NCBI RefSeq assembly: GCF_005943945.1
Contig: NZ_CP040710.1
Span: 1,995,001 to 2,059,000, forward strand
DNA from: Aggregatimonas sangjinii
Lineage (GTDB): Bacteria; Bacteroidota; Bacteroidia; Flavobacteriales; Flavobacteriaceae
Reading direction: 5' to 3'
Length of the DNA stretch: 64,000 nt
Made by a program: the position numbers and the translations under genes. Below the pieces are notes generated by a model. The model was not told the origin of the DNA. It searched no databases and saw only the letters and a list, made by a program, of their open reading frames with translations. Shown piece by piece: positions 1 to 64,000 of the stretch; the first letter of the stretch is position 1; the number at the start of each line of letters is the position of its first letter.

Positions 1-803
1 GCATCTGACTTGCTGGTACCAGCAGGCGGGAATGCATCGAAAAGAAACGGAACCGCCTTCGCCTCCACACCGATACCATTGTCGGAAATCGTAAACTCGA
101 GAAATAATTTATCCTTGGTTTTCTTTTTCAAACGTACTTCAAAATGAATTGCCCCCTCATCAACGCATTTCATCGTCCAGCTCAAAAGTTTCAATAAGAC
201 CTGACTCAGTTTGGCAGGGTCTCCGACCAATACTTCGGGAACGGCCGAATCCATAACAAACTCCAATGACACGTTCTTTTGAACGATCAGGGTCTTTGAG
301 AGGAAAACCACGTCACCCATCAACCTGTGAAAGTTGAAATCAATGTTGGCAAATTTCTCCTGCCCTAACACCAGCTTTGAGTATTCCGTTAATTCATCGA
401 TAAATTCAATCAAAGAATTTGATTCGGATTTTAACATCTGAGCCCGCTGCAACCGCGGCGTATCGGGTTCATCTGCATTTATGGGGTCTGTAAAATTCAA
501 GACTTTTTTTAAGTGAGTGCTCAACTTTTCCCTTATGTCGGCAACCGATAGACCTTCCATGCTACGGGAATACACTTCTTCCTTTTCGGCATTGAGGGTT
601 TCTGTGGAACTGTTTGCCACAATCGATTCTGCGGCAATTATGGCCTCTAATTGTTCAGTGAAGTTTTCAAAGGCTCGGCTTAGCGCATCAGCTTCATCGG
701 AATCGGATTCAGCAACCGAAAATTCGTTTAACAACGACGCTACGTGTGTAATCTTAGAAAGTAGTTCTTTAGGTCTCAATTTGGGGGATTGATTTGGGTT
801 CAA
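1..803 (-). CDS. Histidine-kinase-like protein with degenerate catalytic boxes (partial, C-terminus off the left edge)
   Basis: The minus strand is open from about 803 to the left edge and translates to a soluble acidic N-terminal region followed by a HisKA/HATPase_c-like module. The G1 box is clear (SDNGIGVE, about 61-110). The phosphoacceptor helix reads LSTHLKKVLNF, lacking the usual H-E-x-R-T-P-L pattern, and the N box reads LLKLLSWTMKCVDEG, where the family has LLNLLxNAxKF, so the magnesium-binding Asn is a Trp. No transmembrane segment is seen. The start is uncertain: no ATG occurs before 560, and TTG codons at 803 (directly after a stop) or 779 would include the well-formed upstream coding sequence. 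It is probably a sensor-derived protein that does not autophosphorylate normally; ATP binding may remain. Confidence 0.7.
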   Translation of the reverse strand, partial: MNPNQSPKLRPKELLSKITHVASLLNEFSVAESDSDEADALSRAFENFTEQLEAIIAAESIVANSSTETLNAEKEEVYSRSMEGLSVADIREKLSTHLKKVLNFTDPINADEPDTPRLQRAQMLKSESNSLIEFIDELTEYSKLVLGQEKFANIDFNFHRLMGDVVFLSKTLIVQKNVSLEFVMDSAVPEVLVGDPAKLSQVLLKLLSWTMKCVDEGAIHFEVRLKKKTKDKLFLEFTISDNGIGVEAKAVPFLFDAFPPAGTSKSD

Positions 804-983
804 TTATCGATCAAATTTTAAAATGTTAAAAAAATTCCTACTTTTTTGATAGGGATAATTGTGCATTCTAAAATTCGTTCATGGTAAAACTCTATATATT
901 ACACAGGATGGGCAATTAAATGTTACCGAACCCCTGATTTCTGTTGTCAAAGTGCTTTATTTGTAGGTATAAATTCCTACGTT

Positions 984-2276
984 ATGAGATATTGCTTACT
1001 ATTTTGTTGCTTTTCGGTACTGCTTTCTTGCGGAGAAACGGAGAAAAAAACCGAACTAAGCCTAGAAGAACGGGCTATGAAAATCCATGAAAAGGTCATC
1101 ACCATCGATACGCACAATGACATCGATGTAAATAATTTTACCGATGAAAAAAACTACACCCAACGGCTGGAAACACAAGTGAACCTTCCCAAAATGGAAG
1201 AGGGTGGCCTAGACGTATCCTGGCTCATCGTTTATACGGGACAAGACACCCTCACAACGGCAGGGTATGCCAGAGCAAAAGAAAATGCCATGGCCAAATT
1301 CGAGGCCATCCATAAGCTATGCAATGAGTTGGCAAATGATAAAATAGAACTAGCACTTACGGCCGATGATGTGCGCAGAATCGATGCCTCGGGAAAAAAG
1401 GTTGCTATGATCGGGGTAGAAAATGCCTACCCTATTGGCGAAGACCTTTCCGAATTTGAAAAATACCAAAACCTCGGGGCCCGATACATTTCGTTATCGC
1501 ACAACGGGCATAGTCAATTCTCAGATTCCAACACCGGTGAGCAAGATAGTATATGGTTACATAATGGTTTAAGTGACCTCGGTAAAAAGGCTGTAGTTGA
1601 AATGAATAGATTGGGAATGATGATAGATGTTTCGCATCCATCGAAGGAAGCTATGGAGCAAATGATACAGCTGTCTAAAGCTCCACTAATCGCCTCCCAT
1701 TCCTCGGCACGCGCTTTGTGCGATCACAGTAGAAATTTAGACGATGATCAATTAAGGCTGATGAAAGAAAATGGTGGTGTTGTCCAAACGGTCGCCTTCA
1801 GCTCATATTTGAATTCAGAAAAACACGAGGCGCGAGCTGCATTTATGAAGGACGTTTATAAGAAGGCGGCGGACTCTTTAGGCGTTCAATGGTACGAACG
1901 TGAGGAATTCAATACACTTTCCGATGAAGAGAAAGAAGCGATTAGGGCCATACGCCCAAAATTACTGAAGCTGGGGGATGAAATGGCCGCAGCAATGCAA
2001 GACGCCCCACCTGCTGTAGATGTGGGTGATTTCGTTAATCACATTGATTATATGGTCGATTTAATCGGAATCGATCATGTGGGCATCAGTTCGGATTTTG
2101 ATGGTGGCGGTGGCATCGAGGGGTGGAGTGACGCATCGGAAACCTTCAATGTTACCTTGGAGCTGGTCAAAAGGGGCTACACCGAAGATGAAATAGCCAA
2201 ATTGTGGGGCGAAAACTTATTGCGGGTTTTAGATGAGGTTCAGGCAGTTGCCGTCGATATGAAAAAAAATGGTTGA
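984..2276 (+). CDS. Membrane dipeptidase (peptidase family M19), lipoprotein
   Basis: This 430-residue protein matches zinc-dependent renal-type dipeptidases, which hydrolyse dipeptides, including some with D-residues at the C-terminal position. Residues 1-16 form a lipoprotein signal with lipobox LLSC (Cys16), so it is probably anchored in the envelope. Zinc-site motifs are visible in family order: DTHND (His44, Asp46), the bridging Glu in GVENAYP, His in DVSHPS, His in ASHSSARALCDHSRN, and the late Asp in ISSDFDGGG. Length and motif order are normal and all key residues are present. It stands alone, converging on the DUF72 gene. An imperfect palindrome (GTAGG and CCTAC arms) lies just upstream at 965-982. 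The likely role is peptide scavenging or peptidoglycan-peptide turnover. Confidence 0.9.
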   Translation: MRYCLLFCCFSVLLSCGETEKKTELSLEERAMKIHEKVITIDTHNDIDVNNFTDEKNYTQRLETQVNLPKMEEGGLDVSWLIVYTGQDTLTTAGYARAKENAMAKFEAIHKLCNELANDKIELALTADDVRRIDASGKKVAMIGVENAYPIGEDLSEFEKYQNLGARYISLSHNGHSQFSDSNTGEQDSIWLHNGLSDLGKKAVVEMNRLGMMIDVSHPSKEAMEQMIQLSKAPLIASHSSARALCDHSRNLDDDQLRLMKENGGVVQTVAFSSYLNSEKHEARAAFMKDVYKKAADSLGVQWYEREEFNTLSDEEKEAIRAIRPKLLKLGDEMAAAMQDAPPAVDVGDFVNHIDYMVDLIGIDHVGISSDFDGGGGIEGWSDASETFNVTLELVKRGYTEDEIAKLWGENLLRVLDEVQAVAVDMKKNG

Positions 2277-2295
2277 AGTTATTTTGCGAAATAGC

Positions 2296-3192
2296 CTAGA
2301 ACAATTCGGGTCCCGAATTATTTAGCGTATTCGGTATTTTCAGGTCCGTACCTAGTTTCGCATTCAGCTTCCGAATAAAGTAAGCCGATAATAAGGGAGA
2401 GGCCAATTCCATATTTTGATGTACGAAAAAATGAATATGGGTAAGACCCTTATCCCGCCAATCGGATAATTTCTCGACCCAATCATCCAAGCGGGCATAA
2501 TCGGTCTCATGATTGGCACCTACATAACGTATAAAAGCTTCGTTGTTAGTCAATCGCATGTGCATGATATCCCTTCTTCCCGCAGTATCTACCAACGTAT
2601 TCGAAATATGGTTCTCCTGAAGCAGGTGATAAAGCTCTTGCGCCACTTTCTCGTCGTTAAACCAGTCCGTATGGCGAAACTCCATGGATAATGGGAATTC
2701 CTTTGGCCAGTATTCTACAAAGCGTACTACCCTATCCCAATTTTTAGGACCGAAGTTGTTATGCATTTGCAAGAAAATGGTGCCCAGTTTCTCCTTAAGG
2801 TTCGATGTGACCTCGAGATAACGGTCGACTATAGGGTAAATAGCATCGTTCAACCGTCGTAAATGGCTTATGTCATTGGCCACCTTGGGGAAAAATTTGA
2901 AATCGGCGGGCGTTTTATCGTACCATTTCTCGTACTGCTCTCCAGGAAAAATGCGATAGAAAGTGGCATTGAGCTCAATGCTATTGAATTGGGAGGAATA
3001 ATACACAAGTTCATCCTTGGTGCCGCGAGGGTAAAAATTCTTCAGGTCTTTCCGATTCCATTTGGCGCAACCGACGTATACCCTAGGATTTTCTTCTTTT
3101 TTAAAATTTGCCAAGACAACAGCCGTATCCGGATGGTCCTGGGGTAAGGTAAAGTCAATTAGTTCAGGTTGGTCGGTACTTCCAAATTTCAT
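2296..3192 (-). CDS. DUF72 family protein (YecE-like TIM barrel)
   Basis: This 298-residue protein has the DUF72 signature: an opening VGCAKWNRKDLKNFYP segment around residues 40-55, followed by YYSSQFNSIELNATFYR and later FPLSMEFRH and HIHFFVHQNM. Members form a TIM-barrel fold and have no well-established function; some have been linked to iron-sulfur or nucleic-acid chemistry without firm proof. No signal peptide or membrane segment is present, so it should be cytosolic. It ends 20 bases from the convergent dipeptidase stop and has no operon partner. Family assignment is sure, function is not. Confidence 0.88.
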   Translation of the reverse strand: MKFGSTDQPELIDFTLPQDHPDTAVVLANFKKEENPRVYVGCAKWNRKDLKNFYPRGTKDELVYYSSQFNSIELNATFYRIFPGEQYEKWYDKTPADFKFFPKVANDISHLRRLNDAIYPIVDRYLEVTSNLKEKLGTIFLQMHNNFGPKNWDRVVRFVEYWPKEFPLSMEFRHTDWFNDEKVAQELYHLLQENHISNTLVDTAGRRDIMHMRLTNNEAFIRYVGANHETDYARLDDWVEKLSDWRDKGLTHIHFFVHQNMELASPLLSAYFIRKLNAKLGTDLKIPNTLNNSGPELF

Positions 3193-3359
3193 AGATATCT
3201 AAATTTTACAAAGTTAAAAGTAGTGATTTCCCACTATTGCGTTGGTGTTTTTGATAGCTCGTGTCAGCCGAAAGGTGTTTTTCCTTAAAAAAAACAGGAA
3301 AAACTGTAACAATCCCAAAATATTTAATACCTATGCAACGTAATTCTAAACACAGGAAA

Positions 3360-4133
3360 ATGAAAACAGTAAAAATTTTTATAGCCTTATTTGCTTTTGC
3401 GATACTTGCGCCAGCTCAGGCACAAACCGCCGATGAAATTATCAGTTCTTATTTAGAGAACATTGGTGGGGTAGAAAAATGGAAGGCCCTCGAAGGAATG
3501 AAAATGACTGCAAAATTGAATCAAATGGGTATGGAACTTCCTTTGGAAATCTATCGTATGGGCGATGGCAGAACCACGACCATAATCACCGTACAGGGCA
3601 TGACCCTAAAAGATGAAACGTTTGACGGTGAAACCCTCTGGGGAAGCAACCAAATGACCATGCAGCCCGAAAAGAAGGATGCGGAAACTACGGCAAACTT
3701 TAAACTTGATCTTAATGACTACCCGAATGACTTTATCGATTATAAGGATAAGGGATATGTTGCCGAACTGGTAGGTAAGGAAAGTTTTGATGGTACCGAA
3801 ACTTTTAAAATAAAATTGACCAAAGAACCACATACGGTAGATGGCAAAGAAGTTCAGGATGTTACCTTTTATTTCTTCGATACCGAAAATTTTGTTCCCA
3901 TCGGGATAAGCGAGGAAGTAAAAAATGGTCCTGCGAAAGGAATGGTCCAAAAAATCTCCTTCAGTGATTATCAGGAAGTCGAAGGTCTTTATTTTCCGTA
4001 TTCTTGGAATATCGGTGTAGAAGGACAACCACAGACCGCCCCTTTGATGATCGAAGAAATAGAGCTCAATCCCACGGTTGACGATAGCCTATTTGCTTTT
4101 CCAGAAGCTGCCGCTACAGAGGATAAAAATTAA
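3360..4133 (+). CDS. Secreted LolA-fold-like outer membrane lipoprotein-sorting protein
   Basis: The likely start is the ATG at 3360, giving 257 residues with a clean signal peptide (MKTVKIFIALFAFAILAPAQAQ); the longer open frame from 3261 would bury this signal. The mature part has the repeated beta-strand pattern of the LolA/LolB-like fold annotated as outer membrane lipoprotein-sorting protein in Bacteroidota, beginning TADEIISSYLENIGGVEKWKALEGMK. It is distinct from the second LolA-like gene at 34524. It is probably periplasmic and may bind a lipid or lipoprotein tail; the substrate is unknown. A strong intrinsic terminator follows at 4149, so it is probably transcribed separately from the BNR gene. 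Confidence 0.75.
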   Translation: MKTVKIFIALFAFAILAPAQAQTADEIISSYLENIGGVEKWKALEGMKMTAKLNQMGMELPLEIYRMGDGRTTTIITVQGMTLKDETFDGETLWGSNQMTMQPEKKDAETTANFKLDLNDYPNDFIDYKDKGYVAELVGKESFDGTETFKIKLTKEPHTVDGKEVQDVTFYFFDTENFVPIGISEEVKNGPAKGMVQKISFSDYQEVEGLYFPYSWNIGVEGQPQTAPLMIEEIELNPTVDDSLFAFPEAAATEDKN

Positions 4134-4148
4134 CAACTAATTTACTTC

Positions 4149-4179
4149 AAAGGCCCTTTTTACGAAAAGGGCCTTTTTT
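4149..4179 (+). terminator. Intrinsic terminator
   Basis: A GC-rich hairpin, AAAGGCCCTTTT then loop TACG then AAAAGGGCCTTT, is followed by a T run just after the stop of the LolA-like gene. The stem is nearly symmetric, so it could act on either strand. Confidence 0.85.
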
Positions 4180-4195
4180 AATTAACCCTAAGAAC

Positions 4196-7100
4196 ATGAG
4201 AAAAATCGTACTGGGTGCACTAGCATTGACTTTACTTACCTCATTGGAGGTAGGCGCACAATCGGCCGTAGATAGTGGAAAAGAACTTTTTGGTGATATG
4301 GCCGCAAGACATATAGGTCCCGCAGTAATGAGCGGACGTATCAACGATATGGAGTTGCATCCTACGAATAGTCGCATCATTTATACAGGTACCGCTGGTG
4401 GTGGGGTTTGGAAGTCATCGGACGGAGCGCGAACCTTTAGTCCAATTTTCGATGAACATTGCCAATCGATAGGCGCTGTAAGCATTGACCCCAACGACCC
4501 CGATAATACTATTTATGTGGGAACGGGCGAAACATGGACCAGAAACAGTGTTTCAATAGGTGATGGTTTGTACAAGTCTACCGATGGCGGTGCCAATTGG
4601 AAAAACATAGGTCTTGAAAAATCCGAACGCATTGGCAACATTATCGTCAACCCAAAAAATTCGAAGGAAATTTACGTGGGTGTACTTGGTGCACTTTGGG
4701 GAGATAGCGAAGAAAGAGGGGTATACAAATCCAACGACGGCGGGGAAACCTGGAATAAATTATTATACATCAATGAAGGTACGGGTTGTGCCGACCTAGC
4801 GATCGACCCTACTAATCCCAATATCCTTTACGCAGCCATGTGGGAGTTTAGAAGAACCGCTTGGTCATTTAATTCCGGTGGCCCCAACAGTGCGCTCTAC
4901 AAGTCGACCGATGCAGGCGCTACATGGAACAAAATACACAACGGATTTCCGGAAGGAAAACTCGGAAGATTGGCTATCGCCGTAGCGCCGAGCAATCCCA
5001 ATGTGTTATACACCGCTATCGAAGCCGAACAAAAAGAACGAAAGGGGCTCTATCGCAGCGACGACGCTGGGGAAACCTGGAAACAACTGAACAACGATTT
5101 CGGTATAACGGTGCGCCCTTTTTATTTTTCACGGATTGTAGTGGATCCCAATGATGAAAATATTGTGGTTAAGGGTGGTTTGAATGGTTCCATATCTAGG
5201 GATGGGGGGAAAACCTTTAAAAACCTTGGGTATATGCATAGCGATATCCATGACATTGCCTTCAGTATCAACGATTCCGATATCATGTATTTCGGTACGG
5301 ATGGCGGGGTGTATCGCTCTTGGGACGGTGGTTCAACCACAGAAATAGTGCAGGATTTGCCGCTCTCCCAATTCTATCATATTAGTACGGACGATGCAGA
5401 GCCCTATAATGTTTATGGTGGCTTACAGGATAACGGTTCTTGGTACGGACCGTCGACTTCTCGAAATGGCGTTTCAGCTGCTGACTGGAAAAATGTAGGT
5501 GGCGGCGACGGGTTTCGGGTATTGAAGCATCCCACTAAGAATATCGTATACTCGGAGGTTTATAACGGTGAAATCGTTTGGCGCTATGATCTTGATAAAA
5601 ATTTGATCAAGACCATCCAACCCCTGCAAACAGAGAAAACGGCAAAGCTGCGCTTTAATTGGAACACTCCCATAGCGGTAAGCGACGCAAATCCTGATCG
5701 CTTCTATATTGCTAGCCAATTTATTCATCGCTCCGAAGACATGGGCGATACCTGGGAAATCATATCTCCCGACCTTACTACCGATGATGATACCAAATAC
5801 GGTAAGGATTCAGGGGGGTTATCGGTTGATAATTCTGGAGCCGAAAATTATTCCACCATTTTCACCATTGCAGAGTCTCCCTTGGATGAGAATGTGATTT
5901 GGGCAGGCACCGACGATGGTAATGTACAGGTTACCCAAGACGGTGGTAAAACATGGACGAATACCGTATCGAATATTGAAGGTTTGCCCGCCAATACCTG
6001 GTGCTACCATATTGAAGCAAGTACTTTCGATAAGGGTACAGCCTACGCGGTGTTCGATCGACATGCAGCAGGCGACATGAAGCCCTACGCCTACAAAACC
6101 AATGATTTCGGAAAAACCTGGACTAATATTATCACTGACGATGTTGTTGGTTTCGCGCGGAACATTCAAGAAGATTACGTAAATCCCGATTTATTGTTTT
6201 TAGGAACGGAATTCGGGTTGTATATCACCTTAGACGGGGGTAAAAAGTGGAAACAATTCACCAATAATATGCCCTCGGTCGCTGTTCATTTCATCGATTT
6301 GCAGAAACAGACCAATGATCTGGTCATGGGTACGCACGGCCGGGGTGTCATTATCATTGACGATATTTCGCCCTTAAGGGAAATCAATGATAACGTACTG
6401 TCGAAAGACCTTCATTTTTTTGATATGGCTCCTGTGGTCATCGATGAGACAGATAGCTTTAGTGCACGGTTTGGGACAGAAACGGAATTCGTTGGCAATC
6501 CCAAATCGAAAATGGCCCAATTCGTTTACCATCTTAAAAAGCGACATACGTTCGGAAAAATGAGTATGGAAGTTCAGGATATGGAGGGCAACCTTATCCA
6601 AGAACTTGGGCCGGGAAAATCGAAAGGCATCAATATAGTACGTTGGAATTTAAGGGGAAGCGCCCCCAAAACGGCCAAAACCGATATTGCCCTACGCTAT
6701 ATCGCCTCAGCACCATTGGTCCTTGAAGGGACTTACAAGGTCGTTATCAAAAAGGGGAAAGAAACCTACGAGCAAACGTTCGAGGTTGTACATGACAAAA
6801 ATTCGCCCTTGTCGGCGGAAGAGCACGCCTTCAGGTACAATACCATCAAAAAAATAAATGCCATTACCGAAGAGTTGGCCTATTTGGTATACGAATTGGA
6901 TGAAATGATCACCAGTGCGGAGAATGAAGGGAACACAAAAATGGAAGCGAAGTTGAACGACTTCAAAAAAACGTTGGTCATTACCACGGGTGATGCCTAT
7001 ACCGGAGCTGCAGAACCGGAGTTGAAAGAGAAAATTTTGACCTTAAATTCCAAAGTTAACGGAAACTACGATGTCCCCTCTAGCACCGATTTAAATAACT

Positions 7101-7219
7101 TAGAGTTGTTGACCGACCAATTCACCAAGGCAAAGGAGGATTTTGCAAAACTGAAGAAAAAATTTAAAAGTAAGACGCCCATTGCGCCAATGAGTTTTGA
7201 GGAATTCGTGAAGAGTTAA
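4196..7219 (+). CDS. Secreted BNR/VPS10-like beta-propeller protein
   Basis: This 1,007-residue exported protein has a signal peptide (residues 1-21, ending VGAQ) and many Asp-box/BNR motifs of the form S-x-D-G-G-x-T-W, for example KSTDGGANW, KSNDGGETW, RSDDAGETW and VTQDGGKTW. They span roughly residues 50-700, as in sortilin/VPS10 and xyloglucanase-like seven- to ten-bladed propellers. The C-terminal 300 residues contain an immunoglobulin-like stretch (LVLEGTYKVVIKKG) and a helical tail. Large proteins of this kind are common in marine Bacteroidota and are usually annotated only as glycosyl hydrolase or sortilin-like. No catalytic residues can be assigned, so an enzymatic role is not claimed. 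It lies just after the terminator at 4149 and has no obvious operon partner. Confidence 0.8.
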   Translation: MRKIVLGALALTLLTSLEVGAQSAVDSGKELFGDMAARHIGPAVMSGRINDMELHPTNSRIIYTGTAGGGVWKSSDGARTFSPIFDEHCQSIGAVSIDPNDPDNTIYVGTGETWTRNSVSIGDGLYKSTDGGANWKNIGLEKSERIGNIIVNPKNSKEIYVGVLGALWGDSEERGVYKSNDGGETWNKLLYINEGTGCADLAIDPTNPNILYAAMWEFRRTAWSFNSGGPNSALYKSTDAGATWNKIHNGFPEGKLGRLAIAVAPSNPNVLYTAIEAEQKERKGLYRSDDAGETWKQLNNDFGITVRPFYFSRIVVDPNDENIVVKGGLNGSISRDGGKTFKNLGYMHSDIHDIAFSINDSDIMYFGTDGGVYRSWDGGSTTEIVQDLPLSQFYHISTDDAEPYNVYGGLQDNGSWYGPSTSRNGVSAADWKNVGGGDGFRVLKHPTKNIVYSEVYNGEIVWRYDLDKNLIKTIQPLQTEKTAKLRFNWNTPIAVSDANPDRFYIASQFIHRSEDMGDTWEIISPDLTTDDDTKYGKDSGGLSVDNSGAENYSTIFTIAESPLDENVIWAGTDDGNVQVTQDGGKTWTNTVSNIEGLPANTWCYHIEASTFDKGTAYAVFDRHAAGDMKPYAYKTNDFGKTWTNIITDDVVGFARNIQEDYVNPDLLFLGTEFGLYITLDGGKKWKQFTNNMPSVAVHFIDLQKQTNDLVMGTHGRGVIIIDDISPLREINDNVLSKDLHFFDMAPVVIDETDSFSARFGTETEFVGNPKSKMAQFVYHLKKRHTFGKMSMEVQDMEGNLIQELGPGKSKGINIVRWNLRGSAPKTAKTDIALRYIASAPLVLEGTYKVVIKKGKETYEQTFEVVHDKNSPLSAEEHAFRYNTIKKINAITEELAYLVYELDEMITSAENEGNTKMEAKLNDFKKTLVITTGDAYTGAAEPELKEKILTLNSKVNGNYDVPSSTDLNNLELLTDQFTKAKEDFAKLKKKFKSKTPIAPMSFEEFVKS

Positions 7220-7267
7220 GGTTTTTCTCGTGTTACTTTTATTCTAAAGAAATAGAACCTTTTGCAC

Positions 7268-7320
7268 CTAGGGCCAAGAAGCAAGATAAAATGTCATGTT
7301 TCCTGGCCCTTGGTTTTTAA
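7268..7320 (+). terminator. Probable terminator after the BNR gene
   Basis: Inverted arms AGGGCCA and TGGCCCT, separated by a long loop of about 27 bases, are followed by TGGTTTTT. The long loop makes this weaker than a classic hairpin. Confidence 0.4.
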
Positions 7321-7416
7321 CCGCATATTTTGTTCATAACACCGTTAAAAAATAGGTGGTCCGCTACGCAGAGGCGCCAATGCGATTTACTACCTTTAAT
7401 TGATAAACTAACCATT

Positions 7417-7827
7417 ATGAGCGACAGATCCCAGAATCTAATAGCAATACGTCCACTGATTCCTACTGCGAAGGTGTCGGATAATATGAGTGCCGAAGAG
7501 CATTTTCAGAATAAGACCTTACGGCCGATCATCAAATTGCAGAACGAACTTTTCCTAGGCGCTTTCCAGAATTACATTGCCAAGCGAAAAAATGTATTCT
7601 ACGAGCTCCCGCTTCAAAAACGTATGGACTATATCGCCCACGCCATTCAAAAGGATCTAAAGTTCAGAAATTCATTAAAGGGAATGGTTATAGGGCAATA
7701 CACTTTAGAAGAATACGAAATCTATATGGCCTACTCCTCGGCGCTCAATAAGCGTATGATGAACATGGTAATTAAACGTCTACAGGATCAGATACAGTTT
7801 TTCGAGCGAATCGAATTAGCAGTCTAA
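7417..7827 (+). CDS. Conserved small cytosolic protein of unknown function
   Basis: The start is placed at the ATG at 7417 (136 residues). The upstream extension to 7330 reads as non-coding and contains TACCTTTA, close to the -7 box TAnnTTTG. The product is mostly helical and basic, with a conserved-looking core (SAEEHFQNKTLRPIIKLQN, YELPLQKRMDYIAHAI, KFRNSLKGMVIG). It has no signal peptide, membrane segment, cysteine motif or known catalytic pattern. Proteins of this type in flavobacteria are often carried under the label glyoxalase, but I see no vicinal-oxygen-chelate metal motif to support that. It is a single gene between the BNR protein and a convergent DUF2461 gene. Confidence 0.7.
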   Translation: MSDRSQNLIAIRPLIPTAKVSDNMSAEEHFQNKTLRPIIKLQNELFLGAFQNYIAKRKNVFYELPLQKRMDYIAHAIQKDLKFRNSLKGMVIGQYTLEEYEIYMAYSSALNKRMMNMVIKRLQDQIQFFERIELAV

Positions 7828-7902
7828 CATAGATTACCGTATAATCAGTTCCCAAGCGCGGGTTATCATGTTTCTGGGGAAGAGCAATTTTTAAGTTAGA
7901 TC

Positions 7903-8583
7903 TCAGTCGATAAGTGATTCCCCGTTTAAATTGGTAGTAAGTATATTACTCATCAGGTCGAAATAGGGTCTAATGGCTTGAAAGGAATCCGCCATAACAT
8001 TAGCAAAATCAGGGGCCATGACCTCCTTATCGGTAAAGTTCTTGACGAAAATAAATTGTTTCTTTCGAATTAAATCGATATCGGGATGTTCTTTATCAAA
8101 ACCTTTTGGGGCCGTTTTAAGCTCTTCCCCGGCCAATTCGCCCCACACATGTTTAAAGCTTTTTTCATTAATGACTTCCCGTAATTCCGTAGCATCCAAT
8201 TCCAATTCTTTTCGAATACGCAACAAGTCTTCTTTTTCCGGATTCCAAAAGCCCGTCGCGATAAAGCTGTTATCGGGCTGAACATGCATGTAGTATCCTC
8301 CGCGTAGCCGTGCGCCGGCCCTGGACATCGAGGCCGATAAATTGGTTTTGTAGGGCGCCTTGTTCTTAGAAAACCGTACATCCCTATAAATCCTGAAAAA
8401 TTTTAACTTTTCAATCTCGTCATGCAGTTTCATTTGTTCCGAAACAGCGGTAAATACTTCTTTTGCTTGATTATTAAGGGCGGTAAACCTTTTTTTGTTC
8501 TCATTAAACCATTCCCGATTGTTATTTTTTTCAAGGGCTCGAAGAAAATCAAAAATTTCCTTGGTAATCTTTGCTTGCGACAT
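7903..8583 (-). CDS. DUF2461 domain protein
   Basis: This 226-residue protein shows the DUF2461 (TIGR02453) pattern from its N-terminus: FLRALEKNNNREWFNENKKRF, then FFRIYRDVRFSKNKAPYKTNLSA, then GGYYMHVQPDNSFIATGFW. Full length compared with the family. It has no signal peptide and no membrane segment. The family is widespread in Bacteroidota and has no established function. It is transcribed divergently from cysE across a 96-base gap. Confidence 0.88.
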   Translation of the reverse strand: MSQAKITKEIFDFLRALEKNNNREWFNENKKRFTALNNQAKEVFTAVSEQMKLHDEIEKLKFFRIYRDVRFSKNKAPYKTNLSASMSRAGARLRGGYYMHVQPDNSFIATGFWNPEKEDLLRIRKELELDATELREVINEKSFKHVWGELAGEELKTAPKGFDKEHPDIDLIRKKQFIFVKNFTDKEVMAPDFANVMADSFQAIRPYFDLMSNILTTNLNGESLID

Positions 8584-8652
8584 ACGACGAATAGGGTGTT
8601 AATTTTAATATAAAGTTAAACATTCGTACCAAAGTAGTTGGCATGAATGGAC

Positions 8653-8660
8653 TAAATTTG
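8653..8660 (+). promoter_or_regulatory. Bacteroidetes -7 promoter box of cysE
   Basis: TAAATTTG matches the TAnnTTTG consensus exactly and lies 19 bases before the cysE ATG at 8680. No good TTG is found at the ideal 19-base spacing upstream. Confidence 0.55.
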
Positions 8661-8679
8661 AATAGTCTACTAATTTACT

Positions 8680-9474
8680 ATGGATAAGGATTCGATCGTA
8701 AAAAAAATCAAGAAACATAAAAAACAACCGCACTTAAGGTTTCGTTTGAAGGAAAAGGTAGAAACTTTTACCGATCTGCTGTTCTATACACTGTTCGATA
8801 TCGACACCCCGGTCGAGGAAAATCTGGACAGACTAGAGAAGGAGTTCGATGCTTTGGTGGCCATGGCCTGCTGGGATGTCGATAAACCCTGCAAAAAAAT
8901 CTGGGAAAATTATATGAGCCAGCTGCCAGAGGTGTTGGAGCGTCTTAATTTGGATGCCGAGGCAATCGTGAGCTGTGATCCCGCATCTTTGTCCATTGAA
9001 GAGGTATACATGGCTTATCCGGGCTTTTACGCGATTGCCATATATCGTTTGGCCCATGGGTTCTATCAGAAAGGTTTCCCCTTGGTACCACGATTAATGA
9101 CCGAGTATGCGCACAGGCAGACCGGTGTAGACATCAATCCCGGGGCGCAGATTGGAAAATCGTTTTTTATCGATCATGCCACAGGAGTGGTCATAGGAGA
9201 AACGGCCATTATTAAAGACCATGTAAAACTCTATCAGGGTGTCACTTTAGGTGCTCATTATGTTGCCAAAGCCCTTCAGAATACCAAACGCCATCCCACA
9301 ATCGAAAACAACGTTACCATATATGCCAATGCCACTATTCTTGGTGGAAAAACGGTAATAGGAGAAAATAGCATTATCGGAGGTAATGCTTGGGTTACCG
9401 CTTCGGTACCAGCAAATTCCACAGTATTTCACACCCCCGAAATCAAAATAAAAACCCTTCCCAATGTCGTATAG
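8680..9474 (+). CDS. cysE: Serine O-acetyltransferase
   Basis: This enzyme makes O-acetylserine from serine and acetyl-CoA, the first step of cysteine synthesis. The 264-residue protein has a helical N-terminal domain and, from about residue 150, a left-handed beta-helix of hexapeptide repeats: DINPGAQIGKSFFIDHATG, VVIGETAIIKDHVKLYQG, VTLGAH. The catalytic His sits in IDHATG and the GVTLGAH segment is typical. It overlaps the next gene (cysM) by 11 bases, so the two are co-transcribed and translationally coupled. Length matches the long flavobacterial form, which has an extended N-terminus compared with short EpsC-type enzymes. Confidence 0.95.
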   Translation: MDKDSIVKKIKKHKKQPHLRFRLKEKVETFTDLLFYTLFDIDTPVEENLDRLEKEFDALVAMACWDVDKPCKKIWENYMSQLPEVLERLNLDAEAIVSCDPASLSIEEVYMAYPGFYAIAIYRLAHGFYQKGFPLVPRLMTEYAHRQTGVDINPGAQIGKSFFIDHATGVVIGETAIIKDHVKLYQGVTLGAHYVAKALQNTKRHPTIENNVTIYANATILGGKTVIGENSIIGGNAWVTASVPANSTVFHTPEIKIKTLPNVV

Positions 9475-10348
9475 CCTCTTGGAATTGATCGGGAATACGC
9501 CTTTGGTCGAGTCAAATATATTAAACCCGAACCCGAACGTTCGATTGTTCTTTAAATTGGAAGGCCACAACCCCGGGGGAAGCGTCAAAGATAGGGCCGC
9601 TCTCAACATGATCAGAAGCGGCTTGGAACGCGGCGATTTTGACAAGCATTCAAAACTTATCGAGGCTACGAGTGGCAATACCGGAATTGCCTTAGCCATG
9701 ATCGCTGGTGTCTACGGATTGGAAATTGAACTGGTAATGCCCGAAAACAGTACCGTAGAACGCGTTCAGACCATGCGGGCATACGGTGCAAAAGTCACCC
9801 TTACCCCTGCAGACGTGGGTATTGAGGGGGCCAGGGATTATGCCGAAGGTAAGGTAAGGAATGAAGGCTTTACAATGATTAATCAATTTGCTAATAATGA
9901 CAACTGGAGAGCCCATTACCAAACCACAGGACCCGAAATCTGGGGAGATACCGAGCAGCGTATCACCCATTTTGTTTCCTCGATGGGAACGACGGGTACC
10001 ATAATGGGGACATCTACTTATTTAAAGGAGAAAAATCCCAAGGTGCAAATCGTGGGGGTTCAGCCCAAGGACGGGGCCAAAATCCCCGGGATCAGAAAAT
10101 GGCCGGAAGCCTACTTACCTAAAATATTCGATAAAAACAAAGTAGACGATATCATGGAGGTCAGCGAAGAAGAGGCTGCCGATATGGCGCGCAGGTTGGC
10201 AAAAGAAGAAGGCATTTTTTCAGGTATGAGCAGTGGTGGCGCGGCTACCGCAGCCCTACGTTTGGCCGCTACTTTGGATAGCGGGGTTGTCGTGTCTATC
10301 GTTTGTGATCGTGGAGACCGGTACCTTTCCTCCGGACTTTTCGGCTAA
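9464..10348 (+). CDS. cysM: Cysteine synthase B (O-acetylserine sulfhydrylase)
   Basis: This PLP enzyme joins O-acetylserine with sulfide (or thiosulfate in CysM-type enzymes) to make cysteine. The 294-residue sequence shows the PLP lysine motif PGGSVKDRAA (Lys near residue 43), the substrate loop EATSGNTGIALAMIAG, the phosphate-binding SSMGTTGTIMG and the C-terminal SGMSSGGA. A short form with an Arg-containing tail (CDRGDRYLSSGLF) fits CysM rather than CysK. It starts 11 bases inside cysE, forming a two-gene cysteine operon. Confidence 0.93.
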   Translation: MSYSLLELIGNTPLVESNILNPNPNVRLFFKLEGHNPGGSVKDRAALNMIRSGLERGDFDKHSKLIEATSGNTGIALAMIAGVYGLEIELVMPENSTVERVQTMRAYGAKVTLTPADVGIEGARDYAEGKVRNEGFTMINQFANNDNWRAHYQTTGPEIWGDTEQRITHFVSSMGTTGTIMGTSTYLKEKNPKVQIVGVQPKDGAKIPGIRKWPEAYLPKIFDKNKVDDIMEVSEEEAADMARRLAKEEGIFSGMSSGGAATAALRLAATLDSGVVVSIVCDRGDRYLSSGLFG

Positions 10349-10369
10349 GAACGCCCCTATTAGGCGTTC
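10349..10369. terminator. Inverted repeat between convergent cysM and Nramp genes
   Basis: The arms GAACGCC and GGCGTTC flank a 7-base loop directly after the cysM stop. No T run follows on the plus strand, so terminator function is only possible. Confidence 0.35.
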
Positions 10370-10442
10370 ACCTGCCTTAATTTCTATTCATAAAACAATG
10401 CAATAGCTTCGGACGTACGGCGCACGGCGAAATATCGCAAAA

Positions 10443-11636
10443 CTAAAACAGCCCTAATACCTTTAAAATACTTTTTGCTCCAAGAAGCAGTGCCAGCACT
10501 ATAATGAGTATTCCGATCGCATTTTGAAAGAAGGTATTTCTATAGTTACCCATCACTGAAGTCCGATTTACAACCCAGACCAAAAACACCGCGATAAAAG
10601 GTAGAAGCATACCGTTGGCAATTTGGGCGAATTTAATAATCTCGATAGGATTGATATCAAACGTCATAAAGAGTACCCCTAACGAGAGGATGAGCATCCA
10701 AACCGCTTTGAATTTAAAATCTTTGAGTCCGACATTCCATCCAAAACAACTGTTGGCGACATAGGCACCGGCCAATGGCGCTGTAATCGAAGAGGTTATC
10801 CCAGCAGCAAAAAGACCGAATCCCATAAAGTATTTAGCGGCATTACCGTATAGGGGTTCAAGTCCTTTCGCCATATCCATGACCGTTTGGATCTCCCCTT
10901 GTGGAATAGCCGCGGCGGCGATAATAATCGCCATCGATACCATTCCCCCTAAAACAATAGCGATAAAGGTATCCCGCTGCGCCGATTTCAAATCATTTTG
11001 GGATTTCCATTTTTCGCTGACCAAGGAAGCGTGTAAAAATAGATTATAAGGTACCACGGTCGTCCCCACTAAAGCGATAACGGTTAGAATACTTTCTTGC
11101 GAAATACTCGGAACGAACATTCCTTTTAAAATGGCCCCAACATCTGGCCGGGTAATAATTGCGGTAACCAAAAATGACAGGCTCATAACAATGACCAGCC
11201 CTACGAAGACTTTTTCCAATACTTTATAATTCCCTATCAGGAGTAGTGCAAAAGCTGTTCCCCCGATTATAAATGGATAATATGGAATCCCTCCGGAACC
11301 AAAAACCGCCTCCAGACCGAGTGTAGCCCCTCCTATATTACCTCCTTCATAGGCGGCGTTTCCAATAACGATCGCTCCGAGAATAAGAATAATAACGATA
11401 TTCCGGACCAACGGATTCTTTAATTCGCTCTTGATGACATCGGCCAACCCCTTCTGGGTAATGATGCCGAGCCGTGCCGCCATTTCTTGCAAGACCACGG
11501 TTGCGAAAATGGATAGCACCATGGCCCAGAGCAATCCATATCCAAAACCGACGCCAGCCAAAGTACAGGCCGTTACCGTACCTGGACCTATAAATGCCGC
11601 GGCTACCAAGACCCCTGGGCCTACTTTCTTGAGCAT
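10443..11636 (-). CDS. Nramp-family transporter lacking the canonical metal-binding residues
   Basis: This 397-residue protein with about 11 membrane helices aligns with MntH/Nramp throughout (TM1 GPGVLVAAAFIGPGTVT, loop AARLGIITQKGLADVI, TM6 LVGTTVVPYNLFLHASLV). Canonical Nramps bind manganese or iron through Asp and Asn of the TM1 DPGN motif and Met of the TM6 MPH motif. Here TM1 reads GPGT and TM6 reads VPY, so Asp, Asn, Met and the nearby His are all replaced. It is therefore an Nramp fold with unknown substrate. The gene is divergent from the 11884 gene, with a tandem 17-bp repeat in the shared upstream region. Confidence 0.85.
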   Translation of the reverse strand: MLKKVGPGVLVAAAFIGPGTVTACTLAGVGFGYGLLWAMVLSIFATVVLQEMAARLGIITQKGLADVIKSELKNPLVRNIVIILILGAIVIGNAAYEGGNIGGATLGLEAVFGSGGIPYYPFIIGGTAFALLLIGNYKVLEKVFVGLVIVMSLSFLVTAIITRPDVGAILKGMFVPSISQESILTVIALVGTTVVPYNLFLHASLVSEKWKSQNDLKSAQRDTFIAIVLGGMVSMAIIIAAAAIPQGEIQTVMDMAKGLEPLYGNAAKYFMGFGLFAAGITSSITAPLAGAYVANSCFGWNVGLKDFKFKAVWMLILSLGVLFMTFDINPIEIIKFAQIANGMLLPFIAVFLVWVVNRTSVMGNYRNTFFQNAIGILIIVLALLLGAKSILKVLGLF

Positions 11637-11726
11637 GATATGCGTTTTGTGGTAAATATACAGGGTATGATGCAGAATTTATGCAAAGCCACAAGTGATT
11701 TTCACCACACTTTTAACACTTTCAAA

Positions 11727-11762
11727 TGCAGTTCGTCTAAAAAATTGCAGTTCGTCTAAAAA
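11727..11762. promoter_or_regulatory. Tandem 17-bp direct repeat, candidate regulator-binding site
   Basis: TGCAGTTCGTCTAAAAA occurs at 11727-11743 and again, identical, at 11746-11762. It lies between the divergent Nramp-like and 11884 genes. The core CAGTTCGT resembles the half-sites of LytTR-type response regulators, which bind tandem direct repeats about two helical turns apart; the 19-base period here is slightly short. Confidence 0.5.
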
Positions 11763-11883
11763 CGGGGTGTTCTACATCGAGGGTTTATACTAAAGATTAA
11801 AAAAGTGCTGTTATATATATCCAAATCAAACCTAATTTAAACCCCCGATTTCGCGCCGAGCGGAATTAAAATCGACCTACTTA

Positions 11884-12327
11884 ATGAATTGTTTAGAATG
11901 TAACGCCCAATTGAATTACCTCGACCATCGGAATGCAATGGACTCCCTCGGTGTTGAACTATGCACTAGACATCAGAATCGCATGCAAACGGTAATCGAA
12001 ACACACAATACTCCTTTAGAGGCCGTACAACTGTATTATGGCCTAAAAGAGGTAGGTGTGAACGCAATGCTCGAATGGTGGGATGGCAAAAAATCGATAG
12101 ATATTGCCATTTCGAGAGTAAAGCTGAATATCGAAGTCGATACCGAGTATCATATGATGACCCATGAACAGGCAATGAACGACCTTGAAGAGACCATGCA
12201 CTCCTTCAAAAACGGTTTTACCACTATTCGTATACCACATATTCTAATTCGCCACTATCTAAAGGAAACGGTCCATAATATCCTGGGGATCATGCAAGGT
12301 CTAAAGGCCAATATCAAAACCATCTAA
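11884..12327 (+). CDS. Small putative PD-(D/E)xK nuclease-fold protein with N-terminal Cys motif
   Basis: This 147-residue protein begins MNCLECNAQ, a CxxC with a later Cys/His pair (LCTRHQNR) that could form a zinc ribbon. The C-terminal half (SIDIAISRVKLNIEVDTEYH, then FKNGFTTIRIPH) resembles the DUF559/very-short-patch-repair type endonuclease core: D-x(n)-I-E-V-D plus a His and a later basic strand. I infer a restriction-endonuclease-like fold but not a proven activity. It is followed 12 bases later by a membrane protein gene, probably co-transcribed. Confidence 0.6.
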   Translation: MNCLECNAQLNYLDHRNAMDSLGVELCTRHQNRMQTVIETHNTPLEAVQLYYGLKEVGVNAMLEWWDGKKSIDIAISRVKLNIEVDTEYHMMTHEQAMNDLEETMHSFKNGFTTIRIPHILIRHYLKETVHNILGIMQGLKANIKTI

Positions 12328-12339
12328 AATCTCAAAGTT

Positions 12340-12900
12340 ATGTCCGGAAAGAAAATTTTAAAAGCCCCGTTACGAATATCAGTTGCTCTATTACTGTTGG
12401 GCATGATGGCCCGAATCATGGAGTGGCCTTTCGCCGCGCAGGTTGTCATCGCAGGTTTTTTTGCCATTGGTATTCTCTACAGTATTCGGTTTTGGAACAA
12501 GCAGCCCAAACTTTTTATCGATTACGTAAAATTGGTGCTTATCGTTTTCTGGACAGCAAACGGACTCTTTCGAATGATGAATTTTGAATACACTTTAGTA
12601 TTTCAAATCATTACCGGTGCAGCCTTCGTTACTTGGTTTATAATGGAAGGAACTGCATATTTTATGGACGATGACCGACGTGCAAAGAATAGTACGCTGC
12701 AAATCTGGTGGAATATCGCCATGGTCATGGGTACGCTAAGTATCATTGGCGGAAGCCTGATGACCATATTACAATGGGAATATGCAACACCGCTTTTGGT
12801 CATGGGTATCATCGTTGTTGCACTCTATATCCTCAAAGACCTTTTTTCAACTTCGGAGGTCAAGGAAAAAGACACGGCCAACGAAGAGTTTCAGATTTAA
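12340..12900 (+). CDS. Small polytopic membrane protein, unknown
   Basis: This 186-residue protein has about five hydrophobic helices (for example ISVALLLLGMMARIMEWPF, VVIAGFFAIGILYSI, LVLIVFWTANGLF, LVFQIITGAAFVTWFI, LLVMGIIVVALYIL) and a charged C-terminal tail. The first pair of helices and the RIMEWPF segment recall the membrane part of GldL (gliding/T9SS motor), but the long coiled-coil GldL tail is absent and gldK/M/N are not nearby, so it is not called GldL. It starts 12 bases after the nuclease-like gene and is followed by a strong terminator. Confidence 0.65.
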   Translation: MSGKKILKAPLRISVALLLLGMMARIMEWPFAAQVVIAGFFAIGILYSIRFWNKQPKLFIDYVKLVLIVFWTANGLFRMMNFEYTLVFQIITGAAFVTWFIMEGTAYFMDDDRRAKNSTLQIWWNIAMVMGTLSIIGGSLMTILQWEYATPLLVMGIIVVALYILKDLFSTSEVKEKDTANEEFQI

Positions 12901-12921
12901 ATCACCATCGCTAACAATTCT

Positions 12922-12957
12922 CAAAAACCCTCATGGCCGGACCTTGAGGGTTTTTTG
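12922..12957 (+). terminator. Intrinsic terminator
   Basis: The stem CAAAAACCCTCA / TGAGGGTTTTTTG with an 11-base loop ends the 11884-12900 two-gene unit. Confidence 0.8.
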
Positions 12958-13175
12958 ATTTGAAAATATTATGCGAATGGTCGCCCCTATTCATTTGGAT
13001 CTGTTCCTAGGTCAAAGGCATGCTTTAGGCAATAAGAACAACTATATCGGTCAATTCAAGACCCTACACGAGCTGTTCGTGTTTGTTCGCATTACAGCTA
13101 AATTATCCTCATTAAAATTCCTTCCATTGAATTCGTGGGAGAACCTTCGTATCTTATCATCACTAAACTAAGACT
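12958..13175. other. Intergenic spacer
   Basis: There are 218 bases between the terminator and the aminotransferase gene. A 66-codon open frame at 12971 has no family-like features and no convincing start, so nothing is called here. Confidence 0.5.
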
Positions 13176-14291
13176 ATGAAAACGACCGACCGCAGGAAAT
13201 GGCTCAAAACGGTAGGCCTCACAGGAGGCTTTGCCCTCATGGGCGGACTGGATGCCCTGGCACTCTCGAACACCCACACCAACTTCCATTTAGAAGACGA
13301 GACGGCCAAACTGAATTCCAATGAAAATCCGTATGGCCCCTCAAAAATGGTACGGCAAACCTTAATCGATAGTTTCGATAAGGCCTGCCGTTATCCTTCG
13401 ATCGTACTCCGAGAACTAGTATTGCAGCTTGCCGAGAAAGAAGGTGTCACCAAAGACCATATTGTCATTACCGGTGGTTCTACCGAAGGACTTAAGGCCG
13501 CAGGGTTAACGTATGGACTTGATGGTGGGGAACTGATCGCCGCCGATCCGACCTTTCAATCTATGCTGCGTTATGCGGAAAATTACGGAGGCTTTGTGCA
13601 TCGTGTACCTGTGAACGATAAAAAGGGTCATGATTTAGAGGCGATGGCCAAGCGCGTAACCGGCAGAACGAGCTTGATTTTTATCTGCAACCCCAACAAT
13701 CCGACCGGTACGCTTATCGAAAAAGGCAAACTGAGGGACTTTTGCACCTCTATGGACCGTAAGGCAATGATTTTTAGTGATGAGGCCTACTACGACTACA
13801 TTACCGAACCCGATTACCCTTCCATGATCGAATTGGTCAAGGAAGGGCGAAATGTAATCGTTTCTAAAACCTTTTCTAAGGTGTATGGACTGGCCGGTCT
13901 GCGTATCGGCTATCTTGTGGCACGACCTGATATCTCGAATAGGCTGAAAGCCAGCGTTATGGCAATGACCAATACTTTGGCCGTCGAAGCTGCCAAAACC
14001 GCCTTGAAAGACGATACCTTCTACAAATACAGCGTTGCCAAGAATATGGAAGCCAAACAGATGATATACGAAACCTTGAACGACCTGAACTTGGAATATA
14101 TTCCTTCCCATACCAACTTTGTATTCTTCAAATCCGGTCGGCATATCGATGCCTTGAGTGCGGCCATGGAACAAGAACATGTATTGATTGGGAGGCCTTT
14201 CCCGCCATTCTATGATTGGGCGCGAATAAGCACCGGCACGTTGGCACAGGTCGAACAATTCGGAAAGGCTTTGAAGAAGGTGATGGGATAA
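13176..14291 (+). CDS. Exported PLP-dependent aminotransferase, HisC-like, with Tat-type signal
   Basis: This 371-residue class I/II aminotransferase resembles histidinol-phosphate aminotransferases: LNSNENPYGPSKMV near the N-terminus, ICNPNNPTGTLI, FSDEAYYDYI and the PLP lysine in SKTFSKVYGLAGLRIGY (about residue 235). Unlike biosynthetic HisC it starts with a twin-arginine signal, TDRRKWLKTVGLTGGFALMG, which predicts folded export to the periplasm with cofactor bound. No other histidine genes are near. Its substrate is unknown. It could also be a secreted enzyme acting on amino acids or amino sugars in the envelope. Confidence 0.85.
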   Translation: MKTTDRRKWLKTVGLTGGFALMGGLDALALSNTHTNFHLEDETAKLNSNENPYGPSKMVRQTLIDSFDKACRYPSIVLRELVLQLAEKEGVTKDHIVITGGSTEGLKAAGLTYGLDGGELIAADPTFQSMLRYAENYGGFVHRVPVNDKKGHDLEAMAKRVTGRTSLIFICNPNNPTGTLIEKGKLRDFCTSMDRKAMIFSDEAYYDYITEPDYPSMIELVKEGRNVIVSKTFSKVYGLAGLRIGYLVARPDISNRLKASVMAMTNTLAVEAAKTALKDDTFYKYSVAKNMEAKQMIYETLNDLNLEYIPSHTNFVFFKSGRHIDALSAAMEQEHVLIGRPFPPFYDWARISTGTLAQVEQFGKALKKVMG

Positions 14292-14965
14292 CAAATAAAC
14301 CCCTGTTTCCAATTTGTAATTCTTACCGTTGAAAGTGTAGTTGTCATTGGTTTACCACACCGTGACTTCCGGCCCGAAATCCCTCTTGGAATTATTGGGC
14401 ATAGGCTTTATTTTTCTACTCCTATTTGAGATTTCAACTGTTTTTCGTCGGATTTTTATCAGTTAAAGTGTTGTATTTAAAGGATTTAGTGTTTTTGTTG
14501 ATTTTCCTTTCATAGAAGATAAATGACTCCTAATCGGGTTTTTTTCCGGCTATCGAGTATTCGCTACGCTTCATAGGTGTGTACATCTTTTTATTGCAAT
14601 TTCAGGGTTTTGGTATTGGAGGAACTGTTCTCCATCCTAAATCTTAACCTATGAGAGAAAAAACTACTTTAAACGATTTTCTTATTTACGCGTATTGCGC
14701 CTTTTGTTTTTTGTGGTCGCTGTATGTACTGTTCTTTATATTGTTCATATAACTGAAATCAAGGTCTAAAAGGCCATCCACTTAAAGATGAACCCAACCC
14801 CACTAACCTTTCGATTGGCTGGTAGTCATGCGGACTGGATAGAAACAAGGCAGTGCGTAATAGTGATGTTCCAAGGAAAGCATTTGGGCAATCAACTCCT
14901 CATTGAAAAAGAATATTTTTCGTACAAATGAAATACTAATGGCGAGAAGAATGCGTTAATTCCTT
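14292..14965. other. Gene-poor spacer
   Basis: A 674-base stretch of AT-rich sequence holds one candidate small membrane peptide (14651-14752). No tRNA, long inverted repeat or family-like coding region is seen elsewhere in it. Confidence 0.5.
14651..14752 (+). CDS. Candidate 33-residue single-pass membrane peptide
   Basis: The ATG at 14651 opens a frame of 33 codons. It has a charged N-terminus (MREKTTLNDF) followed by one continuous hydrophobic helix rich in Phe, Leu, Tyr and Trp running to the stop. The N-in positive/hydrophobic layout is what small membrane proteins look like. There is no clear ribosome binding site, which is common in Bacteroidota. It could be chance; comparative data would decide. 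Confidence 0.3.
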   Translation: MREKTTLNDFLIYAYCAFCFLWSLYVLFFILFI

Positions 14966-15307
14966 ATGGTAAAAAAAGGAGCTATAGAATTGTTGGAAGA
15001 GATACTTACGTCATACAAAGAAGGTAGACTTCATCTAGATAGGCTCAAAGACCCAAATTCGGATTGTCAAGTCAATATTAAGGTCGGTAACAGAACTTAC
15101 GATGACTGTAATGAACTAATTCAACATTATAGGGACGAGCATGAGATGTTGGCCTACACCACCATAGAAGTTATCGAGAAGGATAAGCGATACTACTTTC
15201 TTGAAATCAGGGATTATGCTAAAGGGGAAACCTTTCTAAATCAATATCCTCTCCATACTATTTTAAATCGAAATTCCTGTGTTACCCCTACGACGCGTAC
15301 CTGGTAG
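14966..15307 (+). CDS. Hypothetical small cytosolic protein
   Basis: This 113-residue acidic protein has no recognised domain, no signal and no membrane helix. The first 75 residues are helix-rich and charged (IELLEEILTSYKEGRLHLDRLKD, NELIQHYRDEHEMLAYTT), then come beta-like strands. The C-terminal 20 residues (NRNSCVTPTTRTW) look unstructured. It lies beside the repeat patch 15308-15901, so the end may have been altered by rearrangement. Function unknown. Confidence 0.45.
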   Translation: MVKKGAIELLEEILTSYKEGRLHLDRLKDPNSDCQVNIKVGNRTYDDCNELIQHYRDEHEMLAYTTIEVIEKDKRYYFLEIRDYAKGETFLNQYPLHTILNRNSCVTPTTRTW

Positions 15308-15381
15308 GTTGCCTAATAAAATCCAAGGCGTACAATTCTATCTTTAACTGTTATATTTCAAATTTCGTACCTCTTTACGCT

Positions 15382-15500
15382 ACCCCAACCACCCTTCACG
15401 ATCCAAACTCCGGTATTGAATGGCTTCGCCGATATGGTTGCCATTGACCTCCTCCGCATTTTCCAAATCGGCAATGGTACGGGCCACTTTCAAAATACGG
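15382..15500 (-). pseudogene. Duplicated 3' fragment of comM/yifB
   Basis: This segment matches 15904-16022, the last 39 codons and stop of the intact comM gene, over 119 bases with a single visible difference (A versus G near 15458/15980). The open frame that reads through it up to 15688 encodes unrelated residues upstream and is a chimera, not a gene. The homology stops abruptly at 15500/16022, which suggests a recombination or duplication junction. Confidence 0.85.
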
Positions 15501-15750
15501 GCTAGTGCTTGTCTGTGACAGGTGCCGCACCAGAGTAAGAAAACAGGATAGTGAAAGGCCACGCCTATTATGTCATAGTTTTGGGGTTTGTTAATTCCTG
15601 GCTCACTATGGCCACTCGTTAAAAACGAGCGGTAGCGATTACTAGGGCGCCAGCGGCGAAAGGCAGGTTGGAAGTACGGAATGGCCATTTTAATTTATCG
15701 CCGCAAAAATGACTTTAGCAGGGGTCTGGAAAAAACTCATTTCATCAGCG

Positions 15751-15834
15751 CTTCGACAAGCTCAGCATGACCGTCGTTTTCAGAATTGTCATTGTCCAAA
15801 TCATGTCTACTTTGTCAGTCCGAGCTTGTCGAGG
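15751..15834. repeat. REP-like dispersed inverted repeat
   Basis: The arms CTTCGACAAGCTCAGCATGAC and its near-complement ending in CGAGCTTGTCGAGG are separated by about 42 bases. The arm TTCGACAAGCTCAG is a well-known dispersed intergenic sequence type in many bacterial genomes, including Flavobacteriia; mobility cannot be shown from one copy. Confidence 0.6.
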
Positions 15835-15901
15835 ACCCGGTTGAACAATCTTTTTTTAACTCATACCTCGTATTTCGTACTTCAAACCTCGTTCCTTCAA
15901 A

Positions 15902-17437
15902 TCACCCCAACCACCCTTCACGATCCAAACTCCGGTATTGAATGGCTTCGCCGATATGGTTGCCATTGACCTCCTCCGCATTTTCCAGATCGGCAATGGT
16001 ACGGGCCACTTTCAAAATACGGTCGTATGCACGGGCAGACAGATTCAACCGCTCCATGGCATTTTTGAGCATGGTTTTCGAAGCGTCGTCCAGTTTGCAG
16101 TGTACGCGAATCTGTTTGGTATTCATCTGAGCGTTGTAGTGCACATTTTCCAATTCCGAAAAGCGTTGCGTCTGAATTTCCCGCGCGGCGGTCACCCGGT
16201 GGCGTATGGCTACACTACTCTCCCCTTTCCGATCTTCCGATAGTTTTTCAAAAGGTACGGGGGTTACCTCGATATGAATATCGATACGGTCCAGCAATGG
16301 CCCGGATATCTTGCTAAGATAGCGCTGCATTTCAGCCGGAGAAGAGGTTACGGGGGAATCTGGATCATTGAAATAGCCACCCGGACTAGGGTTCATACTG
16401 GCCACCAACATAAAGCTACTGGGATAGGTAACGGTAAAACGAGCTCGGGAAATGGTCACTTCCCGATCTTCCAAAGGTTGCCGCATGACCTCTAAAACTC
16501 CACGCTTGAATTCCGGCAATTCATCTAAAAACAAAACGCCATTATGCGATAGTGAAATTTCCCCTGGTTGCGGGTAGGCGCCCCCACCGACCAAGGCGAC
16601 GTCTGAAATCGTGTGATGGGGGCGTCGAAACGGCCGTTCGCTCATCAGCCCCATATTCTTTATTTTTCCGACGACCGAATGTATTTTGGTCGTTTCTAGT
16701 GCCTCATGCATTGTCATGGGGGGTAAAATAGATGGCAAGCGCTTTGCCAACATCGTTTTTCCAGCACCTGGTGGGCCAATGAGGATAATGTTATGACCGC
16801 CTGCCGCGGCGATTTCCATGCACCTTTTAATGCTTTCCTGTCCTTTTACATCCGAGAAATCGAATTCGGGAAAATCGAGGTTTTTATAGAATTCCTCTTG
16901 AATATCAATAATGGTACGCTCCAAGGGCGTGCCCTTATCGAAAAATTCGATGACCTCCGCTATGTTTTCCACTCCATATACTTCCAGACCCTCAACAATA
17001 GCGGCCTCTTTGGCATTCTCGTTCGGAAGAATAAATCCTTTAAAGCCTTCCTCCAATGCTTTGATAGCGATGGGCAAGGCGCCCTTGATCGGTTGCAAGC
17101 TCCCATCCAAGGAAAGCTCGCCCATGATAATATACCGATCAAGATTTTCGGACTGTATCTGACCGGAAGCGGTAAGAATCCCCATGGCGAGGGTTAAATC
17201 GTAGGCAGAGCCTTCTTTTCGCAAATCTGCAGGTGCCAAATTCAAGGTGATTTTCTTTCCAGGAATCTTATACCCGTTGTTCAACAGCGCCGCTGCAATG
17301 CGGTAGTTACTTTCCTTGATGGCATTGTCCGGGAGGCCTACCAAGTGGTAACCTACTCCGATATCTACATTTACTTCAACGGTAATGGTTGTGGCCTCTA
17401 CGCCGAAAACAGCGCTTCCAAAGACTTTGGTCAACAT
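15902..17437 (-). CDS. comM: YifB/ComM family Mg-chelatase-like AAA+ ATPase
   Basis: This 511-residue protein has the family layout: an N-terminal Lon-protease-like ChlI domain (from MLTKVFGSAVFGVEATTI), a central AAA+ domain with Walker A GPPGAGKTMLAKR and Walker B LFLDELPEF, and a C-terminal Mg-chelatase-type helical domain. In transformable bacteria ComM is a helicase that promotes branch migration during integration of foreign DNA; the role in Bacteroidota is inferred. Length is normal and all motifs are intact. The last 119 bases are duplicated downstream at 15382-15500. Confidence 0.93.
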   Translation of the reverse strand: MLTKVFGSAVFGVEATTITVEVNVDIGVGYHLVGLPDNAIKESNYRIAAALLNNGYKIPGKKITLNLAPADLRKEGSAYDLTLAMGILTASGQIQSENLDRYIIMGELSLDGSLQPIKGALPIAIKALEEGFKGFILPNENAKEAAIVEGLEVYGVENIAEVIEFFDKGTPLERTIIDIQEEFYKNLDFPEFDFSDVKGQESIKRCMEIAAAGGHNIILIGPPGAGKTMLAKRLPSILPPMTMHEALETTKIHSVVGKIKNMGLMSERPFRRPHHTISDVALVGGGAYPQPGEISLSHNGVLFLDELPEFKRGVLEVMRQPLEDREVTISRARFTVTYPSSFMLVASMNPSPGGYFNDPDSPVTSSPAEMQRYLSKISGPLLDRIDIHIEVTPVPFEKLSEDRKGESSVAIRHRVTAAREIQTQRFSELENVHYNAQMNTKQIRVHCKLDDASKTMLKNAMERLNLSARAYDRILKVARTIADLENAEEVNGNHIGEAIQYRSLDREGWLG

Positions 17438-17486
17438 GTTGGTCTTGTATTTCTTGGTTTTTATAATTTACGTAAAAGTTGATCGC

Positions 17487-17519
17487 CAAAAGCCATTAAA
17501 CGATTATGGCTTTCTCTTT
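17487..17519. terminator. Hairpin between comM and the penicillin acylase gene
   Basis: The arms AAAAGCCAT and ATGGCTTT are separated by 9 bases, with T-rich sequence after it on the plus strand. On the minus strand it would sit downstream of the acylase operon. Confidence 0.4.
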
Positions 17520-17585
17520 TAAGCTTAAGGGCATGATGAATTATTTTCTATTCGTAATGAACTATCACCATGACGTCCCTCATTT

Positions 17586-19988
17586 TTATTCTTCCTTTTG
17601 TGAGGGAGCTAACGTAAGAACGGATTCCGACTGTTGTATCTCCTCCTTATTCATCATCATTTTTCGAAACTCCCCGTTTATAAACAGTTCTGCTTGGTCT
17701 TTGTAATGCGGACTAAAGATATTTCCAGACTGCCCCGTGGGCAGAATGCTCATACTGTTTTCGATATCCGAAAAATCGATGACCCTACGCGTCGACGGTC
17801 CAGAACTTACCTTATAAAATCCCTCTGCATTATAGCCGAATCCCAAGTTGTTGATGACCTCTCGCGAACCGTTTACAGGAAAAGGTCCCACATTGAAAAA
17901 ACGACGTAAAACGGCTACTTGCCCCATAGGGTGTTCGTGCTCCAAACTGTGTACTCTGTCCCAGGTCCATTCTTCCTCATCAGGTCCAAAATCGTTGATC
18001 AAAAAGGCCAAGGCCTCTTCAAAAGACTTTTGGATAATATCTTCGTGCGTTTCCTTGATTTCTTCGGTCAAAACATCATCCCACCAGACAGAAGCAGGTT
18101 TGTCGACAATTTTTGCGATGACCCGTTTACTCATATGAGTGGTCAAGAACTGCTCGAATTGTGCTTCGTCCAGCTCGTCTCCAAACGTATTCTTTAACAT
18201 ACGAAATATCCAACGATGGTAGATGGTAGCCGATATACTTTCCAAGGGGTAGTCCCCTTTCCATGCCCTCATACGATCAAGAATTTTCCGCTCTTTGTCC
18301 GAAAGTTTCCTGATATCCAAGGCCTTGGCTAAATCAACGAAAACAGATGGGTTTACCGAAGAGGTTACATCTGTGATCATTTCCCGTACCTCGGTGGCGT
18401 CCCAATCATTTTTTGGTTTTAACAATTCTACGATTCGTTTGGCCCTGTTTTCGGGCAGATAATAGCCTGGAAAAAATCTTCCGTTGACCGAGTCGGGCTG
18501 ATTGTTCGCCGAGTAGACATAATGCCAAGGCGGGTTAATGGCTTGGGGATTTTCGGAAAAATCCAAGTAGTTTTTGTCGGCGGGAAAGGCTTTCGTACTT
18601 GTTTGTACAAATTTGGTATGTACACTATCAGGCACCTCATACAATTTCGCTGTTGCCCACCAGGCAACATTGCCTTGGGCATCACCATACATAATGTTCA
18701 GGCCTGGGGCATGTATCTTGGGAAGTGCACGCTGTATCGCTTCCAAATCCGGGGCACTGGCCATCTCATAGAGCGCATTGATTACTTCGTTCTTGTTATT
18801 GGTATACGTCCACCACATCGATACGGGCCTTTCACCAGATATCTGGTCTGCAATTCCGTTCAATAGCGGGCCTCGTTTGGTTTTTTTTACAGTAAAATTA
18901 ACGTCGTCCGCATCCTTCACTTTGATGGTGTTGGTAACGATATCGTAAAAATCCCAACCTTCATCCGTTCTATACCTTGTTGAATCGGTAGGATGGGTTT
19001 CTTCATAATAGAAATCAACATCGTCATTTTCGAACATCGTCATTCCATAGGCCAACTTCCGATCGTGTGCCAATAAGGGAAAGGGCACTCCCGCCAGATG
19101 ATAACCATATTTTTCATAAGTGGGTGTGACCACATGTGCCTCGTACCAAACGGAAGGTGAAGAAAAACCGATATGCGGATCATTGGCAAAGATGACCTTG
19201 CCGTTTTTGGTCTTTTCCGGGCCAACGACCCAGCTATTGCTGCCTTCAAAAAGCGGAATACCCAGCGAATCGAGCGATTTTGATACTGATGTAATGGCGG
19301 AATTCCCCATAGAATCGGTTGTTTTTGGATGATGACTTTTAATCAAAGTGGAATTTGGATCGCTATCGATTTCCAAGTCGATCAAATAGTCCTGTCCCAG
19401 CTGCTCTTTGATGGTGCTCAGCAAAGGGTCGGTTTTGTGCGCTTGGGCAAAACTAAAAGACATGTAGCCCAGAATATTATGAATATCTTTTAAAGTGAAG
19501 GGCGCCTTTTCGATTCCGGTCAAGTAAAATTCCAGAGGAGTTGGTCCGTTTTCCAAAAAGTGATTGATACCATCAAGGTAGGCTTGGGAAAGTTGAACGG
19601 ATTTCGAACTCCTATTCAATTTCGAAACGGTCTTTTGAGAGGCCTCGTCTATTCCCAGGGCGAGAAAGAATTTGTCCGTTCCCAACAACTTTTCCCCGAA
19701 AACCTCTGAGAGCCCTCCTCGACCGATTCTTCGAAGTAATTCCATCTGCCATAGGCGGTCTTGCGCATGCACGTATCCTAAACTGCGAAAGGCATCGTTC
19801 TCATTATCGGCGTAAATATGCGGAATTCCGTACGAATCATAATACACTTGCACGGTGGTAGTAAGTCCTTTGATCTGCTGTTCTCCTTTGTATTCCGGTT
19901 TTAAGCTCCAATACACCCCAAACCCAACAATAACCAACAACAAAGAGAGTATCAGAAGTAGGTGAACAAATTTTTTAACGAATTTCAA
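17586..19988 (-). CDS. Penicillin acylase family N-terminal-nucleophile hydrolase
   Basis: An 800-residue protein is obtained with a TTG start at 19988, just after AAAGGA. The longer frame to 20135 would run into the dsbD gene, whose stop is at 20050. After a membrane anchor or signal (KKFVHLLLILSLLLVIVGFGVYW) it shows the alpha-chain motif YVHAQDRLWQMELLRRIGRG and the autoprocessing site GSNSW (about residue 252), where the Ser becomes the N-terminal nucleophile. The late RRVIDFSDIENSMSILPTGQSG segment is also typical. Such enzymes hydrolyse amides such as beta-lactam side chains or acyl-homoserine lactones; the substrate here is unknown. It follows dsbD by 61 bases, probably as the third gene of a tilS-dsbD operon. 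Confidence 0.9.
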   Translation of the reverse strand: MKFVKKFVHLLLILSLLLVIVGFGVYWSLKPEYKGEQQIKGLTTTVQVYYDSYGIPHIYADNENDAFRSLGYVHAQDRLWQMELLRRIGRGGLSEVFGEKLLGTDKFFLALGIDEASQKTVSKLNRSSKSVQLSQAYLDGINHFLENGPTPLEFYLTGIEKAPFTLKDIHNILGYMSFSFAQAHKTDPLLSTIKEQLGQDYLIDLEIDSDPNSTLIKSHHPKTTDSMGNSAITSVSKSLDSLGIPLFEGSNSWVVGPEKTKNGKVIFANDPHIGFSSPSVWYEAHVVTPTYEKYGYHLAGVPFPLLAHDRKLAYGMTMFENDDVDFYYEETHPTDSTRYRTDEGWDFYDIVTNTIKVKDADDVNFTVKKTKRGPLLNGIADQISGERPVSMWWTYTNNKNEVINALYEMASAPDLEAIQRALPKIHAPGLNIMYGDAQGNVAWWATAKLYEVPDSVHTKFVQTSTKAFPADKNYLDFSENPQAINPPWHYVYSANNQPDSVNGRFFPGYYLPENRAKRIVELLKPKNDWDATEVREMITDVTSSVNPSVFVDLAKALDIRKLSDKERKILDRMRAWKGDYPLESISATIYHRWIFRMLKNTFGDELDEAQFEQFLTTHMSKRVIAKIVDKPASVWWDDVLTEEIKETHEDIIQKSFEEALAFLINDFGPDEEEWTWDRVHSLEHEHPMGQVAVLRRFFNVGPFPVNGSREVINNLGFGYNAEGFYKVSSGPSTRRVIDFSDIENSMSILPTGQSGNIFSPHYKDQAELFINGEFRKMMMNKEEIQQSESVLTLAPSQKEE

Positions 19989-20049
19989 TCCTTTGTATTT
20001 ACAAGGAAAGATAGGGCTATTTGTGAGAAAAAAAAACCGCTTCTGACAG

Positions 20050-22029
20050 CTATTTTTTGGATAAGAGGTGATATTCGGAGAGGCCCTTGGCAAGCCAGGC
20101 CGCATAAGTTTCACTATCCGTACTTTGAATGGCATGATGCAACACCTTCATATCGGGAGATAGCAATACATAGTATGGTTGCGAGGCGGCATTGAAATTC
20201 AGGGTCTGAAAGGTGCCCCACTTTTGACCTACGGTTTCAATCGTTTTTATACGGCCAGACTCATATTGAAAATCGAATTGGTCCTCCGTTGGCAGTTCTT
20301 TTCGATCATCAACGTACAATGATATAAGAACGTAATCTTCTTTCAATAGTCGAAATACTTCCGGTACGCTCCAGACGTGTTCCTCCATTTTACGGCAGTT
20401 TACGCAGGCCCAACCCGTAAAATCCAATAAGATGGGCTTATTCGTTTTTTTGGCATACGCCAGCCCCTCATCGAAATCCTTAAAACAAGCAATACCTAAG
20501 GGACAATCGCTTTCCTGTTCGTAAATACTATAAAATTGAGGTGGTGGAAAACCGCTAAGCAATTTCAGGTCGGAGATATTGGCCACGCCCAAAATCAGAT
20601 AAATAGAAAAAGCCGCACTTGCAAATCCCGTGATTTTCCTTCCTGTGGAAATTTTCTGTTTTGGCCCGTCGTGCGGAAATCGGAAAACCCCAAAAAGATA
20701 TAAGGCCAAGAGTACAAAGAGTAGAATCCAGATACCCAAGAAGATTTCACGCTTCAGGAGACCCCAATGCCCTACTAAATCCGAGTTGGATAGAAATTTC
20801 AAGGCCAATGCCAATTCCAAAAAACCCAATACGACCTTGACGGTCGTCATCCACCCACCCGACTTTGGCAGGGAATTCAACCAGGCAGGAAACAAGGCGA
20901 ACAACGCGAAGGGCAATGCCAGGGCGATGCCGAAACCGGTCATGCCGGCAGTAAGGTTATAGGCAACATCACCCTCCTCCAAAATCGTGCTCCCCAGAAG
21001 TCCACCTAAAATGGGACCTGTACAGGAGAAGGAAACAATGGCCAGGGTCACGGCCATAAAAAAAATACCGATGACGCCACCGACTTTAGACGAGGCAGAA
21101 TCCATCGTATTCGCCCAAGAACTGGGCAACGTCAACTCGTAATACCCGAAAAAGGAAAATGCAAAGAACACAAAAACGACGAAAAACGCGATATTCAGCC
21201 ATATATTGGTGGCAATCGTATTCAAAATTTGCGAATCGACGGAATCGAACAGATGAAAGGGCAGACTGAGTAGCGCATAAATCAGCACGATAAAAAGACC
21301 GTAGAGCATGGCGTTGGCCACCCCCTTTGAACGGCTTCCGGATTGTTTCGTAAAGAAAGACACGGTAAGCGGAATCATCGGAAATACGCATGGCGTCAGG
21401 AGGGCGATGAGACCGCCTAAGAATCCCAAACCTACTATGCCCCATATTCCGGTATTGCTACCGGTAACTAGCGTACCACCTTCGGTAAGGCGTTCTTTGT
21501 TCTTCAAATCGAGTTTCATCGCCCGCCCTATGGCCAGACTGCGCTCATCCATGGTTTTTTCAGAAACCGTCGCCGGGCCATCGTCAAAAACGAAAGTAAA
21601 ATCGTGTTCTTGCTGAATACAGACTTCCTTACAGACTTGATAGAAAAGGTTGATATCTATTTGACGTACAGCTGGGTTTAAGAGTTTTATTTTTTGCTTA
21701 AATACGGCATCTTTAATAAAGAACACCTCTTCTATCTCAAAAACTTCTTCAAACTTTTTGACGGTTTCACTTTCCGTGGTCGTCCCGATGAGCTCATAAT
21801 CCGTTCCTACCTTCTTGTACGTGAATTCACTGGGCAATGAGCCACCCTCGGGTGTAAATTGTGAAAAGATATGCCAGTCATCGGCAATCTTTGCGGTCAT
21901 TATTAATTCGTACTCCGTGTCAGAAATTTTGTTCTTTTCTTGAGACCAGATGACCGGGGTCTCATCATCTTGTGAAAACACAAATAAACTACTAACTAAC
22001 AGAAAACTAAGTAGAACTACTTGTTTCAT
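20050..22029 (-). CDS. dsbD: Thiol:disulfide interchange protein DsbD
   Basis: This 659-residue protein carries reducing power across the inner membrane. It has a signal peptide (residues 1-19), a periplasmic N-terminal DsbD domain with the Cys pair in VCKEVCIQQEH, a central eight-helix membrane domain with its two functional cysteines (LLTPCVFPMIPLTV and SFSCTGPILGGLL), and a C-terminal thioredoxin domain with WACVNCRKME. All three Cys pairs are present. Its start overlaps the tilS stop by 4 bases (ATGA type), so the two genes are translationally coupled. Confidence 0.93.
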   Translation of the reverse strand: MKQVVLLSFLLVSSLFVFSQDDETPVIWSQEKNKISDTEYELIMTAKIADDWHIFSQFTPEGGSLPSEFTYKKVGTDYELIGTTTESETVKKFEEVFEIEEVFFIKDAVFKQKIKLLNPAVRQIDINLFYQVCKEVCIQQEHDFTFVFDDGPATVSEKTMDERSLAIGRAMKLDLKNKERLTEGGTLVTGSNTGIWGIVGLGFLGGLIALLTPCVFPMIPLTVSFFTKQSGSRSKGVANAMLYGLFIVLIYALLSLPFHLFDSVDSQILNTIATNIWLNIAFFVVFVFFAFSFFGYYELTLPSSWANTMDSASSKVGGVIGIFFMAVTLAIVSFSCTGPILGGLLGSTILEEGDVAYNLTAGMTGFGIALALPFALFALFPAWLNSLPKSGGWMTTVKVVLGFLELALALKFLSNSDLVGHWGLLKREIFLGIWILLFVLLALYLFGVFRFPHDGPKQKISTGRKITGFASAAFSIYLILGVANISDLKLLSGFPPPQFYSIYEQESDCPLGIACFKDFDEGLAYAKKTNKPILLDFTGWACVNCRKMEEHVWSVPEVFRLLKEDYVLISLYVDDRKELPTEDQFDFQYESGRIKTIETVGQKWGTFQTLNFNAASQPYYVLLSPDMKVLHHAIQSTDSETYAAWLAKGLSEYHLLSKK

Positions 22030-23333
22030 TTGTTGAATATTATTTTTACGATTTGCTTGGTATGCGCATTTACTTTAAACCGGTCGTCGCCACGCCGGCC
22101 GATGACCCAAACCAAGTCATTTCCGGAAAACAAAAGCCATTGGTCATCTTTGGCAATGATATCTACCTTTTCATCTTTAAAATACTTCGACAACTTTTTC
22201 TTGCCTTGCATTCCCAGGGGATAAAAATAGTCGCCCTTTTGCCATTTCCTAACGGTCAGCGGATACTTTAACGTTTCTTTGTCTACGTATAGTACATTGC
22301 CCGAAGTCTCATCGATTTCAGAAACATCGTCGAAAAGCAAGGTTATTGGTCGATCTATTCGCTTTTGCGGGACATTGATGGCATAGATATTTCTTGCTGA
22401 TTCCTTTATTTCCGCGAGCAACAGTGTATCCCTATCCTTCACCAACCGATGTGTTTTGGAGCGTACTTCCTTTCCGCTTGAGGCCGTCAGCAAAGCATTA
22501 ATATCGTCCCAGGCGGTAAAACCGAATTCCTTGAACAGTTCGTAGAGTACGGTTTTCAATGGATGCAATTCCAGTAAATCAGCAATGGAAATCGTTACCA
22601 CACCATTATTATTGACAAAAAGACTGGTCTTTAATTTTTCAATGGTTGCATTAAGGAAAGCCGCAGTACCGGAAAGATGTTCCTGTGTCTTTTTGAAGTT
22701 TTCCAAAAAGGTCGGGTTTAGTTTCTTTAATTCGGGTACGATTTGATGTCGAATTCGGTTTCGTAAATATTTCGTTTCGGCGTTACTGGCATCCTCCCTC
22801 CACTCGATTCGTTCTGTTCTGGCATAAGCCTCGATTTGTTCTCGTGAAAACGACAATAATGGCCGGTAAATATTTCCGTTTTTTGGCGGAATACCGGTCA
22901 GGCCCTCGATTCCCGTTCCTCTGGAAAGGTTGATTAAAAAAGTTTCCAAATTATCGTCGGCATGATGGGCGGTCACCAGAGCACCAAGTGTATTTTCATC
23001 CATTATCTGGGTAAACCAAGTGTAGCGCAACTCCCGTGCAGCCATTTGAACTGAAACTTTATTTTTGTTCACATAACCTACGGTATCAAAATGGGTTATG
23101 TAAAAATCTACCTTATATTTACTTGCGGTTTTGCGTACCAAGTCCTCATCGGCGTCGCTTTCAGTTCCCCTAAGTCGAAAATTACAGTGCGCCATAGCGA
23201 ACTTCAAGTTTGCCCGTGCGCAGAGGGCAGCAAGGACCATACTGTCGACACCACCGCTACAGGCAAGTAAAAATCGTTCTTCGTCCAGTATCGAGAAGTG
23301 TTCGGAAATCTGTTTTTGAAAAGCTTTTAGCAC
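22026..23333 (-). CDS. tilS: tRNA(Ile)-lysidine synthetase
   Basis: This enzyme modifies C34 of tRNA-Ile(CAU) to lysidine so that it reads AUA; it is normally essential. The 435-residue protein shows the PP-loop SGGVDS at residues 26-31, then HCNFRLRGTESDADE and VTAHHADDNLETFLINLSRG, and C-terminal TilS domains ending near QWLLFSGNDLVWVIGRRGDDRF. The length matches long TilS forms. It overlaps dsbD by 4 bases and appears to be the first gene of the operon. Confidence 0.95.
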   Translation of the reverse strand: MLKAFQKQISEHFSILDEERFLLACSGGVDSMVLAALCARANLKFAMAHCNFRLRGTESDADEDLVRKTASKYKVDFYITHFDTVGYVNKNKVSVQMAARELRYTWFTQIMDENTLGALVTAHHADDNLETFLINLSRGTGIEGLTGIPPKNGNIYRPLLSFSREQIEAYARTERIEWREDASNAETKYLRNRIRHQIVPELKKLNPTFLENFKKTQEHLSGTAAFLNATIEKLKTSLFVNNNGVVTISIADLLELHPLKTVLYELFKEFGFTAWDDINALLTASSGKEVRSKTHRLVKDRDTLLLAEIKESARNIYAINVPQKRIDRPITLLFDDVSEIDETSGNVLYVDKETLKYPLTVRKWQKGDYFYPLGMQGKKKLSKYFKDEKVDIIAKDDQWLLFSGNDLVWVIGRRGDDRFKVNAHTKQIVKIIFNK

Positions 23334-23379
23334 AATTCAAAAATACGCAAGAAAAAGAAGTATAAATTGCGTACAGCTT

Positions 23380-24204
23380 TTAAATGCGTTCCTTCAACCA
23401 TTTATGGATATCCTCTAACATGGCCTCCTTACACAAATCGTGATGCAACTCGTGGTACCCGCCTTCATATAATTTCAAGGTAGTATTGCTGGCTTTCTGA
23501 TGAAATTCAATGGTTGCCGTATGATCTATAATTTGGTCGCGGGTACCATGCAATAGTAGTGCCTCGCAATTTAGGGTATGGGCATTGGCCAAGGCCCACT
23601 CCCCTGCATCCATTACCGGAAAGGAATACATTGGGCTTACCGCATCGTAAATCATCGAATCGTTTTGGTATTTGGTAACCTCTTCGGGATTTCGCGAGAT
23701 TCCGTTGGCGTCTAGACCGGAAGGCAAGGTGACAGAAGGTAGGACCTTTAACAGCATTTTACCTAAGAACATCTTCCATTTAGGCGGTTTAAATGCCAAA
23801 CGCAAATACGGGCTGGTGGCAATAATGCCAGCAAAATCTTCTTTACGTCTTAAGGCATAGTTTAAAACAAGGTTACCTCCCATACTGTGCCCATATAAAA
23901 AAAGCGGTTTTTTGGGATGTAGTTCCTTAGCCTTGTCGATTACGGTCGCCAATATATCCAATAAGGCCTCATAACTGGGGCAGTGCCCTCTTTTCCCTCC
24001 TGATTTTCCATGTCCTATATTATCATAGGTCACAACGCCTAGACCTAGATCGGTCAATATGGGGATGACCGCTGCCTTATACCGACCTGAATGCTCTCCG
24101 AACCCATGGACCAAAACCACCACACCCGTTACCACCTTTGGTTCAACATGGCATCCGAAAATTTCGGACCCATACAAATGAAAGCTGAATTTCGATTCTT
24201 GCAT
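23380..24204 (-). CDS. Alpha/beta hydrolase, monoacylglycerol lipase type
   Basis: This 274-residue serine hydrolase has an oxyanion segment VLVHGFGEHSGRY, the nucleophile elbow GHSMGG, the acid in LLLHGTRDQIID and the catalytic His in YEGGYHELHHD, the pattern of the Hydrolase_4/monoglyceride lipase family. No signal peptide, so it is probably cytosolic and acts on lysophospholipids or monoglycerides. It lies 46 bases before tilS and 25 bases after pabB on the same strand, so it may belong to one long minus-strand transcript. Confidence 0.88.
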   Translation of the reverse strand: MQESKFSFHLYGSEIFGCHVEPKVVTGVVVLVHGFGEHSGRYKAAVIPILTDLGLGVVTYDNIGHGKSGGKRGHCPSYEALLDILATVIDKAKELHPKKPLFLYGHSMGGNLVLNYALRRKEDFAGIIATSPYLRLAFKPPKWKMFLGKMLLKVLPSVTLPSGLDANGISRNPEEVTKYQNDSMIYDAVSPMYSFPVMDAGEWALANAHTLNCEALLLHGTRDQIIDHTATIEFHQKASNTTLKLYEGGYHELHHDLCKEAMLEDIHKWLKERI

Positions 24205-24229
24205 ATCCCTAAAATTACATGGATTTCAA

Positions 24230-25597
24230 TTATAGACCCTCCAACACCTCCCGCATCGCTTTTGCCTTCAACAGGCATTCTTCGTATTCCTGTTCCGGAA
24301 TTGCCTTGGCAGTAAGCGCACTACCCACCGAAAAAGAAACATATCTCTTTTTAGCATTGTACAGTATGCTCCGGATGACTACATTGAAATCGAAATTCCC
24401 CTCCGGGGTAAAATAGCCCACCGCTCCGCTGTAGAGTCCGCGTTTAAACGACTCCAATTCCTCGATGATCTTCATCGCGGAAACTTTTGGTGCTCCCGTC
24501 ATACTGCCCATCGGAAAACTATCCCGTATCAAATCAACGGGGTCGCTATCCGGGGGCACTGTCGCACTAATCGTCGATACCATTTGGTGGACTTGCCGAT
24601 ACGATTTTATTACGCAGAGCCCTTCTACCCTCACACTACCTTTTGTTGCGTTTTTAGAAAGGTCGTTGCGAACCAGATCAACAATCATAACATTCTCGGC
24701 GCGTTCTTTGGCATCATGGCGTAATCTACTAATCAACGAGGCGTCTTTTTGCGGATTCGTATCCCGTTTAGCGGTTCCTTTGATGGGCTGCGAAATCAGC
24801 TGACTCCCCGATTTTTTTAAATACCGTTCCGGGGATGCGCACAACAGATGATTATGGTCCTGCCTAAAAAAAACGGCAAAAGGAGGTTGTGATATGGTAT
24901 TGAGATGTTCGTAGATACGAAGTGGGTCGATTTCGGTGTCTTTTGCATAGAATTCTTGACAAAAATTCGCCTCATAAATATCGCCACGGTGAATATGGGT
25001 GAGCATACGCCTTGCTCGCTGAAAATATTCGTCTTTAAAGATTCGCATTTTTATGTGGATGGCCTTTGCCGATTTCACTGCTTTGGCATCCACCTTCCTT
25101 TTTTCGAAAATGTCGTTGTAATCCGAGGAAATCTCATGAGCGTAGACATCCAAATACATAAAGTGAACATGGCCCTTATGCACTTTTATTATTTTTTTCG
25201 GTTGGAAAAAGAACAGGTTCGGAAACAACAATCCATCAAAATTGGTCGAAGAAAGCTCCTCCACATCGTTTTTAAGGTCGTACGAAAGGAAGCCAAAAAG
25301 CCAGTCACCGATTTCTTTCCGGTAGGCCTTCAATTTGTCAAAAGCCCCGGTCGTTCGCGGTACAACAATACTATCATGAGCAGCAACCGCCAATATCGCT
25401 TCGAATTCTCCATAGGAATCGGCATGTCCGTTACTATCAAGCCAAGCGATTTCCCTGAACTGATGCGACCATTCCAGAAGGGACTTCTTACAGGCGGAAA
25501 TGGGTGGCAATGGAAATGAAACGGTGGTTCGCAAGAAACAAGGGTTTTTGATAGGGATTTCATACAGCACATCAAGAACAGTGCTGCTCTTAGCCAA
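24230..25597 (-). CDS. pabB: Aminodeoxychorismate synthase component I
   Basis: PabB converts chorismate to aminodeoxychorismate for folate synthesis, using ammonia from PabA. The 455-residue sequence ends with the chorismate-binding domain and has PIKGT near residue 272; this Lys is the PabB-specific nucleophile where anthranilate synthase has Ala. Other family motifs are ERAENVMIVDLVRNDL, GSMTGAPKVSAMKIIEELE and YSGAVGYFTPEGNFDFNVVIRS. The N-terminal start is uncertain: the family usually begins near RTTVSFPLP, about 22 residues in. No pabA is adjacent. Confidence 0.9.
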   Translation of the reverse strand: MAKSSTVLDVLYEIPIKNPCFLRTTVSFPLPPISACKKSLLEWSHQFREIAWLDSNGHADSYGEFEAILAVAAHDSIVVPRTTGAFDKLKAYRKEIGDWLFGFLSYDLKNDVEELSSTNFDGLLFPNLFFFQPKKIIKVHKGHVHFMYLDVYAHEISSDYNDIFEKRKVDAKAVKSAKAIHIKMRIFKDEYFQRARRMLTHIHRGDIYEANFCQEFYAKDTEIDPLRIYEHLNTISQPPFAVFFRQDHNHLLCASPERYLKKSGSQLISQPIKGTAKRDTNPQKDASLISRLRHDAKERAENVMIVDLVRNDLSKNATKGSVRVEGLCVIKSYRQVHQMVSTISATVPPDSDPVDLIRDSFPMGSMTGAPKVSAMKIIEELESFKRGLYSGAVGYFTPEGNFDFNVVIRSILYNAKKRYVSFSVGSALTAKAIPEQEYEECLLKAKAMREVLEGL

Positions 25598-25766
25598 TAA
25601 TAGTCGTAAGGCAACGTTTTATACCTTCTGTCGTCGAAATTAGCGCAAATGATACTGAAATGCGAGTATTTTAGCTAATTTCGCGCAACGAATGATCCGA
25701 ATACGCTGTTGTACAAGTATATAGATTGCACAACGGCCAAAAATAATTGAACCGATTTATCGGTAT

Positions 25767-26966
25767 TTGATTAAAAACCCAATGAAAAAAAAGTCTGCAA
25801 GACTCTATTTTATCGATGCTATGAGGGCATGGGCGATTCTCATGATGCTGCAAGGGCATTTTATTGATGGATTACTGGACACTGCATTTCGCGACCCGGA
25901 TAGTATTGCCTTTATGGTTTGGCAGTATTTCAGGGGAATTACCGCTCCCGTTTTCTTTACCGTTTCCGGATTTATTTTTACGTATCTATTGATTCGCGGT
26001 GAGCAAAAGGGAGTGGAAAACCCAAGGGTGAAAAAGGGAATACGGCGTGGGCTGCAGCTTATCCTGTTCGGTTACCTCTTACGAATGAACCTCTGGGGGC
26101 TGTTAATGGGCAAGGTGTACGATTCGTTCTACCTAGTTGATGTACTGCATTGTATTGGCTTTTCTATCTTAGGCATTATCGGCGTCTATCTACTGACATA
26201 TAAGAGCAACAGGGTTGTTTTTCCAACCGTCTTATTGATGGTCGGTCTATTGCTATTCACTTGTGAACCTTGGTACGCTAGAGCTACTTTTGACGCACTT
26301 CCGAGATTTCTGGAAAATTACATTAGTAAAGTAAACGGATCGATTTTTACGATAATCCCTTGGACCGGATACGCTACCTTCGGGGCCTTTCTTTCGATAT
26401 TATTCAAACGGTTCAGCACTTATAAATACCTGTATACGGTCGCCATCGGAACAGCGATAAGCCTTGGCGGAATGTTGATTCTATACTCTTCCGATGCATT
26501 TTTATATATTGCAGAAGTAACTGGAATACAAATTTTTAGAGCAATTCACTTTAACAACTACCTCTTCATTCGTCTAGGTGATGTGTTGCTTGTTTTTGCA
26601 ATATTCATGTTGGTCAGAGGTCTATTGAAGAACGCTACCGTGCTGAAAATCGGACAAAGTACACTATCCATCTACATCATCCATTTTATCATTCTTTATG
26701 GCAGTTTTACGGGGTTGGGGCTATACGGATTTTTACATCATTCCCTCTCCCCTACAATCGCTATTTCGGGAGCTTTGGCCTTTATGATCGTGTGTACCTA
26801 TGCCGCGCTGCAGTATGAACAGCATAAGGTGTTGATTCAGTCGAACGTGAATCTGGCGTTGCACTATACATGGTCAAAAACGGAAAGCTTTTTAGGGTTT
26901 GGAGTTGGTATGGTCAAAAACGCCGTTTCGAAGCTACTTCGATCATTGGGATTGCTTAAGAACTAG
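25767..26966 (+). CDS. Polytopic membrane protein, DUF1624/heparan-alpha-glucosaminide N-acetyltransferase type
   Basis: This 399-residue protein with about ten membrane helices opens with RLYFIDAMRAWAILMMLQGHFIDG, the arginine/histidine pattern of the acyltransferase-like DUF1624/HGSNAT group. It then has AIRRGLQLILFGYLLRMNLWG-like and QSTLSIYIIHFIILYGS helices typical of membrane acyltransferases (OpgC/OafA-like). These enzymes move acyl groups across or at the membrane onto sugars; the acceptor here is unknown. It is followed 32 bases later by the CDGSH gene on the same strand. Confidence 0.75.
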   Translation: MIKNPMKKKSARLYFIDAMRAWAILMMLQGHFIDGLLDTAFRDPDSIAFMVWQYFRGITAPVFFTVSGFIFTYLLIRGEQKGVENPRVKKGIRRGLQLILFGYLLRMNLWGLLMGKVYDSFYLVDVLHCIGFSILGIIGVYLLTYKSNRVVFPTVLLMVGLLLFTCEPWYARATFDALPRFLENYISKVNGSIFTIIPWTGYATFGAFLSILFKRFSTYKYLYTVAIGTAISLGGMLILYSSDAFLYIAEVTGIQIFRAIHFNNYLFIRLGDVLLVFAIFMLVRGLLKNATVLKIGQSTLSIYIIHFIILYGSFTGLGLYGFLHHSLSPTIAISGALAFMIVCTYAALQYEQHKVLIQSNVNLALHYTWSKTESFLGFGVGMVKNAVSKLLRSLGLLKN

Positions 26967-26998
26967 TGTTTCGTTATCTTGTCGAACAAAAATAAATT

Positions 26999-27229
26999 AT
27001 GAGCGAAAAGCCGTACTCCCCAATTCCAGTTACTTTAGAAAAAGACAAACGGTATTCCTGGTGCACCTGCAGCCATAGCGAGAACCAACCGTTTTGTGAC
27101 GGTTCACACCGAGCGGCCAAGGCAACACCACCCTTGACATTCGAGGTTGCGGAAGAAAAAGAGGCCTATCTGTGTACCTGTAAAAGAACATCGAACCCGC
27201 CCTACTGCGACGGTTCACATAAAGTTTAG
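26999..27229 (+). CDS. Double CDGSH iron-sulfur protein
   Basis: This 76-residue protein has two complete CDGSH iron-sulfur motifs: CTCSHSENQPFCDGSH and CTCKRTSNPPYCDGSH. Each binds a [2Fe-2S] cluster through three Cys and one His. Proteins with two adjacent motifs are the usual small bacterial form. It is cytosolic with no signal. The precise role is unknown; redox or cluster transfer is inferred from the family. A strong terminator follows. Confidence 0.93.
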   Translation: MSEKPYSPIPVTLEKDKRYSWCTCSHSENQPFCDGSHRAAKATPPLTFEVAEEKEAYLCTCKRTSNPPYCDGSHKV

Positions 27230-27233
27230 GTAT

Positions 27234-27264
27234 TAAAAAAACGCCCTTTTAGAGGCGTTTTTTT
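27234..27264 (+). terminator. Intrinsic terminator
   Basis: The stem AAAAAAACGCC / GGCGTTTTTTT has a short loop (CTTTTAGA) and a T run just after the CDGSH gene. Confidence 0.85.
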
Positions 27265-27354
27265 GTTTTCATGTGCTATCTTCTGGTTTTAAAGAATCCC
27301 CGTTTAACTATTCTGCCGTGTTCATCTTACGGTCATTTTAGGTTCTTTCCAATA

Positions 27355-28761
27355 TCAAACGTGCAATGCCCTATCCCCTGTTGCGGCAAGAGCCGCTTCC
27401 TTTACCGCTTCGGCGTAGGTTGGATGTGCGTGGCTCATACGGGCCATATCTTCTGCAGATGCCCGAAATTCCATTGCCGTGACGGCCTCCGTAATTAAAT
27501 CGGCACATCGGGCGCCGATCATGTGCACCCCTAGAACTTCATCTGTTTTTTTATCCGCTAAAATCTTTACGAAACCATCAACGTCACCGCTGGCACGGGA
27601 GCGACCCAACGCACGCATCGGAAATTGACCCGCCTTGTATTCAACGCCAGCTTCTTTCAATTCTTCCTCGGTCTTGCCTACCGCTGCAACCTCGGGCCAT
27701 GTGTACACTACTCCCGGAATCAAATTATAATCGATGTGGGGTTTTTGACCCGCTATAAGCTCGGCGACCATAGTCCCCTCCTCTTCTGCTTTATGAGCCA
27801 ACATTGCCCCACGAACGACGTCCCCAATAGCATAAATATTGGGTACAGCGGTTTGTAGGTGATCGTTTACCTCGATCATTCCCCTTTCGGTCAGCTTAAC
27901 GCCTGCCGCCTCGGCATTTAAACCATCGGTGTAAGGTCTTCTCCCTACTGACACTAGGCAATAATCCCCTGTAAAGGTTACTTCCTCGCCTTTTTTATTG
28001 TCAGCTTTAACAATGACTTCGTTTCCTTTTCGTTCAACTGATTTTACCTTATGCGACAGCTCGAACTTCACTTTTTGCTTCTTCATGGTCTTCATCAACT
28101 CCTTCGAGAGGGCGGAATCCATATTGGCGATAATTCGGTCCATAAATTCGACTACCGTTACTTCGGCACCCAGACGTTTATACACCTGCCCTAGTTCCAG
28201 ACCGATGACCCCACCACCGATTACAATCATGTGCTTGGGAATTTCAGGTAACTTTAAAGCTTCCGTAGACGTGATTACCCGCTCTTTGTCCAATTTGATG
28301 AACGGCAAATTCGAGGGTTTAGAGCCAGTAGCGATGATGATATTTTTAGCCTCGATAGTTTCCGTTTTTCCGTCGTTCTTTTTGATATTCACATGGGAGG
28401 CATCTTTGAAGCTACCAACACCCTCAAAAACATCGATTTTGTTTTTGTCCATCAAAAATTGAATCCCCTTTGTCGTCATATCGACGACACCTTGCTTTCG
28501 GGAAATCATTTTTTCCAAGTTCACCTTTACTTCACCTGGTATTTCGATGCCGTGTTCCTCAAAATGCTTCACGGCATCCTCGTAATGATGTGAAGAATCA
28601 AGTAGGGCTTTCGATGGAATACAACCCACATTGAGGCAAGTACCCCCTAAGGTGCTATATTTTTCGATAATCGCGGTCTTCATTCCAAGTTGTGCGCAGC
28701 GGATTGCCGCGACATAGCCTCCAGGGCCCGAGCCGATAACGGCTACATCATATTGAGTCAT
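27355..28761 (-). CDS. lpd: Dihydrolipoyl dehydrogenase (E3)
   Basis: E3 reoxidises dihydrolipoamide in the pyruvate and 2-oxoglutarate dehydrogenase complexes and the glycine cleavage system. The 468-residue sequence has the FAD-binding IGSGPGGYVAAIRCAQLG, the redox disulfide GGTCLNVGCIPSK (Cys42/Cys47), the NAD-binding IGGGVIGLELGQV, the second FAD contact AIGDV and the C-terminal catalytic HAHPTYAE. Full length and intact. A textbook Bacteroidetes promoter lies upstream (28804-28833). It stands alone, as lpd often does in flavobacteria. Confidence 0.96.
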   Translation of the reverse strand: MTQYDVAVIGSGPGGYVAAIRCAQLGMKTAIIEKYSTLGGTCLNVGCIPSKALLDSSHHYEDAVKHFEEHGIEIPGEVKVNLEKMISRKQGVVDMTTKGIQFLMDKNKIDVFEGVGSFKDASHVNIKKNDGKTETIEAKNIIIATGSKPSNLPFIKLDKERVITSTEALKLPEIPKHMIVIGGGVIGLELGQVYKRLGAEVTVVEFMDRIIANMDSALSKELMKTMKKQKVKFELSHKVKSVERKGNEVIVKADNKKGEEVTFTGDYCLVSVGRRPYTDGLNAEAAGVKLTERGMIEVNDHLQTAVPNIYAIGDVVRGAMLAHKAEEEGTMVAELIAGQKPHIDYNLIPGVVYTWPEVAAVGKTEEELKEAGVEYKAGQFPMRALGRSRASGDVDGFVKILADKKTDEVLGVHMIGARCADLITEAVTAMEFRASAEDMARMSHAHPTYAEAVKEAALAATGDRALHV

Positions 28762-28803
28762 AGGTAATGGTGTTATTGAAATTTCACTTCAAAAATCAAG
28801 ACA

Positions 28804-28833
28804 CAAAAGTACGAATGTTTTGTTGGCGAACAA
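28804..28833 (-). promoter_or_regulatory. Bacteroidetes-type promoter of lpd
   Basis: On the minus strand TTG (28831-28833) is followed by exactly 19 bases and then TACTTTTG (28804-28811), a full match to TTG-N19-TAnnTTTG. The lpd ATG is 43 bases downstream. Confidence 0.8.
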
Positions 28834-28882
28834 TGAAGTGTTCCCGTTGAAATCGTTTCCAAAAAGAAGAAAAAACGGTCTA

Positions 28883-29383
28883 TTAATACAAAGCAACTTT
28901 GGTTTCCGTCGCTCCTAATGACATCAGCAACTCCTTTACCTCAAGAGCTTCATCCCCTCCTTTTTCGGCATGGTGCAACAACGTAAACCCATGGGGCCCT
29001 TTGGCATGTAGCGTATTTGGAAAAGTGGCGAGCATTGGTTTTACGATGTCGATCTTCCCGAATAAGCAAGCCGTAAAAATATTGGCCTGGGCACCTTTAT
29101 CCAAGAATAATCTAACCATGTCTTTATATCCCACATGGCTCGCAGCGCCCAACCCCGTTTCAAAATCACCCATTTTCCAGTCGTGGGCCGCATTTAACAA
29201 GTTTGGTTGCTCCTCCAACATTGATTTTACCTTTTCGATATCCTTATGCGACGCACCCACAAATTCCTGAACCATCTTCGGGTCGAGTTTCTCACCATCT
29301 TGGGGATTAAAGGAAAATAATGGTATTGCAGACAATACCAAACCCGCACTTCCTGCGCTGTATAAAAATTGTTTTCTGTTCAT
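28883..29383 (-). CDS. Exported ankyrin-repeat protein
   Basis: This 166-residue protein has a signal-like N-terminus (MNRKQFLYSAGSAGLVLSAIPLFSF) and then about three ankyrin repeats: SHKDIEKVKSMLEEQPNLLNAAHDW, GAASHVGYKDMVRLFLDKGAQANIF and GFTLLHHAEKGGDEALEVKELLMSLGA. It is likely periplasmic and engaged in protein binding. The twin-basic NRKQFL at the start is near a Tat motif but has one Arg only. Function unknown. It is divergent from the NhaC gene. Confidence 0.75.
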   Translation of the reverse strand: MNRKQFLYSAGSAGLVLSAIPLFSFNPQDGEKLDPKMVQEFVGASHKDIEKVKSMLEEQPNLLNAAHDWKMGDFETGLGAASHVGYKDMVRLFLDKGAQANIFTACLFGKIDIVKPMLATFPNTLHAKGPHGFTLLHHAEKGGDEALEVKELLMSLGATETKVALY

Positions 29384-29565
29384 GGCCTTGTTTATCCGTG
29401 AACCAGGAAGTTAGGAAAAATGCTATTCGTACTCATCTGTTTAACAATACTTTATCAGTGTTTTGCGCCGTCAAGATGCTATTGATGACACCAGCGCACC
29501 TAAATCAGCACATTTGCAAGGGCAAAATCAAAATCGTAATATTAGGCACAACAAACCAAAGCACA

Positions 29566-31047
29566 ATGCAAGACGAACCGCAGGACCAACATAGAGAAAA
29601 TGAGAACATAGTAGAAAATAAGGAGTTGAGCATTTGGGAAGCCTTATTTCCAGTTGTAATCCTGGTAGGTATGTTAGCGTATAATGTATATGTCTTTAAG
29701 GATGATGCGCTAAGTGGCTCTAATCAGTTTATACTTTTATTGGGCGGGGCTGTAGCGGCCATTGTAGGGTATTTCAATAAGATATCTTACAAAAAAATGA
29801 TGAAGGAGGTGGCCGAGAACGTGAAATCGACCTCGAGCGCCCTACTTATCTTGTTGATGGTCGGTGCCCTATCGGGAACTTGGTTGATCAGCGGCGTCAT
29901 TCCTTCCATGATCTATTACGGACTACAAGTATTGAATCCCACAATATTTTTGGGGGCCTGTGTATTTATATGTGCCATAATTTCCATTGCCACCGGGAGC
30001 TCCTGGACGACTTCAGCCACGGTAGGCATTGCCTTGATTGGAATCGCCGAAGCTTTAGGCATCTCTTTAGGGATGACCGCGGGTGCCATTCTTTCAGGCG
30101 CCTATTTCGGGGATAAACTTTCTCCCTTGAGCGATACTACAAACCTAGCACCGGCAATGGCGGGAGGCGAATTGTTTTCGCACATTCGCTACATGACCAT
30201 TACCACGGTGCCCACGATATTGGTAACCTTGACGGTTTTTATCATAATTGGCCTCACCATTGAAACGAACGGAACTACCGACACAGAAGCGATTTTAGCC
30301 TCTATCGATAGAAGTTTCAACATTACGCCTTGGCTATTTTTAGTGCCGGTGGTCGTCATCGGTCTTATTCTAAAGAAGACCCCTCCGCTTTTGGCCTTGC
30401 TGATCGGAACCTTACTCGGTGGCGTTTTCGCCCTAATTTTTCAACCAGGAATTGTTGCCACTATCGGAGGGAGCGATACCCTTACCTTTGAAAGCGCTTA
30501 CAAAGGCATACTAAATGCGATTACCGTAAAATCAAATGTCGCCTCTGACAGCGAGGCACTGGCCGATTTGTTTTCATCCAAAGGGATGAGCGGTATGCTA
30601 GGGACCATTTGGCTTATTGTCTGTGCCATGGTTTTTGGGGGTATCATGGATGGTATCGGTGCGCTTTCCAGAATTACGAAATCATTACTCTCCATGGCCA
30701 AAAGCACCTTTGGCCTATTCGCGAGTACCGTGGGCAGTTGTTTAGCTTTGAACGTTACTGCTTCAGATCAATATCTGGCCATAGTTGTGCCGGGTAAAAT
30801 GTTTTCCAAAGCCTACGCAGACAGAGGTTTAGCCCCCGAAAATTTAAGTAGGACTTTAGAGGATTCCGGAACGGTAACCTCTGTACTTATCCCATGGAAT
30901 ACCTGTGGCGCATATCACAGTGGTGTGCTCGGGGTGAGTGTGACCGACTATTTCTTTTATGCGATCTTCAACTGGCTAAGTCCGTTTATGACCTTGCTTT
31001 TTGCGGCCCTGAATATCAAAATAAAGATGTTGACGGCGTCAAAATAA
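29566..31047 (+). CDS. nhaC: Na+/H+ antiporter, NhaC family
   Basis: The start is set at the ATG at 29566 (493 residues); the open frame back to 29320 overlaps the divergent ankyrin gene and is not protein-like. About eleven or twelve membrane helices are present. Family motifs include TGSSWTTSATVGIALIGIAEALG, SGAYFGDKLSPLSDTTNLAPA and the late LEDSGTVTSVLIPWNTCGAYHSGVLGV. NhaC-type antiporters expel sodium in exchange for protons, fitting a marine organism. Specificity (sodium or lithium, possible malate/lactate variants) is inferred. Confidence 0.9.
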   Translation: MQDEPQDQHRENENIVENKELSIWEALFPVVILVGMLAYNVYVFKDDALSGSNQFILLLGGAVAAIVGYFNKISYKKMMKEVAENVKSTSSALLILLMVGALSGTWLISGVIPSMIYYGLQVLNPTIFLGACVFICAIISIATGSSWTTSATVGIALIGIAEALGISLGMTAGAILSGAYFGDKLSPLSDTTNLAPAMAGGELFSHIRYMTITTVPTILVTLTVFIIIGLTIETNGTTDTEAILASIDRSFNITPWLFLVPVVVIGLILKKTPPLLALLIGTLLGGVFALIFQPGIVATIGGSDTLTFESAYKGILNAITVKSNVASDSEALADLFSSKGMSGMLGTIWLIVCAMVFGGIMDGIGALSRITKSLLSMAKSTFGLFASTVGSCLALNVTASDQYLAIVVPGKMFSKAYADRGLAPENLSRTLEDSGTVTSVLIPWNTCGAYHSGVLGVSVTDYFFYAIFNWLSPFMTLLFAALNIKIKMLTASK

Positions 31048-31114
31048 AAGCTTAAACTACACTGCATAAACGCTATTTATTCTTTAATTTCACGATTCAT
31101 TAAAACATACTAAA

Positions 31115-31621
31115 ATGGCAACAGTAACACTACACGGAGATTCTATACATACCATAGGCGAACTTCCTGCAACTGGAAAAAGCGCTCCAGATTTCAAGCT
31201 CACCAAGAGTGATTTGTCTAGCGCTACCCTCGCCGATTATAAAGGCAAAAAAATCGTATTGAACATTTTCCCGAGTATCGATACCGGTACCTGCGCGAAA
31301 TCCGTTCGGCAATTCAATAAAAAAGCCTCCGAGTTGGATAATACAACGGTACTTTGCATCTCCAAGGATCTCCCTTTCGCACAAGCCCGTTTTTGTGGTG
31401 CTGAAGGCATCGAAAACGTCGAAATGCTATCGGATTTCAGGGATGGTAATTTTGGAAAGGCCTATGGACTTGCATTTAGTGATGGTCCTTTAATGCCGCT
31501 CCATTCCAGAGCGGTCGTTGTATTAAACGGGGAAGGTGAGGTTACCTACACCGAACAGGTGCCTGAAATCGTTGACGAACCCAATTACGAAGCAGCCTTG
31601 GCGGCTTTATCGAATGGCTAA
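31115..31621 (+). CDS. tpx: Thiol peroxidase
   Basis: Tpx is an atypical 2-Cys peroxiredoxin that reduces hydrogen peroxide and alkyl hydroperoxides using thioredoxin. The 168-residue protein has the peroxidatic Cys60 in PSIDTGTC and the resolving Cys94 in AQARFC, the same numbering as E. coli Tpx within one residue. The family N-terminus (GDSIHTIGELPATGKSAPDF) is conserved. Cytosolic. Its stop overlaps the start of the next gene by 8 bases. Confidence 0.95.
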   Translation: MATVTLHGDSIHTIGELPATGKSAPDFKLTKSDLSSATLADYKGKKIVLNIFPSIDTGTCAKSVRQFNKKASELDNTTVLCISKDLPFAQARFCGAEGIENVEMLSDFRDGNFGKAYGLAFSDGPLMPLHSRAVVVLNGEGEVTYTEQVPEIVDEPNYEAALAALSNG

Positions 31622-31979
31622 GGAATCCTTCATAGTAAACAGACTAAAAAGTGTGGGCTTCGCATTGCGCGGAGCCTTGCTTTTGGTACGTACAGAGGCC
31701 AGCATTAAGATACAGGTATTCATAGCCCTTGTGATGACGGCCGTAGGCTTCTATTTCGACATATCGAACACGGAATGGATTCTTCAAATTTTCGCCATCG
31801 GTATGGTCATGGGCATTGAAGGTCTGAATACGGCCATAGAAAAAATCTGTGATTACGTACAACCTGAATTCGATTCCAAAATAGGATTTATAAAAGACGT
31901 ATCAGCCGGTGCCGTGATGCTTGTATCGATTGCCGCGACGCTGATCGGGTTGATCATCTATCTTCCAAAGATGTTTTGA
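31614..31979 (+). CDS. dgkA: Diacylglycerol/undecaprenol kinase family protein
   Basis: With the ATG at 31614 the protein is 121 residues, the usual DgkA size; the frame extended to 31536 runs inside tpx. It has three membrane helices and the family motif EGLNTAIEKICD followed by KDVSAGAVM, which supplies the active-site Glu and Asn/Asp. In Gram-positive bacteria this fold phosphorylates undecaprenol, in E. coli diacylglycerol; the substrate here is not settled. It overlaps tpx by 8 bases, so the two are translationally linked. Confidence 0.87.
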   Translation: MAKESFIVNRLKSVGFALRGALLLVRTEASIKIQVFIALVMTAVGFYFDISNTEWILQIFAIGMVMGIEGLNTAIEKICDYVQPEFDSKIGFIKDVSAGAVMLVSIAATLIGLIIYLPKMF

Positions 31980-32032
31980 AAGCCGTACCGAAAAGGTGGA
32001 ACAATTATTACATCATACTTTAAAACAGTCTC

Positions 32033-32040
32033 TAAATTTG
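32033..32040 (+). promoter_or_regulatory. Bacteroidetes -7 promoter box of ftsK
   Basis: TAAATTTG matches TAnnTTTG and lies 28 bases before the ftsK ATG. It directly abuts AAAACAGTCTC (32023-32033), a sequence identical to the outer end of the MITE at 41319-41479. Confidence 0.55.
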
Positions 32041-32068
32041 TACTTTTGACCCCAGAACTTAACTGTTA

Positions 32069-34456
32069 ATGGCAAAGAAGGTTAGAAAGAAACGGGCGAA
32101 ACCTACTAAAAAACCCAGTTCCTTTAAAATATCCAAACAAAATAAAATCATACTGGGAAGCCTTTTGATGCTTTTCAGCATTGCCCTATTCTTCTCATTT
32201 GTCTCCTTTTATTTTACATGGCAAGACGACCAGAGCCTGCTCACCGAATTCAAGGTGCGAAATGAAGCCGCACAAAATCTGTTAAACAAGTTCGGGGCCG
32301 CGGTAAGCCATTTCTTTATGTATAAGGGTTTTGGCGTTGCATCCCTTGTGATACCGGGCTTACTTTTTATGAGTGGACTTTATCGTTTTCTGAGTATGCC
32401 GGCCAAAGGTTTGGTCAAAAAATACATTTGGGGACTTTTATTCATGATTTGGATTTCCGTGGCACTTGGCTTTTTTGCCGCGGAAAGACCGCTTTTGGGA
32501 GGTCTCGTAGGTTACGAAATCAATGACTTCCTACAGGACTATGCCGGTAAACTTGGTGTTTTTCTGCTGCTTCTGTTCGGTTTGATTTTTATTTTGGTTC
32601 GTTTTTTCCAATTTAGCCCGGACGGGATTTTTGAATTTCTGAAAAAAAAGGTGGCGGCGTTCGATTCCAAGCCAAAAAAAGTGAATTCCTCCGGTACGAC
32701 TAGTGATGAGGATAGTTCCTTCGAAGTACAGCTAGAGGAAGACACACCCGTAGTTATCGACACCTATACCCATAAAAACGACATCCCTCCTATTGAAAAA
32801 GAACCTGCTTCCGAAGGGGTTTTGGAAATTACGGAACCCACAGTCGACGAAGAATCCATTGAAGACCTTAAAATAGAAGTAGAGAAAATAGTTGAGGAAA
32901 AAGAGGAGAAAGATAACATTGCCGATAAACTTGTTGATGATTTCGGGGAGTTCGACCCTACCTTGGAGCTCGGTAATTACAAATTCCCACATATTGATTT
33001 GTTGGACCAACATGGTGCCACTGGCGGAATCACGATCAATCAAGAAGAACTGGAAGAAAATAAAAATAAAATCGTCAACACGCTCAAGAACTACAAAATC
33101 GGGATAGCCCAAATCAAGGCCACCATTGGTCCTACGGTAACCCTATATGAAATCGTTCCCGAAGCAGGAGTGCGCATTTCAAAAATCAAGAATCTTGAGG
33201 ATGATATCGCCCTTTCCTTAGCTGCACTGGGGATTCGTATCATTGCCCCCATTCCCGGTAAGGGTACCATCGGGATTGAAGTCCCCAATAAAAATGCCAC
33301 TATAGTGTCGATGCGGTCGGTAATCGCTTCCACTAAATTTCAAAAGGCCGAAATGCAGTTGCCGATCGCCTTTGGCAAAACCATAAGCAATGAGACGTTC
33401 GTAGTCGATTTGGCCAAAATGCCTCACCTTTTAATGGCAGGTGCTACCGGTCAAGGAAAATCCGTGGGATTGAACGCGGTCTTAACCTCCCTATTGTACA
33501 AAAAGCATCCCGCGGAGGTGAAATTTATTTTGGTAGACCCCAAAAAGGTAGAACTGACCCTCTACAATAAGATAGAACGCCATTTTCTGGCCAAACTACC
33601 AGGTGTTGAAGAGGCGATTATTACCGATAATACCAAGGTCATCCATACCTTGAATTCGCTCTGTATTGAAATGGATAATCGCTATGAACTGCTTAAACTG
33701 GCCATGGTACGAAACATTAAGGAATACAACCATAAGTTCAAGAAACGAAAATTGAATCCGCATGATGGGCATCGGTTTCTACCCTACATCATCTTGGTCA
33801 TTGACGAGTTCGCCGATTTGATCATGACGGCCGGAAAGGAAGTCGAAACTCCTGTGGCCCGTTTGGCGCAATTGGCCAGGGCCATCGGTATACATTTAAT
33901 TATTGCGACGCAGCGACCCTCGGTGAATGTAATTACAGGAATCATCAAAGCGAACTTCCCGGCAAGAATCGCCTTTAGAGTAGCTTCCAAAATAGATTCC
34001 AGAACTATTTTAGACGCCCAAGGTGCTGATCAGTTGATCGGACGCGGGGATATGCTCTACACCCAAGGTAATGACGTTACCCGTATTCAATGTGCCTTTG
34101 TAGATACGCCTGAAGTGGATAAGATCACTGAGTTCATCGGTTCTCAGCGTGCCTACCCGGAGGCATACGAGTTACCGGAGTATGTCGGGGAGGATTCTGG
34201 CACAAGTATTGATTACAACATATCGGAACGGGATGCGAAGTTCAGGGAAGCGGCAGAAGTTATTGTAACCGCCCAGCAAGGTTCTGCCTCACTGATCCAA
34301 CGAAAATTAAAATTGGGCTACAACCGTGCAGGCAGAATCGTAGATCAACTCGAAGCCGCGGGTATCGTAGGTCCCTTTGAAGGTAGTAAGGCAAGGCAGG
34401 TGCTTGTGCCTGATCTGACTTCTCTGGACTTATTGCTCCAAAACGAAAAAGGATAG
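32069..34456 (+). CDS. ftsK: DNA translocase FtsK/SpoIIIE
   Basis: FtsK moves DNA at the division septum and helps resolve chromosome dimers. The 795-residue protein has a basic N-terminus, four membrane helices (about residues 30-190), an acidic linker (about 210-300), the alpha/beta motor with Walker A GATGQGKS (about 458-466) and Walker B LVIDEFADL, and a C-terminal winged-helix gamma domain (ASLIQRKLKLGYNRAGRIVDQLE). Length and order match flavobacterial FtsK. It leads a co-directional run ftsK, lolA-like, lptF/G-like, ribBA. Confidence 0.96.
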   Translation: MAKKVRKKRAKPTKKPSSFKISKQNKIILGSLLMLFSIALFFSFVSFYFTWQDDQSLLTEFKVRNEAAQNLLNKFGAAVSHFFMYKGFGVASLVIPGLLFMSGLYRFLSMPAKGLVKKYIWGLLFMIWISVALGFFAAERPLLGGLVGYEINDFLQDYAGKLGVFLLLLFGLIFILVRFFQFSPDGIFEFLKKKVAAFDSKPKKVNSSGTTSDEDSSFEVQLEEDTPVVIDTYTHKNDIPPIEKEPASEGVLEITEPTVDEESIEDLKIEVEKIVEEKEEKDNIADKLVDDFGEFDPTLELGNYKFPHIDLLDQHGATGGITINQEELEENKNKIVNTLKNYKIGIAQIKATIGPTVTLYEIVPEAGVRISKIKNLEDDIALSLAALGIRIIAPIPGKGTIGIEVPNKNATIVSMRSVIASTKFQKAEMQLPIAFGKTISNETFVVDLAKMPHLLMAGATGQGKSVGLNAVLTSLLYKKHPAEVKFILVDPKKVELTLYNKIERHFLAKLPGVEEAIITDNTKVIHTLNSLCIEMDNRYELLKLAMVRNIKEYNHKFKKRKLNPHDGHRFLPYIILVIDEFADLIMTAGKEVETPVARLAQLARAIGIHLIIATQRPSVNVITGIIKANFPARIAFRVASKIDSRTILDAQGADQLIGRGDMLYTQGNDVTRIQCAFVDTPEVDKITEFIGSQRAYPEAYELPEYVGEDSGTSIDYNISERDAKFREAAEVIVTAQQGSASLIQRKLKLGYNRAGRIVDQLEAAGIVGPFEGSKARQVLVPDLTSLDLLLQNEKG

Positions 34457-34523
34457 TCAATTTATCAAATAGAGAATAGTGCTACTGATATAATCACAGT
34501 ACGAAAAACATAAAAATAATATC

Positions 34524-35168
34524 ATGAAGAGAATTTTACTTTTGACTTTGGTGTTTGCAAGTACATGGACCACTTTTGCCCAGAACGATCCCAAGGCCGA
34601 GGCTTTATTGGACGAAGTCTACGCTAAAGTCAAGGGATATGATAACATTTACGTAGACTTTAAATACGTGCTCAGCAATGCCGAGGCCGGTATCAATCAA
34701 GAGACACGCGGAGAGGTCACTATGCAGGGAGATAAGTACCTAGGCGATCTCTTCGGGGCCAAACAATTATACGACGGCACCAAAGTCTACACCATTGTTC
34801 CTGAAAACGAGGAGGTGACCATTGAGGATAAAACTACAGACGATAATGAAATGTCACCCTCTAGCCTACTTACGTTCTACAGGCAAGGGCATACCTATCA
34901 AATGGACATTACGCAAAATGTTCAGGGCCGAAAAATACAATATGTGAAATTAACCCCGATGGATACCGATTCGGAAGTAAAATCCAGATTGCTGGGTATC
35001 GATGCGGAAACCAAGCACATTTACAAACTGATCGAAACCGGTAAAAACGGCACTACCACTACGATTACTGTTAATTCTTTTAAAACAAATCAAGCTTTGT
35101 CCGGAAGCTTATTTACTTTTGATGCGAAGAAGTACGAAGACGATGGGTACTATATCATACGAAACTAA
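34524..35168 (+). CDS. lolA: LolA-like outer membrane lipoprotein carrier
   Basis: This 214-residue periplasmic protein has a signal peptide (MKRILLLTLVFASTWTTFAQ). The mature part matches LolA in pattern (KAEALLDEVYAKVKGYDNIYVDFKYVLSN, then strands around GDLFGAKQLYDGTKVYTIVPENEEV). LolA ferries lipoproteins from the inner to the outer membrane. The position directly after ftsK, a common LolA neighbour, supports the call. It is followed 14 bases later by an LptF/G permease gene. Confidence 0.85.
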   Translation: MKRILLLTLVFASTWTTFAQNDPKAEALLDEVYAKVKGYDNIYVDFKYVLSNAEAGINQETRGEVTMQGDKYLGDLFGAKQLYDGTKVYTIVPENEEVTIEDKTTDDNEMSPSSLLTFYRQGHTYQMDITQNVQGRKIQYVKLTPMDTDSEVKSRLLGIDAETKHIYKLIETGKNGTTTTITVNSFKTNQALSGSLFTFDAKKYEDDGYYIIRN

Positions 35169-35182
35169 GCTAACTTAAGCCG

Positions 35183-37201
35183 TTGCGACTCCTAGACCGA
35201 TACATTTTATCGCGATTTTTATTCAATTTTTTCAGCTCGTTTGTCATATTGATGTTCATCTTCATATTTCAAACGATATGGCTTTTTATTGATGATTTGG
35301 CAGGTAAGGGACTCGATATCGTTATTATCGGTAAGTTCCTTTTTTATCTCATGCCGAACTTGACGGAAAAGGTGCTTCCGCTTACGGTACTCCTCTCATC
35401 CATTCTTACTTTCGGAACGTTTGCCGAAAATTATGAATTTGCCGCGATGAAAGCTTCGGGCATTTCGCTGCAACGCGCCATGTTACCCCTTATCATTTTT
35501 GTCATCTTCCTCTGCGGGGTTACCTTTTACTTTGCCAACAGCGTAATTCCAGCTTCCGAACAAAAAATCTATAACATGCGGCGTAACATCGCCAAGGTAA
35601 AACCTGCCGCTGCGATAGAGGAAGGCGTTTTTAGCGATTTTGAGGGTATGAGTATCAAGGTGGCCGAAAAGTACGGGGAAAAAGACCGATTTTTGAGGGA
35701 GATCATCGTACATCAAAAAACCCCGACGAATATAAATAATGAGGTGATCAAGGCCAAAAGCGGCGAATTGGTCAGCAGTCAGAAATCGGATGTAATTCAA
35801 CTTATACTGAAAGACGGGCACCATTATCAGGATGTACAAACCAGAAAAAATACAGAAAAAAGAAAATACCCCTTTGTAAAGTCCACCTTTGATATCTATC
35901 GTATCAACATCGAGATCCCCGAATTGGAGCAAGACCTAGAAGCCGAGGGAGATATCAGTACCTATAAAATGAAAAACGTTTCTCGCTTGACTCAGGATAT
36001 CGATTCGCTGAATAAAGACAATATTAGGATTGTCGAAGCTTTTTCAAAGAATATTATCAGTCGCAGCGGTGGTTTTATTCCTCTTATCAAAAAAAATGCA
36101 AGGACCAAAGCGAAAGAGCAAAATGCCAAAAAATTAAAAAATTTTATCAATAGTACTGCACTTCAGGAAGCTATTGAAGAAAACAATGAAGCATCTGAAG
36201 AATATATGCTTCAATCAATAAATGATTCGATTACACCAACCAATGCCGCATTCGAAAAATCGAACAATATTCTCGATTTATACGAGGAAGGACAGCAAAT
36301 ACGAATCGTGAACTCCGCCAAAACCTCGGTCTCCAATATCTTGACCACGATAGGTGGGAAAAAAGATGAATTAGACAAAAGGTACAAAATTCACAACCTC
36401 CATATCTTATCGCTTCACAAAAAATTCGCGCTGGCACTCTCTTGTATCATCCTATTCTTCGTAGGGGCGCCTTTAGGTGCCATCATTCGAAAAGGTGGGG
36501 TCGGTTTACCTATGGTCATTGCGATAATTTTATTTTTGGTGTATTATTTCGTCGGGGTATTTGGTGAAAACTATGCGAAGGAAAGCAATATTCATCCCAT
36601 TTTGGGCGCGTGGGTTTCTACATTGATTATGCTACCTTTGGGCATATTTCTGACGAAACGGGCTACCGCTGATAAAGGTGGGGTAAATTTTGCCAGTTTT
36701 ATAGGGCAAATTAAAGGGGTTTTCTCAAGAAAGCAGGTCGAAGAAAAAAACCGTATCGACATTCAACAAATTGAAAACTCACTTTCAGAGTCAAGAAGAC
36801 TTTCTAATGATGAAATAGATATGCTGCGAAAATCGCTGGTAGCCACGGGTCAATTCGTAAAAAATAGAAGCATAAACGATGGTTCGGAGTTTATCGAAAT
36901 TCATGAGCGAAACTTGAAAAATCTGATTTTATTGAAGAGAACCGACTCCTCCGGCTTCATCGATAGGCAACTGGTAAAATATCCAAAAATCACAGTGAAG
37001 GAGGTTGACTTCTTTTTACGGAAAAAAAGGAAGAATTTTGATTTTGTGGAATTTCTTACTGGAAAAGTATTTGGTTTTTTCATCAATCTAATCAAAACCG
37101 GTGGCAATTCCCTTAAAGAGATTGAAAGTAAATTAGAGGAAATATCTAGGCTAAATGAAAGCTTAGCACAGTTAATTTCTAACAGTAAGCAGCAATTATG
37201 A
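35183..37201 (+). CDS. LptF/LptG-family lipopolysaccharide export permease with long C-terminal extension
   Basis: This permease uses a TTG start at 35183, 14 bases after the lolA stop. LptF and LptG are the membrane subunits that extract LPS for transport to the outer membrane. The 672-residue protein has the family N-terminus (LLDRYILSRFLFNFFSSFV), paired helices, a periplasmic beta domain (about 120-300) and C-terminal helices (about 410-495). Typical members are 350-480 residues. Here an extra charged, helical insertion precedes the last helices (about 260-400), and about 175 residues with coiled-coil character follow them. Whether it is LptF or LptG is not decidable. Its last 4 bases overlap ribBA. 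Confidence 0.85.
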   Translation: MRLLDRYILSRFLFNFFSSFVILMFIFIFQTIWLFIDDLAGKGLDIVIIGKFLFYLMPNLTEKVLPLTVLLSSILTFGTFAENYEFAAMKASGISLQRAMLPLIIFVIFLCGVTFYFANSVIPASEQKIYNMRRNIAKVKPAAAIEEGVFSDFEGMSIKVAEKYGEKDRFLREIIVHQKTPTNINNEVIKAKSGELVSSQKSDVIQLILKDGHHYQDVQTRKNTEKRKYPFVKSTFDIYRINIEIPELEQDLEAEGDISTYKMKNVSRLTQDIDSLNKDNIRIVEAFSKNIISRSGGFIPLIKKNARTKAKEQNAKKLKNFINSTALQEAIEENNEASEEYMLQSINDSITPTNAAFEKSNNILDLYEEGQQIRIVNSAKTSVSNILTTIGGKKDELDKRYKIHNLHILSLHKKFALALSCIILFFVGAPLGAIIRKGGVGLPMVIAIILFLVYYFVGVFGENYAKESNIHPILGAWVSTLIMLPLGIFLTKRATADKGGVNFASFIGQIKGVFSRKQVEEKNRIDIQQIENSLSESRRLSNDEIDMLRKSLVATGQFVKNRSINDGSEFIEIHERNLKNLILLKRTDSSGFIDRQLVKYPKITVKEVDFFLRKKRKNFDFVEFLTGKVFGFFINLIKTGGNSLKEIESKLEEISRLNESLAQLISNSKQQL

Positions 37202-38340
37202 CCAAAATTAGTGAGCATACCGTTCAACTAAACACCATTGAGGAAGCTATTGCCGATATTCGCAAAGGCAAGGTGATTATCGTCGTAGATGACGAAAACC
37301 GTGAGAATGAAGGTGATTTTCTGGCCGCTGCCGAGCTAGCGACTCCGGAAACGGTCAACTTTATGGCTACCCACGGGAAGGGACTTATTTGCGCCCCACT
37401 TACCGAGGGTCGTTGCAAAGAACTAGGGCTTCATATGATGGTCAGCAACAATACCGATCCATTGGAGACCGCTTTCACGGTATCCGTAGATTTGCGGGGA
37501 GACGGTGTAACCACTGGAATCTCGGCCTCGGATCGTTCCAAAACCGTCTGTGCATTGACCGACCCGAATACAAAACCCCACGATTTGGCACGACCTGGTC
37601 ATATTTTCCCTTTAGTGGCCAAAGAGGGAGGTGTACTTCGGAGGACCGGCCATACGGAAGCCGCTATAGATTTCGCCCGTTTGGCGGGATTGAAGCCCGC
37701 TGGTATTATCGTTGAAATCATGAACGATGATGGCAGTATGGCAAGACTTCCACAATTGATGGAGGTAGCCAAAAAATTCGACTTGAAAATCGTTTCCATA
37801 GAATCGTTGGTCGCCTATCGTATGGAACACGACAGCCTTATCGAGAAAAAGGAGGATTTTGATATCACCACCCGCTTCGGGGCCTTTCGCCTCAGGGCTT
37901 ACAAGCAAACAACCAACAACCGAGTGCATATTGCCTTAACGAAAGGCACTTGGAACAAGGAAGACCTGGTATTGACCCGCATCAATTCTACTTTAGTCAA
38001 TAATGATGTATTGGGAACGCTGACGAACAATGAGGACAAAAAATTGGAGGAAATGTTTAGTGCAATCAATTCCGAAGGCAAGGGTGCTATCGTTTTTATC
38101 AATCAGGATTCGGAAGCCTTGAACCTGCTCTCCCGTTTAGCAGAATTGAAAGAGTTGCAAAAAGAAGGCATTTACAAAGCTCCAAAAATTGATATGGATC
38201 ATCGGGATTTCGGAATCGGGGCCCAGATTTTACACGATTTGAATATTTCTAAAATCCGAATGCTGACCAATAGCGAACAGGCCAAGCGCGTAGGTATTGT
38301 CGGTTACGGCTTGGAGATTGTCGAGTACGTACCGTACTAG
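37198..38340 (+). CDS. ribB: 3,4-dihydroxy-2-butanone 4-phosphate synthase with degenerate GTP cyclohydrolase II domain
   Basis: The N-terminal half (about residues 1-205) is an intact DHBP synthase that makes the four-carbon unit of riboflavin from ribulose 5-phosphate: VVDDENRENEGDF, the SDRSKT/RPGHIFPL loop and GHTEAAIDFARLAGL. The C-terminal half is GTP-cyclohydrolase-II-shaped (ends DFGIGAQILHDLNISKIRMLTN) but the zinc segment, normally HSECLTGD...RCDCG, reads INSTLVNND...TNNED. All three cysteines are gone, so this half should not hydrolyse GTP. Bifunctional RibBA is therefore an over-annotation. A separate ribA is expected elsewhere. Overlaps the LPS permease gene by 4 bases. Confidence 0.92.
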   Translation: MTKISEHTVQLNTIEEAIADIRKGKVIIVVDDENRENEGDFLAAAELATPETVNFMATHGKGLICAPLTEGRCKELGLHMMVSNNTDPLETAFTVSVDLRGDGVTTGISASDRSKTVCALTDPNTKPHDLARPGHIFPLVAKEGGVLRRTGHTEAAIDFARLAGLKPAGIIVEIMNDDGSMARLPQLMEVAKKFDLKIVSIESLVAYRMEHDSLIEKKEDFDITTRFGAFRLRAYKQTTNNRVHIALTKGTWNKEDLVLTRINSTLVNNDVLGTLTNNEDKKLEEMFSAINSEGKGAIVFINQDSEALNLLSRLAELKELQKEGIYKAPKIDMDHRDFGIGAQILHDLNISKIRMLTNSEQAKRVGIVGYGLEIVEYVPY

Positions 38341-39530
38341 CGAAGTGTACTAAGGATTTCTACCATTGTATTGGCTCTTTGGGTCACTTCGGTCTCGGTC
38401 CAGCCCAGCTTTATAAGACAGGAAATCGTTCGGCCCATCCAATGGTCGGACTTTCTGAAATCGGATCGTGAATAGTCCGGTAGTTGTGCAATTACCTCGT
38501 TCGGTAACTTTCCCAAGGATTTTTTTTCCGTCAGATGCTCCCATTTTTTGTAATAGTGCCAATTGTTATCAAACCAATAGAAACAGGCATCCACTCCAGC
38601 CGCACCAAGTGCTTTATGGGCTGCTTTAGCCTTTTCCGCGGATGGGAGAAAGAAATTCAGGAAGGCATAACTTTCTTCACCACCATCCGGTACTCTTCTA
38701 AAAGTGATATCGGACGCAGTCTCCAAGGCCGAACGTAAAATCGTATAATTCTTCTTTTGAATCGATAAAAACTCGTCTAAACGTTGAATTTGTGCACAGC
38801 CTACCGCGGCGTTCAATTCGGAAATACGGTAATTGTATCCCAAAAATGGATGTGTTTCCGCTCCCCTATCGCTTCCAACGTGATCGTGACCATGGTCGGA
38901 ATAATAATCGGCGTTCTTGATGTAATTTTCGTTGTTCGAAATAATCGCCCCTCCTTCGCCACAGGTAATCGTTTTCACATAATCAAAAGAAAAGCAGCCC
39001 AAATCTCCATAACTTCCCAAAGGCTTTCCTTCAAAGGTACCACCGATGGCCTGACAGGCGTCTTCCAACAACAGCAGGTCGTATTTGTCGCAAATAGCTT
39101 TCAATGCCTTTAAATCCGCCATAGAACCGCACATATGAACGGGCATGACCACCTTGGTTCTGGAAGTAATCGCCTCTTCAACGGCAGAAGGGTTCAACGT
39201 TAAAGTATCATCGATATCCACTAAGATGGGCACCGCCCCAAGTGCCAAAATGGACTCGAAACTTGCTACAAAAGTAAAGGTCGGCATGATTACTTCGTCT
39301 CCCGCACCTATTCCCGCACTGGCGAGGGCAACGGTCAATGCCGCCGTGCCGCTGCTAACGAGTTGTGTATGCTTCACCTGCATACGTTCGGAAAAAGCCT
39401 TTTCAAGTTCTTTGGCCTTCCATTGTCCATTTCGCATTCCATCGAACCCATAGCGCATCAAGACGCCGGTCTCCAATACCTGATTCACTTCTGCTCGCTC
39501 CCTATCTCCAAAAAGTTCAAATCCTGGCAT
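38337..39530 (-). CDS. DegT/DnrJ/EryC1/StrS-family PLP aminotransferase
   Basis: This 397-residue sugar-aminotransferase-type enzyme has the PLP phosphate region SSGTAALTVALASAGIG, DACQAIGGTFEGKPLGSYGDLGCFSFDYVKTITCGEGGAI with the catalytic Lys near residue 184, and the substrate loop RISELNAAVGCAQIQRLDEF. The family aminates keto-sugars for polysaccharide or antibiotic sugars; the product is unknown here and no sugar cluster is adjacent. It converges on ribB with a 4-base overlap of the two stop regions. Confidence 0.9.
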   Translation of the reverse strand: MPGFELFGDRERAEVNQVLETGVLMRYGFDGMRNGQWKAKELEKAFSERMQVKHTQLVSSGTAALTVALASAGIGAGDEVIMPTFTFVASFESILALGAVPILVDIDDTLTLNPSAVEEAITSRTKVVMPVHMCGSMADLKALKAICDKYDLLLLEDACQAIGGTFEGKPLGSYGDLGCFSFDYVKTITCGEGGAIISNNENYIKNADYYSDHGHDHVGSDRGAETHPFLGYNYRISELNAAVGCAQIQRLDEFLSIQKKNYTILRSALETASDITFRRVPDGGEESYAFLNFFLPSAEKAKAAHKALGAAGVDACFYWFDNNWHYYKKWEHLTEKKSLGKLPNEVIAQLPDYSRSDFRKSDHWMGRTISCLIKLGWTETEVTQRANTMVEILSTLR

Positions 39531-39691
39531 GTCTTCTTAAGTGATTAATGTTTAATGAGAAATAGAATTGGGTGAAAAGGGATGTTCCGGTTCCCCCATC
39601 ATTTGCGGTAAATTAAACATAATTCCAAAAGCAAAAATTTATTCCCTCCAAATGCCTGAGGGTCTATATTCCTCCATTCTATCATCTCTAG

Positions 39692-39754
39692 TCTCTTCTC
39701 TATATTCTCTTATCTCTTCTCTATATTCTCTTATCTCTTCTCTATATTCTCTTC
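39692..39754. repeat. 21-bp tandem repeat, three copies
   Basis: A pyrimidine-rich 21-base unit (TCTCTTCTCTATATTCTCTTA) is repeated at 39692, 39713 and 39734, the last with a changed end, and is followed by further TCTCTTCTCT sequence. It lies in the 246-base gap before the nitroreductase stop. It looks like slippage-prone sequence; a 70-codon open frame through it is not a gene. Confidence 0.85.
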
Positions 39755-39776
39755 GCTTTTCTCTCTTCTCTCTATC

Positions 39777-40412
39777 CTAAAAAATATCTATAACGCTTTC
39801 CTCTATCGGTCTTCGCACCTTCTTAAAGTTTGAAAAGACATCATCCTCAGCTCGATATCCAACAGGCAATACTAAAACCGAGGATATTCGCTTTTTCTGC
39901 AGTCCCAAGAGCTCATCATAAGCCAAAGGATTAAAACCTTCCATCGGACAGGCGTCTATTTTCTCCATTGCACAGATAGTCAAAAGGTTACCCATTGCCA
40001 AATACGCTTGGTTTTTTGACCATTGCTGTAGTTGAACCCTATCCTTTTTCGAAAAGTCGTTTACCAGATCATTTTTAAAAGGATCTAGTATTTCATCACT
40101 CGTACCGCGGATTTTCTGGACCAATTCAAAATAATCCGAAATGTACTTTGAATCGATCTTATTTTCGATACAGATAATGAGAATATGGGAGGCTTGTGCA
40201 ACCTGCGCTTGTCCAAAAGAATGCGTCACCAGCTCCTTTTGAAGCGTTTTATTCCGTAATACCACCAAACGGATGGGCTGCAGACCATACGAAGTTGCCG
40301 TTAGGTTGAAAGCGTTTTTCAGCTTTTCGATCTTCTCGTTGGAAAGCAGGCGATCCGAGTCAAATTTTTTTACGGCATAGCGCCAATTTAAATCACTTAG
40401 TATATCTGTCAT
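39777..40412 (-). CDS. NAD(P)H-dependent nitroreductase-family oxidoreductase
   Basis: This 211-residue flavoprotein shows the nitroreductase (NfsB/FMN reductase) pattern: LNWRYAVKKFDSDRLL at the start, FNLTATSYGLQPIRLVVLRN, YLAMGNLLTICAMEKIDACPMEGF and VLPVGYRAEDD near the end. It binds FMN and reduces nitro compounds, quinones or enones with NAD(P)H; the physiological substrate is unknown. Length normal. Single gene, minus strand, 61 bases from the TauE/SafE gene. Confidence 0.92.
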   Translation of the reverse strand: MTDILSDLNWRYAVKKFDSDRLLSNEKIEKLKNAFNLTATSYGLQPIRLVVLRNKTLQKELVTHSFGQAQVAQASHILIICIENKIDSKYISDYFELVQKIRGTSDEILDPFKNDLVNDFSKKDRVQLQQWSKNQAYLAMGNLLTICAMEKIDACPMEGFNPLAYDELLGLQKKRISSVLVLPVGYRAEDDVFSNFKKVRRPIEESVIDIF

Positions 40413-40473
40413 TTCTTAGTATTAACTGTACTATTTTAGAGATTTCCGCTTTTGTGGAAATGAAAAATAAAGT

Positions 40474-41235
40474 TTAATCTAAATCAAAAAACCACAATTT
40501 AACGGCCATGATCAAGACCATAACGATTAAAAAGGTTTTTATAAAGCCATCGCCTTTGTTTACCGATACCCTACTGGCAAGCCATGCCCCGGAACCATTG
40601 CCGATTGCCAAAATAAGACCGACCTCCCAATCTACCTTATCGTTTACTACAAAAACTGTCAACGCCGCAAGCGTGTAAATAAAAACGACCGCTACTTTGG
40701 TCGCATTCGAGCGTACCAAGGTCATGTGGTTTATATAGTGCAAAAATAGGATAATTATAAACCCTAGGCCCGCATTGATAAATCCGCCATAGATACCGAA
40801 CAAAAAGAAAGCCGCCATTCCGACCCAAAGATACTTTCCCGTGATGCGCTCCTGCAACTCCTCAAGTTTCATTTTAGGCTTAAAAATAATGATCAAGACC
40901 ACCGCTACCATAATACCTGACAGTATACGGTTGAATGTTTCCCCTTTAACATCCACTGCTATATATGCCCCGATGATGGCCCCGAAGAAAGCCGCTATCC
41001 CGAGGTAGATATTGAACGGCGCCGTAGACACGCCCTTGCTTTTAAAGCCTGCTGTCGCTAAGGCTGTCTGAATCACGATAGCCACCCTATTAGTGCCGTT
41101 GGCCACGCCAGGCGGAAGTCCCAAAAAAATCAATACGGGCAATGAAAGTAAAGACCCGCCCCCGGCAACGGTATTGATAAAACCGACGGCGAAACCGGTC
41201 ACCACTAGTATCACGTAATGGTACCATTCTTCCAT
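40474..41235 (-). CDS. TauE/SafE-family membrane permease
   Basis: This 253-residue protein with about eight membrane helices opens with GFAVGFINTVAGGGSLLSLPVLIFLGLPPGVANGTNRVAI, the family signature, and repeats it in weaker form in the second half (GIYGGFINAGLGFIIILFL...NATKVAVV). Members export sulfite, sulfoacetate or organosulfur anions, or import sulfur sources; substrate unknown here. The cysE-cysM genes are 30 kb away, so no sulfur operon is implied. Confidence 0.88.
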   Translation of the reverse strand: MEEWYHYVILVVTGFAVGFINTVAGGGSLLSLPVLIFLGLPPGVANGTNRVAIVIQTALATAGFKSKGVSTAPFNIYLGIAAFFGAIIGAYIAVDVKGETFNRILSGIMVAVVLIIIFKPKMKLEELQERITGKYLWVGMAAFFLFGIYGGFINAGLGFIIILFLHYINHMTLVRSNATKVAVVFIYTLAALTVFVVNDKVDWEVGLILAIGNGSGAWLASRVSVNKGDGFIKTFLIVMVLIMAVKLWFFDLD

Positions 41236-41318
41236 GGCGCAAAAATAGGCGCTAAAATCGGTTTCCTAAAGCAAAGGACATGTTTTACAATTCAAGAATG
41301 ACTTTTTGTTTCGAATAA

Positions 41319-41479
41319 GAGACTGTTTTGAAATATGTCGTTAGAATTTCTATGGCCTATTTTAGATGCAGTATGAGGCAAAATTTTTTAGCATAGCAGC
41401 GCTACGGTTAAAAATTTTAACGAAATAATGTGCAGAAAGAGGCTGTAAAAAAATAACCGAGGTATTTCAAAACAGTCTC
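41319..41479 (+). mobile_element. 161-bp MITE, copy A
   Basis: Terminal inverted repeats start GAGACTGTTTTGAAATA and end TATTTCAAAACAGTCTC. The element is flanked by TAA on both sides (41316-41318 and 41480-41482). It has no coding capacity. The reverse complement of 58753-58913 matches it over the full 161 bases with about 17 differences. The 3-base TNA target duplication is like that of the IS1031 group of IS5-family elements, which may be the mobilising transposase; none is in the window. Confidence 0.88.
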
Positions 41480-41547
41480 TAAGTCAAAAGTTAATAATTC
41501 TTAACAATTGGTTAACTCGCCTGATGGGATTTACGTAGGTTAATTCT

Positions 41548-41555
41548 TAAGTTTG
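41548..41555 (+). promoter_or_regulatory. Bacteroidetes -7 promoter box of the nuclease gene
   Basis: TAAGTTTG fits TAnnTTTG and lies 24 bases before the ATG at 41580. Confidence 0.6.
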
Positions 41556-41579
41556 CGAACCCTTAAAAAATCGAGAACT

Positions 41580-44500
41580 ATGAAAAAAAACTACTTTTTA
41601 AAGAATATGCTGTCCACAGTTTTCATCTTGTGTGGTATACTTTTCGGTAATGCGCAAGTACCAAGTTATTACAGCGGTACCGATATTTCCGTTTCTGGCG
41701 AGGCCCTGGAGTCAAACCTCTCTACTTTGATCACTGATACACAGATAACGGAACTGACCTATACCCCGGGTGTTTGGGATGCTTTAAAGCAAACCGACCT
41801 AGATCCTTCAAATCCTGACAAGGTGTTATTGATTTACGGTTATGACGATACCGATTCCGATAGTACCAATGACCGTACACGTTCGAAAGACATGAATGGC
41901 GGCAATAATGGGGATTGGAACAGGGAACATACCTACCCGAGATCGTTGGGCAATCCCAATTTGGGGAGCGAAGGGCCCGGATCGGATGCACATCACTTAC
42001 GGGCATCCGACGTGCAATTCAATGGCGTACGCGGCAATCGGCCGTATATAGACGATACGGGAAATGCGAAAGCCATCAACAATGGTTTTTACCCAGGAGA
42101 TGAATGGAAAGGTGATGTGGCACGTATGATGATGTACATGTACCTCCGTTATGGAGATCGCTGTTTACCCAACGTGGTTGGTCTTGGCAATTCAACCTTT
42201 GATCCCGACATGCGGGATATTTTCCTGGAATGGAACGCCGAAGACCCCGTATCGCAGGTAGAAATCAATAGGAACATCCTATTGGAAGGTATTCAAGGTA
42301 ATAGAAACCCATTTATTGACAATCCCTCCTTTGCCACACGAATTTGGGGTGGGCCGCAGGCCGAAGATCGTTTTGCCAACGCAAGTCCCAGTATCGTTAT
42401 CAATGAAGTTGACGCTGATCAGACGAGTACAGATGCCACGGAATTCATTGAACTTTTTGATGGCGGTTTCGGGAACAGCTCGCTGGATGGCCTCGTAGTG
42501 GTTTTATACAACGGAAATAATGACCAAAGCTATAACGCCATAGATTTAGATGGTTTCACTACTGATGCCAACGGCTATTTTGTAATCGGTAGCGCCGGGG
42601 TGCCGAATGTTAACTTAGAGGCATTTACGACCAACGGTGTTCAGAACGGTGCCGATGCGGTAGCACTCTACGAAGATGATGCGGCCAACTTTCCCTCCGG
42701 GTCGGCCATAACGACCACCAATCTCTTAGACGCACTGGTTTACGGCACTAGTGATGGTGACGACATTGAACTTCTTGCATTACTGAATTCCGGGCAACCT
42801 CAGATAGATGAGAATTTGGGAGGCAACGCAGGTGAAAACTCTATGCAACGGATTCCTAATGGCGCTGGCGGGGCAAGAAACACGCTTGGGTACGAGCTCG
42901 CACCACCAACACCGGGTGCCGTAAACACGACCATCGTTATTGTCGATACGGAAAGCCCAAGTACGCCGGAAAATGTAATGGCCAGTGCGATAACTGCGGA
43001 AGGTGCTACTTTATCGTGGAATCCGTCTACCGACAATATTGGTGTTACGGAATATCGCGTTTTCAATGGCACGACCGAACAGGGCAGTACAACCGAAACC
43101 AGTTTTATGGTATCCGGTCTTATGCCGAATACCGAGTATCTATTGAGTGTGGTGGCCCTAGATGCTGCCGGAAACGCTTCCGACCCTAGTACAAACGTAG
43201 TATTTACGACTTTGGAAGCCCCTACGCCAAGTGGTGAAACCGCGCTGCTGATTACCGGGGTCTTTGATGGGCCTCTAACTGGGGGCGTCCCCAAGGGAGT
43301 TGAGCTGTATGTAACCGACGATATAACCGACCTTAGTAGCTACGGATTGGGATCTGCCAATAATGGCGGCGGTACCGATGGCGAGGAATTTACCTTTCCA
43401 ACGGTTTCGGCCACCGCAGGCAGTTTCATCTATGTTTCATCCGAGGTACCTGGCTTTCAGGAGTTTTTCGGATTTGAACCGGATTATACCTCAGGGGCAA
43501 TGGCCATTAATGGCGATGATGCCATAGAGTTATTCAAAGATGGGGCAGTTGTTGATATCTTTGGCGAAATAGCCATGGACGGTACTGGTCAACCTTGGGA
43601 GCATTCCGATGGATGGGCTTATAGAAATGAAAACACTGGGCCTAATGGAAGCTCTTTTTCCCTGGCCGATTGGACATTCAGCGGCCCTAACGCCTTTGAT
43701 GGACAAAGTGCGAATAGTACGGCAACTAGTCCTTTTCCCATTGGTACATATATGATAACGGGTATTGCACAAATTATCATCAATGAATTGGATGCTGATA
43801 CCGCAGGTACAGATGCCTTGGAGTTCATTGAATTATACGATGGTGGTGCCGGCAACACGGCGCTTGATGGCCTAGTGATCGTGCTGTATAATGGTAGTGA
43901 CAATCAGAGTTATAACGAGGCCATCGACCTAGATGGTTTTACCACCGACGAAAATGGATATTTTGTTATCGGAAGCGCATTGGTGGCCAATGTCGACCTG
44001 GTCGCTTTCACCACGAACGGTATTCAAAACGGTGCCGATGCGGCCGCTCTTTATCAAGCTGATGCAACCGATTTCCCGAACGACACGCCGTTACTGATCA
44101 ATGAAACACTTTTAGATGCCGTTGTTTATGATACGAGTGACAGTGATGATGAGGAACTCCTACAACTATTGAACACTGGGGAATTGCAGGTGAATGAGGA
44201 CGGGATGGAGAACAAAGATGGGGATTCCGTTCAACGTATTCCGAACGGATCGGGTGGCGCTAGAAATACGGCCAGCTATACCCAGGACACGCCCACTCCG
44301 GGTGCTGAAAACGGTGCAGTGCCACCAGCTCCGGAAACCATATCAGTTCTTGAGGCACGAGCGGCGGAATTTGGCGAGTTGGTTACCGTTAGCGGAGTGT
44401 TAACGGTCTCAGATCAATTCGGCGGCTCGGCATACCTTCAGGATGCCACCGCCGGAATCGCCATTTTCGATGAGAAAGTCCATGGTGACGGCAATTTTAT

Positions 44501-46700
44501 GGTCGGGGATTCGATTACGGTCACCGCGACCAGAAGTGCTTTCAATGACCAAATACAGTTGAGTACGGTCACCGAAGTGACCAACAATGGACAACCTAAT
44601 GTTCCGATAGTTCCGCTTACGATTTCGTTAAGTGATCTGGCGAATCATCCTGCGGAGTTGGTCAGGATACTAGATCCTGCTTTCCCAAAGCCAGGGGACA
44701 TCCTGTTTGGAAACTCCAATTACAGCCTTACGGATGCCAACGGTACCGGAGAACTGCGTATCGATAATGACGTGGAAGCCATTGTTGGACTAGGTCAACC
44801 CTCCGACTGCGGAGAGGTCATCGGAGTAGTAGGAAGGTTCTTCGAAACCTACCAATTACTGCCCCGCTCCAAAAGCGACCTCGAATGTGCTGGACCATAT
44901 ATTCCTTTAGGAAGCGATATACAGATAGATAAGGACGAGACTTTTGATGTGGTTACTTGGAATATTGAATGGTTCGGGGAAGAAGAGAATTCCCCAGCTG
45001 CCGGAAATCCGATGTCGGACGCCATCCAAAGGGATAGTGTGCAAAGGGTTCTGGCTGAATTGAATGCCGATCTAATCGCGGTTGAGGAAATCGTGGATGT
45101 GCCCCTTTTTGAAGAGTTGATCGGGTCATTGCCCGGATACGCGTATGTTTTGTCACCAGCGACCTCGCGCCCCGATGCTACCGATGGCCTGCAGCAAAAA
45201 GTAGGGTTTATCTACAATACCAATACGGTCTCGGTCATAGCGACTAGACCGCTTTTGGAAACTATTCATCCCTTGTACAACGGTGGTGACGATAGTGCAT
45301 TGGCCGATTATCCCGTAGCGGATAAAACACGGTTCTATGCCAGTGGGCGTCTTCCCTTTCTGATGAACGCCGATGTAACGATCAACAACGTGACCAAGCG
45401 TTTTGATTTGGTCGCATTGCACGCAAGGGCCAATAGTGGTAATGGTGCACAAGAGCGCTACGACATGCGTAAGTTTGATGTTGAGGTCTTAAAAGATAGT
45501 CTCGATGTTCAGTTTCCGGATTCCAATCTAATTCTTTTGGGGGATTTCAATGATGATATCGATGAGACCGTTGCGGATATTGCCTCGACCGTGAGTTCGT
45601 ATGAATCGTATGTTTTAGATGCGGAGAATTATACCATAGTAAGTAGCGCTTTAAGTGAAGGTGGTTTCCGTTCATTCGTATTTCGGGAAAATATGATAGA
45701 CCATATTCTGGTATCCAATGAGGTAGCGCCCACTTATATTGACGAAACAGTTAGTGTTGGCTATGAGTTTTATGATAGTGACTATACCAACACCACCTCG
45801 GATCACTTTCCGGTGTCGGCACGTTTTATATTGGAAGAATTTAAATTGGATTCGATTACGTCTAATTCCGTAAGCTGCGCGGGAGAAGCTGACGGCTCAG
45901 CCACTGCCCTACTTTCGGGTGGTGTTGCGCCCTATACCTATTTGTGGAGCGATGGGCAAACGACGGCTACGGCTTCCGGGCTCTCAGGAGGCGACTATAC
46001 GATAACGGTTTTGGATGCCATGGGTGCCGTTGCGGAGGGTACGGTGACGATTTCAGAACCAGACACCCTTAGCGTGGAATATACCTCGGACACAACAATA
46101 TATTTAGGCTACGCACCACTGGCAAAAGCAACGATTGGCGTAACCAGTATTACAGGCGGGCTAGCCCCTTACTCCTTCGAATGGAGTACAGGAGAAACTA
46201 CCCAAACGTTACATGTCGAACCGGAAAGCACGACCACCTATCACATTACGGTTACTGATGCCAATGGCTGCGCATCGGAAAAGGAAATAACGGTAGAGGT
46301 TATTGATATACAATGTGGGAATGGAAGTTGGGCGAAAGTAGAAATGTGCTCTTACGGCAGAACGATTTGTGTGCCGCAGTGGGCCGTCGCTTACTATTTG
46401 TATTTCGGAAGCACTTTGGGTGCATGCGAGGCCGTACCCACCGAGGCGATCAACTTGGATGTTTATCCAAATCCGTTTGTCAACTACTTTATTGCGGATG
46501 TAACCGTGCCTGAAAATTCCAAAGTCAGTTTGTTCGTTTATAATCGCTATGGCAGACTAGTAAAAAGAGACAGAAACTTTGTGCCGTCCGGTAATACCAA
46601 ATTAAAAGTAAGGATGAACGGTAGACCAAGGGGTATTTACTTTTTGAGAACGTATATCAATGGAGCATTTTACAGTGCTGAGAAGTTGGTGAAAAAATAA
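41580..46700 (+). CDS. Giant secreted dual nuclease with T9SS sorting tail
   Basis: With the ATG at 41580 the protein is 1,706 residues. Order: signal peptide (1-27); endonuclease I domain (about 30-250; NREHTYPRS, DAHHLRASD); lamin-tail-like domain (270-450); fibronectin III (458-545); a second lamin-tail-like region (555-727); a near-copy of the first lamin-tail domain (730-905); a beta domain (917-1100); an endonuclease/exonuclease/phosphatase domain (1120-1417; TWNIEW, AVEEIVD, LGDFNDD, SDHFPV); two SprB-type repeats (1422-1575); a short Cys-rich linker; and a type A T9SS tail (about 1625-1706; VYPNPF, RGIYFLRTYINGA). Both nuclease active-site patterns look intact. Likely cell-surface or released DNase for use of extracellular DNA. 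Confidence 0.93.
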   Translation: MKKNYFLKNMLSTVFILCGILFGNAQVPSYYSGTDISVSGEALESNLSTLITDTQITELTYTPGVWDALKQTDLDPSNPDKVLLIYGYDDTDSDSTNDRTRSKDMNGGNNGDWNREHTYPRSLGNPNLGSEGPGSDAHHLRASDVQFNGVRGNRPYIDDTGNAKAINNGFYPGDEWKGDVARMMMYMYLRYGDRCLPNVVGLGNSTFDPDMRDIFLEWNAEDPVSQVEINRNILLEGIQGNRNPFIDNPSFATRIWGGPQAEDRFANASPSIVINEVDADQTSTDATEFIELFDGGFGNSSLDGLVVVLYNGNNDQSYNAIDLDGFTTDANGYFVIGSAGVPNVNLEAFTTNGVQNGADAVALYEDDAANFPSGSAITTTNLLDALVYGTSDGDDIELLALLNSGQPQIDENLGGNAGENSMQRIPNGAGGARNTLGYELAPPTPGAVNTTIVIVDTESPSTPENVMASAITAEGATLSWNPSTDNIGVTEYRVFNGTTEQGSTTETSFMVSGLMPNTEYLLSVVALDAAGNASDPSTNVVFTTLEAPTPSGETALLITGVFDGPLTGGVPKGVELYVTDDITDLSSYGLGSANNGGGTDGEEFTFPTVSATAGSFIYVSSEVPGFQEFFGFEPDYTSGAMAINGDDAIELFKDGAVVDIFGEIAMDGTGQPWEHSDGWAYRNENTGPNGSSFSLADWTFSGPNAFDGQSANSTATSPFPIGTYMITGIAQIIINELDADTAGTDALEFIELYDGGAGNTALDGLVIVLYNGSDNQSYNEAIDLDGFTTDENGYFVIGSALVANVDLVAFTTNGIQNGADAAALYQADATDFPNDTPLLINETLLDAVVYDTSDSDDEELLQLLNTGELQVNEDGMENKDGDSVQRIPNGSGGARNTASYTQDTPTPGAENGAVPPAPETISVLEARAAEFGELVTVSGVLTVSDQFGGSAYLQDATAGIAIFDEKVHGDGNFMVGDSITVTATRSAFNDQIQLSTVTEVTNNGQPNVPIVPLTISLSDLANHPAELVRILDPAFPKPGDILFGNSNYSLTDANGTGELRIDNDVEAIVGLGQPSDCGEVIGVVGRFFETYQLLPRSKSDLECAGPYIPLGSDIQIDKDETFDVVTWNIEWFGEEENSPAAGNPMSDAIQRDSVQRVLAELNADLIAVEEIVDVPLFEELIGSLPGYAYVLSPATSRPDATDGLQQKVGFIYNTNTVSVIATRPLLETIHPLYNGGDDSALADYPVADKTRFYASGRLPFLMNADVTINNVTKRFDLVALHARANSGNGAQERYDMRKFDVEVLKDSLDVQFPDSNLILLGDFNDDIDETVADIASTVSSYESYVLDAENYTIVSSALSEGGFRSFVFRENMIDHILVSNEVAPTYIDETVSVGYEFYDSDYTNTTSDHFPVSARFILEEFKLDSITSNSVSCAGEADGSATALLSGGVAPYTYLWSDGQTTATASGLSGGDYTITVLDAMGAVAEGTVTISEPDTLSVEYTSDTTIYLGYAPLAKATIGVTSITGGLAPYSFEWSTGETTQTLHVEPESTTTYHITVTDANGCASEKEITVEVIDIQCGNGSWAKVEMCSYGRTICVPQWAVAYYLYFGSTLGACEAVPTEAINLDVYPNPFVNYFIADVTVPENSKVSLFVYNRYGRLVKRDRNFVPSGNTKLKVRMNGRPRGIYFLRTYINGAFYSAEKLVKK

Positions 46701-46734
46701 AAGTCAAAAGTTTTATGTAGCGGAAAAAGGTTTC

Positions 46735-46742
46735 TATATTTG
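46735..46742 (+). promoter_or_regulatory. -7 promoter box of the tRNA-Ser gene
   Basis: TATATTTG fits TAnnTTTG, 76 bases before the tRNA 5' end. A short GC-rich hairpin (CCCGCC/GGTGGG, 46745-46776) lies in the leader between them. Confidence 0.5.
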
Positions 46743-46817
46743 CACCCGCCTACGCAACTTTGGTTGCTTTGGTGGGCACATCGTCTGAATTCTATAATAT
46801 TTAGAAGATGTAGTCAT

Positions 46818-46902
46818 GGAGGAATGGCAGAGTGGTCGAATGCACTAGTCTTGAAAACTAGCGAGGGTCACACCTCCGGGGGTTCGAATCCCTCTTCCTC
46901 CG
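46818..46902 (+). tRNA. tRNA-Ser (anticodon UGA)
   Basis: The 85-base cloverleaf has acceptor stem GGAGGAA/TTCCTCC with discriminator G, an anticodon stem CTAGT/ACTAG around loop CTTGAAA (anticodon TGA), a long variable arm typical of serine tRNAs and a T arm GGGGGTTCGAATCCCTC. CCA is not encoded. The 3' end (46881-46903) is repeated three more times downstream and served as the integration site for the accessory region. Confidence 0.95.
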
Positions 46903-46903
46903 C
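46881..46903 (+). other. Attachment site attL within the tRNA-Ser 3' end
   Basis: The T-arm and acceptor 3' side plus CGC form the core shared with 56651-56673 (23 positions, 2 differences), and in shorter form with 56832-56849 and 59030-59045. The common core is CCTCTTCCTCCGC. Confidence 0.85.
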
Positions 46904-46906
46904 AGA

Positions 46907-46943
46907 AAGCCCCGTTATCGTAATGATAACGGGGCTTATCTTT
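46907..46943 (+). terminator. Terminator of tRNA-Ser, carried by the element
   Basis: AAGCCCCGTTATC and GATAACGGGGCTT flank GTAAT, followed by ATCTTTT. It lies just inside the element, so it replaced the original tRNA terminator on integration. Confidence 0.8.
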
Positions 46944-46947
46944 TCTG

Positions 46948-46968
46948 GTTGACAGTATAGTTGACAGT
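46948..46968 (+). repeat. Left arm-site-like repeat of the integrative element
   Basis: GTTGACAGT occurs twice with 3 bases between (ATA). The same arrangement, same orientation and 19 of 21 positions identical, lies at 56523-56543 inside the right end. Confidence 0.75.
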
Positions 46969-47010
46969 TCTCAGAAATTTAACTCATATTTTAACCCTTT
47001 GTGAGCCATA

Positions 47011-48228
47011 TTACTTGAATTTTCTAAAAGCCTGTACTGTTTGATATATACCATAGCCAACTGCTATACGACCAACAAAATCAAAAATATATGCGATACC
47101 ATAAAATGTAGGGGTCAAACTTTCCAAATATGATAAGCTGCGAGCCGGATTTAAAAAAGTAAAAATAAACTTCACTCCGTTAATGAACTTGCTTTCATCA
47201 AGTTTACCAGTGCAGTAACAGATATTATTTTGATAAGCCTCTGTAAAAGTTAAAGTAAGTAAACCGAATATAAACGCTACGCCTAGAGTAAACAAAATAC
47301 CATTCCTGAAATCTGAGCGATGATGATTTGATAACCTGTTTAACCATAATATATACTTATCGCCCTTATTTACATTTGAGTCTTTGCTCTTCAACCTTTT
47401 ATTCACCAGTTCTTTTAATGCCGTTTTCTCTTCCCTAAGCATTAAAATCGAGTCTGAATAATTGCCAATATCTTCAAAGGATTTTTTTAAAATCTGAAAA
47501 GTATGCACTTTATTAACCAAAGGTATTATATGCTTTTCATCTATATAATTTTGATATTGTTTATCATTCTCACCAACGTACACAGTAATAAATTCCTTAA
47601 AATCAAATTTTAAATCAAAAGGTTTTAAAGTTCCTGAAATTATAGTTTGTGACAAATCTATTCCTTTTTTAAACTTTGTTCTTGCAAATATAACTTTAGA
47701 TGAAAATAGCGCATAAGTAAATAAAACATTCCCTACGAATGTTGCCATACTGAATACTGTAGTTTTATTAAAATCTGTCTTATAAAAAGTTATATCGTTT
47801 TCAAATGTAGTCAACCAAAAATCTGTTAAGCCGTTAAATGTAGTATTGTCAAAGGATGCCTGACTTACTCGGCAATCATGCATGATAAACTTTTTGCTAA
47901 ATTTAATGTCATCAAATTGTAGTTTTTTTTGAAAATCACACTCTTTAAAAGAGACGCTTTCACCAAATACATTAGTTTCAATTTGATTAAAACTATTACC
48001 ATCCTCACTATTTTCTTCAACTACTGTTACTAATGGAATCCCTTTGCAAAAAGATATGGGGTTGATGAACTCACAGTCAATAAAAATAATTTCTCTGTGC
48101 TGCGGTTCCAATTCGATGATAAAATCGAATTTTTTAGAATTAAACTGGATAGGGTCTGAATTACCTAGACCCTCAGCCAAATTAAATTTAGCTCTATACT
48201 CATCTTCTGATATTGGTTGTCTGGCCAT
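47011..48228 (-). CDS. Membrane protein with degenerate pentapeptide-like repeats, unknown cargo
   Basis: This 405-residue protein begins with a soluble N-terminal part (1-220) built of five-residue-period repeats with central Phe (SFKECDF, FDDIKFSKKF, ASFDNTTFNGLTDF, ITFYKTDFNKTTVF, VIFARTKFKKGIDL), a pattern that suggests a right-handed quadrilateral beta-helix. A helical linker follows (KSFEDIGNYSDSILMLREEKTALKELVNKRL), then two C-terminal membrane segments (GILFTLGVAFIFGLLTLTF and FYGIAYIFDFVGRIAVGYGIYQ). Similar pentapeptide-plus-membrane arrangements exist, but no function is established. It is the cargo gene farthest from the integrase, typical of defence or accessory genes. Confidence 0.7.
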   Translation of the reverse strand: MARQPISEDEYRAKFNLAEGLGNSDPIQFNSKKFDFIIELEPQHREIIFIDCEFINPISFCKGIPLVTVVEENSEDGNSFNQIETNVFGESVSFKECDFQKKLQFDDIKFSKKFIMHDCRVSQASFDNTTFNGLTDFWLTTFENDITFYKTDFNKTTVFSMATFVGNVLFTYALFSSKVIFARTKFKKGIDLSQTIISGTLKPFDLKFDFKEFITVYVGENDKQYQNYIDEKHIIPLVNKVHTFQILKKSFEDIGNYSDSILMLREEKTALKELVNKRLKSKDSNVNKGDKYILWLNRLSNHHRSDFRNGILFTLGVAFIFGLLTLTFTEAYQNNICYCTGKLDESKFINGVKFIFTFLNPARSLSYLESLTPTFYGIAYIFDFVGRIAVGYGIYQTVQAFRKFK

Positions 48229-48375
48229 TTAGTTCCTTTCTTACTAACAATTTTTAAATAAATGTACATACCCAAATTAATGCCAATCTATTTTAATTTA
48301 TTTAGTCCTTACACTGTTAATTGTTGGTTTGCATTGGGGAATTCATTTTACAAAATCAAAATTTAATTGAGCTAC

Positions 48376-48882
48376 TTAAAAATTTAAACCGTCATATCTA
48401 TAATCTTCCATATATTCAAATGACTCGTCAACCTCTGTTTTTGATATTGGATACTCTCTAATATTTCGAGCAACTCGCTTTAACTTAACTACGAAGTCAG
48501 TTTTGTGATATCTAATTAACGAATTGGCAAACTCAAATTTATCTACCTCTTGCATATCTAAAAAATATACAAAATCTAATATGAACCATGTGAACACGTT
48601 ATACAATTTTATGTATGATTCAAGATTTTCACAGTCTAGAATCATATAATCATATGGCGAATTAAAGTCAATCAGTTTATCTAATAAATTTTCACCCCAT
48701 CTTGGCTCAATGTCATTATCAATCATTTGACAATAGAAATCTTTGTTGTAGTCTTTTTCTATTTCGATGAAATAATTTTTTTCGCATACTTCTATATGAC
48801 TTGAATACTGGTAAGATAATATGTTCTTAAAATATTCGCTGATGGTTATTATGTTATATCTATTTTCAAAGTAATTAGGCAT
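48376..48882 (-). CDS. Unknown 168-residue cargo protein
   Basis: This acidic, aromatic-rich protein is predicted soluble and mostly helical (MPNYFENRYNIITISEYFKNIL..., FTWFILDFVYFLDMQEVDKFEF). No known domain, signal or catalytic motif is visible. It lies 48 bases downstream of the restriction enzyme gene and 147 bases from the pentapeptide-like gene, all on the minus strand, so it may share their transcript. Base composition matches the rest of the element. Confidence 0.55.
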   Translation of the reverse strand: MPNYFENRYNIITISEYFKNILSYQYSSHIEVCEKNYFIEIEKDYNKDFYCQMIDNDIEPRWGENLLDKLIDFNSPYDYMILDCENLESYIKLYNVFTWFILDFVYFLDMQEVDKFEFANSLIRYHKTDFVVKLKRVARNIREYPISKTEVDESFEYMEDYRYDGLNF

Positions 48883-48930
48883 TGGAAAATTTTAAATTAT
48901 TTCGTAAACTTTAATGAACCGAATTGAATG

Positions 48931-51900
48931 CTATCCTTCCTCCACAACTTTAATTTCTTCTTTAGATAATCCATATAATCTATAGACCATTTTATTAATA
49001 CTCTCCTCTAATGATTTTGTATCGGCTTTAGGGTCGACATTCTTAATTTTCAAAATTTCTGTTACTGTATGCTCAATCTCTTTATAAATATATTTATCAA
49101 AGGCAATCGGTAAAGACTCTAATTCTGTATTGCTTACATTATTATTACTTGAAGTTTTTTTAAACCTCCACTGGAAGAGTTTTGAATTAAGCAAACCTGC
49201 AAGTACATTTAATGAATAAGGTTCTTCACTTATAACGGAATTAGTTGAGTCCGCAAAATAGATTTTGGGATTCACAATTGTAGCTACGATTCTCAGCTTC
49301 TCATCAACACCAGTTATGCGTTGAATACCAATTCTTTTAATTTCAGATAACTGATTTACTCTTCCATCTTCATTATAAAGTTTCTCATCGAAATACTCTT
49401 TCTCCCCTTGACTTAATTTCTTGTTTATTCTATAAGGACCAATTTGAACTCCTTTTAAAAAATCAGCATGACCAGGTTTATTAGAGATGTACCTCCTGTT
49501 CAAAGTTTGATTAATTTCCCCTCTATTAGTTCTTATCTCATCAATATCTCTAATTACTTCGAACTGATGAATTTTTTTTAAAATTATCCATTCAGACTCA
49601 GAAACGAGAGGAATTGATAATCTATAACTATCAAATTCCAGTAGCTCAGTGAAATTTGTTACGTAAGACTTCTTTTCGTCGTCAAATGATTTAAATGGGT
49701 AGGTATGAACATTAATTATTTTGTCATCTAATGCGGTATGCGAATCATTTACACCAAAAAATATTAAAGTTGATTGTTTAGCATCCTCAAATACCCTTTT
49801 TGATGGGATATCCTTTTGCGGAAAACAATGAAGGGTAATCCCAGAAAAATTTTCGCTGATAAATTTTCTCGTCGAAAAGAGACTGTTGTCACCAATCAAT
49901 GTTAGTGGTATAATATAACTAATGTTGCTATCAGGTCTCGTAATGTCCTTACAGAGGTGGATAAACAATCTATAAAGATTTAGTTTCCCACCTTCAACAG
50001 ACTTGAATCTCTGTGTGATTTTTGAATACTCTAATATATCTTGATATGGCTGAAGAGATGAATTTCGTTGTTTCTCCAAAACGGCATACGGTGGGTTTCC
50101 AATTAAAGCGTCAAAACCAATGAAGCTACCATCATCGGCTAGTACCTCTGGAAACTCAAAACGCCACTCAAAAGCATTAAGATAAATAGCATTATTTACG
50201 ATTTCTTGTTTTTTTAAGTATGCTTCTTCGGTAGCTTTTTTCAACTCCTTTAGACGCTCTTTCTCTGCTTTGGTTATTTTCTCACCAAACTGTTTTAAGT
50301 TCTTAATTTGTTCTTCCTTAAGAAACAATCGATTTTTGGCTTTCTCCAAGACTGTAATAAATTTACTGTCTAAAGTACTTTTAAAATTATCCTTTACTTC
50401 ATCTATTATTTCTAAAACTTCACGTTTACGGTCTTTACTATTAGTTTCTTTATATTCTGAAACTGCATTTTTATAATCAGTAAATGTATATTTTAGTTTT
50501 GGGTTCTTTTTATTTCTAAATGCATCTTTTAAATCATCGTCTAACTTAAAACGACTGATTAATGAATTACCACACTTTATATTTATATCTATGTTGGGTA
50601 GTGTTTGCAATCTATTTTCTTTGGTATAGTAGGCGTTTTTAAGTAATTCTATCCATAAACGCAATCGACATATTTTAACGGAGTTCGGATTAATATCGAC
50701 GCCAAACAAACAATTTTCTATGAGGGTTTGTTTCTGATGAAATAGGGTATGTTGTATGCGTACACTTTCTTTATCGTCAGGGTTATACTCAAATAATGAA
50801 CCCCTGTCATCTATAACGTAAAGCTCATCATTTACTATTTCTATATCGCAACGTAGCGGTATTCCTTTTGCATCAACCAAAATTCCCAATTCGTTTTTTA
50901 TGACAATTAATTCATTTAATGCACTGACTAGAAAATGCCCAGATCCTACGGCAGGGTCACATAGGCGTAGACTATTTACAACCTTATTAAAACGTTCAAG
51001 GTCATCTGTTTTAAAGTATTTGCTACAGTAAGACTGTAAGTCCTTAAAAGTTTCTATCTGGTCGTTTACTAAAACATTAAATTTTTGAACGACAGCACGC
51101 CTCAACGTTTCTCTGCACATATACATTGTTATGTAAGCAGGGGTATAAAACGAACCCTCCTTATAACCATTTATTTTCTCAAATATTAATCCTAATACGG
51201 ATGCATTAATTAGCGATTTATTTTCTTGCTCGTCTTCTATGCCCTCGTTACCATCGGTAGCAAAGTCATAGGCTTCCAAAAACTTGAATAAATACTCTAA
51301 GGTTGAGAGCTTACCTTTTAATTGTTTGTTGTTATTATCTTTTAAGACTGTATTATTATACAATGTAATATCATCATTATTTAATGCTGATATTTCAAAG
51401 GCTTCGTTCTCTAATGTATTACGCTCGAATAAAGAACTATTGAGATACGGTATATCCTTATACTTCTCTTTATATTTAGGATGTCTCTCGTCTTCATTTT
51501 TGGCTAGCGCAGAGAAAAATAAATCGTTTAACTCGTCATAATCACTTATGAATGAAGCATTTAGAAATTTATATTTCGGATTTTGCTTATGGTAGGCTAA
51601 TAATTGAGATTCTAATAACTTTAAAAATAGAATACGATTTACCCAAGTCAAACACAATTCCAATCCTGCGTTAAAGGATTTCTCTGTGTTGTTTTCTATA
51701 CTTTCAATATTGGATAAGTAGTCTCTATCTTCGAGAATAACAATCGTATTCTCTAATAGTGAGGCATAATCTCTATCTTTTTCAGACTTACGACTAATAA
51801 TTTTTTTGCCTTTGTCTTTTACCTCCTCTAAACCAATAATATGTAATAACTCATTATAGAACGCCTTATTAAGTTGATTACTATCATTACCGAAAGAATG

Positions 51901-52599
51901 ACCTAGTATATGGACATCTGAAAAGATTTTATATAATGTATTAAGATGTGCATCACTTAATTTATTGAAATTGGTTTTAGAGAAATCTAAATGAGCAAAA
52001 GGTAATTCCTGCTCGACCTCAGCAATATATTTTTTAGCAATTTCGTTATAAAAAAGTTCATTTTTAGTAGTATCCTTTAAGCCATCTCTAAAGTCTCTAT
52101 ACTCTCTTAAGAGTGCCTTATTCTTGTAGAAATAGTTATAGAAATCTTCAGCTTTAAATAAATACCATTCATAACCATTGGTAGCAATAAGGTGCTTAAT
52201 ATTATTATTTTCATTGTCTACTCTTTCACGTAAGTAATAGAGTAATAATTCTTGTAATGCTTTACGATTAAGATTATTCTCTGTTAAGAACTCGGCCTTA
52301 TTACTTGGTTTTTTGGCCTCAATGATTACACCAACATCTGAATTAGCCGTACCATCTAGATAAATTGCTAAATCAATACGTTCTTTTGTATTAATGTAAT
52401 TATTGTTATAAAATGTATTAGTAAAGAAATCCTTGAAGTGGGATTTTATATGCTCTTCACTTTCGCCATTGTCATCACTTAATTTGACCGCATTTATACA
52501 ATTCTGTAGTTGACCTATAAGATGAGTTACTTTTTTACGTAAAGGTTTATGTTTTCTATAAGCAGGATTAAGTGCTTTTCTGGTGTTGGTTTTGTTCAT
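48931..52599 (-). CDS. Single-chain type IIG restriction-modification enzyme
   Basis: This 1,222-residue protein combines cutting and methylation. The N-terminal domain (about residues 70-100) carries a PD-(D/E)xK-like core, ERIDLAIYL then VIIEAKKP. The methyltransferase core has motif I RLCDPAVGSGHF (about 548) and motif IV GNPPYAVLE (about 833), the N6-adenine type. A charged helical insertion (about 690-800) lies between them and the C-terminal third (about 880-1222) is the likely DNA-recognition region. No separate specificity or nuclease gene is needed. It belongs to the Eco57I-like/BREX-associated methylase superfamily by motifs but no BREX genes are present. It protects the element or the host against phage and rival DNA. 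Confidence 0.88.
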   Translation of the reverse strand: MNKTNTRKALNPAYRKHKPLRKKVTHLIGQLQNCINAVKLSDDNGESEEHIKSHFKDFFTNTFYNNNYINTKERIDLAIYLDGTANSDVGVIIEAKKPSNKAEFLTENNLNRKALQELLLYYLRERVDNENNNIKHLIATNGYEWYLFKAEDFYNYFYKNKALLREYRDFRDGLKDTTKNELFYNEIAKKYIAEVEQELPFAHLDFSKTNFNKLSDAHLNTLYKIFSDVHILGHSFGNDSNQLNKAFYNELLHIIGLEEVKDKGKKIISRKSEKDRDYASLLENTIVILEDRDYLSNIESIENNTEKSFNAGLELCLTWVNRILFLKLLESQLLAYHKQNPKYKFLNASFISDYDELNDLFFSALAKNEDERHPKYKEKYKDIPYLNSSLFERNTLENEAFEISALNNDDITLYNNTVLKDNNNKQLKGKLSTLEYLFKFLEAYDFATDGNEGIEDEQENKSLINASVLGLIFEKINGYKEGSFYTPAYITMYMCRETLRRAVVQKFNVLVNDQIETFKDLQSYCSKYFKTDDLERFNKVVNSLRLCDPAVGSGHFLVSALNELIVIKNELGILVDAKGIPLRCDIEIVNDELYVIDDRGSLFEYNPDDKESVRIQHTLFHQKQTLIENCLFGVDINPNSVKICRLRLWIELLKNAYYTKENRLQTLPNIDINIKCGNSLISRFKLDDDLKDAFRNKKNPKLKYTFTDYKNAVSEYKETNSKDRKREVLEIIDEVKDNFKSTLDSKFITVLEKAKNRLFLKEEQIKNLKQFGEKITKAEKERLKELKKATEEAYLKKQEIVNNAIYLNAFEWRFEFPEVLADDGSFIGFDALIGNPPYAVLEKQRNSSLQPYQDILEYSKITQRFKSVEGGKLNLYRLFIHLCKDITRPDSNISYIIPLTLIGDNSLFSTRKFISENFSGITLHCFPQKDIPSKRVFEDAKQSTLIFFGVNDSHTALDDKIINVHTYPFKSFDDEKKSYVTNFTELLEFDSYRLSIPLVSESEWIILKKIHQFEVIRDIDEIRTNRGEINQTLNRRYISNKPGHADFLKGVQIGPYRINKKLSQGEKEYFDEKLYNEDGRVNQLSEIKRIGIQRITGVDEKLRIVATIVNPKIYFADSTNSVISEEPYSLNVLAGLLNSKLFQWRFKKTSSNNNVSNTELESLPIAFDKYIYKEIEHTVTEILKIKNVDPKADTKSLEESINKMVYRLYGLSKEEIKVVEEG

Positions 52600-52638
52600 T
52601 CGTTATTTTAAACCTAACTTCTTGAGAGTACATATTAG

Positions 52639-52652
52639 GAATAGTACTATTC
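52639..52652. promoter_or_regulatory. 14-bp perfect palindrome upstream of the restriction enzyme gene
   Basis: GAATAGTACTATTC lies 40 bases before the restriction enzyme ATG (minus strand). It could be an operator for autoregulation, as controller proteins use in restriction systems, but no controller gene is seen next to it. Confidence 0.4.
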
Positions 52653-52747
52653 TTAAGCGCAGTATTTTGATTAGCCTTAAAAATATAAATGTTTGGTGTA
52701 AAATAATACTTACAACTAAAAAATACGCAAATGAATTTGAGAAAACA

Positions 52748-53797
52748 CTAACAAAGCTCCTTATCTATTTGGGTATTTAAAATAAATTCTAAGTAGCTAT
52801 CCATCTCATATTCGGTTAGCATTCTTCCAGTATCATTATTGATCCAGTCCATAAGTTTAAAATTATACTCCCATTTTTCAAAATCATCCACTACCCTAGC
52901 AGATTTTGCAGCCATTTCACTTTTTGGCAGTTTAAAACCAAACCTATTATATAAATGATGTTTATCAAATGCTTTATAGATAGTATGTAATGCATTTGCG
53001 TAGATCTGCAAACCTGTCATATCTCCTTTTTTTCGCTTTCTCTTATGTGTTGGGTCTGGGTCGCTTAATATTTTTGCTCCATACTTTATAACCTCAACCA
53101 AATCCCTTTTAGTTTCTTTCACTGCACGTATATGTTGCCCTTTTTCACCTACATTAAATTCGTTCTTATTCAGTTCTTTCTTCCATTCTTGTTTAATGTA
53201 CAAACCGATTGCCCTAGTTGGAACTATCAAATGGTAGTGAGGGTTATATGTTCTTTTAGTTGCATTGAAATTACATTCTAATGATTTTATACCAATAATT
53301 TTCATTCCCTTACCTCTTATGTGCCTTTTGTTACACCTATCTTTGATTCTTTGAAAGGCTAGTACCATTTGATTTACCCTAGAATCCAAATCTTTAGCTT
53401 TAACAGATTTTAGGGTAATAGTTAAAAGATGAGGTTCTTCCCATTGAGAAAGGATCGGATAATATTTTTTTATCATCATTGCTTTTCTTATACCGCAACA
53501 AGTGGCACACCATCTATTTTTGCACCAATTACAATAATACCTCCCGTCTTTACTTATAAGTTTAGTCTGACAGTGGAAGGTATTGTAATACCGCTTTATT
53601 ATTTCAGTTTCTCCTTTTTCTTTTGCCACATCTATCATTGCTAAAACCAATTGATTTGTGATTGCCTTTTTGTTGGCTCTTTTTAGAAGTGAGGGATTAT
53701 TCTTAATTGGAGTACCAGTGCCAGTAATGACGGTCGTTTCCAGCTTATTAGAGAAACTAGATGTCCCATTTAGTGCCAATGTATAGATACTATCCAT
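52748..53797 (-). CDS. HUH-type rolling-circle replication initiator (Rep_1-like)
   Basis: This 349-residue protein has a zinc-finger-like segment (YYCNWCKNRWCATCCGIRK), strand LLTITLKSV, the HUH metal site NPHYHLIVP (about residues 181-190) and a catalytic Tyr motif VIKYGAKIL (about 238), the order seen in Rep proteins of rolling-circle plasmids such as pUB110. It would nick DNA at a double-strand origin. In an integrated element this suggests an excised circle that replicates, or mobilisation by nicking. The origin itself was not located. Confidence 0.8.
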   Translation of the reverse strand: MDSIYTLALNGTSSFSNKLETTVITGTGTPIKNNPSLLKRANKKAITNQLVLAMIDVAKEKGETEIIKRYYNTFHCQTKLISKDGRYYCNWCKNRWCATCCGIRKAMMIKKYYPILSQWEEPHLLTITLKSVKAKDLDSRVNQMVLAFQRIKDRCNKRHIRGKGMKIIGIKSLECNFNATKRTYNPHYHLIVPTRAIGLYIKQEWKKELNKNEFNVGEKGQHIRAVKETKRDLVEVIKYGAKILSDPDPTHKRKRKKGDMTGLQIYANALHTIYKAFDKHHLYNRFGFKLPKSEMAAKSARVVDDFEKWEYNFKLMDWINNDTGRMLTEYEMDSYLEFILNTQIDKELC

Positions 53798-53831
53798 TTC
53801 CGAGGTTCGTTTTTAGAGATACAAAAAGAGG

Positions 53832-54107
53832 TTAAGCCCTTTTGTATTTCATGGATTTAACCTCAGTTAATGCTTCATCTAGATCTGCTCTTTTAATGAG
53901 CAAAACCCTACCAAGTCTCTTAGCAGAAAAGAAACCTCTTTTAATATAATTGTGTACAGATTGCTCTGAGACTTTCAGAACCTCAGCGGCCTCCTTTACG
54001 GTAAGGTTCTCGGATTTTTCTTCCACTGCCTCTTTGCATACAAATTCCAGTAAAAGATTTTCGATACTTGACAATCTCTGGTCGATTGTCTCAAATGGAT
54101 TTTTCAT
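53832..54107 (-). CDS. Excisionase-like helix-turn-helix protein
   Basis: This 91-residue protein has a helical N-terminus and a MerR/excisionase-type helix-turn-helix (LTVKEAAEVLKVSEQSVHNYIKRGFFSAKRLGRVLLIKRADLDEAL), the HTH_17 pattern common in Bacteroidota mobile elements. It probably directs excision by the integrase and may regulate the rep gene 34 bases downstream. Confidence 0.85.
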   Translation of the reverse strand: MKNPFETIDQRLSSIENLLLEFVCKEAVEEKSENLTVKEAAEVLKVSEQSVHNYIKRGFFSAKRLGRVLLIKRADLDEALTEVKSMKYKRA

Positions 54108-54181
54108 ATCACCTAAATTTTAGGCAATACTATAATTAGTGGGTAAGATTATTGAAGTGTGGTAACCATGTGGTAGGTACA

Positions 54182-55234
54182 CTAATCTATTATAGCCAAT
54201 TTAAGCTCATCTAAGGCTAACTTTTTGGCTTTTGGGTAAGTGGCCAACATATTATCTAAAACGTACTCTATATTCCTTGTCTTGGTATTCTTTAATCGTT
54301 CAGTTTTGCTTGAATAAATTTTATTGTAGGCTTTTTGAATATTGGTGTCGTCCTTACCAAATAGCTCCCCTATTTCCTTCCATGCCTTTTTTGTCGGAAA
54401 GAGATTATTAGTTTTTAGTTCCTTAGTCTCTGAAGTATAGTAGCAGTAATAAGCTATATCTGTTCTATTGGGTCTTGCACTGACAATACCACCAAAGTTT
54501 TTGGGGCGACTTGGTTTTGCATATTGGTCGAGCCATAGTTTCTCTTTGTAAAATTCCTTTTTCTTCGAAAAAAATTCTCTCTGTAACTCCAATCTACTCA
54601 AATCTTCACTGTTGTAGAGCTTAATTTTTACAAGCGACGTATCAATCGAATCGATAGTATCATTAATAATATTCAAATTTTTTAATGAATCGGACTTTGA
54701 AAAAATAGCTGAAATTAGCATAAAACCATTTTCCAATAGTTTGTTACAGAGTTTTGACAAATCAAATACCATTATGCCTTTACCTTTGATATAACCAAAA
54801 CAGGCAAAAAACTGAAATGTCAATTTCTTTAGGAAAATTTTATTTTGAAACAATAACTCGTTGCTTTTTATAATTCTTATGAACTCATTTGCAGCGAGTA
54901 GGTAAGTTACTCCCATTTGGGACCGATAAAAATCGCAATTGCCTAACACAGTAACGCCAGCTTCTTTTGGAAATGAATCTTTATCAAAGAGTTCAGGTTT
55001 GCATTTTCTGCAATTTTCTCCGACATTTTCAGGTAAGGCACTGGTCATGGCTTTTTCTAAGTTGCCATACAGTTTTAGAAAAGTATTTTTTGATTGAAGA
55101 AATTCTATTAAGTAATCATTACAGCTTCTTGTCACGATTTGTGAGACCTTTTTCCCTTTATTCATTTTTATGGCTACAGCCATTTCACTCTTTTTTAAAG
55201 GCTCAAATTCTACTATTATGTATTTATTCTTCAT
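54182..55234 (-). CDS. Unknown 350-residue mobile-element protein
   Basis: This gene starts immediately at the integrase stop (TAA followed by ATG), so it is translated by coupling. The protein is basic and helical, with a possible CRKC zinc-binding pair (ENCRKCKPEL) in the first third and a DNA-binding-like C-terminus (KKAWKEIGELFGKDDTNIQKAYNKIY). Proteins at this position next to integrases in Bacteroidota elements are usually unassigned. It could assist integration or replication; no function is claimed. Confidence 0.55.
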   Translation of the reverse strand: MKNKYIIVEFEPLKKSEMAVAIKMNKGKKVSQIVTRSCNDYLIEFLQSKNTFLKLYGNLEKAMTSALPENVGENCRKCKPELFDKDSFPKEAGVTVLGNCDFYRSQMGVTYLLAANEFIRIIKSNELLFQNKIFLKKLTFQFFACFGYIKGKGIMVFDLSKLCNKLLENGFMLISAIFSKSDSLKNLNIINDTIDSIDTSLVKIKLYNSEDLSRLELQREFFSKKKEFYKEKLWLDQYAKPSRPKNFGGIVSARPNRTDIAYYCYYTSETKELKTNNLFPTKKAWKEIGELFGKDDTNIQKAYNKIYSSKTERLKNTKTRNIEYVLDNMLATYPKAKKLALDELKLAIID

Positions 55235-56509
55235 TTAACCTGTAACTGAGATTGGAGCTTTTTCCATTTTCCACACTGTTTTCATGAATTCTTTTTTATC
55301 ATCATTGTTTGGCTTGTAATACTTATTAAAAACTTCTAAGCTTCGATGCCCCGTAAAGCTCATAATCACCTTATCGGGAATCTTTTTATTCTTCATTATC
55401 GTAATAAAGCTTCTCCGTGCGGTATGGGATGAAATACGCTCATTTAAGGGCTTAATCTGTTCCTTTAACTCTCTACCTATCTTAATGGTCTTTTTAATAT
55501 CTTGGGTATAACCAATAGCCCCGAATACTTCTTTGATATAATCATTGAATTTTTGGTTGGATAGCTTGGGTAGATTGTAGTCATACTTTTTCAGAATATA
55601 CGTAGAGAACTCATTTAGTGGTACTTCTAAAGATTTGTCTGTATTCTTTTGGTCTCTTACTTTGATAACACCGTTATGAACATCTTTTTTGGCTACTTTA
55701 GAGTAGTTACTATACCTCATACCAGTAGCACAACCAAAAACAAATAAGTCTCTCACCTTTTCTAGCTTTCGATTTGCACTAAAATCAAACTCAAAAACCT
55801 CCTTAACTTCATCCAATGTTAATGCGACCTCATCGGTCTGTTGCGCCTTTGGTGCCTTAAACTTTTGAAAATCCAGTTTATAATTATAACCGTTTTCAAC
55901 CGACCAGTACAGGAAGGTTTTTAATAGACCTATATTTCTTCTTAGAGTATTGGCAGAATGTTCTTTGACCGTTATGCAATACTCGACTAAGTCATTATAA
56001 AAGGCACTTGTAAATTGATTAAAATGTAGTTTTTTACCCTTCCAATCTTCAAAGTCAACCAGTAATTTTTTATTGTAGGTATATCTGCTAATCGTAGAAA
56101 TAGAATTTGCCCCTTCGGTAAAATCGTTTCGCTTCTCAGTCAGAAAGATATCATACACTTCAAAGAATTTACTACTAATAGCTTTCGTACGCTTAAACTG
56201 GGTGTCAAAATCACCTTTAACCACAGCAATGGTTATTTCTCGATTAGATAGCTTGTAACTTTGGATGAGGTCAGAAAAATAATTTGAATAACGGTCTAAC
56301 TGCCGCTTGATACCCCTATGTCTGTTGGCATTTGCGCTGCGTCCGTTGAGGTCGTTTGGATGTCGATGCTTAAAATCCCATTCCTTTGGGTTGACACTTT
56401 CACCAGTAGAATACACAAATTTCCTACCCTCATTTCGAAAATATGCCGAGAATAATATTAGGGTTTCCCCGTCTTTCTTGGGTTCTTTGAGATTGAAGGT
56501 GAATTTCAT
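55235..56509 (-). CDS. int: Tyrosine recombinase (integrase)
   Basis: This 424-residue phage-type integrase has an N-terminal arm-binding domain (MKFTFNLKEPKKDGETLILF), a SAM-like core-binding domain and a C-terminal catalytic domain with Arg in CATGMRYSNYSKV (about 262), HTARRSF (His-x-x-Arg, about 362), TGHRS and the nucleophile Tyr in FNKYYKP (about 398). All catalytic residues are present. Its position at the right end, 142 bases from attR, fits integration at the tRNA-Ser 3' end. Confidence 0.95.
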   Translation of the reverse strand: MKFTFNLKEPKKDGETLILFSAYFRNEGRKFVYSTGESVNPKEWDFKHRHPNDLNGRSANANRHRGIKRQLDRYSNYFSDLIQSYKLSNREITIAVVKGDFDTQFKRTKAISSKFFEVYDIFLTEKRNDFTEGANSISTISRYTYNKKLLVDFEDWKGKKLHFNQFTSAFYNDLVEYCITVKEHSANTLRRNIGLLKTFLYWSVENGYNYKLDFQKFKAPKAQQTDEVALTLDEVKEVFEFDFSANRKLEKVRDLFVFGCATGMRYSNYSKVAKKDVHNGVIKVRDQKNTDKSLEVPLNEFSTYILKKYDYNLPKLSNQKFNDYIKEVFGAIGYTQDIKKTIKIGRELKEQIKPLNERISSHTARRSFITIMKNKKIPDKVIMSFTGHRSLEVFNKYYKPNNDDKKEFMKTVWKMEKAPISVTG

Positions 56510-56522
56510 AGCTTATTTGTCA

Positions 56523-56543
56523 GTTGACAGAATCGTTGACAGT
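56523..56543 (+). repeat. Right arm-site-like repeat of the integrative element
   Basis: GTTGACAGA then ATC then GTTGACAGT, in the same orientation as 46948-46968. It lies between the integrase start codon and attR and probably binds the integrase N-terminal domain. Confidence 0.75.
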
Positions 56544-56650
56544 AAAGGTATGATTTGTTATAGGTTTAGAGTCAAATAGATATTAGGAATTATCAACAAC
56601 CTCTTGATATATAGGTTGTTTAGATAATTAGTATCCAATAGGATATATAA

Positions 56651-56673
56651 GGTTCAAAACCCTCTTCCTCCGC
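56651..56673 (+). other. Attachment site attR of the 9.8-kb element
   Basis: Matches the tRNA-Ser 3' end (46881-46903) at 21 of 23 positions. It is followed at 56681-56716 by a hairpin (AAAGCTCGGTTTTC/GAAAATCGGGCTTTT) and T run, like a tRNA terminator. Confidence 0.85.
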
Positions 56674-56680
56674 TTAGAGC

Positions 56681-56716
56681 AAAGCTCGGTTTTCGTAGAA
56701 AATCGGGCTTTTGTTT
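56681..56716 (+). terminator. Terminator-like hairpin following the second att copy
   Basis: Near-complementary arms with loop GTA, followed by TTGTTTTT. It was probably the tRNA-Ser terminator before the 9.8-kb element entered. Confidence 0.7.
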
Positions 56717-56831
56717 TTAGGAACGTTGAAAACCCAAGTTTTCAATAGTGGATAAATGCAAAAGCCCGAAAATCGCCAAGCGATTTCGAGCTTTATTATC
56801 AGGTGGGGAGGTCGTAAGGAAAACCGAAGGT

Positions 56832-56849
56832 AATCCCTCTTCCTCCGCC
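56832..56849 (+). other. Third copy of the tRNA-Ser 3' end (att)
   Basis: AATCCCTCTTCCTCCGCC, identical in the core to the tRNA. It is followed by an AAACCC/GGGTTTT hairpin (56858-56884). About 75 bases from here onward resemble imperfectly the sequence after the fourth copy at 59030. Confidence 0.8.
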
Positions 56850-56857
56850 AAAAAAGG

Positions 56858-56884
56858 AAACCCACAACTATCGTTTTGGGTTTT
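56858..56884 (+). terminator. Terminator-like hairpin following the third att copy
   Basis: AAACCC and GGGTTTT arms around a 14-base loop, then GGTTT. Weaker than the hairpins after copies one and two. Confidence 0.5.
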
Positions 56885-56984
56885 GGTTTAAATTATAGCT
56901 GAGCCAAGGTGAATACTTAAATCAGTTTCATTTAAATTTTTAAGCCTTTCTTTTATGGTAGATAGTTGATTCATTCTTTAGCCA

Positions 56985-58247
56985 CTATTCTATTCTCTTT
57001 ATTTCTTTTTGAATCGCTTTTACTATATGTCCTGGTATGTTTAATTCTTCAGCGATCTCAATCCACTTAGGAATCAATGCCTGTACCTCCTCAATAATAC
57101 CTTTTGGATTTTTAATAACAAATTCTTCTGCTATCGCAAGCATATCTTTCATACCGATCTCTGTCCGCTTTCCATAAATAGACAAAGCCCTAGAGGTAGC
57201 TTTAAATGTGAATAGCGGATTGAGCGCATAAGTCAAATCATATGCAGGTGCTAAATTCCAACTATCTTTTTCTTTGTCATAAATAAAACTATGGTTCTTT
57301 AAATGGTCGTCTATATTTCTAAATACGACATTAAAAACCATTCGCTTGAACAATTGCTGTAAATCTTTATGTGGAACTTCTAATCCTAAGGCCACTTTAA
57401 AAACATTCTCATAGGAAGAGTTCTCCGGTTGACTTTTAAAATCCCAACCCGTTAAACCTGTTACGGTTAATATGTGCTGTTTTTCTCCGTGTTGTCTATC
57501 ATATCTAAGTGTTGCAAAGTGCTTTTTTTCTATCAGCTTTGATGGCATCATATCAACACCTGCTTCTTGCGCTAATAAATAATAGGCATATTCTACTTTT
57601 TCTTTATTGTAGCCATCGCTATCATCAAGGTGTAGCTTAACTAGATAGTGATTGTAGTCCTCGCTTGTTTCCCTATCTCCAGCGATGATTTTACCAGTTT
57701 CTTTATGTTCGGATATTAAGATTTTAGGTCTAGCTCCACCTGCAGACGTTCCTATTTTGAAAACGTTAAGCAAAGACAATTCATCAAGGGCTGCCCCGGA
57801 TGTATCTTCCTTAAGTCTTAATACTTTTTCTAAGATGTTAATGATTTCATCGATGTTTATAGATGATGTAGTAGGTAGCTCTTTTACGGGTTTGTACTCT
57901 ATGGCTCCCATACCGCGATCCGCTACATAAGCCAACTGTTGCAATGGTGTTACCTTTTGGATGCCTCTTGCTGTTAACCATTCTTGGAAAATGATATTTC
58001 CAAAAGTGTCTGGCAGGGAATCGGCTATCATTGGTGGCAAACCTTGAAACGTATCATGTTGGTATTCCGTAAATACCTGCGCTGGTTTGGTACGTTTGAA
58101 AATAAAAGGAAATAGTTTTGAAAATTCGCCACTGTCCAGGAATTCTGGATTGTATTGAAAAAAGGATTTGCCCTGATTTATATCATAGCCTAATTTGCCA
58201 ATCTCTTGGCCAAATACAATAATATCTATGATTTTATCCCTAGCCAT
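56985..58247 (-). CDS. hipA: HipA toxin, serine/threonine kinase
   Basis: HipA phosphorylates glutamyl-tRNA synthetase in E. coli and induces persistence. The 420-residue protein has the HipA N-terminal domain, the P-loop-like autophosphorylation segment GTSAGGARPKIL, the catalytic NIDDHLKNHSF (about 312) and the metal-binding AYDLTYALN. All kinase signatures look intact. It follows hipB by 3 bases in a hipB-hipA operon. Confidence 0.93.
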   Translation of the reverse strand: MARDKIIDIIVFGQEIGKLGYDINQGKSFFQYNPEFLDSGEFSKLFPFIFKRTKPAQVFTEYQHDTFQGLPPMIADSLPDTFGNIIFQEWLTARGIQKVTPLQQLAYVADRGMGAIEYKPVKELPTTSSINIDEIINILEKVLRLKEDTSGAALDELSLLNVFKIGTSAGGARPKILISEHKETGKIIAGDRETSEDYNHYLVKLHLDDSDGYNKEKVEYAYYLLAQEAGVDMMPSKLIEKKHFATLRYDRQHGEKQHILTVTGLTGWDFKSQPENSSYENVFKVALGLEVPHKDLQQLFKRMVFNVVFRNIDDHLKNHSFIYDKEKDSWNLAPAYDLTYALNPLFTFKATSRALSIYGKRTEIGMKDMLAIAEEFVIKNPKGIIEEVQALIPKWIEIAEELNIPGHIVKAIQKEIKRIE

Positions 58248-58250
58248 CTT

Positions 58251-58514
58251 TTAATACAATGAAATATCATTTTGATCAACAATGACTTTATCTATTTGAT
58301 TGGCAATAGATTGTAATAATCCAAAATGGTTTGCTACTTTTAGAACATTATCAAGTGTAGCATTTTTACCATTCTCGATGTTTTGAATGGTGGTGCTAGA
58401 GACATCAAGCACTTCCGCAAGTTCGTCTCTAGATAGCTCATTTGATTTACGAAGTGCCTTACAGGCTTCACCAATCTTGACTTTCACATCTTTTATTGTA
58501 GTAATTTCTAACAT
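58251..58514 (-). CDS. hipB: HipB antitoxin, XRE-type regulator
   Basis: This 87-residue DNA-binding protein has a Cro/C1 helix-turn-helix (LRKSNELSRDELAEVLDVSSTTIQNIENGKN). It neutralises HipA and represses the hipBA promoter. Upstream, inverted half-sites TATAATGGT (58525-58533) and ACCATTATA (58561-58569) flank and overlap the promoter box at 58554-58561. Confidence 0.93.
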   Translation of the reverse strand: MLEITTIKDVKVKIGEACKALRKSNELSRDELAEVLDVSSTTIQNIENGKNATLDNVLKVANHFGLLQSIANQIDKVIVDQNDISLY

Positions 58515-58524
58515 ATTGTACCAA

Positions 58525-58569
58525 TATAATGGTTAAATATAGGTATTTAAATCCAAATTTACCATTATA
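58525..58569 (-). promoter_or_regulatory. hipBA promoter and operator
   Basis: Minus-strand TAAATTTG (58554-58561) is a perfect -7 box. It touches one of two inverted 9-base half-sites, TATAATGGT (58525-58533) and ACCATTATA (58561-58569), so HipB bound there would block RNA polymerase. Confidence 0.6.
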
Positions 58570-58752
58570 ACACCAAATGAATTGTTAGTAATATTACTAT
58601 TCCGAGCTGTATCGTATGAAAGTAGAGCCATTCAACTTTAATAAACTTTCGAGAAAAGTACCGATTATCGGTACTAATCCAATGAGTTTTCTACGACTTG
58701 TTCCTTAGAATATAGTTTGAAATGATTTATAGGAATTTGCGCATCTATCTTA

Positions 58753-58913
58753 GAGACTGTTTGGAAATATCTCGCTTATTTTCTTAGGGCCTCTTTTTGC
58801 GCCTTATTTCGTTAAAATTTTTGACCGTAGCGCTGCTATGCTGAAAAATTTTGCCTCATAATGCATCAAAAATAGACCATAACAATTCTAACGACATATT
58901 TCCAAACAGTCTC
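58753..58913 (-). mobile_element. 161-bp MITE, copy B
   Basis: GAGACTGTTTGGAAATAT opens and ATATTTCCAAACAGTCTC closes the element, flanked by TTA on both sides (58750-58752, 58914-58916). Inverted relative to copy A, same length, about 89 percent identical by eye. Confidence 0.88.
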
Positions 58914-59029
58914 TTATAAAGTATTCTTGAAATTCTTAAATTTTTCTCAAAAAGGGCCTAATTTGGTGTCAGTAAATTTTGAAGGTCCTTTAAGCCCTAT
59001 ATACGCTATAAAAACGAGAATTTGGATAG

Positions 59030-59045
59030 TTCCTCTTCCTCCGCC
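59030..59045 (+). other. Fourth, outermost copy of the tRNA-Ser 3' end (att)
   Basis: TTCCTCTTCCTCCGCC, the rightmost repeat. The following bases (GAAACCCACAACTATC) match those after the third copy, so this was probably the original chromosomal junction. Confidence 0.75.
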
Positions 59046-59338
59046 AAAATGAAACCCACAACTATCTTTGTTGATTTTTTATTTTAAATTGTAGCTGATG
59101 CTACGGTTCAAAGTTATATTCTAAACCAAAAACGAGGCATACTTTTTTAATGTGGCCAGAGTTCTGTGACAGCTCAAAATTGTTAACGAATTATTCGATA
59201 CCGTCAAGCTTGTCTAATGAATAATCCTAACTTCCACGGAAAATTTTTAAAGGTATGGAATGACTTCTTGCGATGTACAAATCGCAAGGGGCAAGTCTGC
59301 AAAAATCCTAGGATGCGGTACCCATACCTTATATAACT

Positions 59339-59378
59339 TAAAAGTCCTTCGTGTAAACAAGGGACTTTTATTATTTTT
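59339..59378 (+). terminator. Hairpin with T-rich tail
   Basis: AAAAGTCCTT and AAGGGACTTTT arms with a 9-base loop, then ATTATTTTT. No gene is seen just upstream; a small RNA ending here is possible. Confidence 0.45.
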
Positions 59379-59511
59379 CACACCTATGTGCCTACGATGG
59401 CGTCTCGAACAACCTTACAGTTCTGTTCTGACTTGTATTTAAAGAAGCAAGATTCTTAATTTTTGATTGTTAAAAGAGCTGCACCAAAACGAAATTACCC
59501 TGTTGTCTGAT

Positions 59512-61080
59512 ATGAATAAAGAAAATCCCAGTCTTTACAAAAACACTTTTTTTCTTCTATTCGTCGTCGCAACCTTTATATCCAATACTGGCACTTGGCT
59601 ATTTACAGTAGGTTCCGGATGGTTGATGACCGAATTGGATTCATCTGCATTTATGGTATCATTGGTTCAAACCGCTACGTTGATACCCTTATTTCTTTTG
59701 GCACTTCCGACCGGTGCTCTAGGAGATCTTTACAATCAAAAAAAAATCATTATCATTTCGCAAAGTCTACTGGTGATCAACACCCTTATTTTCGCATACA
59801 TCGTATACTTGGACAAAGCGACCGTATTTCTCTTACTGTTTTTCACATTGCTTAACGGTATTGGTGCAGCCTTCTCTCGTCCGGTTCTTGCAGCGCTTAC
59901 CCCACAACTTGTTCCCAAGTCACAACTGAGAACAGCGGTGAATCTGACCGGCATTGCCTACAATTTAAGCAGGGCGCTAGGCCCTATTCTAGGAGGGGCC
60001 TTAATAACAATGTACGCCTTAGACCTCCCTTTTTGGATCGATGCGCTCTCTTTCGGAGCAGTAGTCCTAGTCATCTCGTTTTGGAAACGCGACTCAAAGA
60101 ACGAGGAACTTCCAGGGCAAAAATTAACCCATTCTATGGGCGATTCCATTCGTTTTCTGAGATACACGCCTGCGCTACACCACAGTATTATAAGGGCGCT
60201 GCTATTCTTCTTTCCAGCCGCCGCGCTTTGGGCGTTCATGCCTTTGATCGCAAAAGAGCAGTTCAGCGGAGGAGCCGACCTTTACGGTTATTTATTGGGC
60301 GCTTCAGGAATTGGCGCCGTTACAAGCGTTTCTTTTTCCAATTCCATCACCCGAATATTAGGAGCCAGTCGGTTGACAATGGTCGTATCCATACTACTTG
60401 GGTTATGCCTCTTATTTCTAGGCTTTACCACTTCAAAGTATTATGCCATAAGTATTTGTTTTGTAGCGGGCGTATGTTGGCAACTATCCTTCACGAGTAT
60501 TATGACTTCTGCACAATATGCCCTGCCGAAATGGTACGGTGCACGAGGCATAGCCTATTTTCTGATGGCCATGTCCGGAAGCATGGGTATAGGAAGTGCC
60601 TTGTGGGGTTTGTTTGCGGATCAGACAAGTTTGCAATACGGGCTGTATGGGGCGGGTATCGCCAGTGTCGTAATTGCCTTGGTTGCACTGAGATTTCCGT
60701 TAGATCTTGCAAAAGATCTTAATTTTAAGAGGGCTTCCGGACTCTCAGAAAAGCCTTTTTCCGAAATGAAGGACGAAGGAGGTTGGGTTATGGTTCATAT
60801 TAGTTACACCGTATCCCCAAAAATTAGATGGGAAGCTATGGAGAAAATCAGTGCACTGAAGAATAAGCGCTATCGAGAAGGGGCTCGACACTGGAGACTA
60901 TTTTCCCCAGAAATTGAAGAAAATCAACTGATTGAAATCTTCTATAAAACCTCCTTGAGTCAGCTTATCAGACATCAAAAGCAGGTAACGGTACACGACA
61001 AGGAATCCGAAGAGAAACTGAATAAATGGATTACGGAAAACGGAGGCGAGGTTAAACGTGAATATTTTCAAGAAATGTAG
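59512..61080 (+). CDS. MFS exporter with fused C-terminal ferredoxin-like domain
   Basis: The ATG at 59512 is preferred over the TTG at 59467, giving 522 residues. About ten to twelve membrane helices of the MFS_3 (EntS-like) group: opening NTFFLLFVVATFISNTGTWLFTV, the loop ALPTGALGDLYNQKKII, and FSRPVLAALTPQLVPKSQLRTAVNLTG. The last 110 residues form a soluble domain (GWVMVHISYTVSPKIRWEAMEKISALK...REGARHWRLF) like antibiotic-biosynthesis-monooxygenase-type dimeric folds, normal for this subfamily. Substrates of relatives include siderophores and drugs; unknown here. Confidence 0.85.
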   Translation: MNKENPSLYKNTFFLLFVVATFISNTGTWLFTVGSGWLMTELDSSAFMVSLVQTATLIPLFLLALPTGALGDLYNQKKIIIISQSLLVINTLIFAYIVYLDKATVFLLLFFTLLNGIGAAFSRPVLAALTPQLVPKSQLRTAVNLTGIAYNLSRALGPILGGALITMYALDLPFWIDALSFGAVVLVISFWKRDSKNEELPGQKLTHSMGDSIRFLRYTPALHHSIIRALLFFFPAAALWAFMPLIAKEQFSGGADLYGYLLGASGIGAVTSVSFSNSITRILGASRLTMVVSILLGLCLLFLGFTTSKYYAISICFVAGVCWQLSFTSIMTSAQYALPKWYGARGIAYFLMAMSGSMGIGSALWGLFADQTSLQYGLYGAGIASVVIALVALRFPLDLAKDLNFKRASGLSEKPFSEMKDEGGWVMVHISYTVSPKIRWEAMEKISALKNKRYREGARHWRLFSPEIEENQLIEIFYKTSLSQLIRHQKQVTVHDKESEEKLNKWITENGGEVKREYFQEM

Positions 61081-61293
61081 TCATCCTAGTAAGCCTTAAA
61101 ATAAAAAACCCTAATGAAATCGTAGAAAAAAATTGATTATAGGACGGTTCGTAAATAATTAACTTTATTACCGGTAGTACGTGCATTGGGGCGGCGCTTA
61201 GCCTCACTGCAGTGAACCTACTTATCAAAAACTCCAAGGGATACTGGAAACGTTATCTATGAACTAATTATATGGCCTGTACCTAAGCTCACA

Positions 61294-61764
61294 TCACTTC
61301 ACTATTCGATTTCCATAAAAATCGATCAATGCCTTTCGCCAAGATTCCGGAAAGGCCTGTTTCTTCAGCGCTTCCATATCATAGGCCATTAGCAAGGATT
61401 TGGAAATAGCAACGATTCTCCGGTTTTTTTTACTATAAATCCTTCCCTCGCAGAGTACCCGGTCTTCCAGCAATTCTATTATATCTAGTGTAACCATAAC
61501 TTGATCTGGAAAGGTGACCGGAAAAATATACTTGCAATCTTGCCAAGCCAGAATAGGAACTAACTTTTTGAACTCGAAGTCACCCGCATGTATTTTTTCG
61601 AACATCGCGATACGCGCGGATTCTATCCATCGTAGATAAACGGTATTGTTCACGTGTTTGGCCGCATCCATATTGCCCCATTGTACGGGCAGCTCTAAAT
61701 ACACATAGGCCGTGGAAAAACTTTCGATTTCCTCTTGGGTAAAGTCATCATTATTTTTCAACAT
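61294..61764 (-). CDS. Acyl-CoA thioesterase, hotdog fold (4HBT family)
   Basis: This 156-residue protein carries the family motif LPVQWGNMDAAKHVNNTVYLRWIESARI near the N-terminus, with Asp and HVNN as in FadM/YbgC-type thioesterases. Cytosolic. It would hydrolyse acyl-CoA or acyl-ACP; chain length is unknown. It is divergent from the acyl-CoA ligase gene next door (178 bases apart), which suits a shared role in acyl-CoA balance. Confidence 0.88.
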   Translation of the reverse strand: MLKNNDDFTQEEIESFSTAYVYLELPVQWGNMDAAKHVNNTVYLRWIESARIAMFEKIHAGDFEFKKLVPILAWQDCKYIFPVTFPDQVMVTLDIIELLEDRVLCEGRIYSKKNRRIVAISKSLLMAYDMEALKKQAFPESWRKALIDFYGNRIVK

Positions 61765-61942
61765 ATACAGGATTAGGATGAATGTATTGCACGTTTCTAT
61801 GCCTCAAAATCAGATCTAAAGATAGGCTACTATCTTCAAATTTTCCTCCACGCTTTTTCCCCGAAAATTGTCTATCTTGTTAGACTATGGTATTTCTGCA
61901 TATCTCTAATGTACAAACCGTACATCATAAATCATAAAGCCA

Positions 61943-63493
61943 ATGCTCAACTTAGCCACCTTACTCGAAAACAGCGCCTTCAAATTCCCCAATAAAATAG
62001 CTTTTACCTTTATGGATACCAGCCTTAGTTTTGCCCAAATCAATGCGGCTGCTAATCAGGTAGCCAATGGCTTGGTTGCCATCGGTATTCAACCGGGTGA
62101 TAAAGTTGCGCTAAGCTGTTTCAATCTCCCCTATTTCCCAATAATCTATAATGGTATTCTTAAAGCCGGAGCCGCCGTAGTGCCGCTTAGTGTGCTTCTA
62201 AAGGCAGATGAAATCAAATACCATTTAGAGAACAGTGAGGCCAAGGCCTATTTCTGTTTTGAGGGCACCGAGGAACTTCCGATGGGCAAAATGGGACATG
62301 CCGGTTTTACCGAAACTACCGATTGCAAGCATTTTTACATGATTATGTCCAAACCGGAAATGCCCGCCCCGATTGAAGGTATTAAAACTCTAGGCAGCCT
62401 TATGGTCGGACAACCCGCTCATTTCGATACGGTACCGACAGCGGCTACCGATACGGCGGTAATCGTCTATACGTCGGGTACGACAGGCAAGCCCAAGGGT
62501 GCGGAACTGTCGCATTCCAACTTGATAATGAACACTGTCCTGAGTTCAAATCTTTTTGATGCGAAAGCCGAGGATACCTTTTTAATCGTTTTACCGTTGT
62601 TCCATATTTTTGCGATGACGGTCTTAATGAATGCCGGATTGTATGTTGGGGCCACCTCGATTTTAATGCCACGTTTTGATGCGGAGGGCGTTCTACAACT
62701 AATGGATGCCCACAAGGTTACGGTATTCGCCGGAGTACCAACTATGTATTGGGGCCTTAACAGCTATTTGGACCAAAACGAATATGATATCTCCTCGATC
62801 AAGAAAACCTTGAAAGGGTGTCTCTCCGGAGGTGCCTCCCTACCGATACCGGTTCTCGAAAAATTCGAAAAACACTTTGAGGTCGCTATTCTAGAAGGCT
62901 ATGGGATGTCCGAAGGTTCTCCGGTCGTCACCTTCAATCAATACGATGTGGGTACAAAAGCCGGTTCTATTGGAACTCCGGTCTGGGGCGTACAAGTGAA
63001 GCTGGTAGATGAAGAAGGTAATGACGTGGCCGCCGGGGAAAAAGGAGAGCTGCTCTACAAAGGGCATAACGTGATGAAGGGATATTATAATGATCCCGAG
63101 GCGACCGAGCAGACCATTCAAAATGGGTGGTTACACTCTGGAGACATTGCAGTGAAGGATGAGGACGGATTCTACTATATCGTAGACCGAACGAAAGATA
63201 TGATCATTCGTGGTGGACTTAATGTTTATCCTCGTGAAGTCGAAGAGGTCATGATGAAACATCCTGCGGTATCAATGGTGGCCGTAATCGGTGTCCCGGA
63301 TGATGAGAAGGGTGAAGAAATAAAGGCATTCGTGGTACTCAACGAGGGCGATACCGCCTCGAAGCAGGAATTGATGGAATATACAAAAGCAAATATTGCG
63401 GCTTATAAGTATCCGCGTATCATTACATTGACCGATGCACTACCGATGAGCGCCACTGGCAAAATCCTGAAAAAAGAATTACGCAAAGTTTAG
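61943..63493 (+). CDS. Acyl-CoA ligase (AMP-binding enzyme family)
   Basis: This 516-residue ligase activates a carboxylic acid as acyl-AMP and then forms the CoA thioester. Motifs: P-loop YTSGTTGKPKGAELSHSN (about residue 176), YGMSEGSPVVTFN, NGWLHSGDIAVKDEDGFYYIVDRTKDMIIRGGLNVYPREVEEV, and the catalytic Lys in SATGKILKKELRK near the end. The pattern fits long-chain fatty acid or related substrates, not acetate. Full length. Confidence 0.93.
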   Translation: MLNLATLLENSAFKFPNKIAFTFMDTSLSFAQINAAANQVANGLVAIGIQPGDKVALSCFNLPYFPIIYNGILKAGAAVVPLSVLLKADEIKYHLENSEAKAYFCFEGTEELPMGKMGHAGFTETTDCKHFYMIMSKPEMPAPIEGIKTLGSLMVGQPAHFDTVPTAATDTAVIVYTSGTTGKPKGAELSHSNLIMNTVLSSNLFDAKAEDTFLIVLPLFHIFAMTVLMNAGLYVGATSILMPRFDAEGVLQLMDAHKVTVFAGVPTMYWGLNSYLDQNEYDISSIKKTLKGCLSGGASLPIPVLEKFEKHFEVAILEGYGMSEGSPVVTFNQYDVGTKAGSIGTPVWGVQVKLVDEEGNDVAAGEKGELLYKGHNVMKGYYNDPEATEQTIQNGWLHSGDIAVKDEDGFYYIVDRTKDMIIRGGLNVYPREVEEVMMKHPAVSMVAVIGVPDDEKGEEIKAFVVLNEGDTASKQELMEYTKANIAAYKYPRIITLTDALPMSATGKILKKELRKV

Positions 63494-63925
63494 AATGACG
63501 TCCTGTATTCCTATTAGTATTGAGTTCTATCCTTGTTTATCTTTTTGATTTCAAGAGACGGTCCGCCGTCTCACGGCTTCTACTATGATAACCTTTTCCA
63601 AAGGACTATGGCACTTCAGATTAATCACCTTAATATATTCAAATAATAAGAGACCTTATCATATAAAAAGGTTCCTCTGAGCAATTTAGCGCAAACTACG
63701 CTGTCCCGCCTGCCGAATCTCGATTATCAGGCAAATTTAAAGTGCCATTACAGATTTTTAGTTGGGCAACATCCTTCTAATTGCGATTTAACCCCAATGG
63801 CTGTGGGTCTTGGGTCTATCTTAGCAAACTCCTGAAAACATAGTTTTGTCACCTTAATTCACTTTATAGAAAGTTGGATGAACGGTAAGAAATTTCGGAT
63901 AAAAACCAAAACCTATGAATTTTTA
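63494..63925. other. Intergenic region
   Basis: 432 bases with a short hairpin (GAGACGG/CCGTCTC, 63555-63572) lacking a T run and weak inverted TGGCACTT/AAGTGCCA sequences. No gene or RNA recognised. Confidence 0.5.
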
Positions 63926-64000
63926 TTAATAAGCGAGTGGAAACATTTCTTCAACTTTGCTACTGTAAAAACCCTCAAAATCTTTTCTAATGACAAACAC
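63926..64000 (-). CDS. C-terminal tail of a gene entering from the right edge
   Basis: The minus strand reads VFVIRKDFEGFYSSKVEEMF then PLAY and a stop at 63926. The residues look like a real protein end, but 24 codons are too few to name a family. Confidence 0.4.
   Translation of the reverse strand: MFVIRKDFEGFYSSKVEEMFPLAY

What the first reader, a model, noticed from the sequence alone, without database searches (positions are those of the whole stretch)
46881..59045. Four copies of the tRNA-Ser 3' end: a stack of successive insertions
The tRNA-Ser(UGA) 3' end is repeated at 56651, 56832 and 59030 in the same orientation. Copies one and two are each followed by a clear, different terminator-like hairpin, copy three by a weaker one, suggesting that each incoming element restored the tRNA and also supplied its own terminator. 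The intervals hold a 9.8-kb element, a 158-bp remnant and a 2.2-kb hipBA segment, so the locus records at least three entries and partial losses.
Basis: partly seen in the sequence, partly recalled or inferred. Interest (0 to 1): 0.72.

Follow-up and report, generated by a model that had tools for sequence, protein, structure and literature searches.

The report
Tiny structured units behind tRNA genes
The repeated tRNA tips behind this gene come from one ordinary integrating element plus copies of a tiny folded DNA unit that also sits behind other tRNA genes in related bacteria, often ending in a copy of the end of whichever tRNA it follows.

Summary
The four tRNA-Ser(UGA) 3' ends are real but are not equal integration scars. 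Copies 0 and 1 bound an ordinary 9,770-bp tyrosine-integrase element with paired arm-type repeats and restriction-modification cargo. The "158-bp remnant" (copies 1 to 2) is a complete 175-bp unit of a structured, covarying family. A covariance model built from nine tRNA-Ser units of other genera finds it, finds units behind tRNA-Arg(ACG) and tRNA-Arg(TCT) of this genome, and hits 85 of 247 genomes of the class (35 families by model hits). Of 28 other-genome loci returned, 26 lie behind a tRNA (16 families). Many units end in a 17-20-nt copy of the local tRNA's own end (Ser, three Arg, Pro, Met, Lys, Gln); most class-wide ones keep only its start. In one MAG the same body (90% identical) sits behind two tRNA-Arg genes, each with its own tRNA end. 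Orthologous loci differ by presence or absence. Copies 2 and 3 begin two weak, probably decayed units with hipBA between. Best reading: a mobile-looking mini-element that duplicates its tRNA target, enzyme unknown. E. coli tyrT/rtT repeats are the closest analogue; homology is not shown.

The parts
46818..46903 (+). tRNA-Ser(UGA); core copy 0 at 46887-46903 (AATCCCTCTTCCTCCGC)
   Evidence: ARAGORN
46904..56673 (.). 9,770-bp integrative element, from its left end behind the tRNA to the core at its right end (copy 1)
   Evidence: core spacing, gene content, arm repeats
46948..46968 (+). left pair of arm-type repeats GTTGACAG-N4-GTTGACAGT
47011..48228 (-). pentapeptide-repeat protein, 405 aa
   Evidence: Pfam PF13576
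48376..48882 (-). 168-aa protein, no family found
48931..52599 (-). type IIG restriction-modification enzyme, 1,222 aa
   Evidence: Pfam DUF7149, DUF7814, Eco57I; PADLOC REase_MTase_IIG
52748..53797 (-). Rep_1-type replication protein, 349 aa
   Evidence: Pfam PF01446
53832..54107 (-). excisionase-type HTH_17 protein, 91 aa
54182..55234 (-). 350-aa protein, no Pfam or NCBIfam match
55235..56509 (-). tyrosine integrase, 424 aa
   Evidence: Pfam PF00589 and Arm-DNA-bind_5
56523..56543 (+). right pair of arm-type repeats, same layout as the left pair
56651..56673 (+). copy 1 (right end of the element), 21 of 23 nt equal to the tRNA end
56674..56848 (+). unit 1: body 56674-56831 (folded, tRNA-type terminator first) and copy 2 of the tRNA end 56832-56848; period 175
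   Evidence: R1 36.5 bits, E 1e-8; fold z -4.55; 76% identical to the G005 unit
56849..56976 (+). probable decayed unit 2, starting behind copy 2
   Evidence: R1 30.0 bits; a reverse-strand R1 reading at 56752-56889 scores 31.3, so this is weak
56985..58247 (-). HipA-family protein, 420 aa
   Evidence: Pfam PF07804
58251..58514 (-). HipB-like HTH protein, 87 aa
   Evidence: Pfam PF01381; NCBIfam couple_hipB below cut-off
59028..59044 (+). copy 3 of the tRNA end, 15 of 17 nt
59045..59196 (+). probable decayed unit 3, starting behind copy 3
   Evidence: R1 19.7 bits, E 6e-4; a reverse-strand reading at 58954-59083 scores 18.7, so this is weak

Best explanation
The locus is a tRNA-anchored set of tiny structured units into which one ordinary tyrosine-integrase element has inserted. 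The units (periods seen 114-190 bp, mostly 160-180) belong to a family that the model finds in 35 families of the class. Each unit is a folded body (an outer stem P1 around three hairpins P2-P4, P2 being a terminator right behind the tRNA), a tail of about 45 nt, and a small hairpin ending ..GGT-AATCC or similar that in many cases runs on into a 17-20-nt copy of the local tRNA's 3' end. Proposed mechanism: a body enters directly behind a tRNA gene; staggered cuts at the T-loop and just past the discriminator base duplicate about 17 bp of target, so the tRNA stays whole and its former terminator ends up behind the second copy. Repeated entry builds arrays; second copies decay or serve as spare attB sites for integrases. 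Shown: structure and covariation, tRNA adjacency, locally matched copies, presence/absence among relatives, one body behind different tRNAs. Inferred: mobility, staggered-cut insertion, an enzyme acting in trans, spare-attB use.
For: Covariation: 20 of 50 pairs change on both sides in nine units, 0 of 500 shuffles as high; 48 of 50 in 48 model-fitted hits. Fold z -4.55, -5.22, -6.19. tRNA adjacency: 26 of 28 other-genome loci; 18 of 40 tail-motif matches lie 60-340 nt behind a same-strand tRNA against 101 of 7,800 random positions in the same loci. Local copies: exact repeat of 16 nt or more 100-350 nt upstream in 18 of 40 against 37 of 7,800; Arg(ACG) of this genome 19 nt, period 177. Same body, different tRNA: L262 and L274 of one MAG, bodies 90% identical, tRNA-derived ends 14 of 17, each equal to its own tRNA; G520 Arg(TCG) and Arg(ACG) bodies 80% identical. 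Presence/absence: tRNA-Arg(ACG) in the genus; tRNA-Lys in the genus of G548, 1 of 20 loci.
Against: No movement was observed and no enzyme identified; no occupied/empty pair with alignable flanks was found. A repeat of 12 nt or more is present in only 5 of 28 class-wide loci. Weak R1 hits are often not units: 9 of 17 new places have neither a called tRNA nor a repeat. R1 weights the terminator hairpin, so hits of under about 40 bits may be a terminator plus chance, and many units also score on the opposite strand. In an unbiased set, only 2 of 100 tRNA-Ser loci have a short tandem core. Units at one tRNA in different species can be more alike than units at different tRNAs in one species, as vertical inheritance with tandem duplication would also give.
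Confidence: 0.58

Rival explanations
1. The units are part of the tRNA transcription unit, as in the E. coli tyrT/rtT repeats: a resident, functional 3' element (terminator or small RNA) that changes copy number by recombination between repeats and is inherited vertically with its tRNA.
For: Same architecture in E. coli: tRNA-Tyr 3' ends at an exact 178-bp period, rttR annotated there; rtT RNA listed as a 175-bp VNTR in Salmonella (PMC2658671, one passage). Strong covariation. Tandem identical units in L110. Type-A tRNA-Ser units are alike across genera.
Against: One body behind two tRNA-Arg genes with local ends; presence in 1 of 20 orthologous tRNA-Lys loci; the first hairpin reads as a terminator, so the rest of the unit would need read-through (by eye).
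Confidence: 0.27
2. The units are mini-elements moved in trans by resident tyrosine integrases: body plus tRNA-end core act as an attP, so they are integrase-dependent and not target-duplicating insertions.
For: tRNA T-arm and 3' end are the usual integrase target (general knowledge). Unit cores and integrase-element cores are the same sequence at this tRNA. Left ends of window-type elements sit at unit cores in G005 and G009 (no integrase gene in the stretches held).
Against: The window unit has no TTGACAG repeats: the five window matches are at 40656 and the two element ends. Both copies match the local tRNA at two different tRNAs of one genome, not expected if the element brings the core. 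Many tRNA kinds are used.
Confidence: 0.1
3. One reading: at least three successive integrase-type entries, the 175-bp interval being the remnant of a longer element.
For: Cores in the same orientation; true stacking in G003; a 10.5-kb island in another genus (L182) ends in GGATAGTTC before its core, as the hipBA segment does (by eye).
Against: The 175-bp interval matches a family of fixed layout and length; G005 has it directly behind the tRNA.
Confidence: 0.05

Closest known systems
E. coli tyrT/tyrV 178-bp repeats (rtT RNA, Rfam RtT by recall)
   Same: Units right behind a tRNA, each ending in a copy of the tRNA 3' end that starts at AATCC; period 178; copy-number variation (175-bp VNTR in Salmonella, PMC2658671).
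   Different: One tRNA in enterobacteria as far as annotated here; no R1 match at E <= 0.1. The present family follows many tRNA kinds.
MITEs and other non-autonomous palindromic repeats
   Same: Short, gene-free, strongly folded, same body at several places, flanked by direct repeats.
   Different: No terminal inverted repeats seen by eye; insertion position fixed behind tRNA genes; the direct repeat is about 17-20 nt of tRNA; no parent transposase known.
Casposons
   Same: Target-duplicating insertion that can use tRNA-Leu-like sites (PMC10359463, passages).
   Different: Kilobase elements with Cas1-solo, polymerase and TIRs; 14-nt TSD in that paper. The units have no genes.
tRNA-targeting integrative elements with a tyrosine integrase
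   Same: The 9,770-bp element: integrase next to its right end, excisionase-like HTH, Rep, cargo, restored tRNA 3' end.
   Different: The 175-bp unit has neither an integrase nor the arm repeats.

Membership tests
tRNA-targeting tyrosine-integrase element (9,770-bp interval) | tyrosine integrase inside | tested here: met
   Pfam PF00589 at 55235-56509
tRNA-targeting tyrosine-integrase element (9,770-bp interval) | bounded by copies of the tRNA 3' end | tested here: met
tRNA-targeting tyrosine-integrase element (9,770-bp interval) | arm-type repeats at both ends | tested here: met
   (repeats present; binding not tested)
tRNA-targeting tyrosine-integrase element (9,770-bp interval) | excision to a circle | not testable with these tools
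   needs PCR or reads
rtT/tyrT repeat | tandem units carrying the tRNA 3' end, about 178 bp | tested here: met
rtT/tyrT repeat | sequence or structure homology to the E. coli unit | tested here: not met
   R1 has no hit on L250 at E <= 0.1; no Rfam family at its gathering score in eight loci
rtT/tyrT repeat | transcribed with the tRNA | not testable with these tools
   no RNA data
MITE | short, gene-free, repeated at several places of a genome | tested here: met
MITE | terminal inverted repeats shared with an autonomous transposon | not tested
   no TIR seen by eye; no search for a parent transposon was run
casposon | Cas1-solo encoded inside the element | tested here: not met
   175-bp unit holds no such gene; Cas1 elsewhere in the genome was not searched
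Rfam family of structured RNA | match at the family's gathering score | tested here: not met
   (eight loci): tRNA only; searches list only matches below gathering score

The most novel reading that the evidence does not exclude
An unrecognised class of minimal mobile elements in Bacteroidia (class name inferred): gene-free folded DNA units of about 160 nt, inserted at one fixed position behind tRNA genes of many kinds with duplication of the stretch from T-loop to 3' end (about 17 nt), building tRNA-anchored arrays, and moved by an unknown trans-acting enzyme that recognises tRNA genes as a class. The E. coli tyrT repeats would be an outlying relic of the same or a convergent process.
Probability: 0.42. 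Interest if true: 0.9.

Novelty: new variant of a known kind. Interest (0 to 1): 0.72.

Why it matters
tRNA genes are the main docking sites of bacterial islands. A family of gene-free units that follows tRNA genes of many kinds and carries a copy of each tRNA's end would be a source of false att sites in island prediction, would offer spare docking sites that may shield tRNAs, and, if mobile, would imply an enzyme that recognises tRNA genes as a class. It also gives comparative material for the E. coli tyrT 178-bp repeats, whose origin becomes testable by strain comparison.

Tried and rejected
Rejected: that the copies are chance, and that the 175-bp interval is a deletion remnant. Rejected as a generality: my early impression that a spacing of about 175 bp is common at tRNA-Ser. 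Those loci had been picked by a terminator-matched query. In 100 survey loci from 100 genera, 8 have a further core copy (at least 11 of 12 nt) within the stretch held (for L135 and L215 only 2 and 8 bases), spacings 126 to 11,560, two of them short; the 8,737 one (L147) is a second full tRNA end. With R1, 14 of 97 survey loci (L135, L206, L215 not given) have a tRNA-strand hit at E <= 1e-6, 13 directly at the tRNA end and one behind a 126-bp unit; some of these (for example L185) look like little more than a terminator, and L140 has an opposite-strand hit of similar strength.

Looked for and not found: homology to E. coli rtT by R1; an Rfam family at gathering score (weak matches below it, the best E 0.00013 on the tRNA's reverse strand); a circular form of the G003 relative (no end overlap); an occupied/empty pair with alignable flanks. 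An acceptor-stem mimic in the tail, seen by eye in some tRNA-Ser units, did not seem to hold in other types and was dropped without a computation. Paper searches listed nothing that by title or abstract start describes these units; lists were capped and subscription journals are mostly missing, so this is no proof of absence.

Left out of analyses: 7 of 48 rows of A4 (reverse-strand or partial hits), while searches use all 48. Of the 13 units of A1, 9 went into A2 and R1 (L111, L112, L118, L020 left out for poor alignment). Of the 46 rows, 19 of the 20 loci returned were re-read with flanks (L244, the reverse reading of L235, left out); of 20 more places, 17 are new and L382, L387 and L388 repeat L236, L234 and L246. 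Of the 30 loci, 28 were read (L310 and L230 already known). One search reads 20 places of five genomes. R1 E-values come from a short calibration.
Full report
WHAT IS THERE. The 3' end of tRNA-Ser(UGA) (46818-46903) is repeated on the same strand with an exact 13-nt core at 46891, 56661, 56836 and 59032; with up to 2 mismatches the window has 6 matches and 0 of 100 shuffles reach that. Spacings of the aligned copies are 9,770, 175 and 2,196 bp. The genome is one 4.72-Mb contig. Congener G007 has a contig of 1,309,483 bases, the length of record CANMFO010000002.1, an uncultured Flavobacteriaceae bacterium, so I take the family to be Flavobacteriaceae and the class to be Bacteroidia (inference).

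THE 9,770-BP INTERVAL is an ordinary integrative element. On the minus strand from its right end: tyrosine integrase with Arm-DNA-bind_5, a 350-aa unknown, an excisionase-type HTH_17 protein, a Rep_1 protein, a 1,222-aa type IIG restriction-modification enzyme, a 168-aa unknown and a pentapeptide-repeat protein. Both ends carry GTTGACAG-N4-GTTGACAGT (46948 and 56523); the only other TTGACAG in the window, on either strand, is at 40656. Terminators like its left end recur at other tRNA-Ser cores. A related element (integrase 83% identical) lies on G003 contig C46, where its right-end core is followed directly by another left end. In G003 the tRNA is followed by a different element, a core, and a window-type left end.

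THE 175-BP INTERVAL is not a remnant. In sister species G005 the same unit (76% identical) lies directly behind the tRNA, and G009 has another unit with a 176-bp period. Elsewhere in the family, units with periods of 159-187 bp stand behind tRNA-Ser, each ending in the tRNA core. These were found through a terminator-matched query; the unbiased survey shows short tandem cores in 2 of 100 loci. The bodies fold better than shuffles (window unit z -4.55, L122 -5.22, L110 -6.19). In nine units, 20 of 50 pairs change on both sides; 0 of 500 shuffles match, and slid versions give 11 at most.

A FAMILY BEHIND MANY tRNAs. Model R1 was built from those nine tRNA-Ser units of other genera. It recovers the window unit (36.5 bits) and gives 30.0 and 19.7 bits behind copies 2 and 3; reverse-strand readings of the same stretches score 31.3 and 18.7, so the two decayed units are probable, not certain. 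In the genus it hits 9 of 10 genomes at E <= 0.01. Its best hit there is the unit behind tRNA-Arg(ACG) of this genome, which ends in a 19-nt copy of that tRNA's end, period 177. Another lies behind tRNA-Arg(TCT) with a decayed copy, and a hit falls at tRNA-Pro(GGG) without a copy. Of the 19 loci read, 8 show a repeat of 16 nt or more (one, L249, is a unit-tail repeat in a tandem array) and 11 do not. Of 17 further places, 8 have a same-strand tRNA upstream, two of these (Pro(GGG) of G001 and G002) with 18-19-nt copies, and 9 have neither; weak hits are thus often not units. Other exact copies: Met of G007, 20 nt, period 173, and Arg(ACG) of G007 and G002, 17 nt.

AN INDEPENDENT ROUTE. The exact tail motif GGRAMACCGAAGGTAATCC was scanned over the genome collection without reference to tRNAs: 39 stretches, 40 matches, all but two (Chloroflexota, Nostoc) in Bacteroidetes records. 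18 of 40 lie 60-340 nt behind a same-strand tRNA end against 101 of 7,800 random positions in the same loci; 18 of 40 have an exact repeat of 16 nt or more 100-350 nt upstream against 37 of 7,800; 25 of 40 lie inside an R1 hit at E <= 0.01. In one Maribacter MAG (bin.172), tRNA-Arg(ACG) and tRNA-Arg(TCG) are each followed by a unit: the bodies are 90% identical (shuffled mean 48%), the tRNA-derived ends agree at 14 of 17 positions, and each equals its own tRNA.

CLASS-WIDE. R1 hits 85 of 247 genomes of the class at E <= 1e-4, in 35 families by my count of the listing. 28 of these genomes were checked with flanks: in 26 the best hit lies behind a same-strand tRNA, in 24 within -1 to +5 nt of its end: Met, Ser (gct, tga, gga), Lys, Arg (tcg, acg), Cys, Pro (ggg, tgg), Gln, His; these 26 come from 16 families. 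A repeat of 12 nt or more is present in 5 of 28, with exact 17-nt copies in Lys and Gln; most of the rest share little more than AATCC and T-stem letters. In 48 aligned hits 90.4% of cells pair and 48 of 50 pairs change on both sides (the alignment is fitted to the model, and a few rows are reverse or partial hits). An outer stem P1 outside the model is moderately supported: 69.6% paired against 65.5% shuffled, score 0.255 against 0.197, but no excess in pairs with a change on both sides. Together this gives a cloverleaf-like body.

GAIN AND LOSS. At tRNA-Arg(ACG), nine of ten genomes of the genus were read (G004 not): four have units (G000 with further cores at 177 and 472, G007 at 167 and 338, G002 at 163, G001 with a decayed core); G003, G006, G008 and G009 have no further core and no R1 hit at the tRNA end; the G005 contig stops at the tRNA end. 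R1 misses the G002 unit on the tRNA strand. At tRNA-Lys in the genus of G548, all 20 loci share the same 17-nt tRNA end, and only G548 has a second copy, period 170. R1 gives 65.5 bits there; in the other 19 its only tRNA-strand hit at a tRNA end is marginal (L359, 15.4 bits), with some opposite-strand hits up to 24.7 bits. Behind G548's second copy follows what looks by eye like an ordinary terminator. In G007 two different units are stacked; the distal one is 91% identical to the unit of CANLWN010000002.1 (L278), where a second unit, 97% identical, lies 2 kb away.

MECHANISM. Body plus copy of the local tRNA end, both copies equal to the local tRNA even when one body sits at two tRNAs, is what a target-duplicating insertion gives: staggered cuts near T-loop position 58 and just past the discriminator base (position names from general knowledge). 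An element-borne integrase core should leave hybrid copies. The enzyme is unknown and movement was not observed. Second copies would decay because only the tRNA's own copy is selected. Unit cores may be used by integrases: in G005 and G009 a window-type left end sits at the unit's distal core (no integrase in the stretches held), while in the window the element lies in front of the unit. How hipBA entered is open.

COMPARISON WITH THE KNOWN. E. coli tyrV/tyrT has tRNA-Tyr ends with an exact 178-bp period and right ends ..GAGT-AATCC; rtT RNA is listed as a 175-bp VNTR in Salmonella (PMC2658671, one passage). The architecture is the same; R1 does not match it. What I recall of the tyrT literature beyond this comes from no call. 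Casposons duplicate targets and can use tRNA-Leu-like sites (PMC10359463, passages) but carry genes and TIRs. Of PMC2864571 I saw passages only; none of those shown describes a motif behind tRNAs.

VERDICT.

Noticed in passing
window 58745-58921: Imperfect palindrome with 87-nt arms (70% complementary, 3 nt apart) inside the hipBA segment, ending in AGACTGTTTGGAAATA / TATTTCCAAACAGTCT; looks like a separate palindromic repeat.
   Followed up: no
window 41553-46700: 1,715-aa secreted nuclease-like protein upstream of the tRNA; in G009 its homologue lies downstream of the tRNA in the opposite orientation and in G003, G005, G008 on other contigs, so the neighbourhood is rearranged.
   Followed up: partly
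G005:C21, G090:C46 (L135), G043:C3 (L215), G127:C41 (L114): Draft contigs that stop at, or within a few to about 120 bases behind, a tRNA 3' end, as would happen at repeated units.
   Followed up: no
L178 300-10989 and L226 345-1728 (oriented): Intervals between tRNA-Ser cores in two other genera: a 10.7-kb island whose ORFs look like a restriction system by eye, and a 1.37-kb interval with one listed ORF of 174 aa.
   Followed up: no
L258, L266, L184: Shorter units (periods 140, 114, 126) with a single terminator hairpin and the same tail, possibly a reduced form of the family.
   Followed up: no
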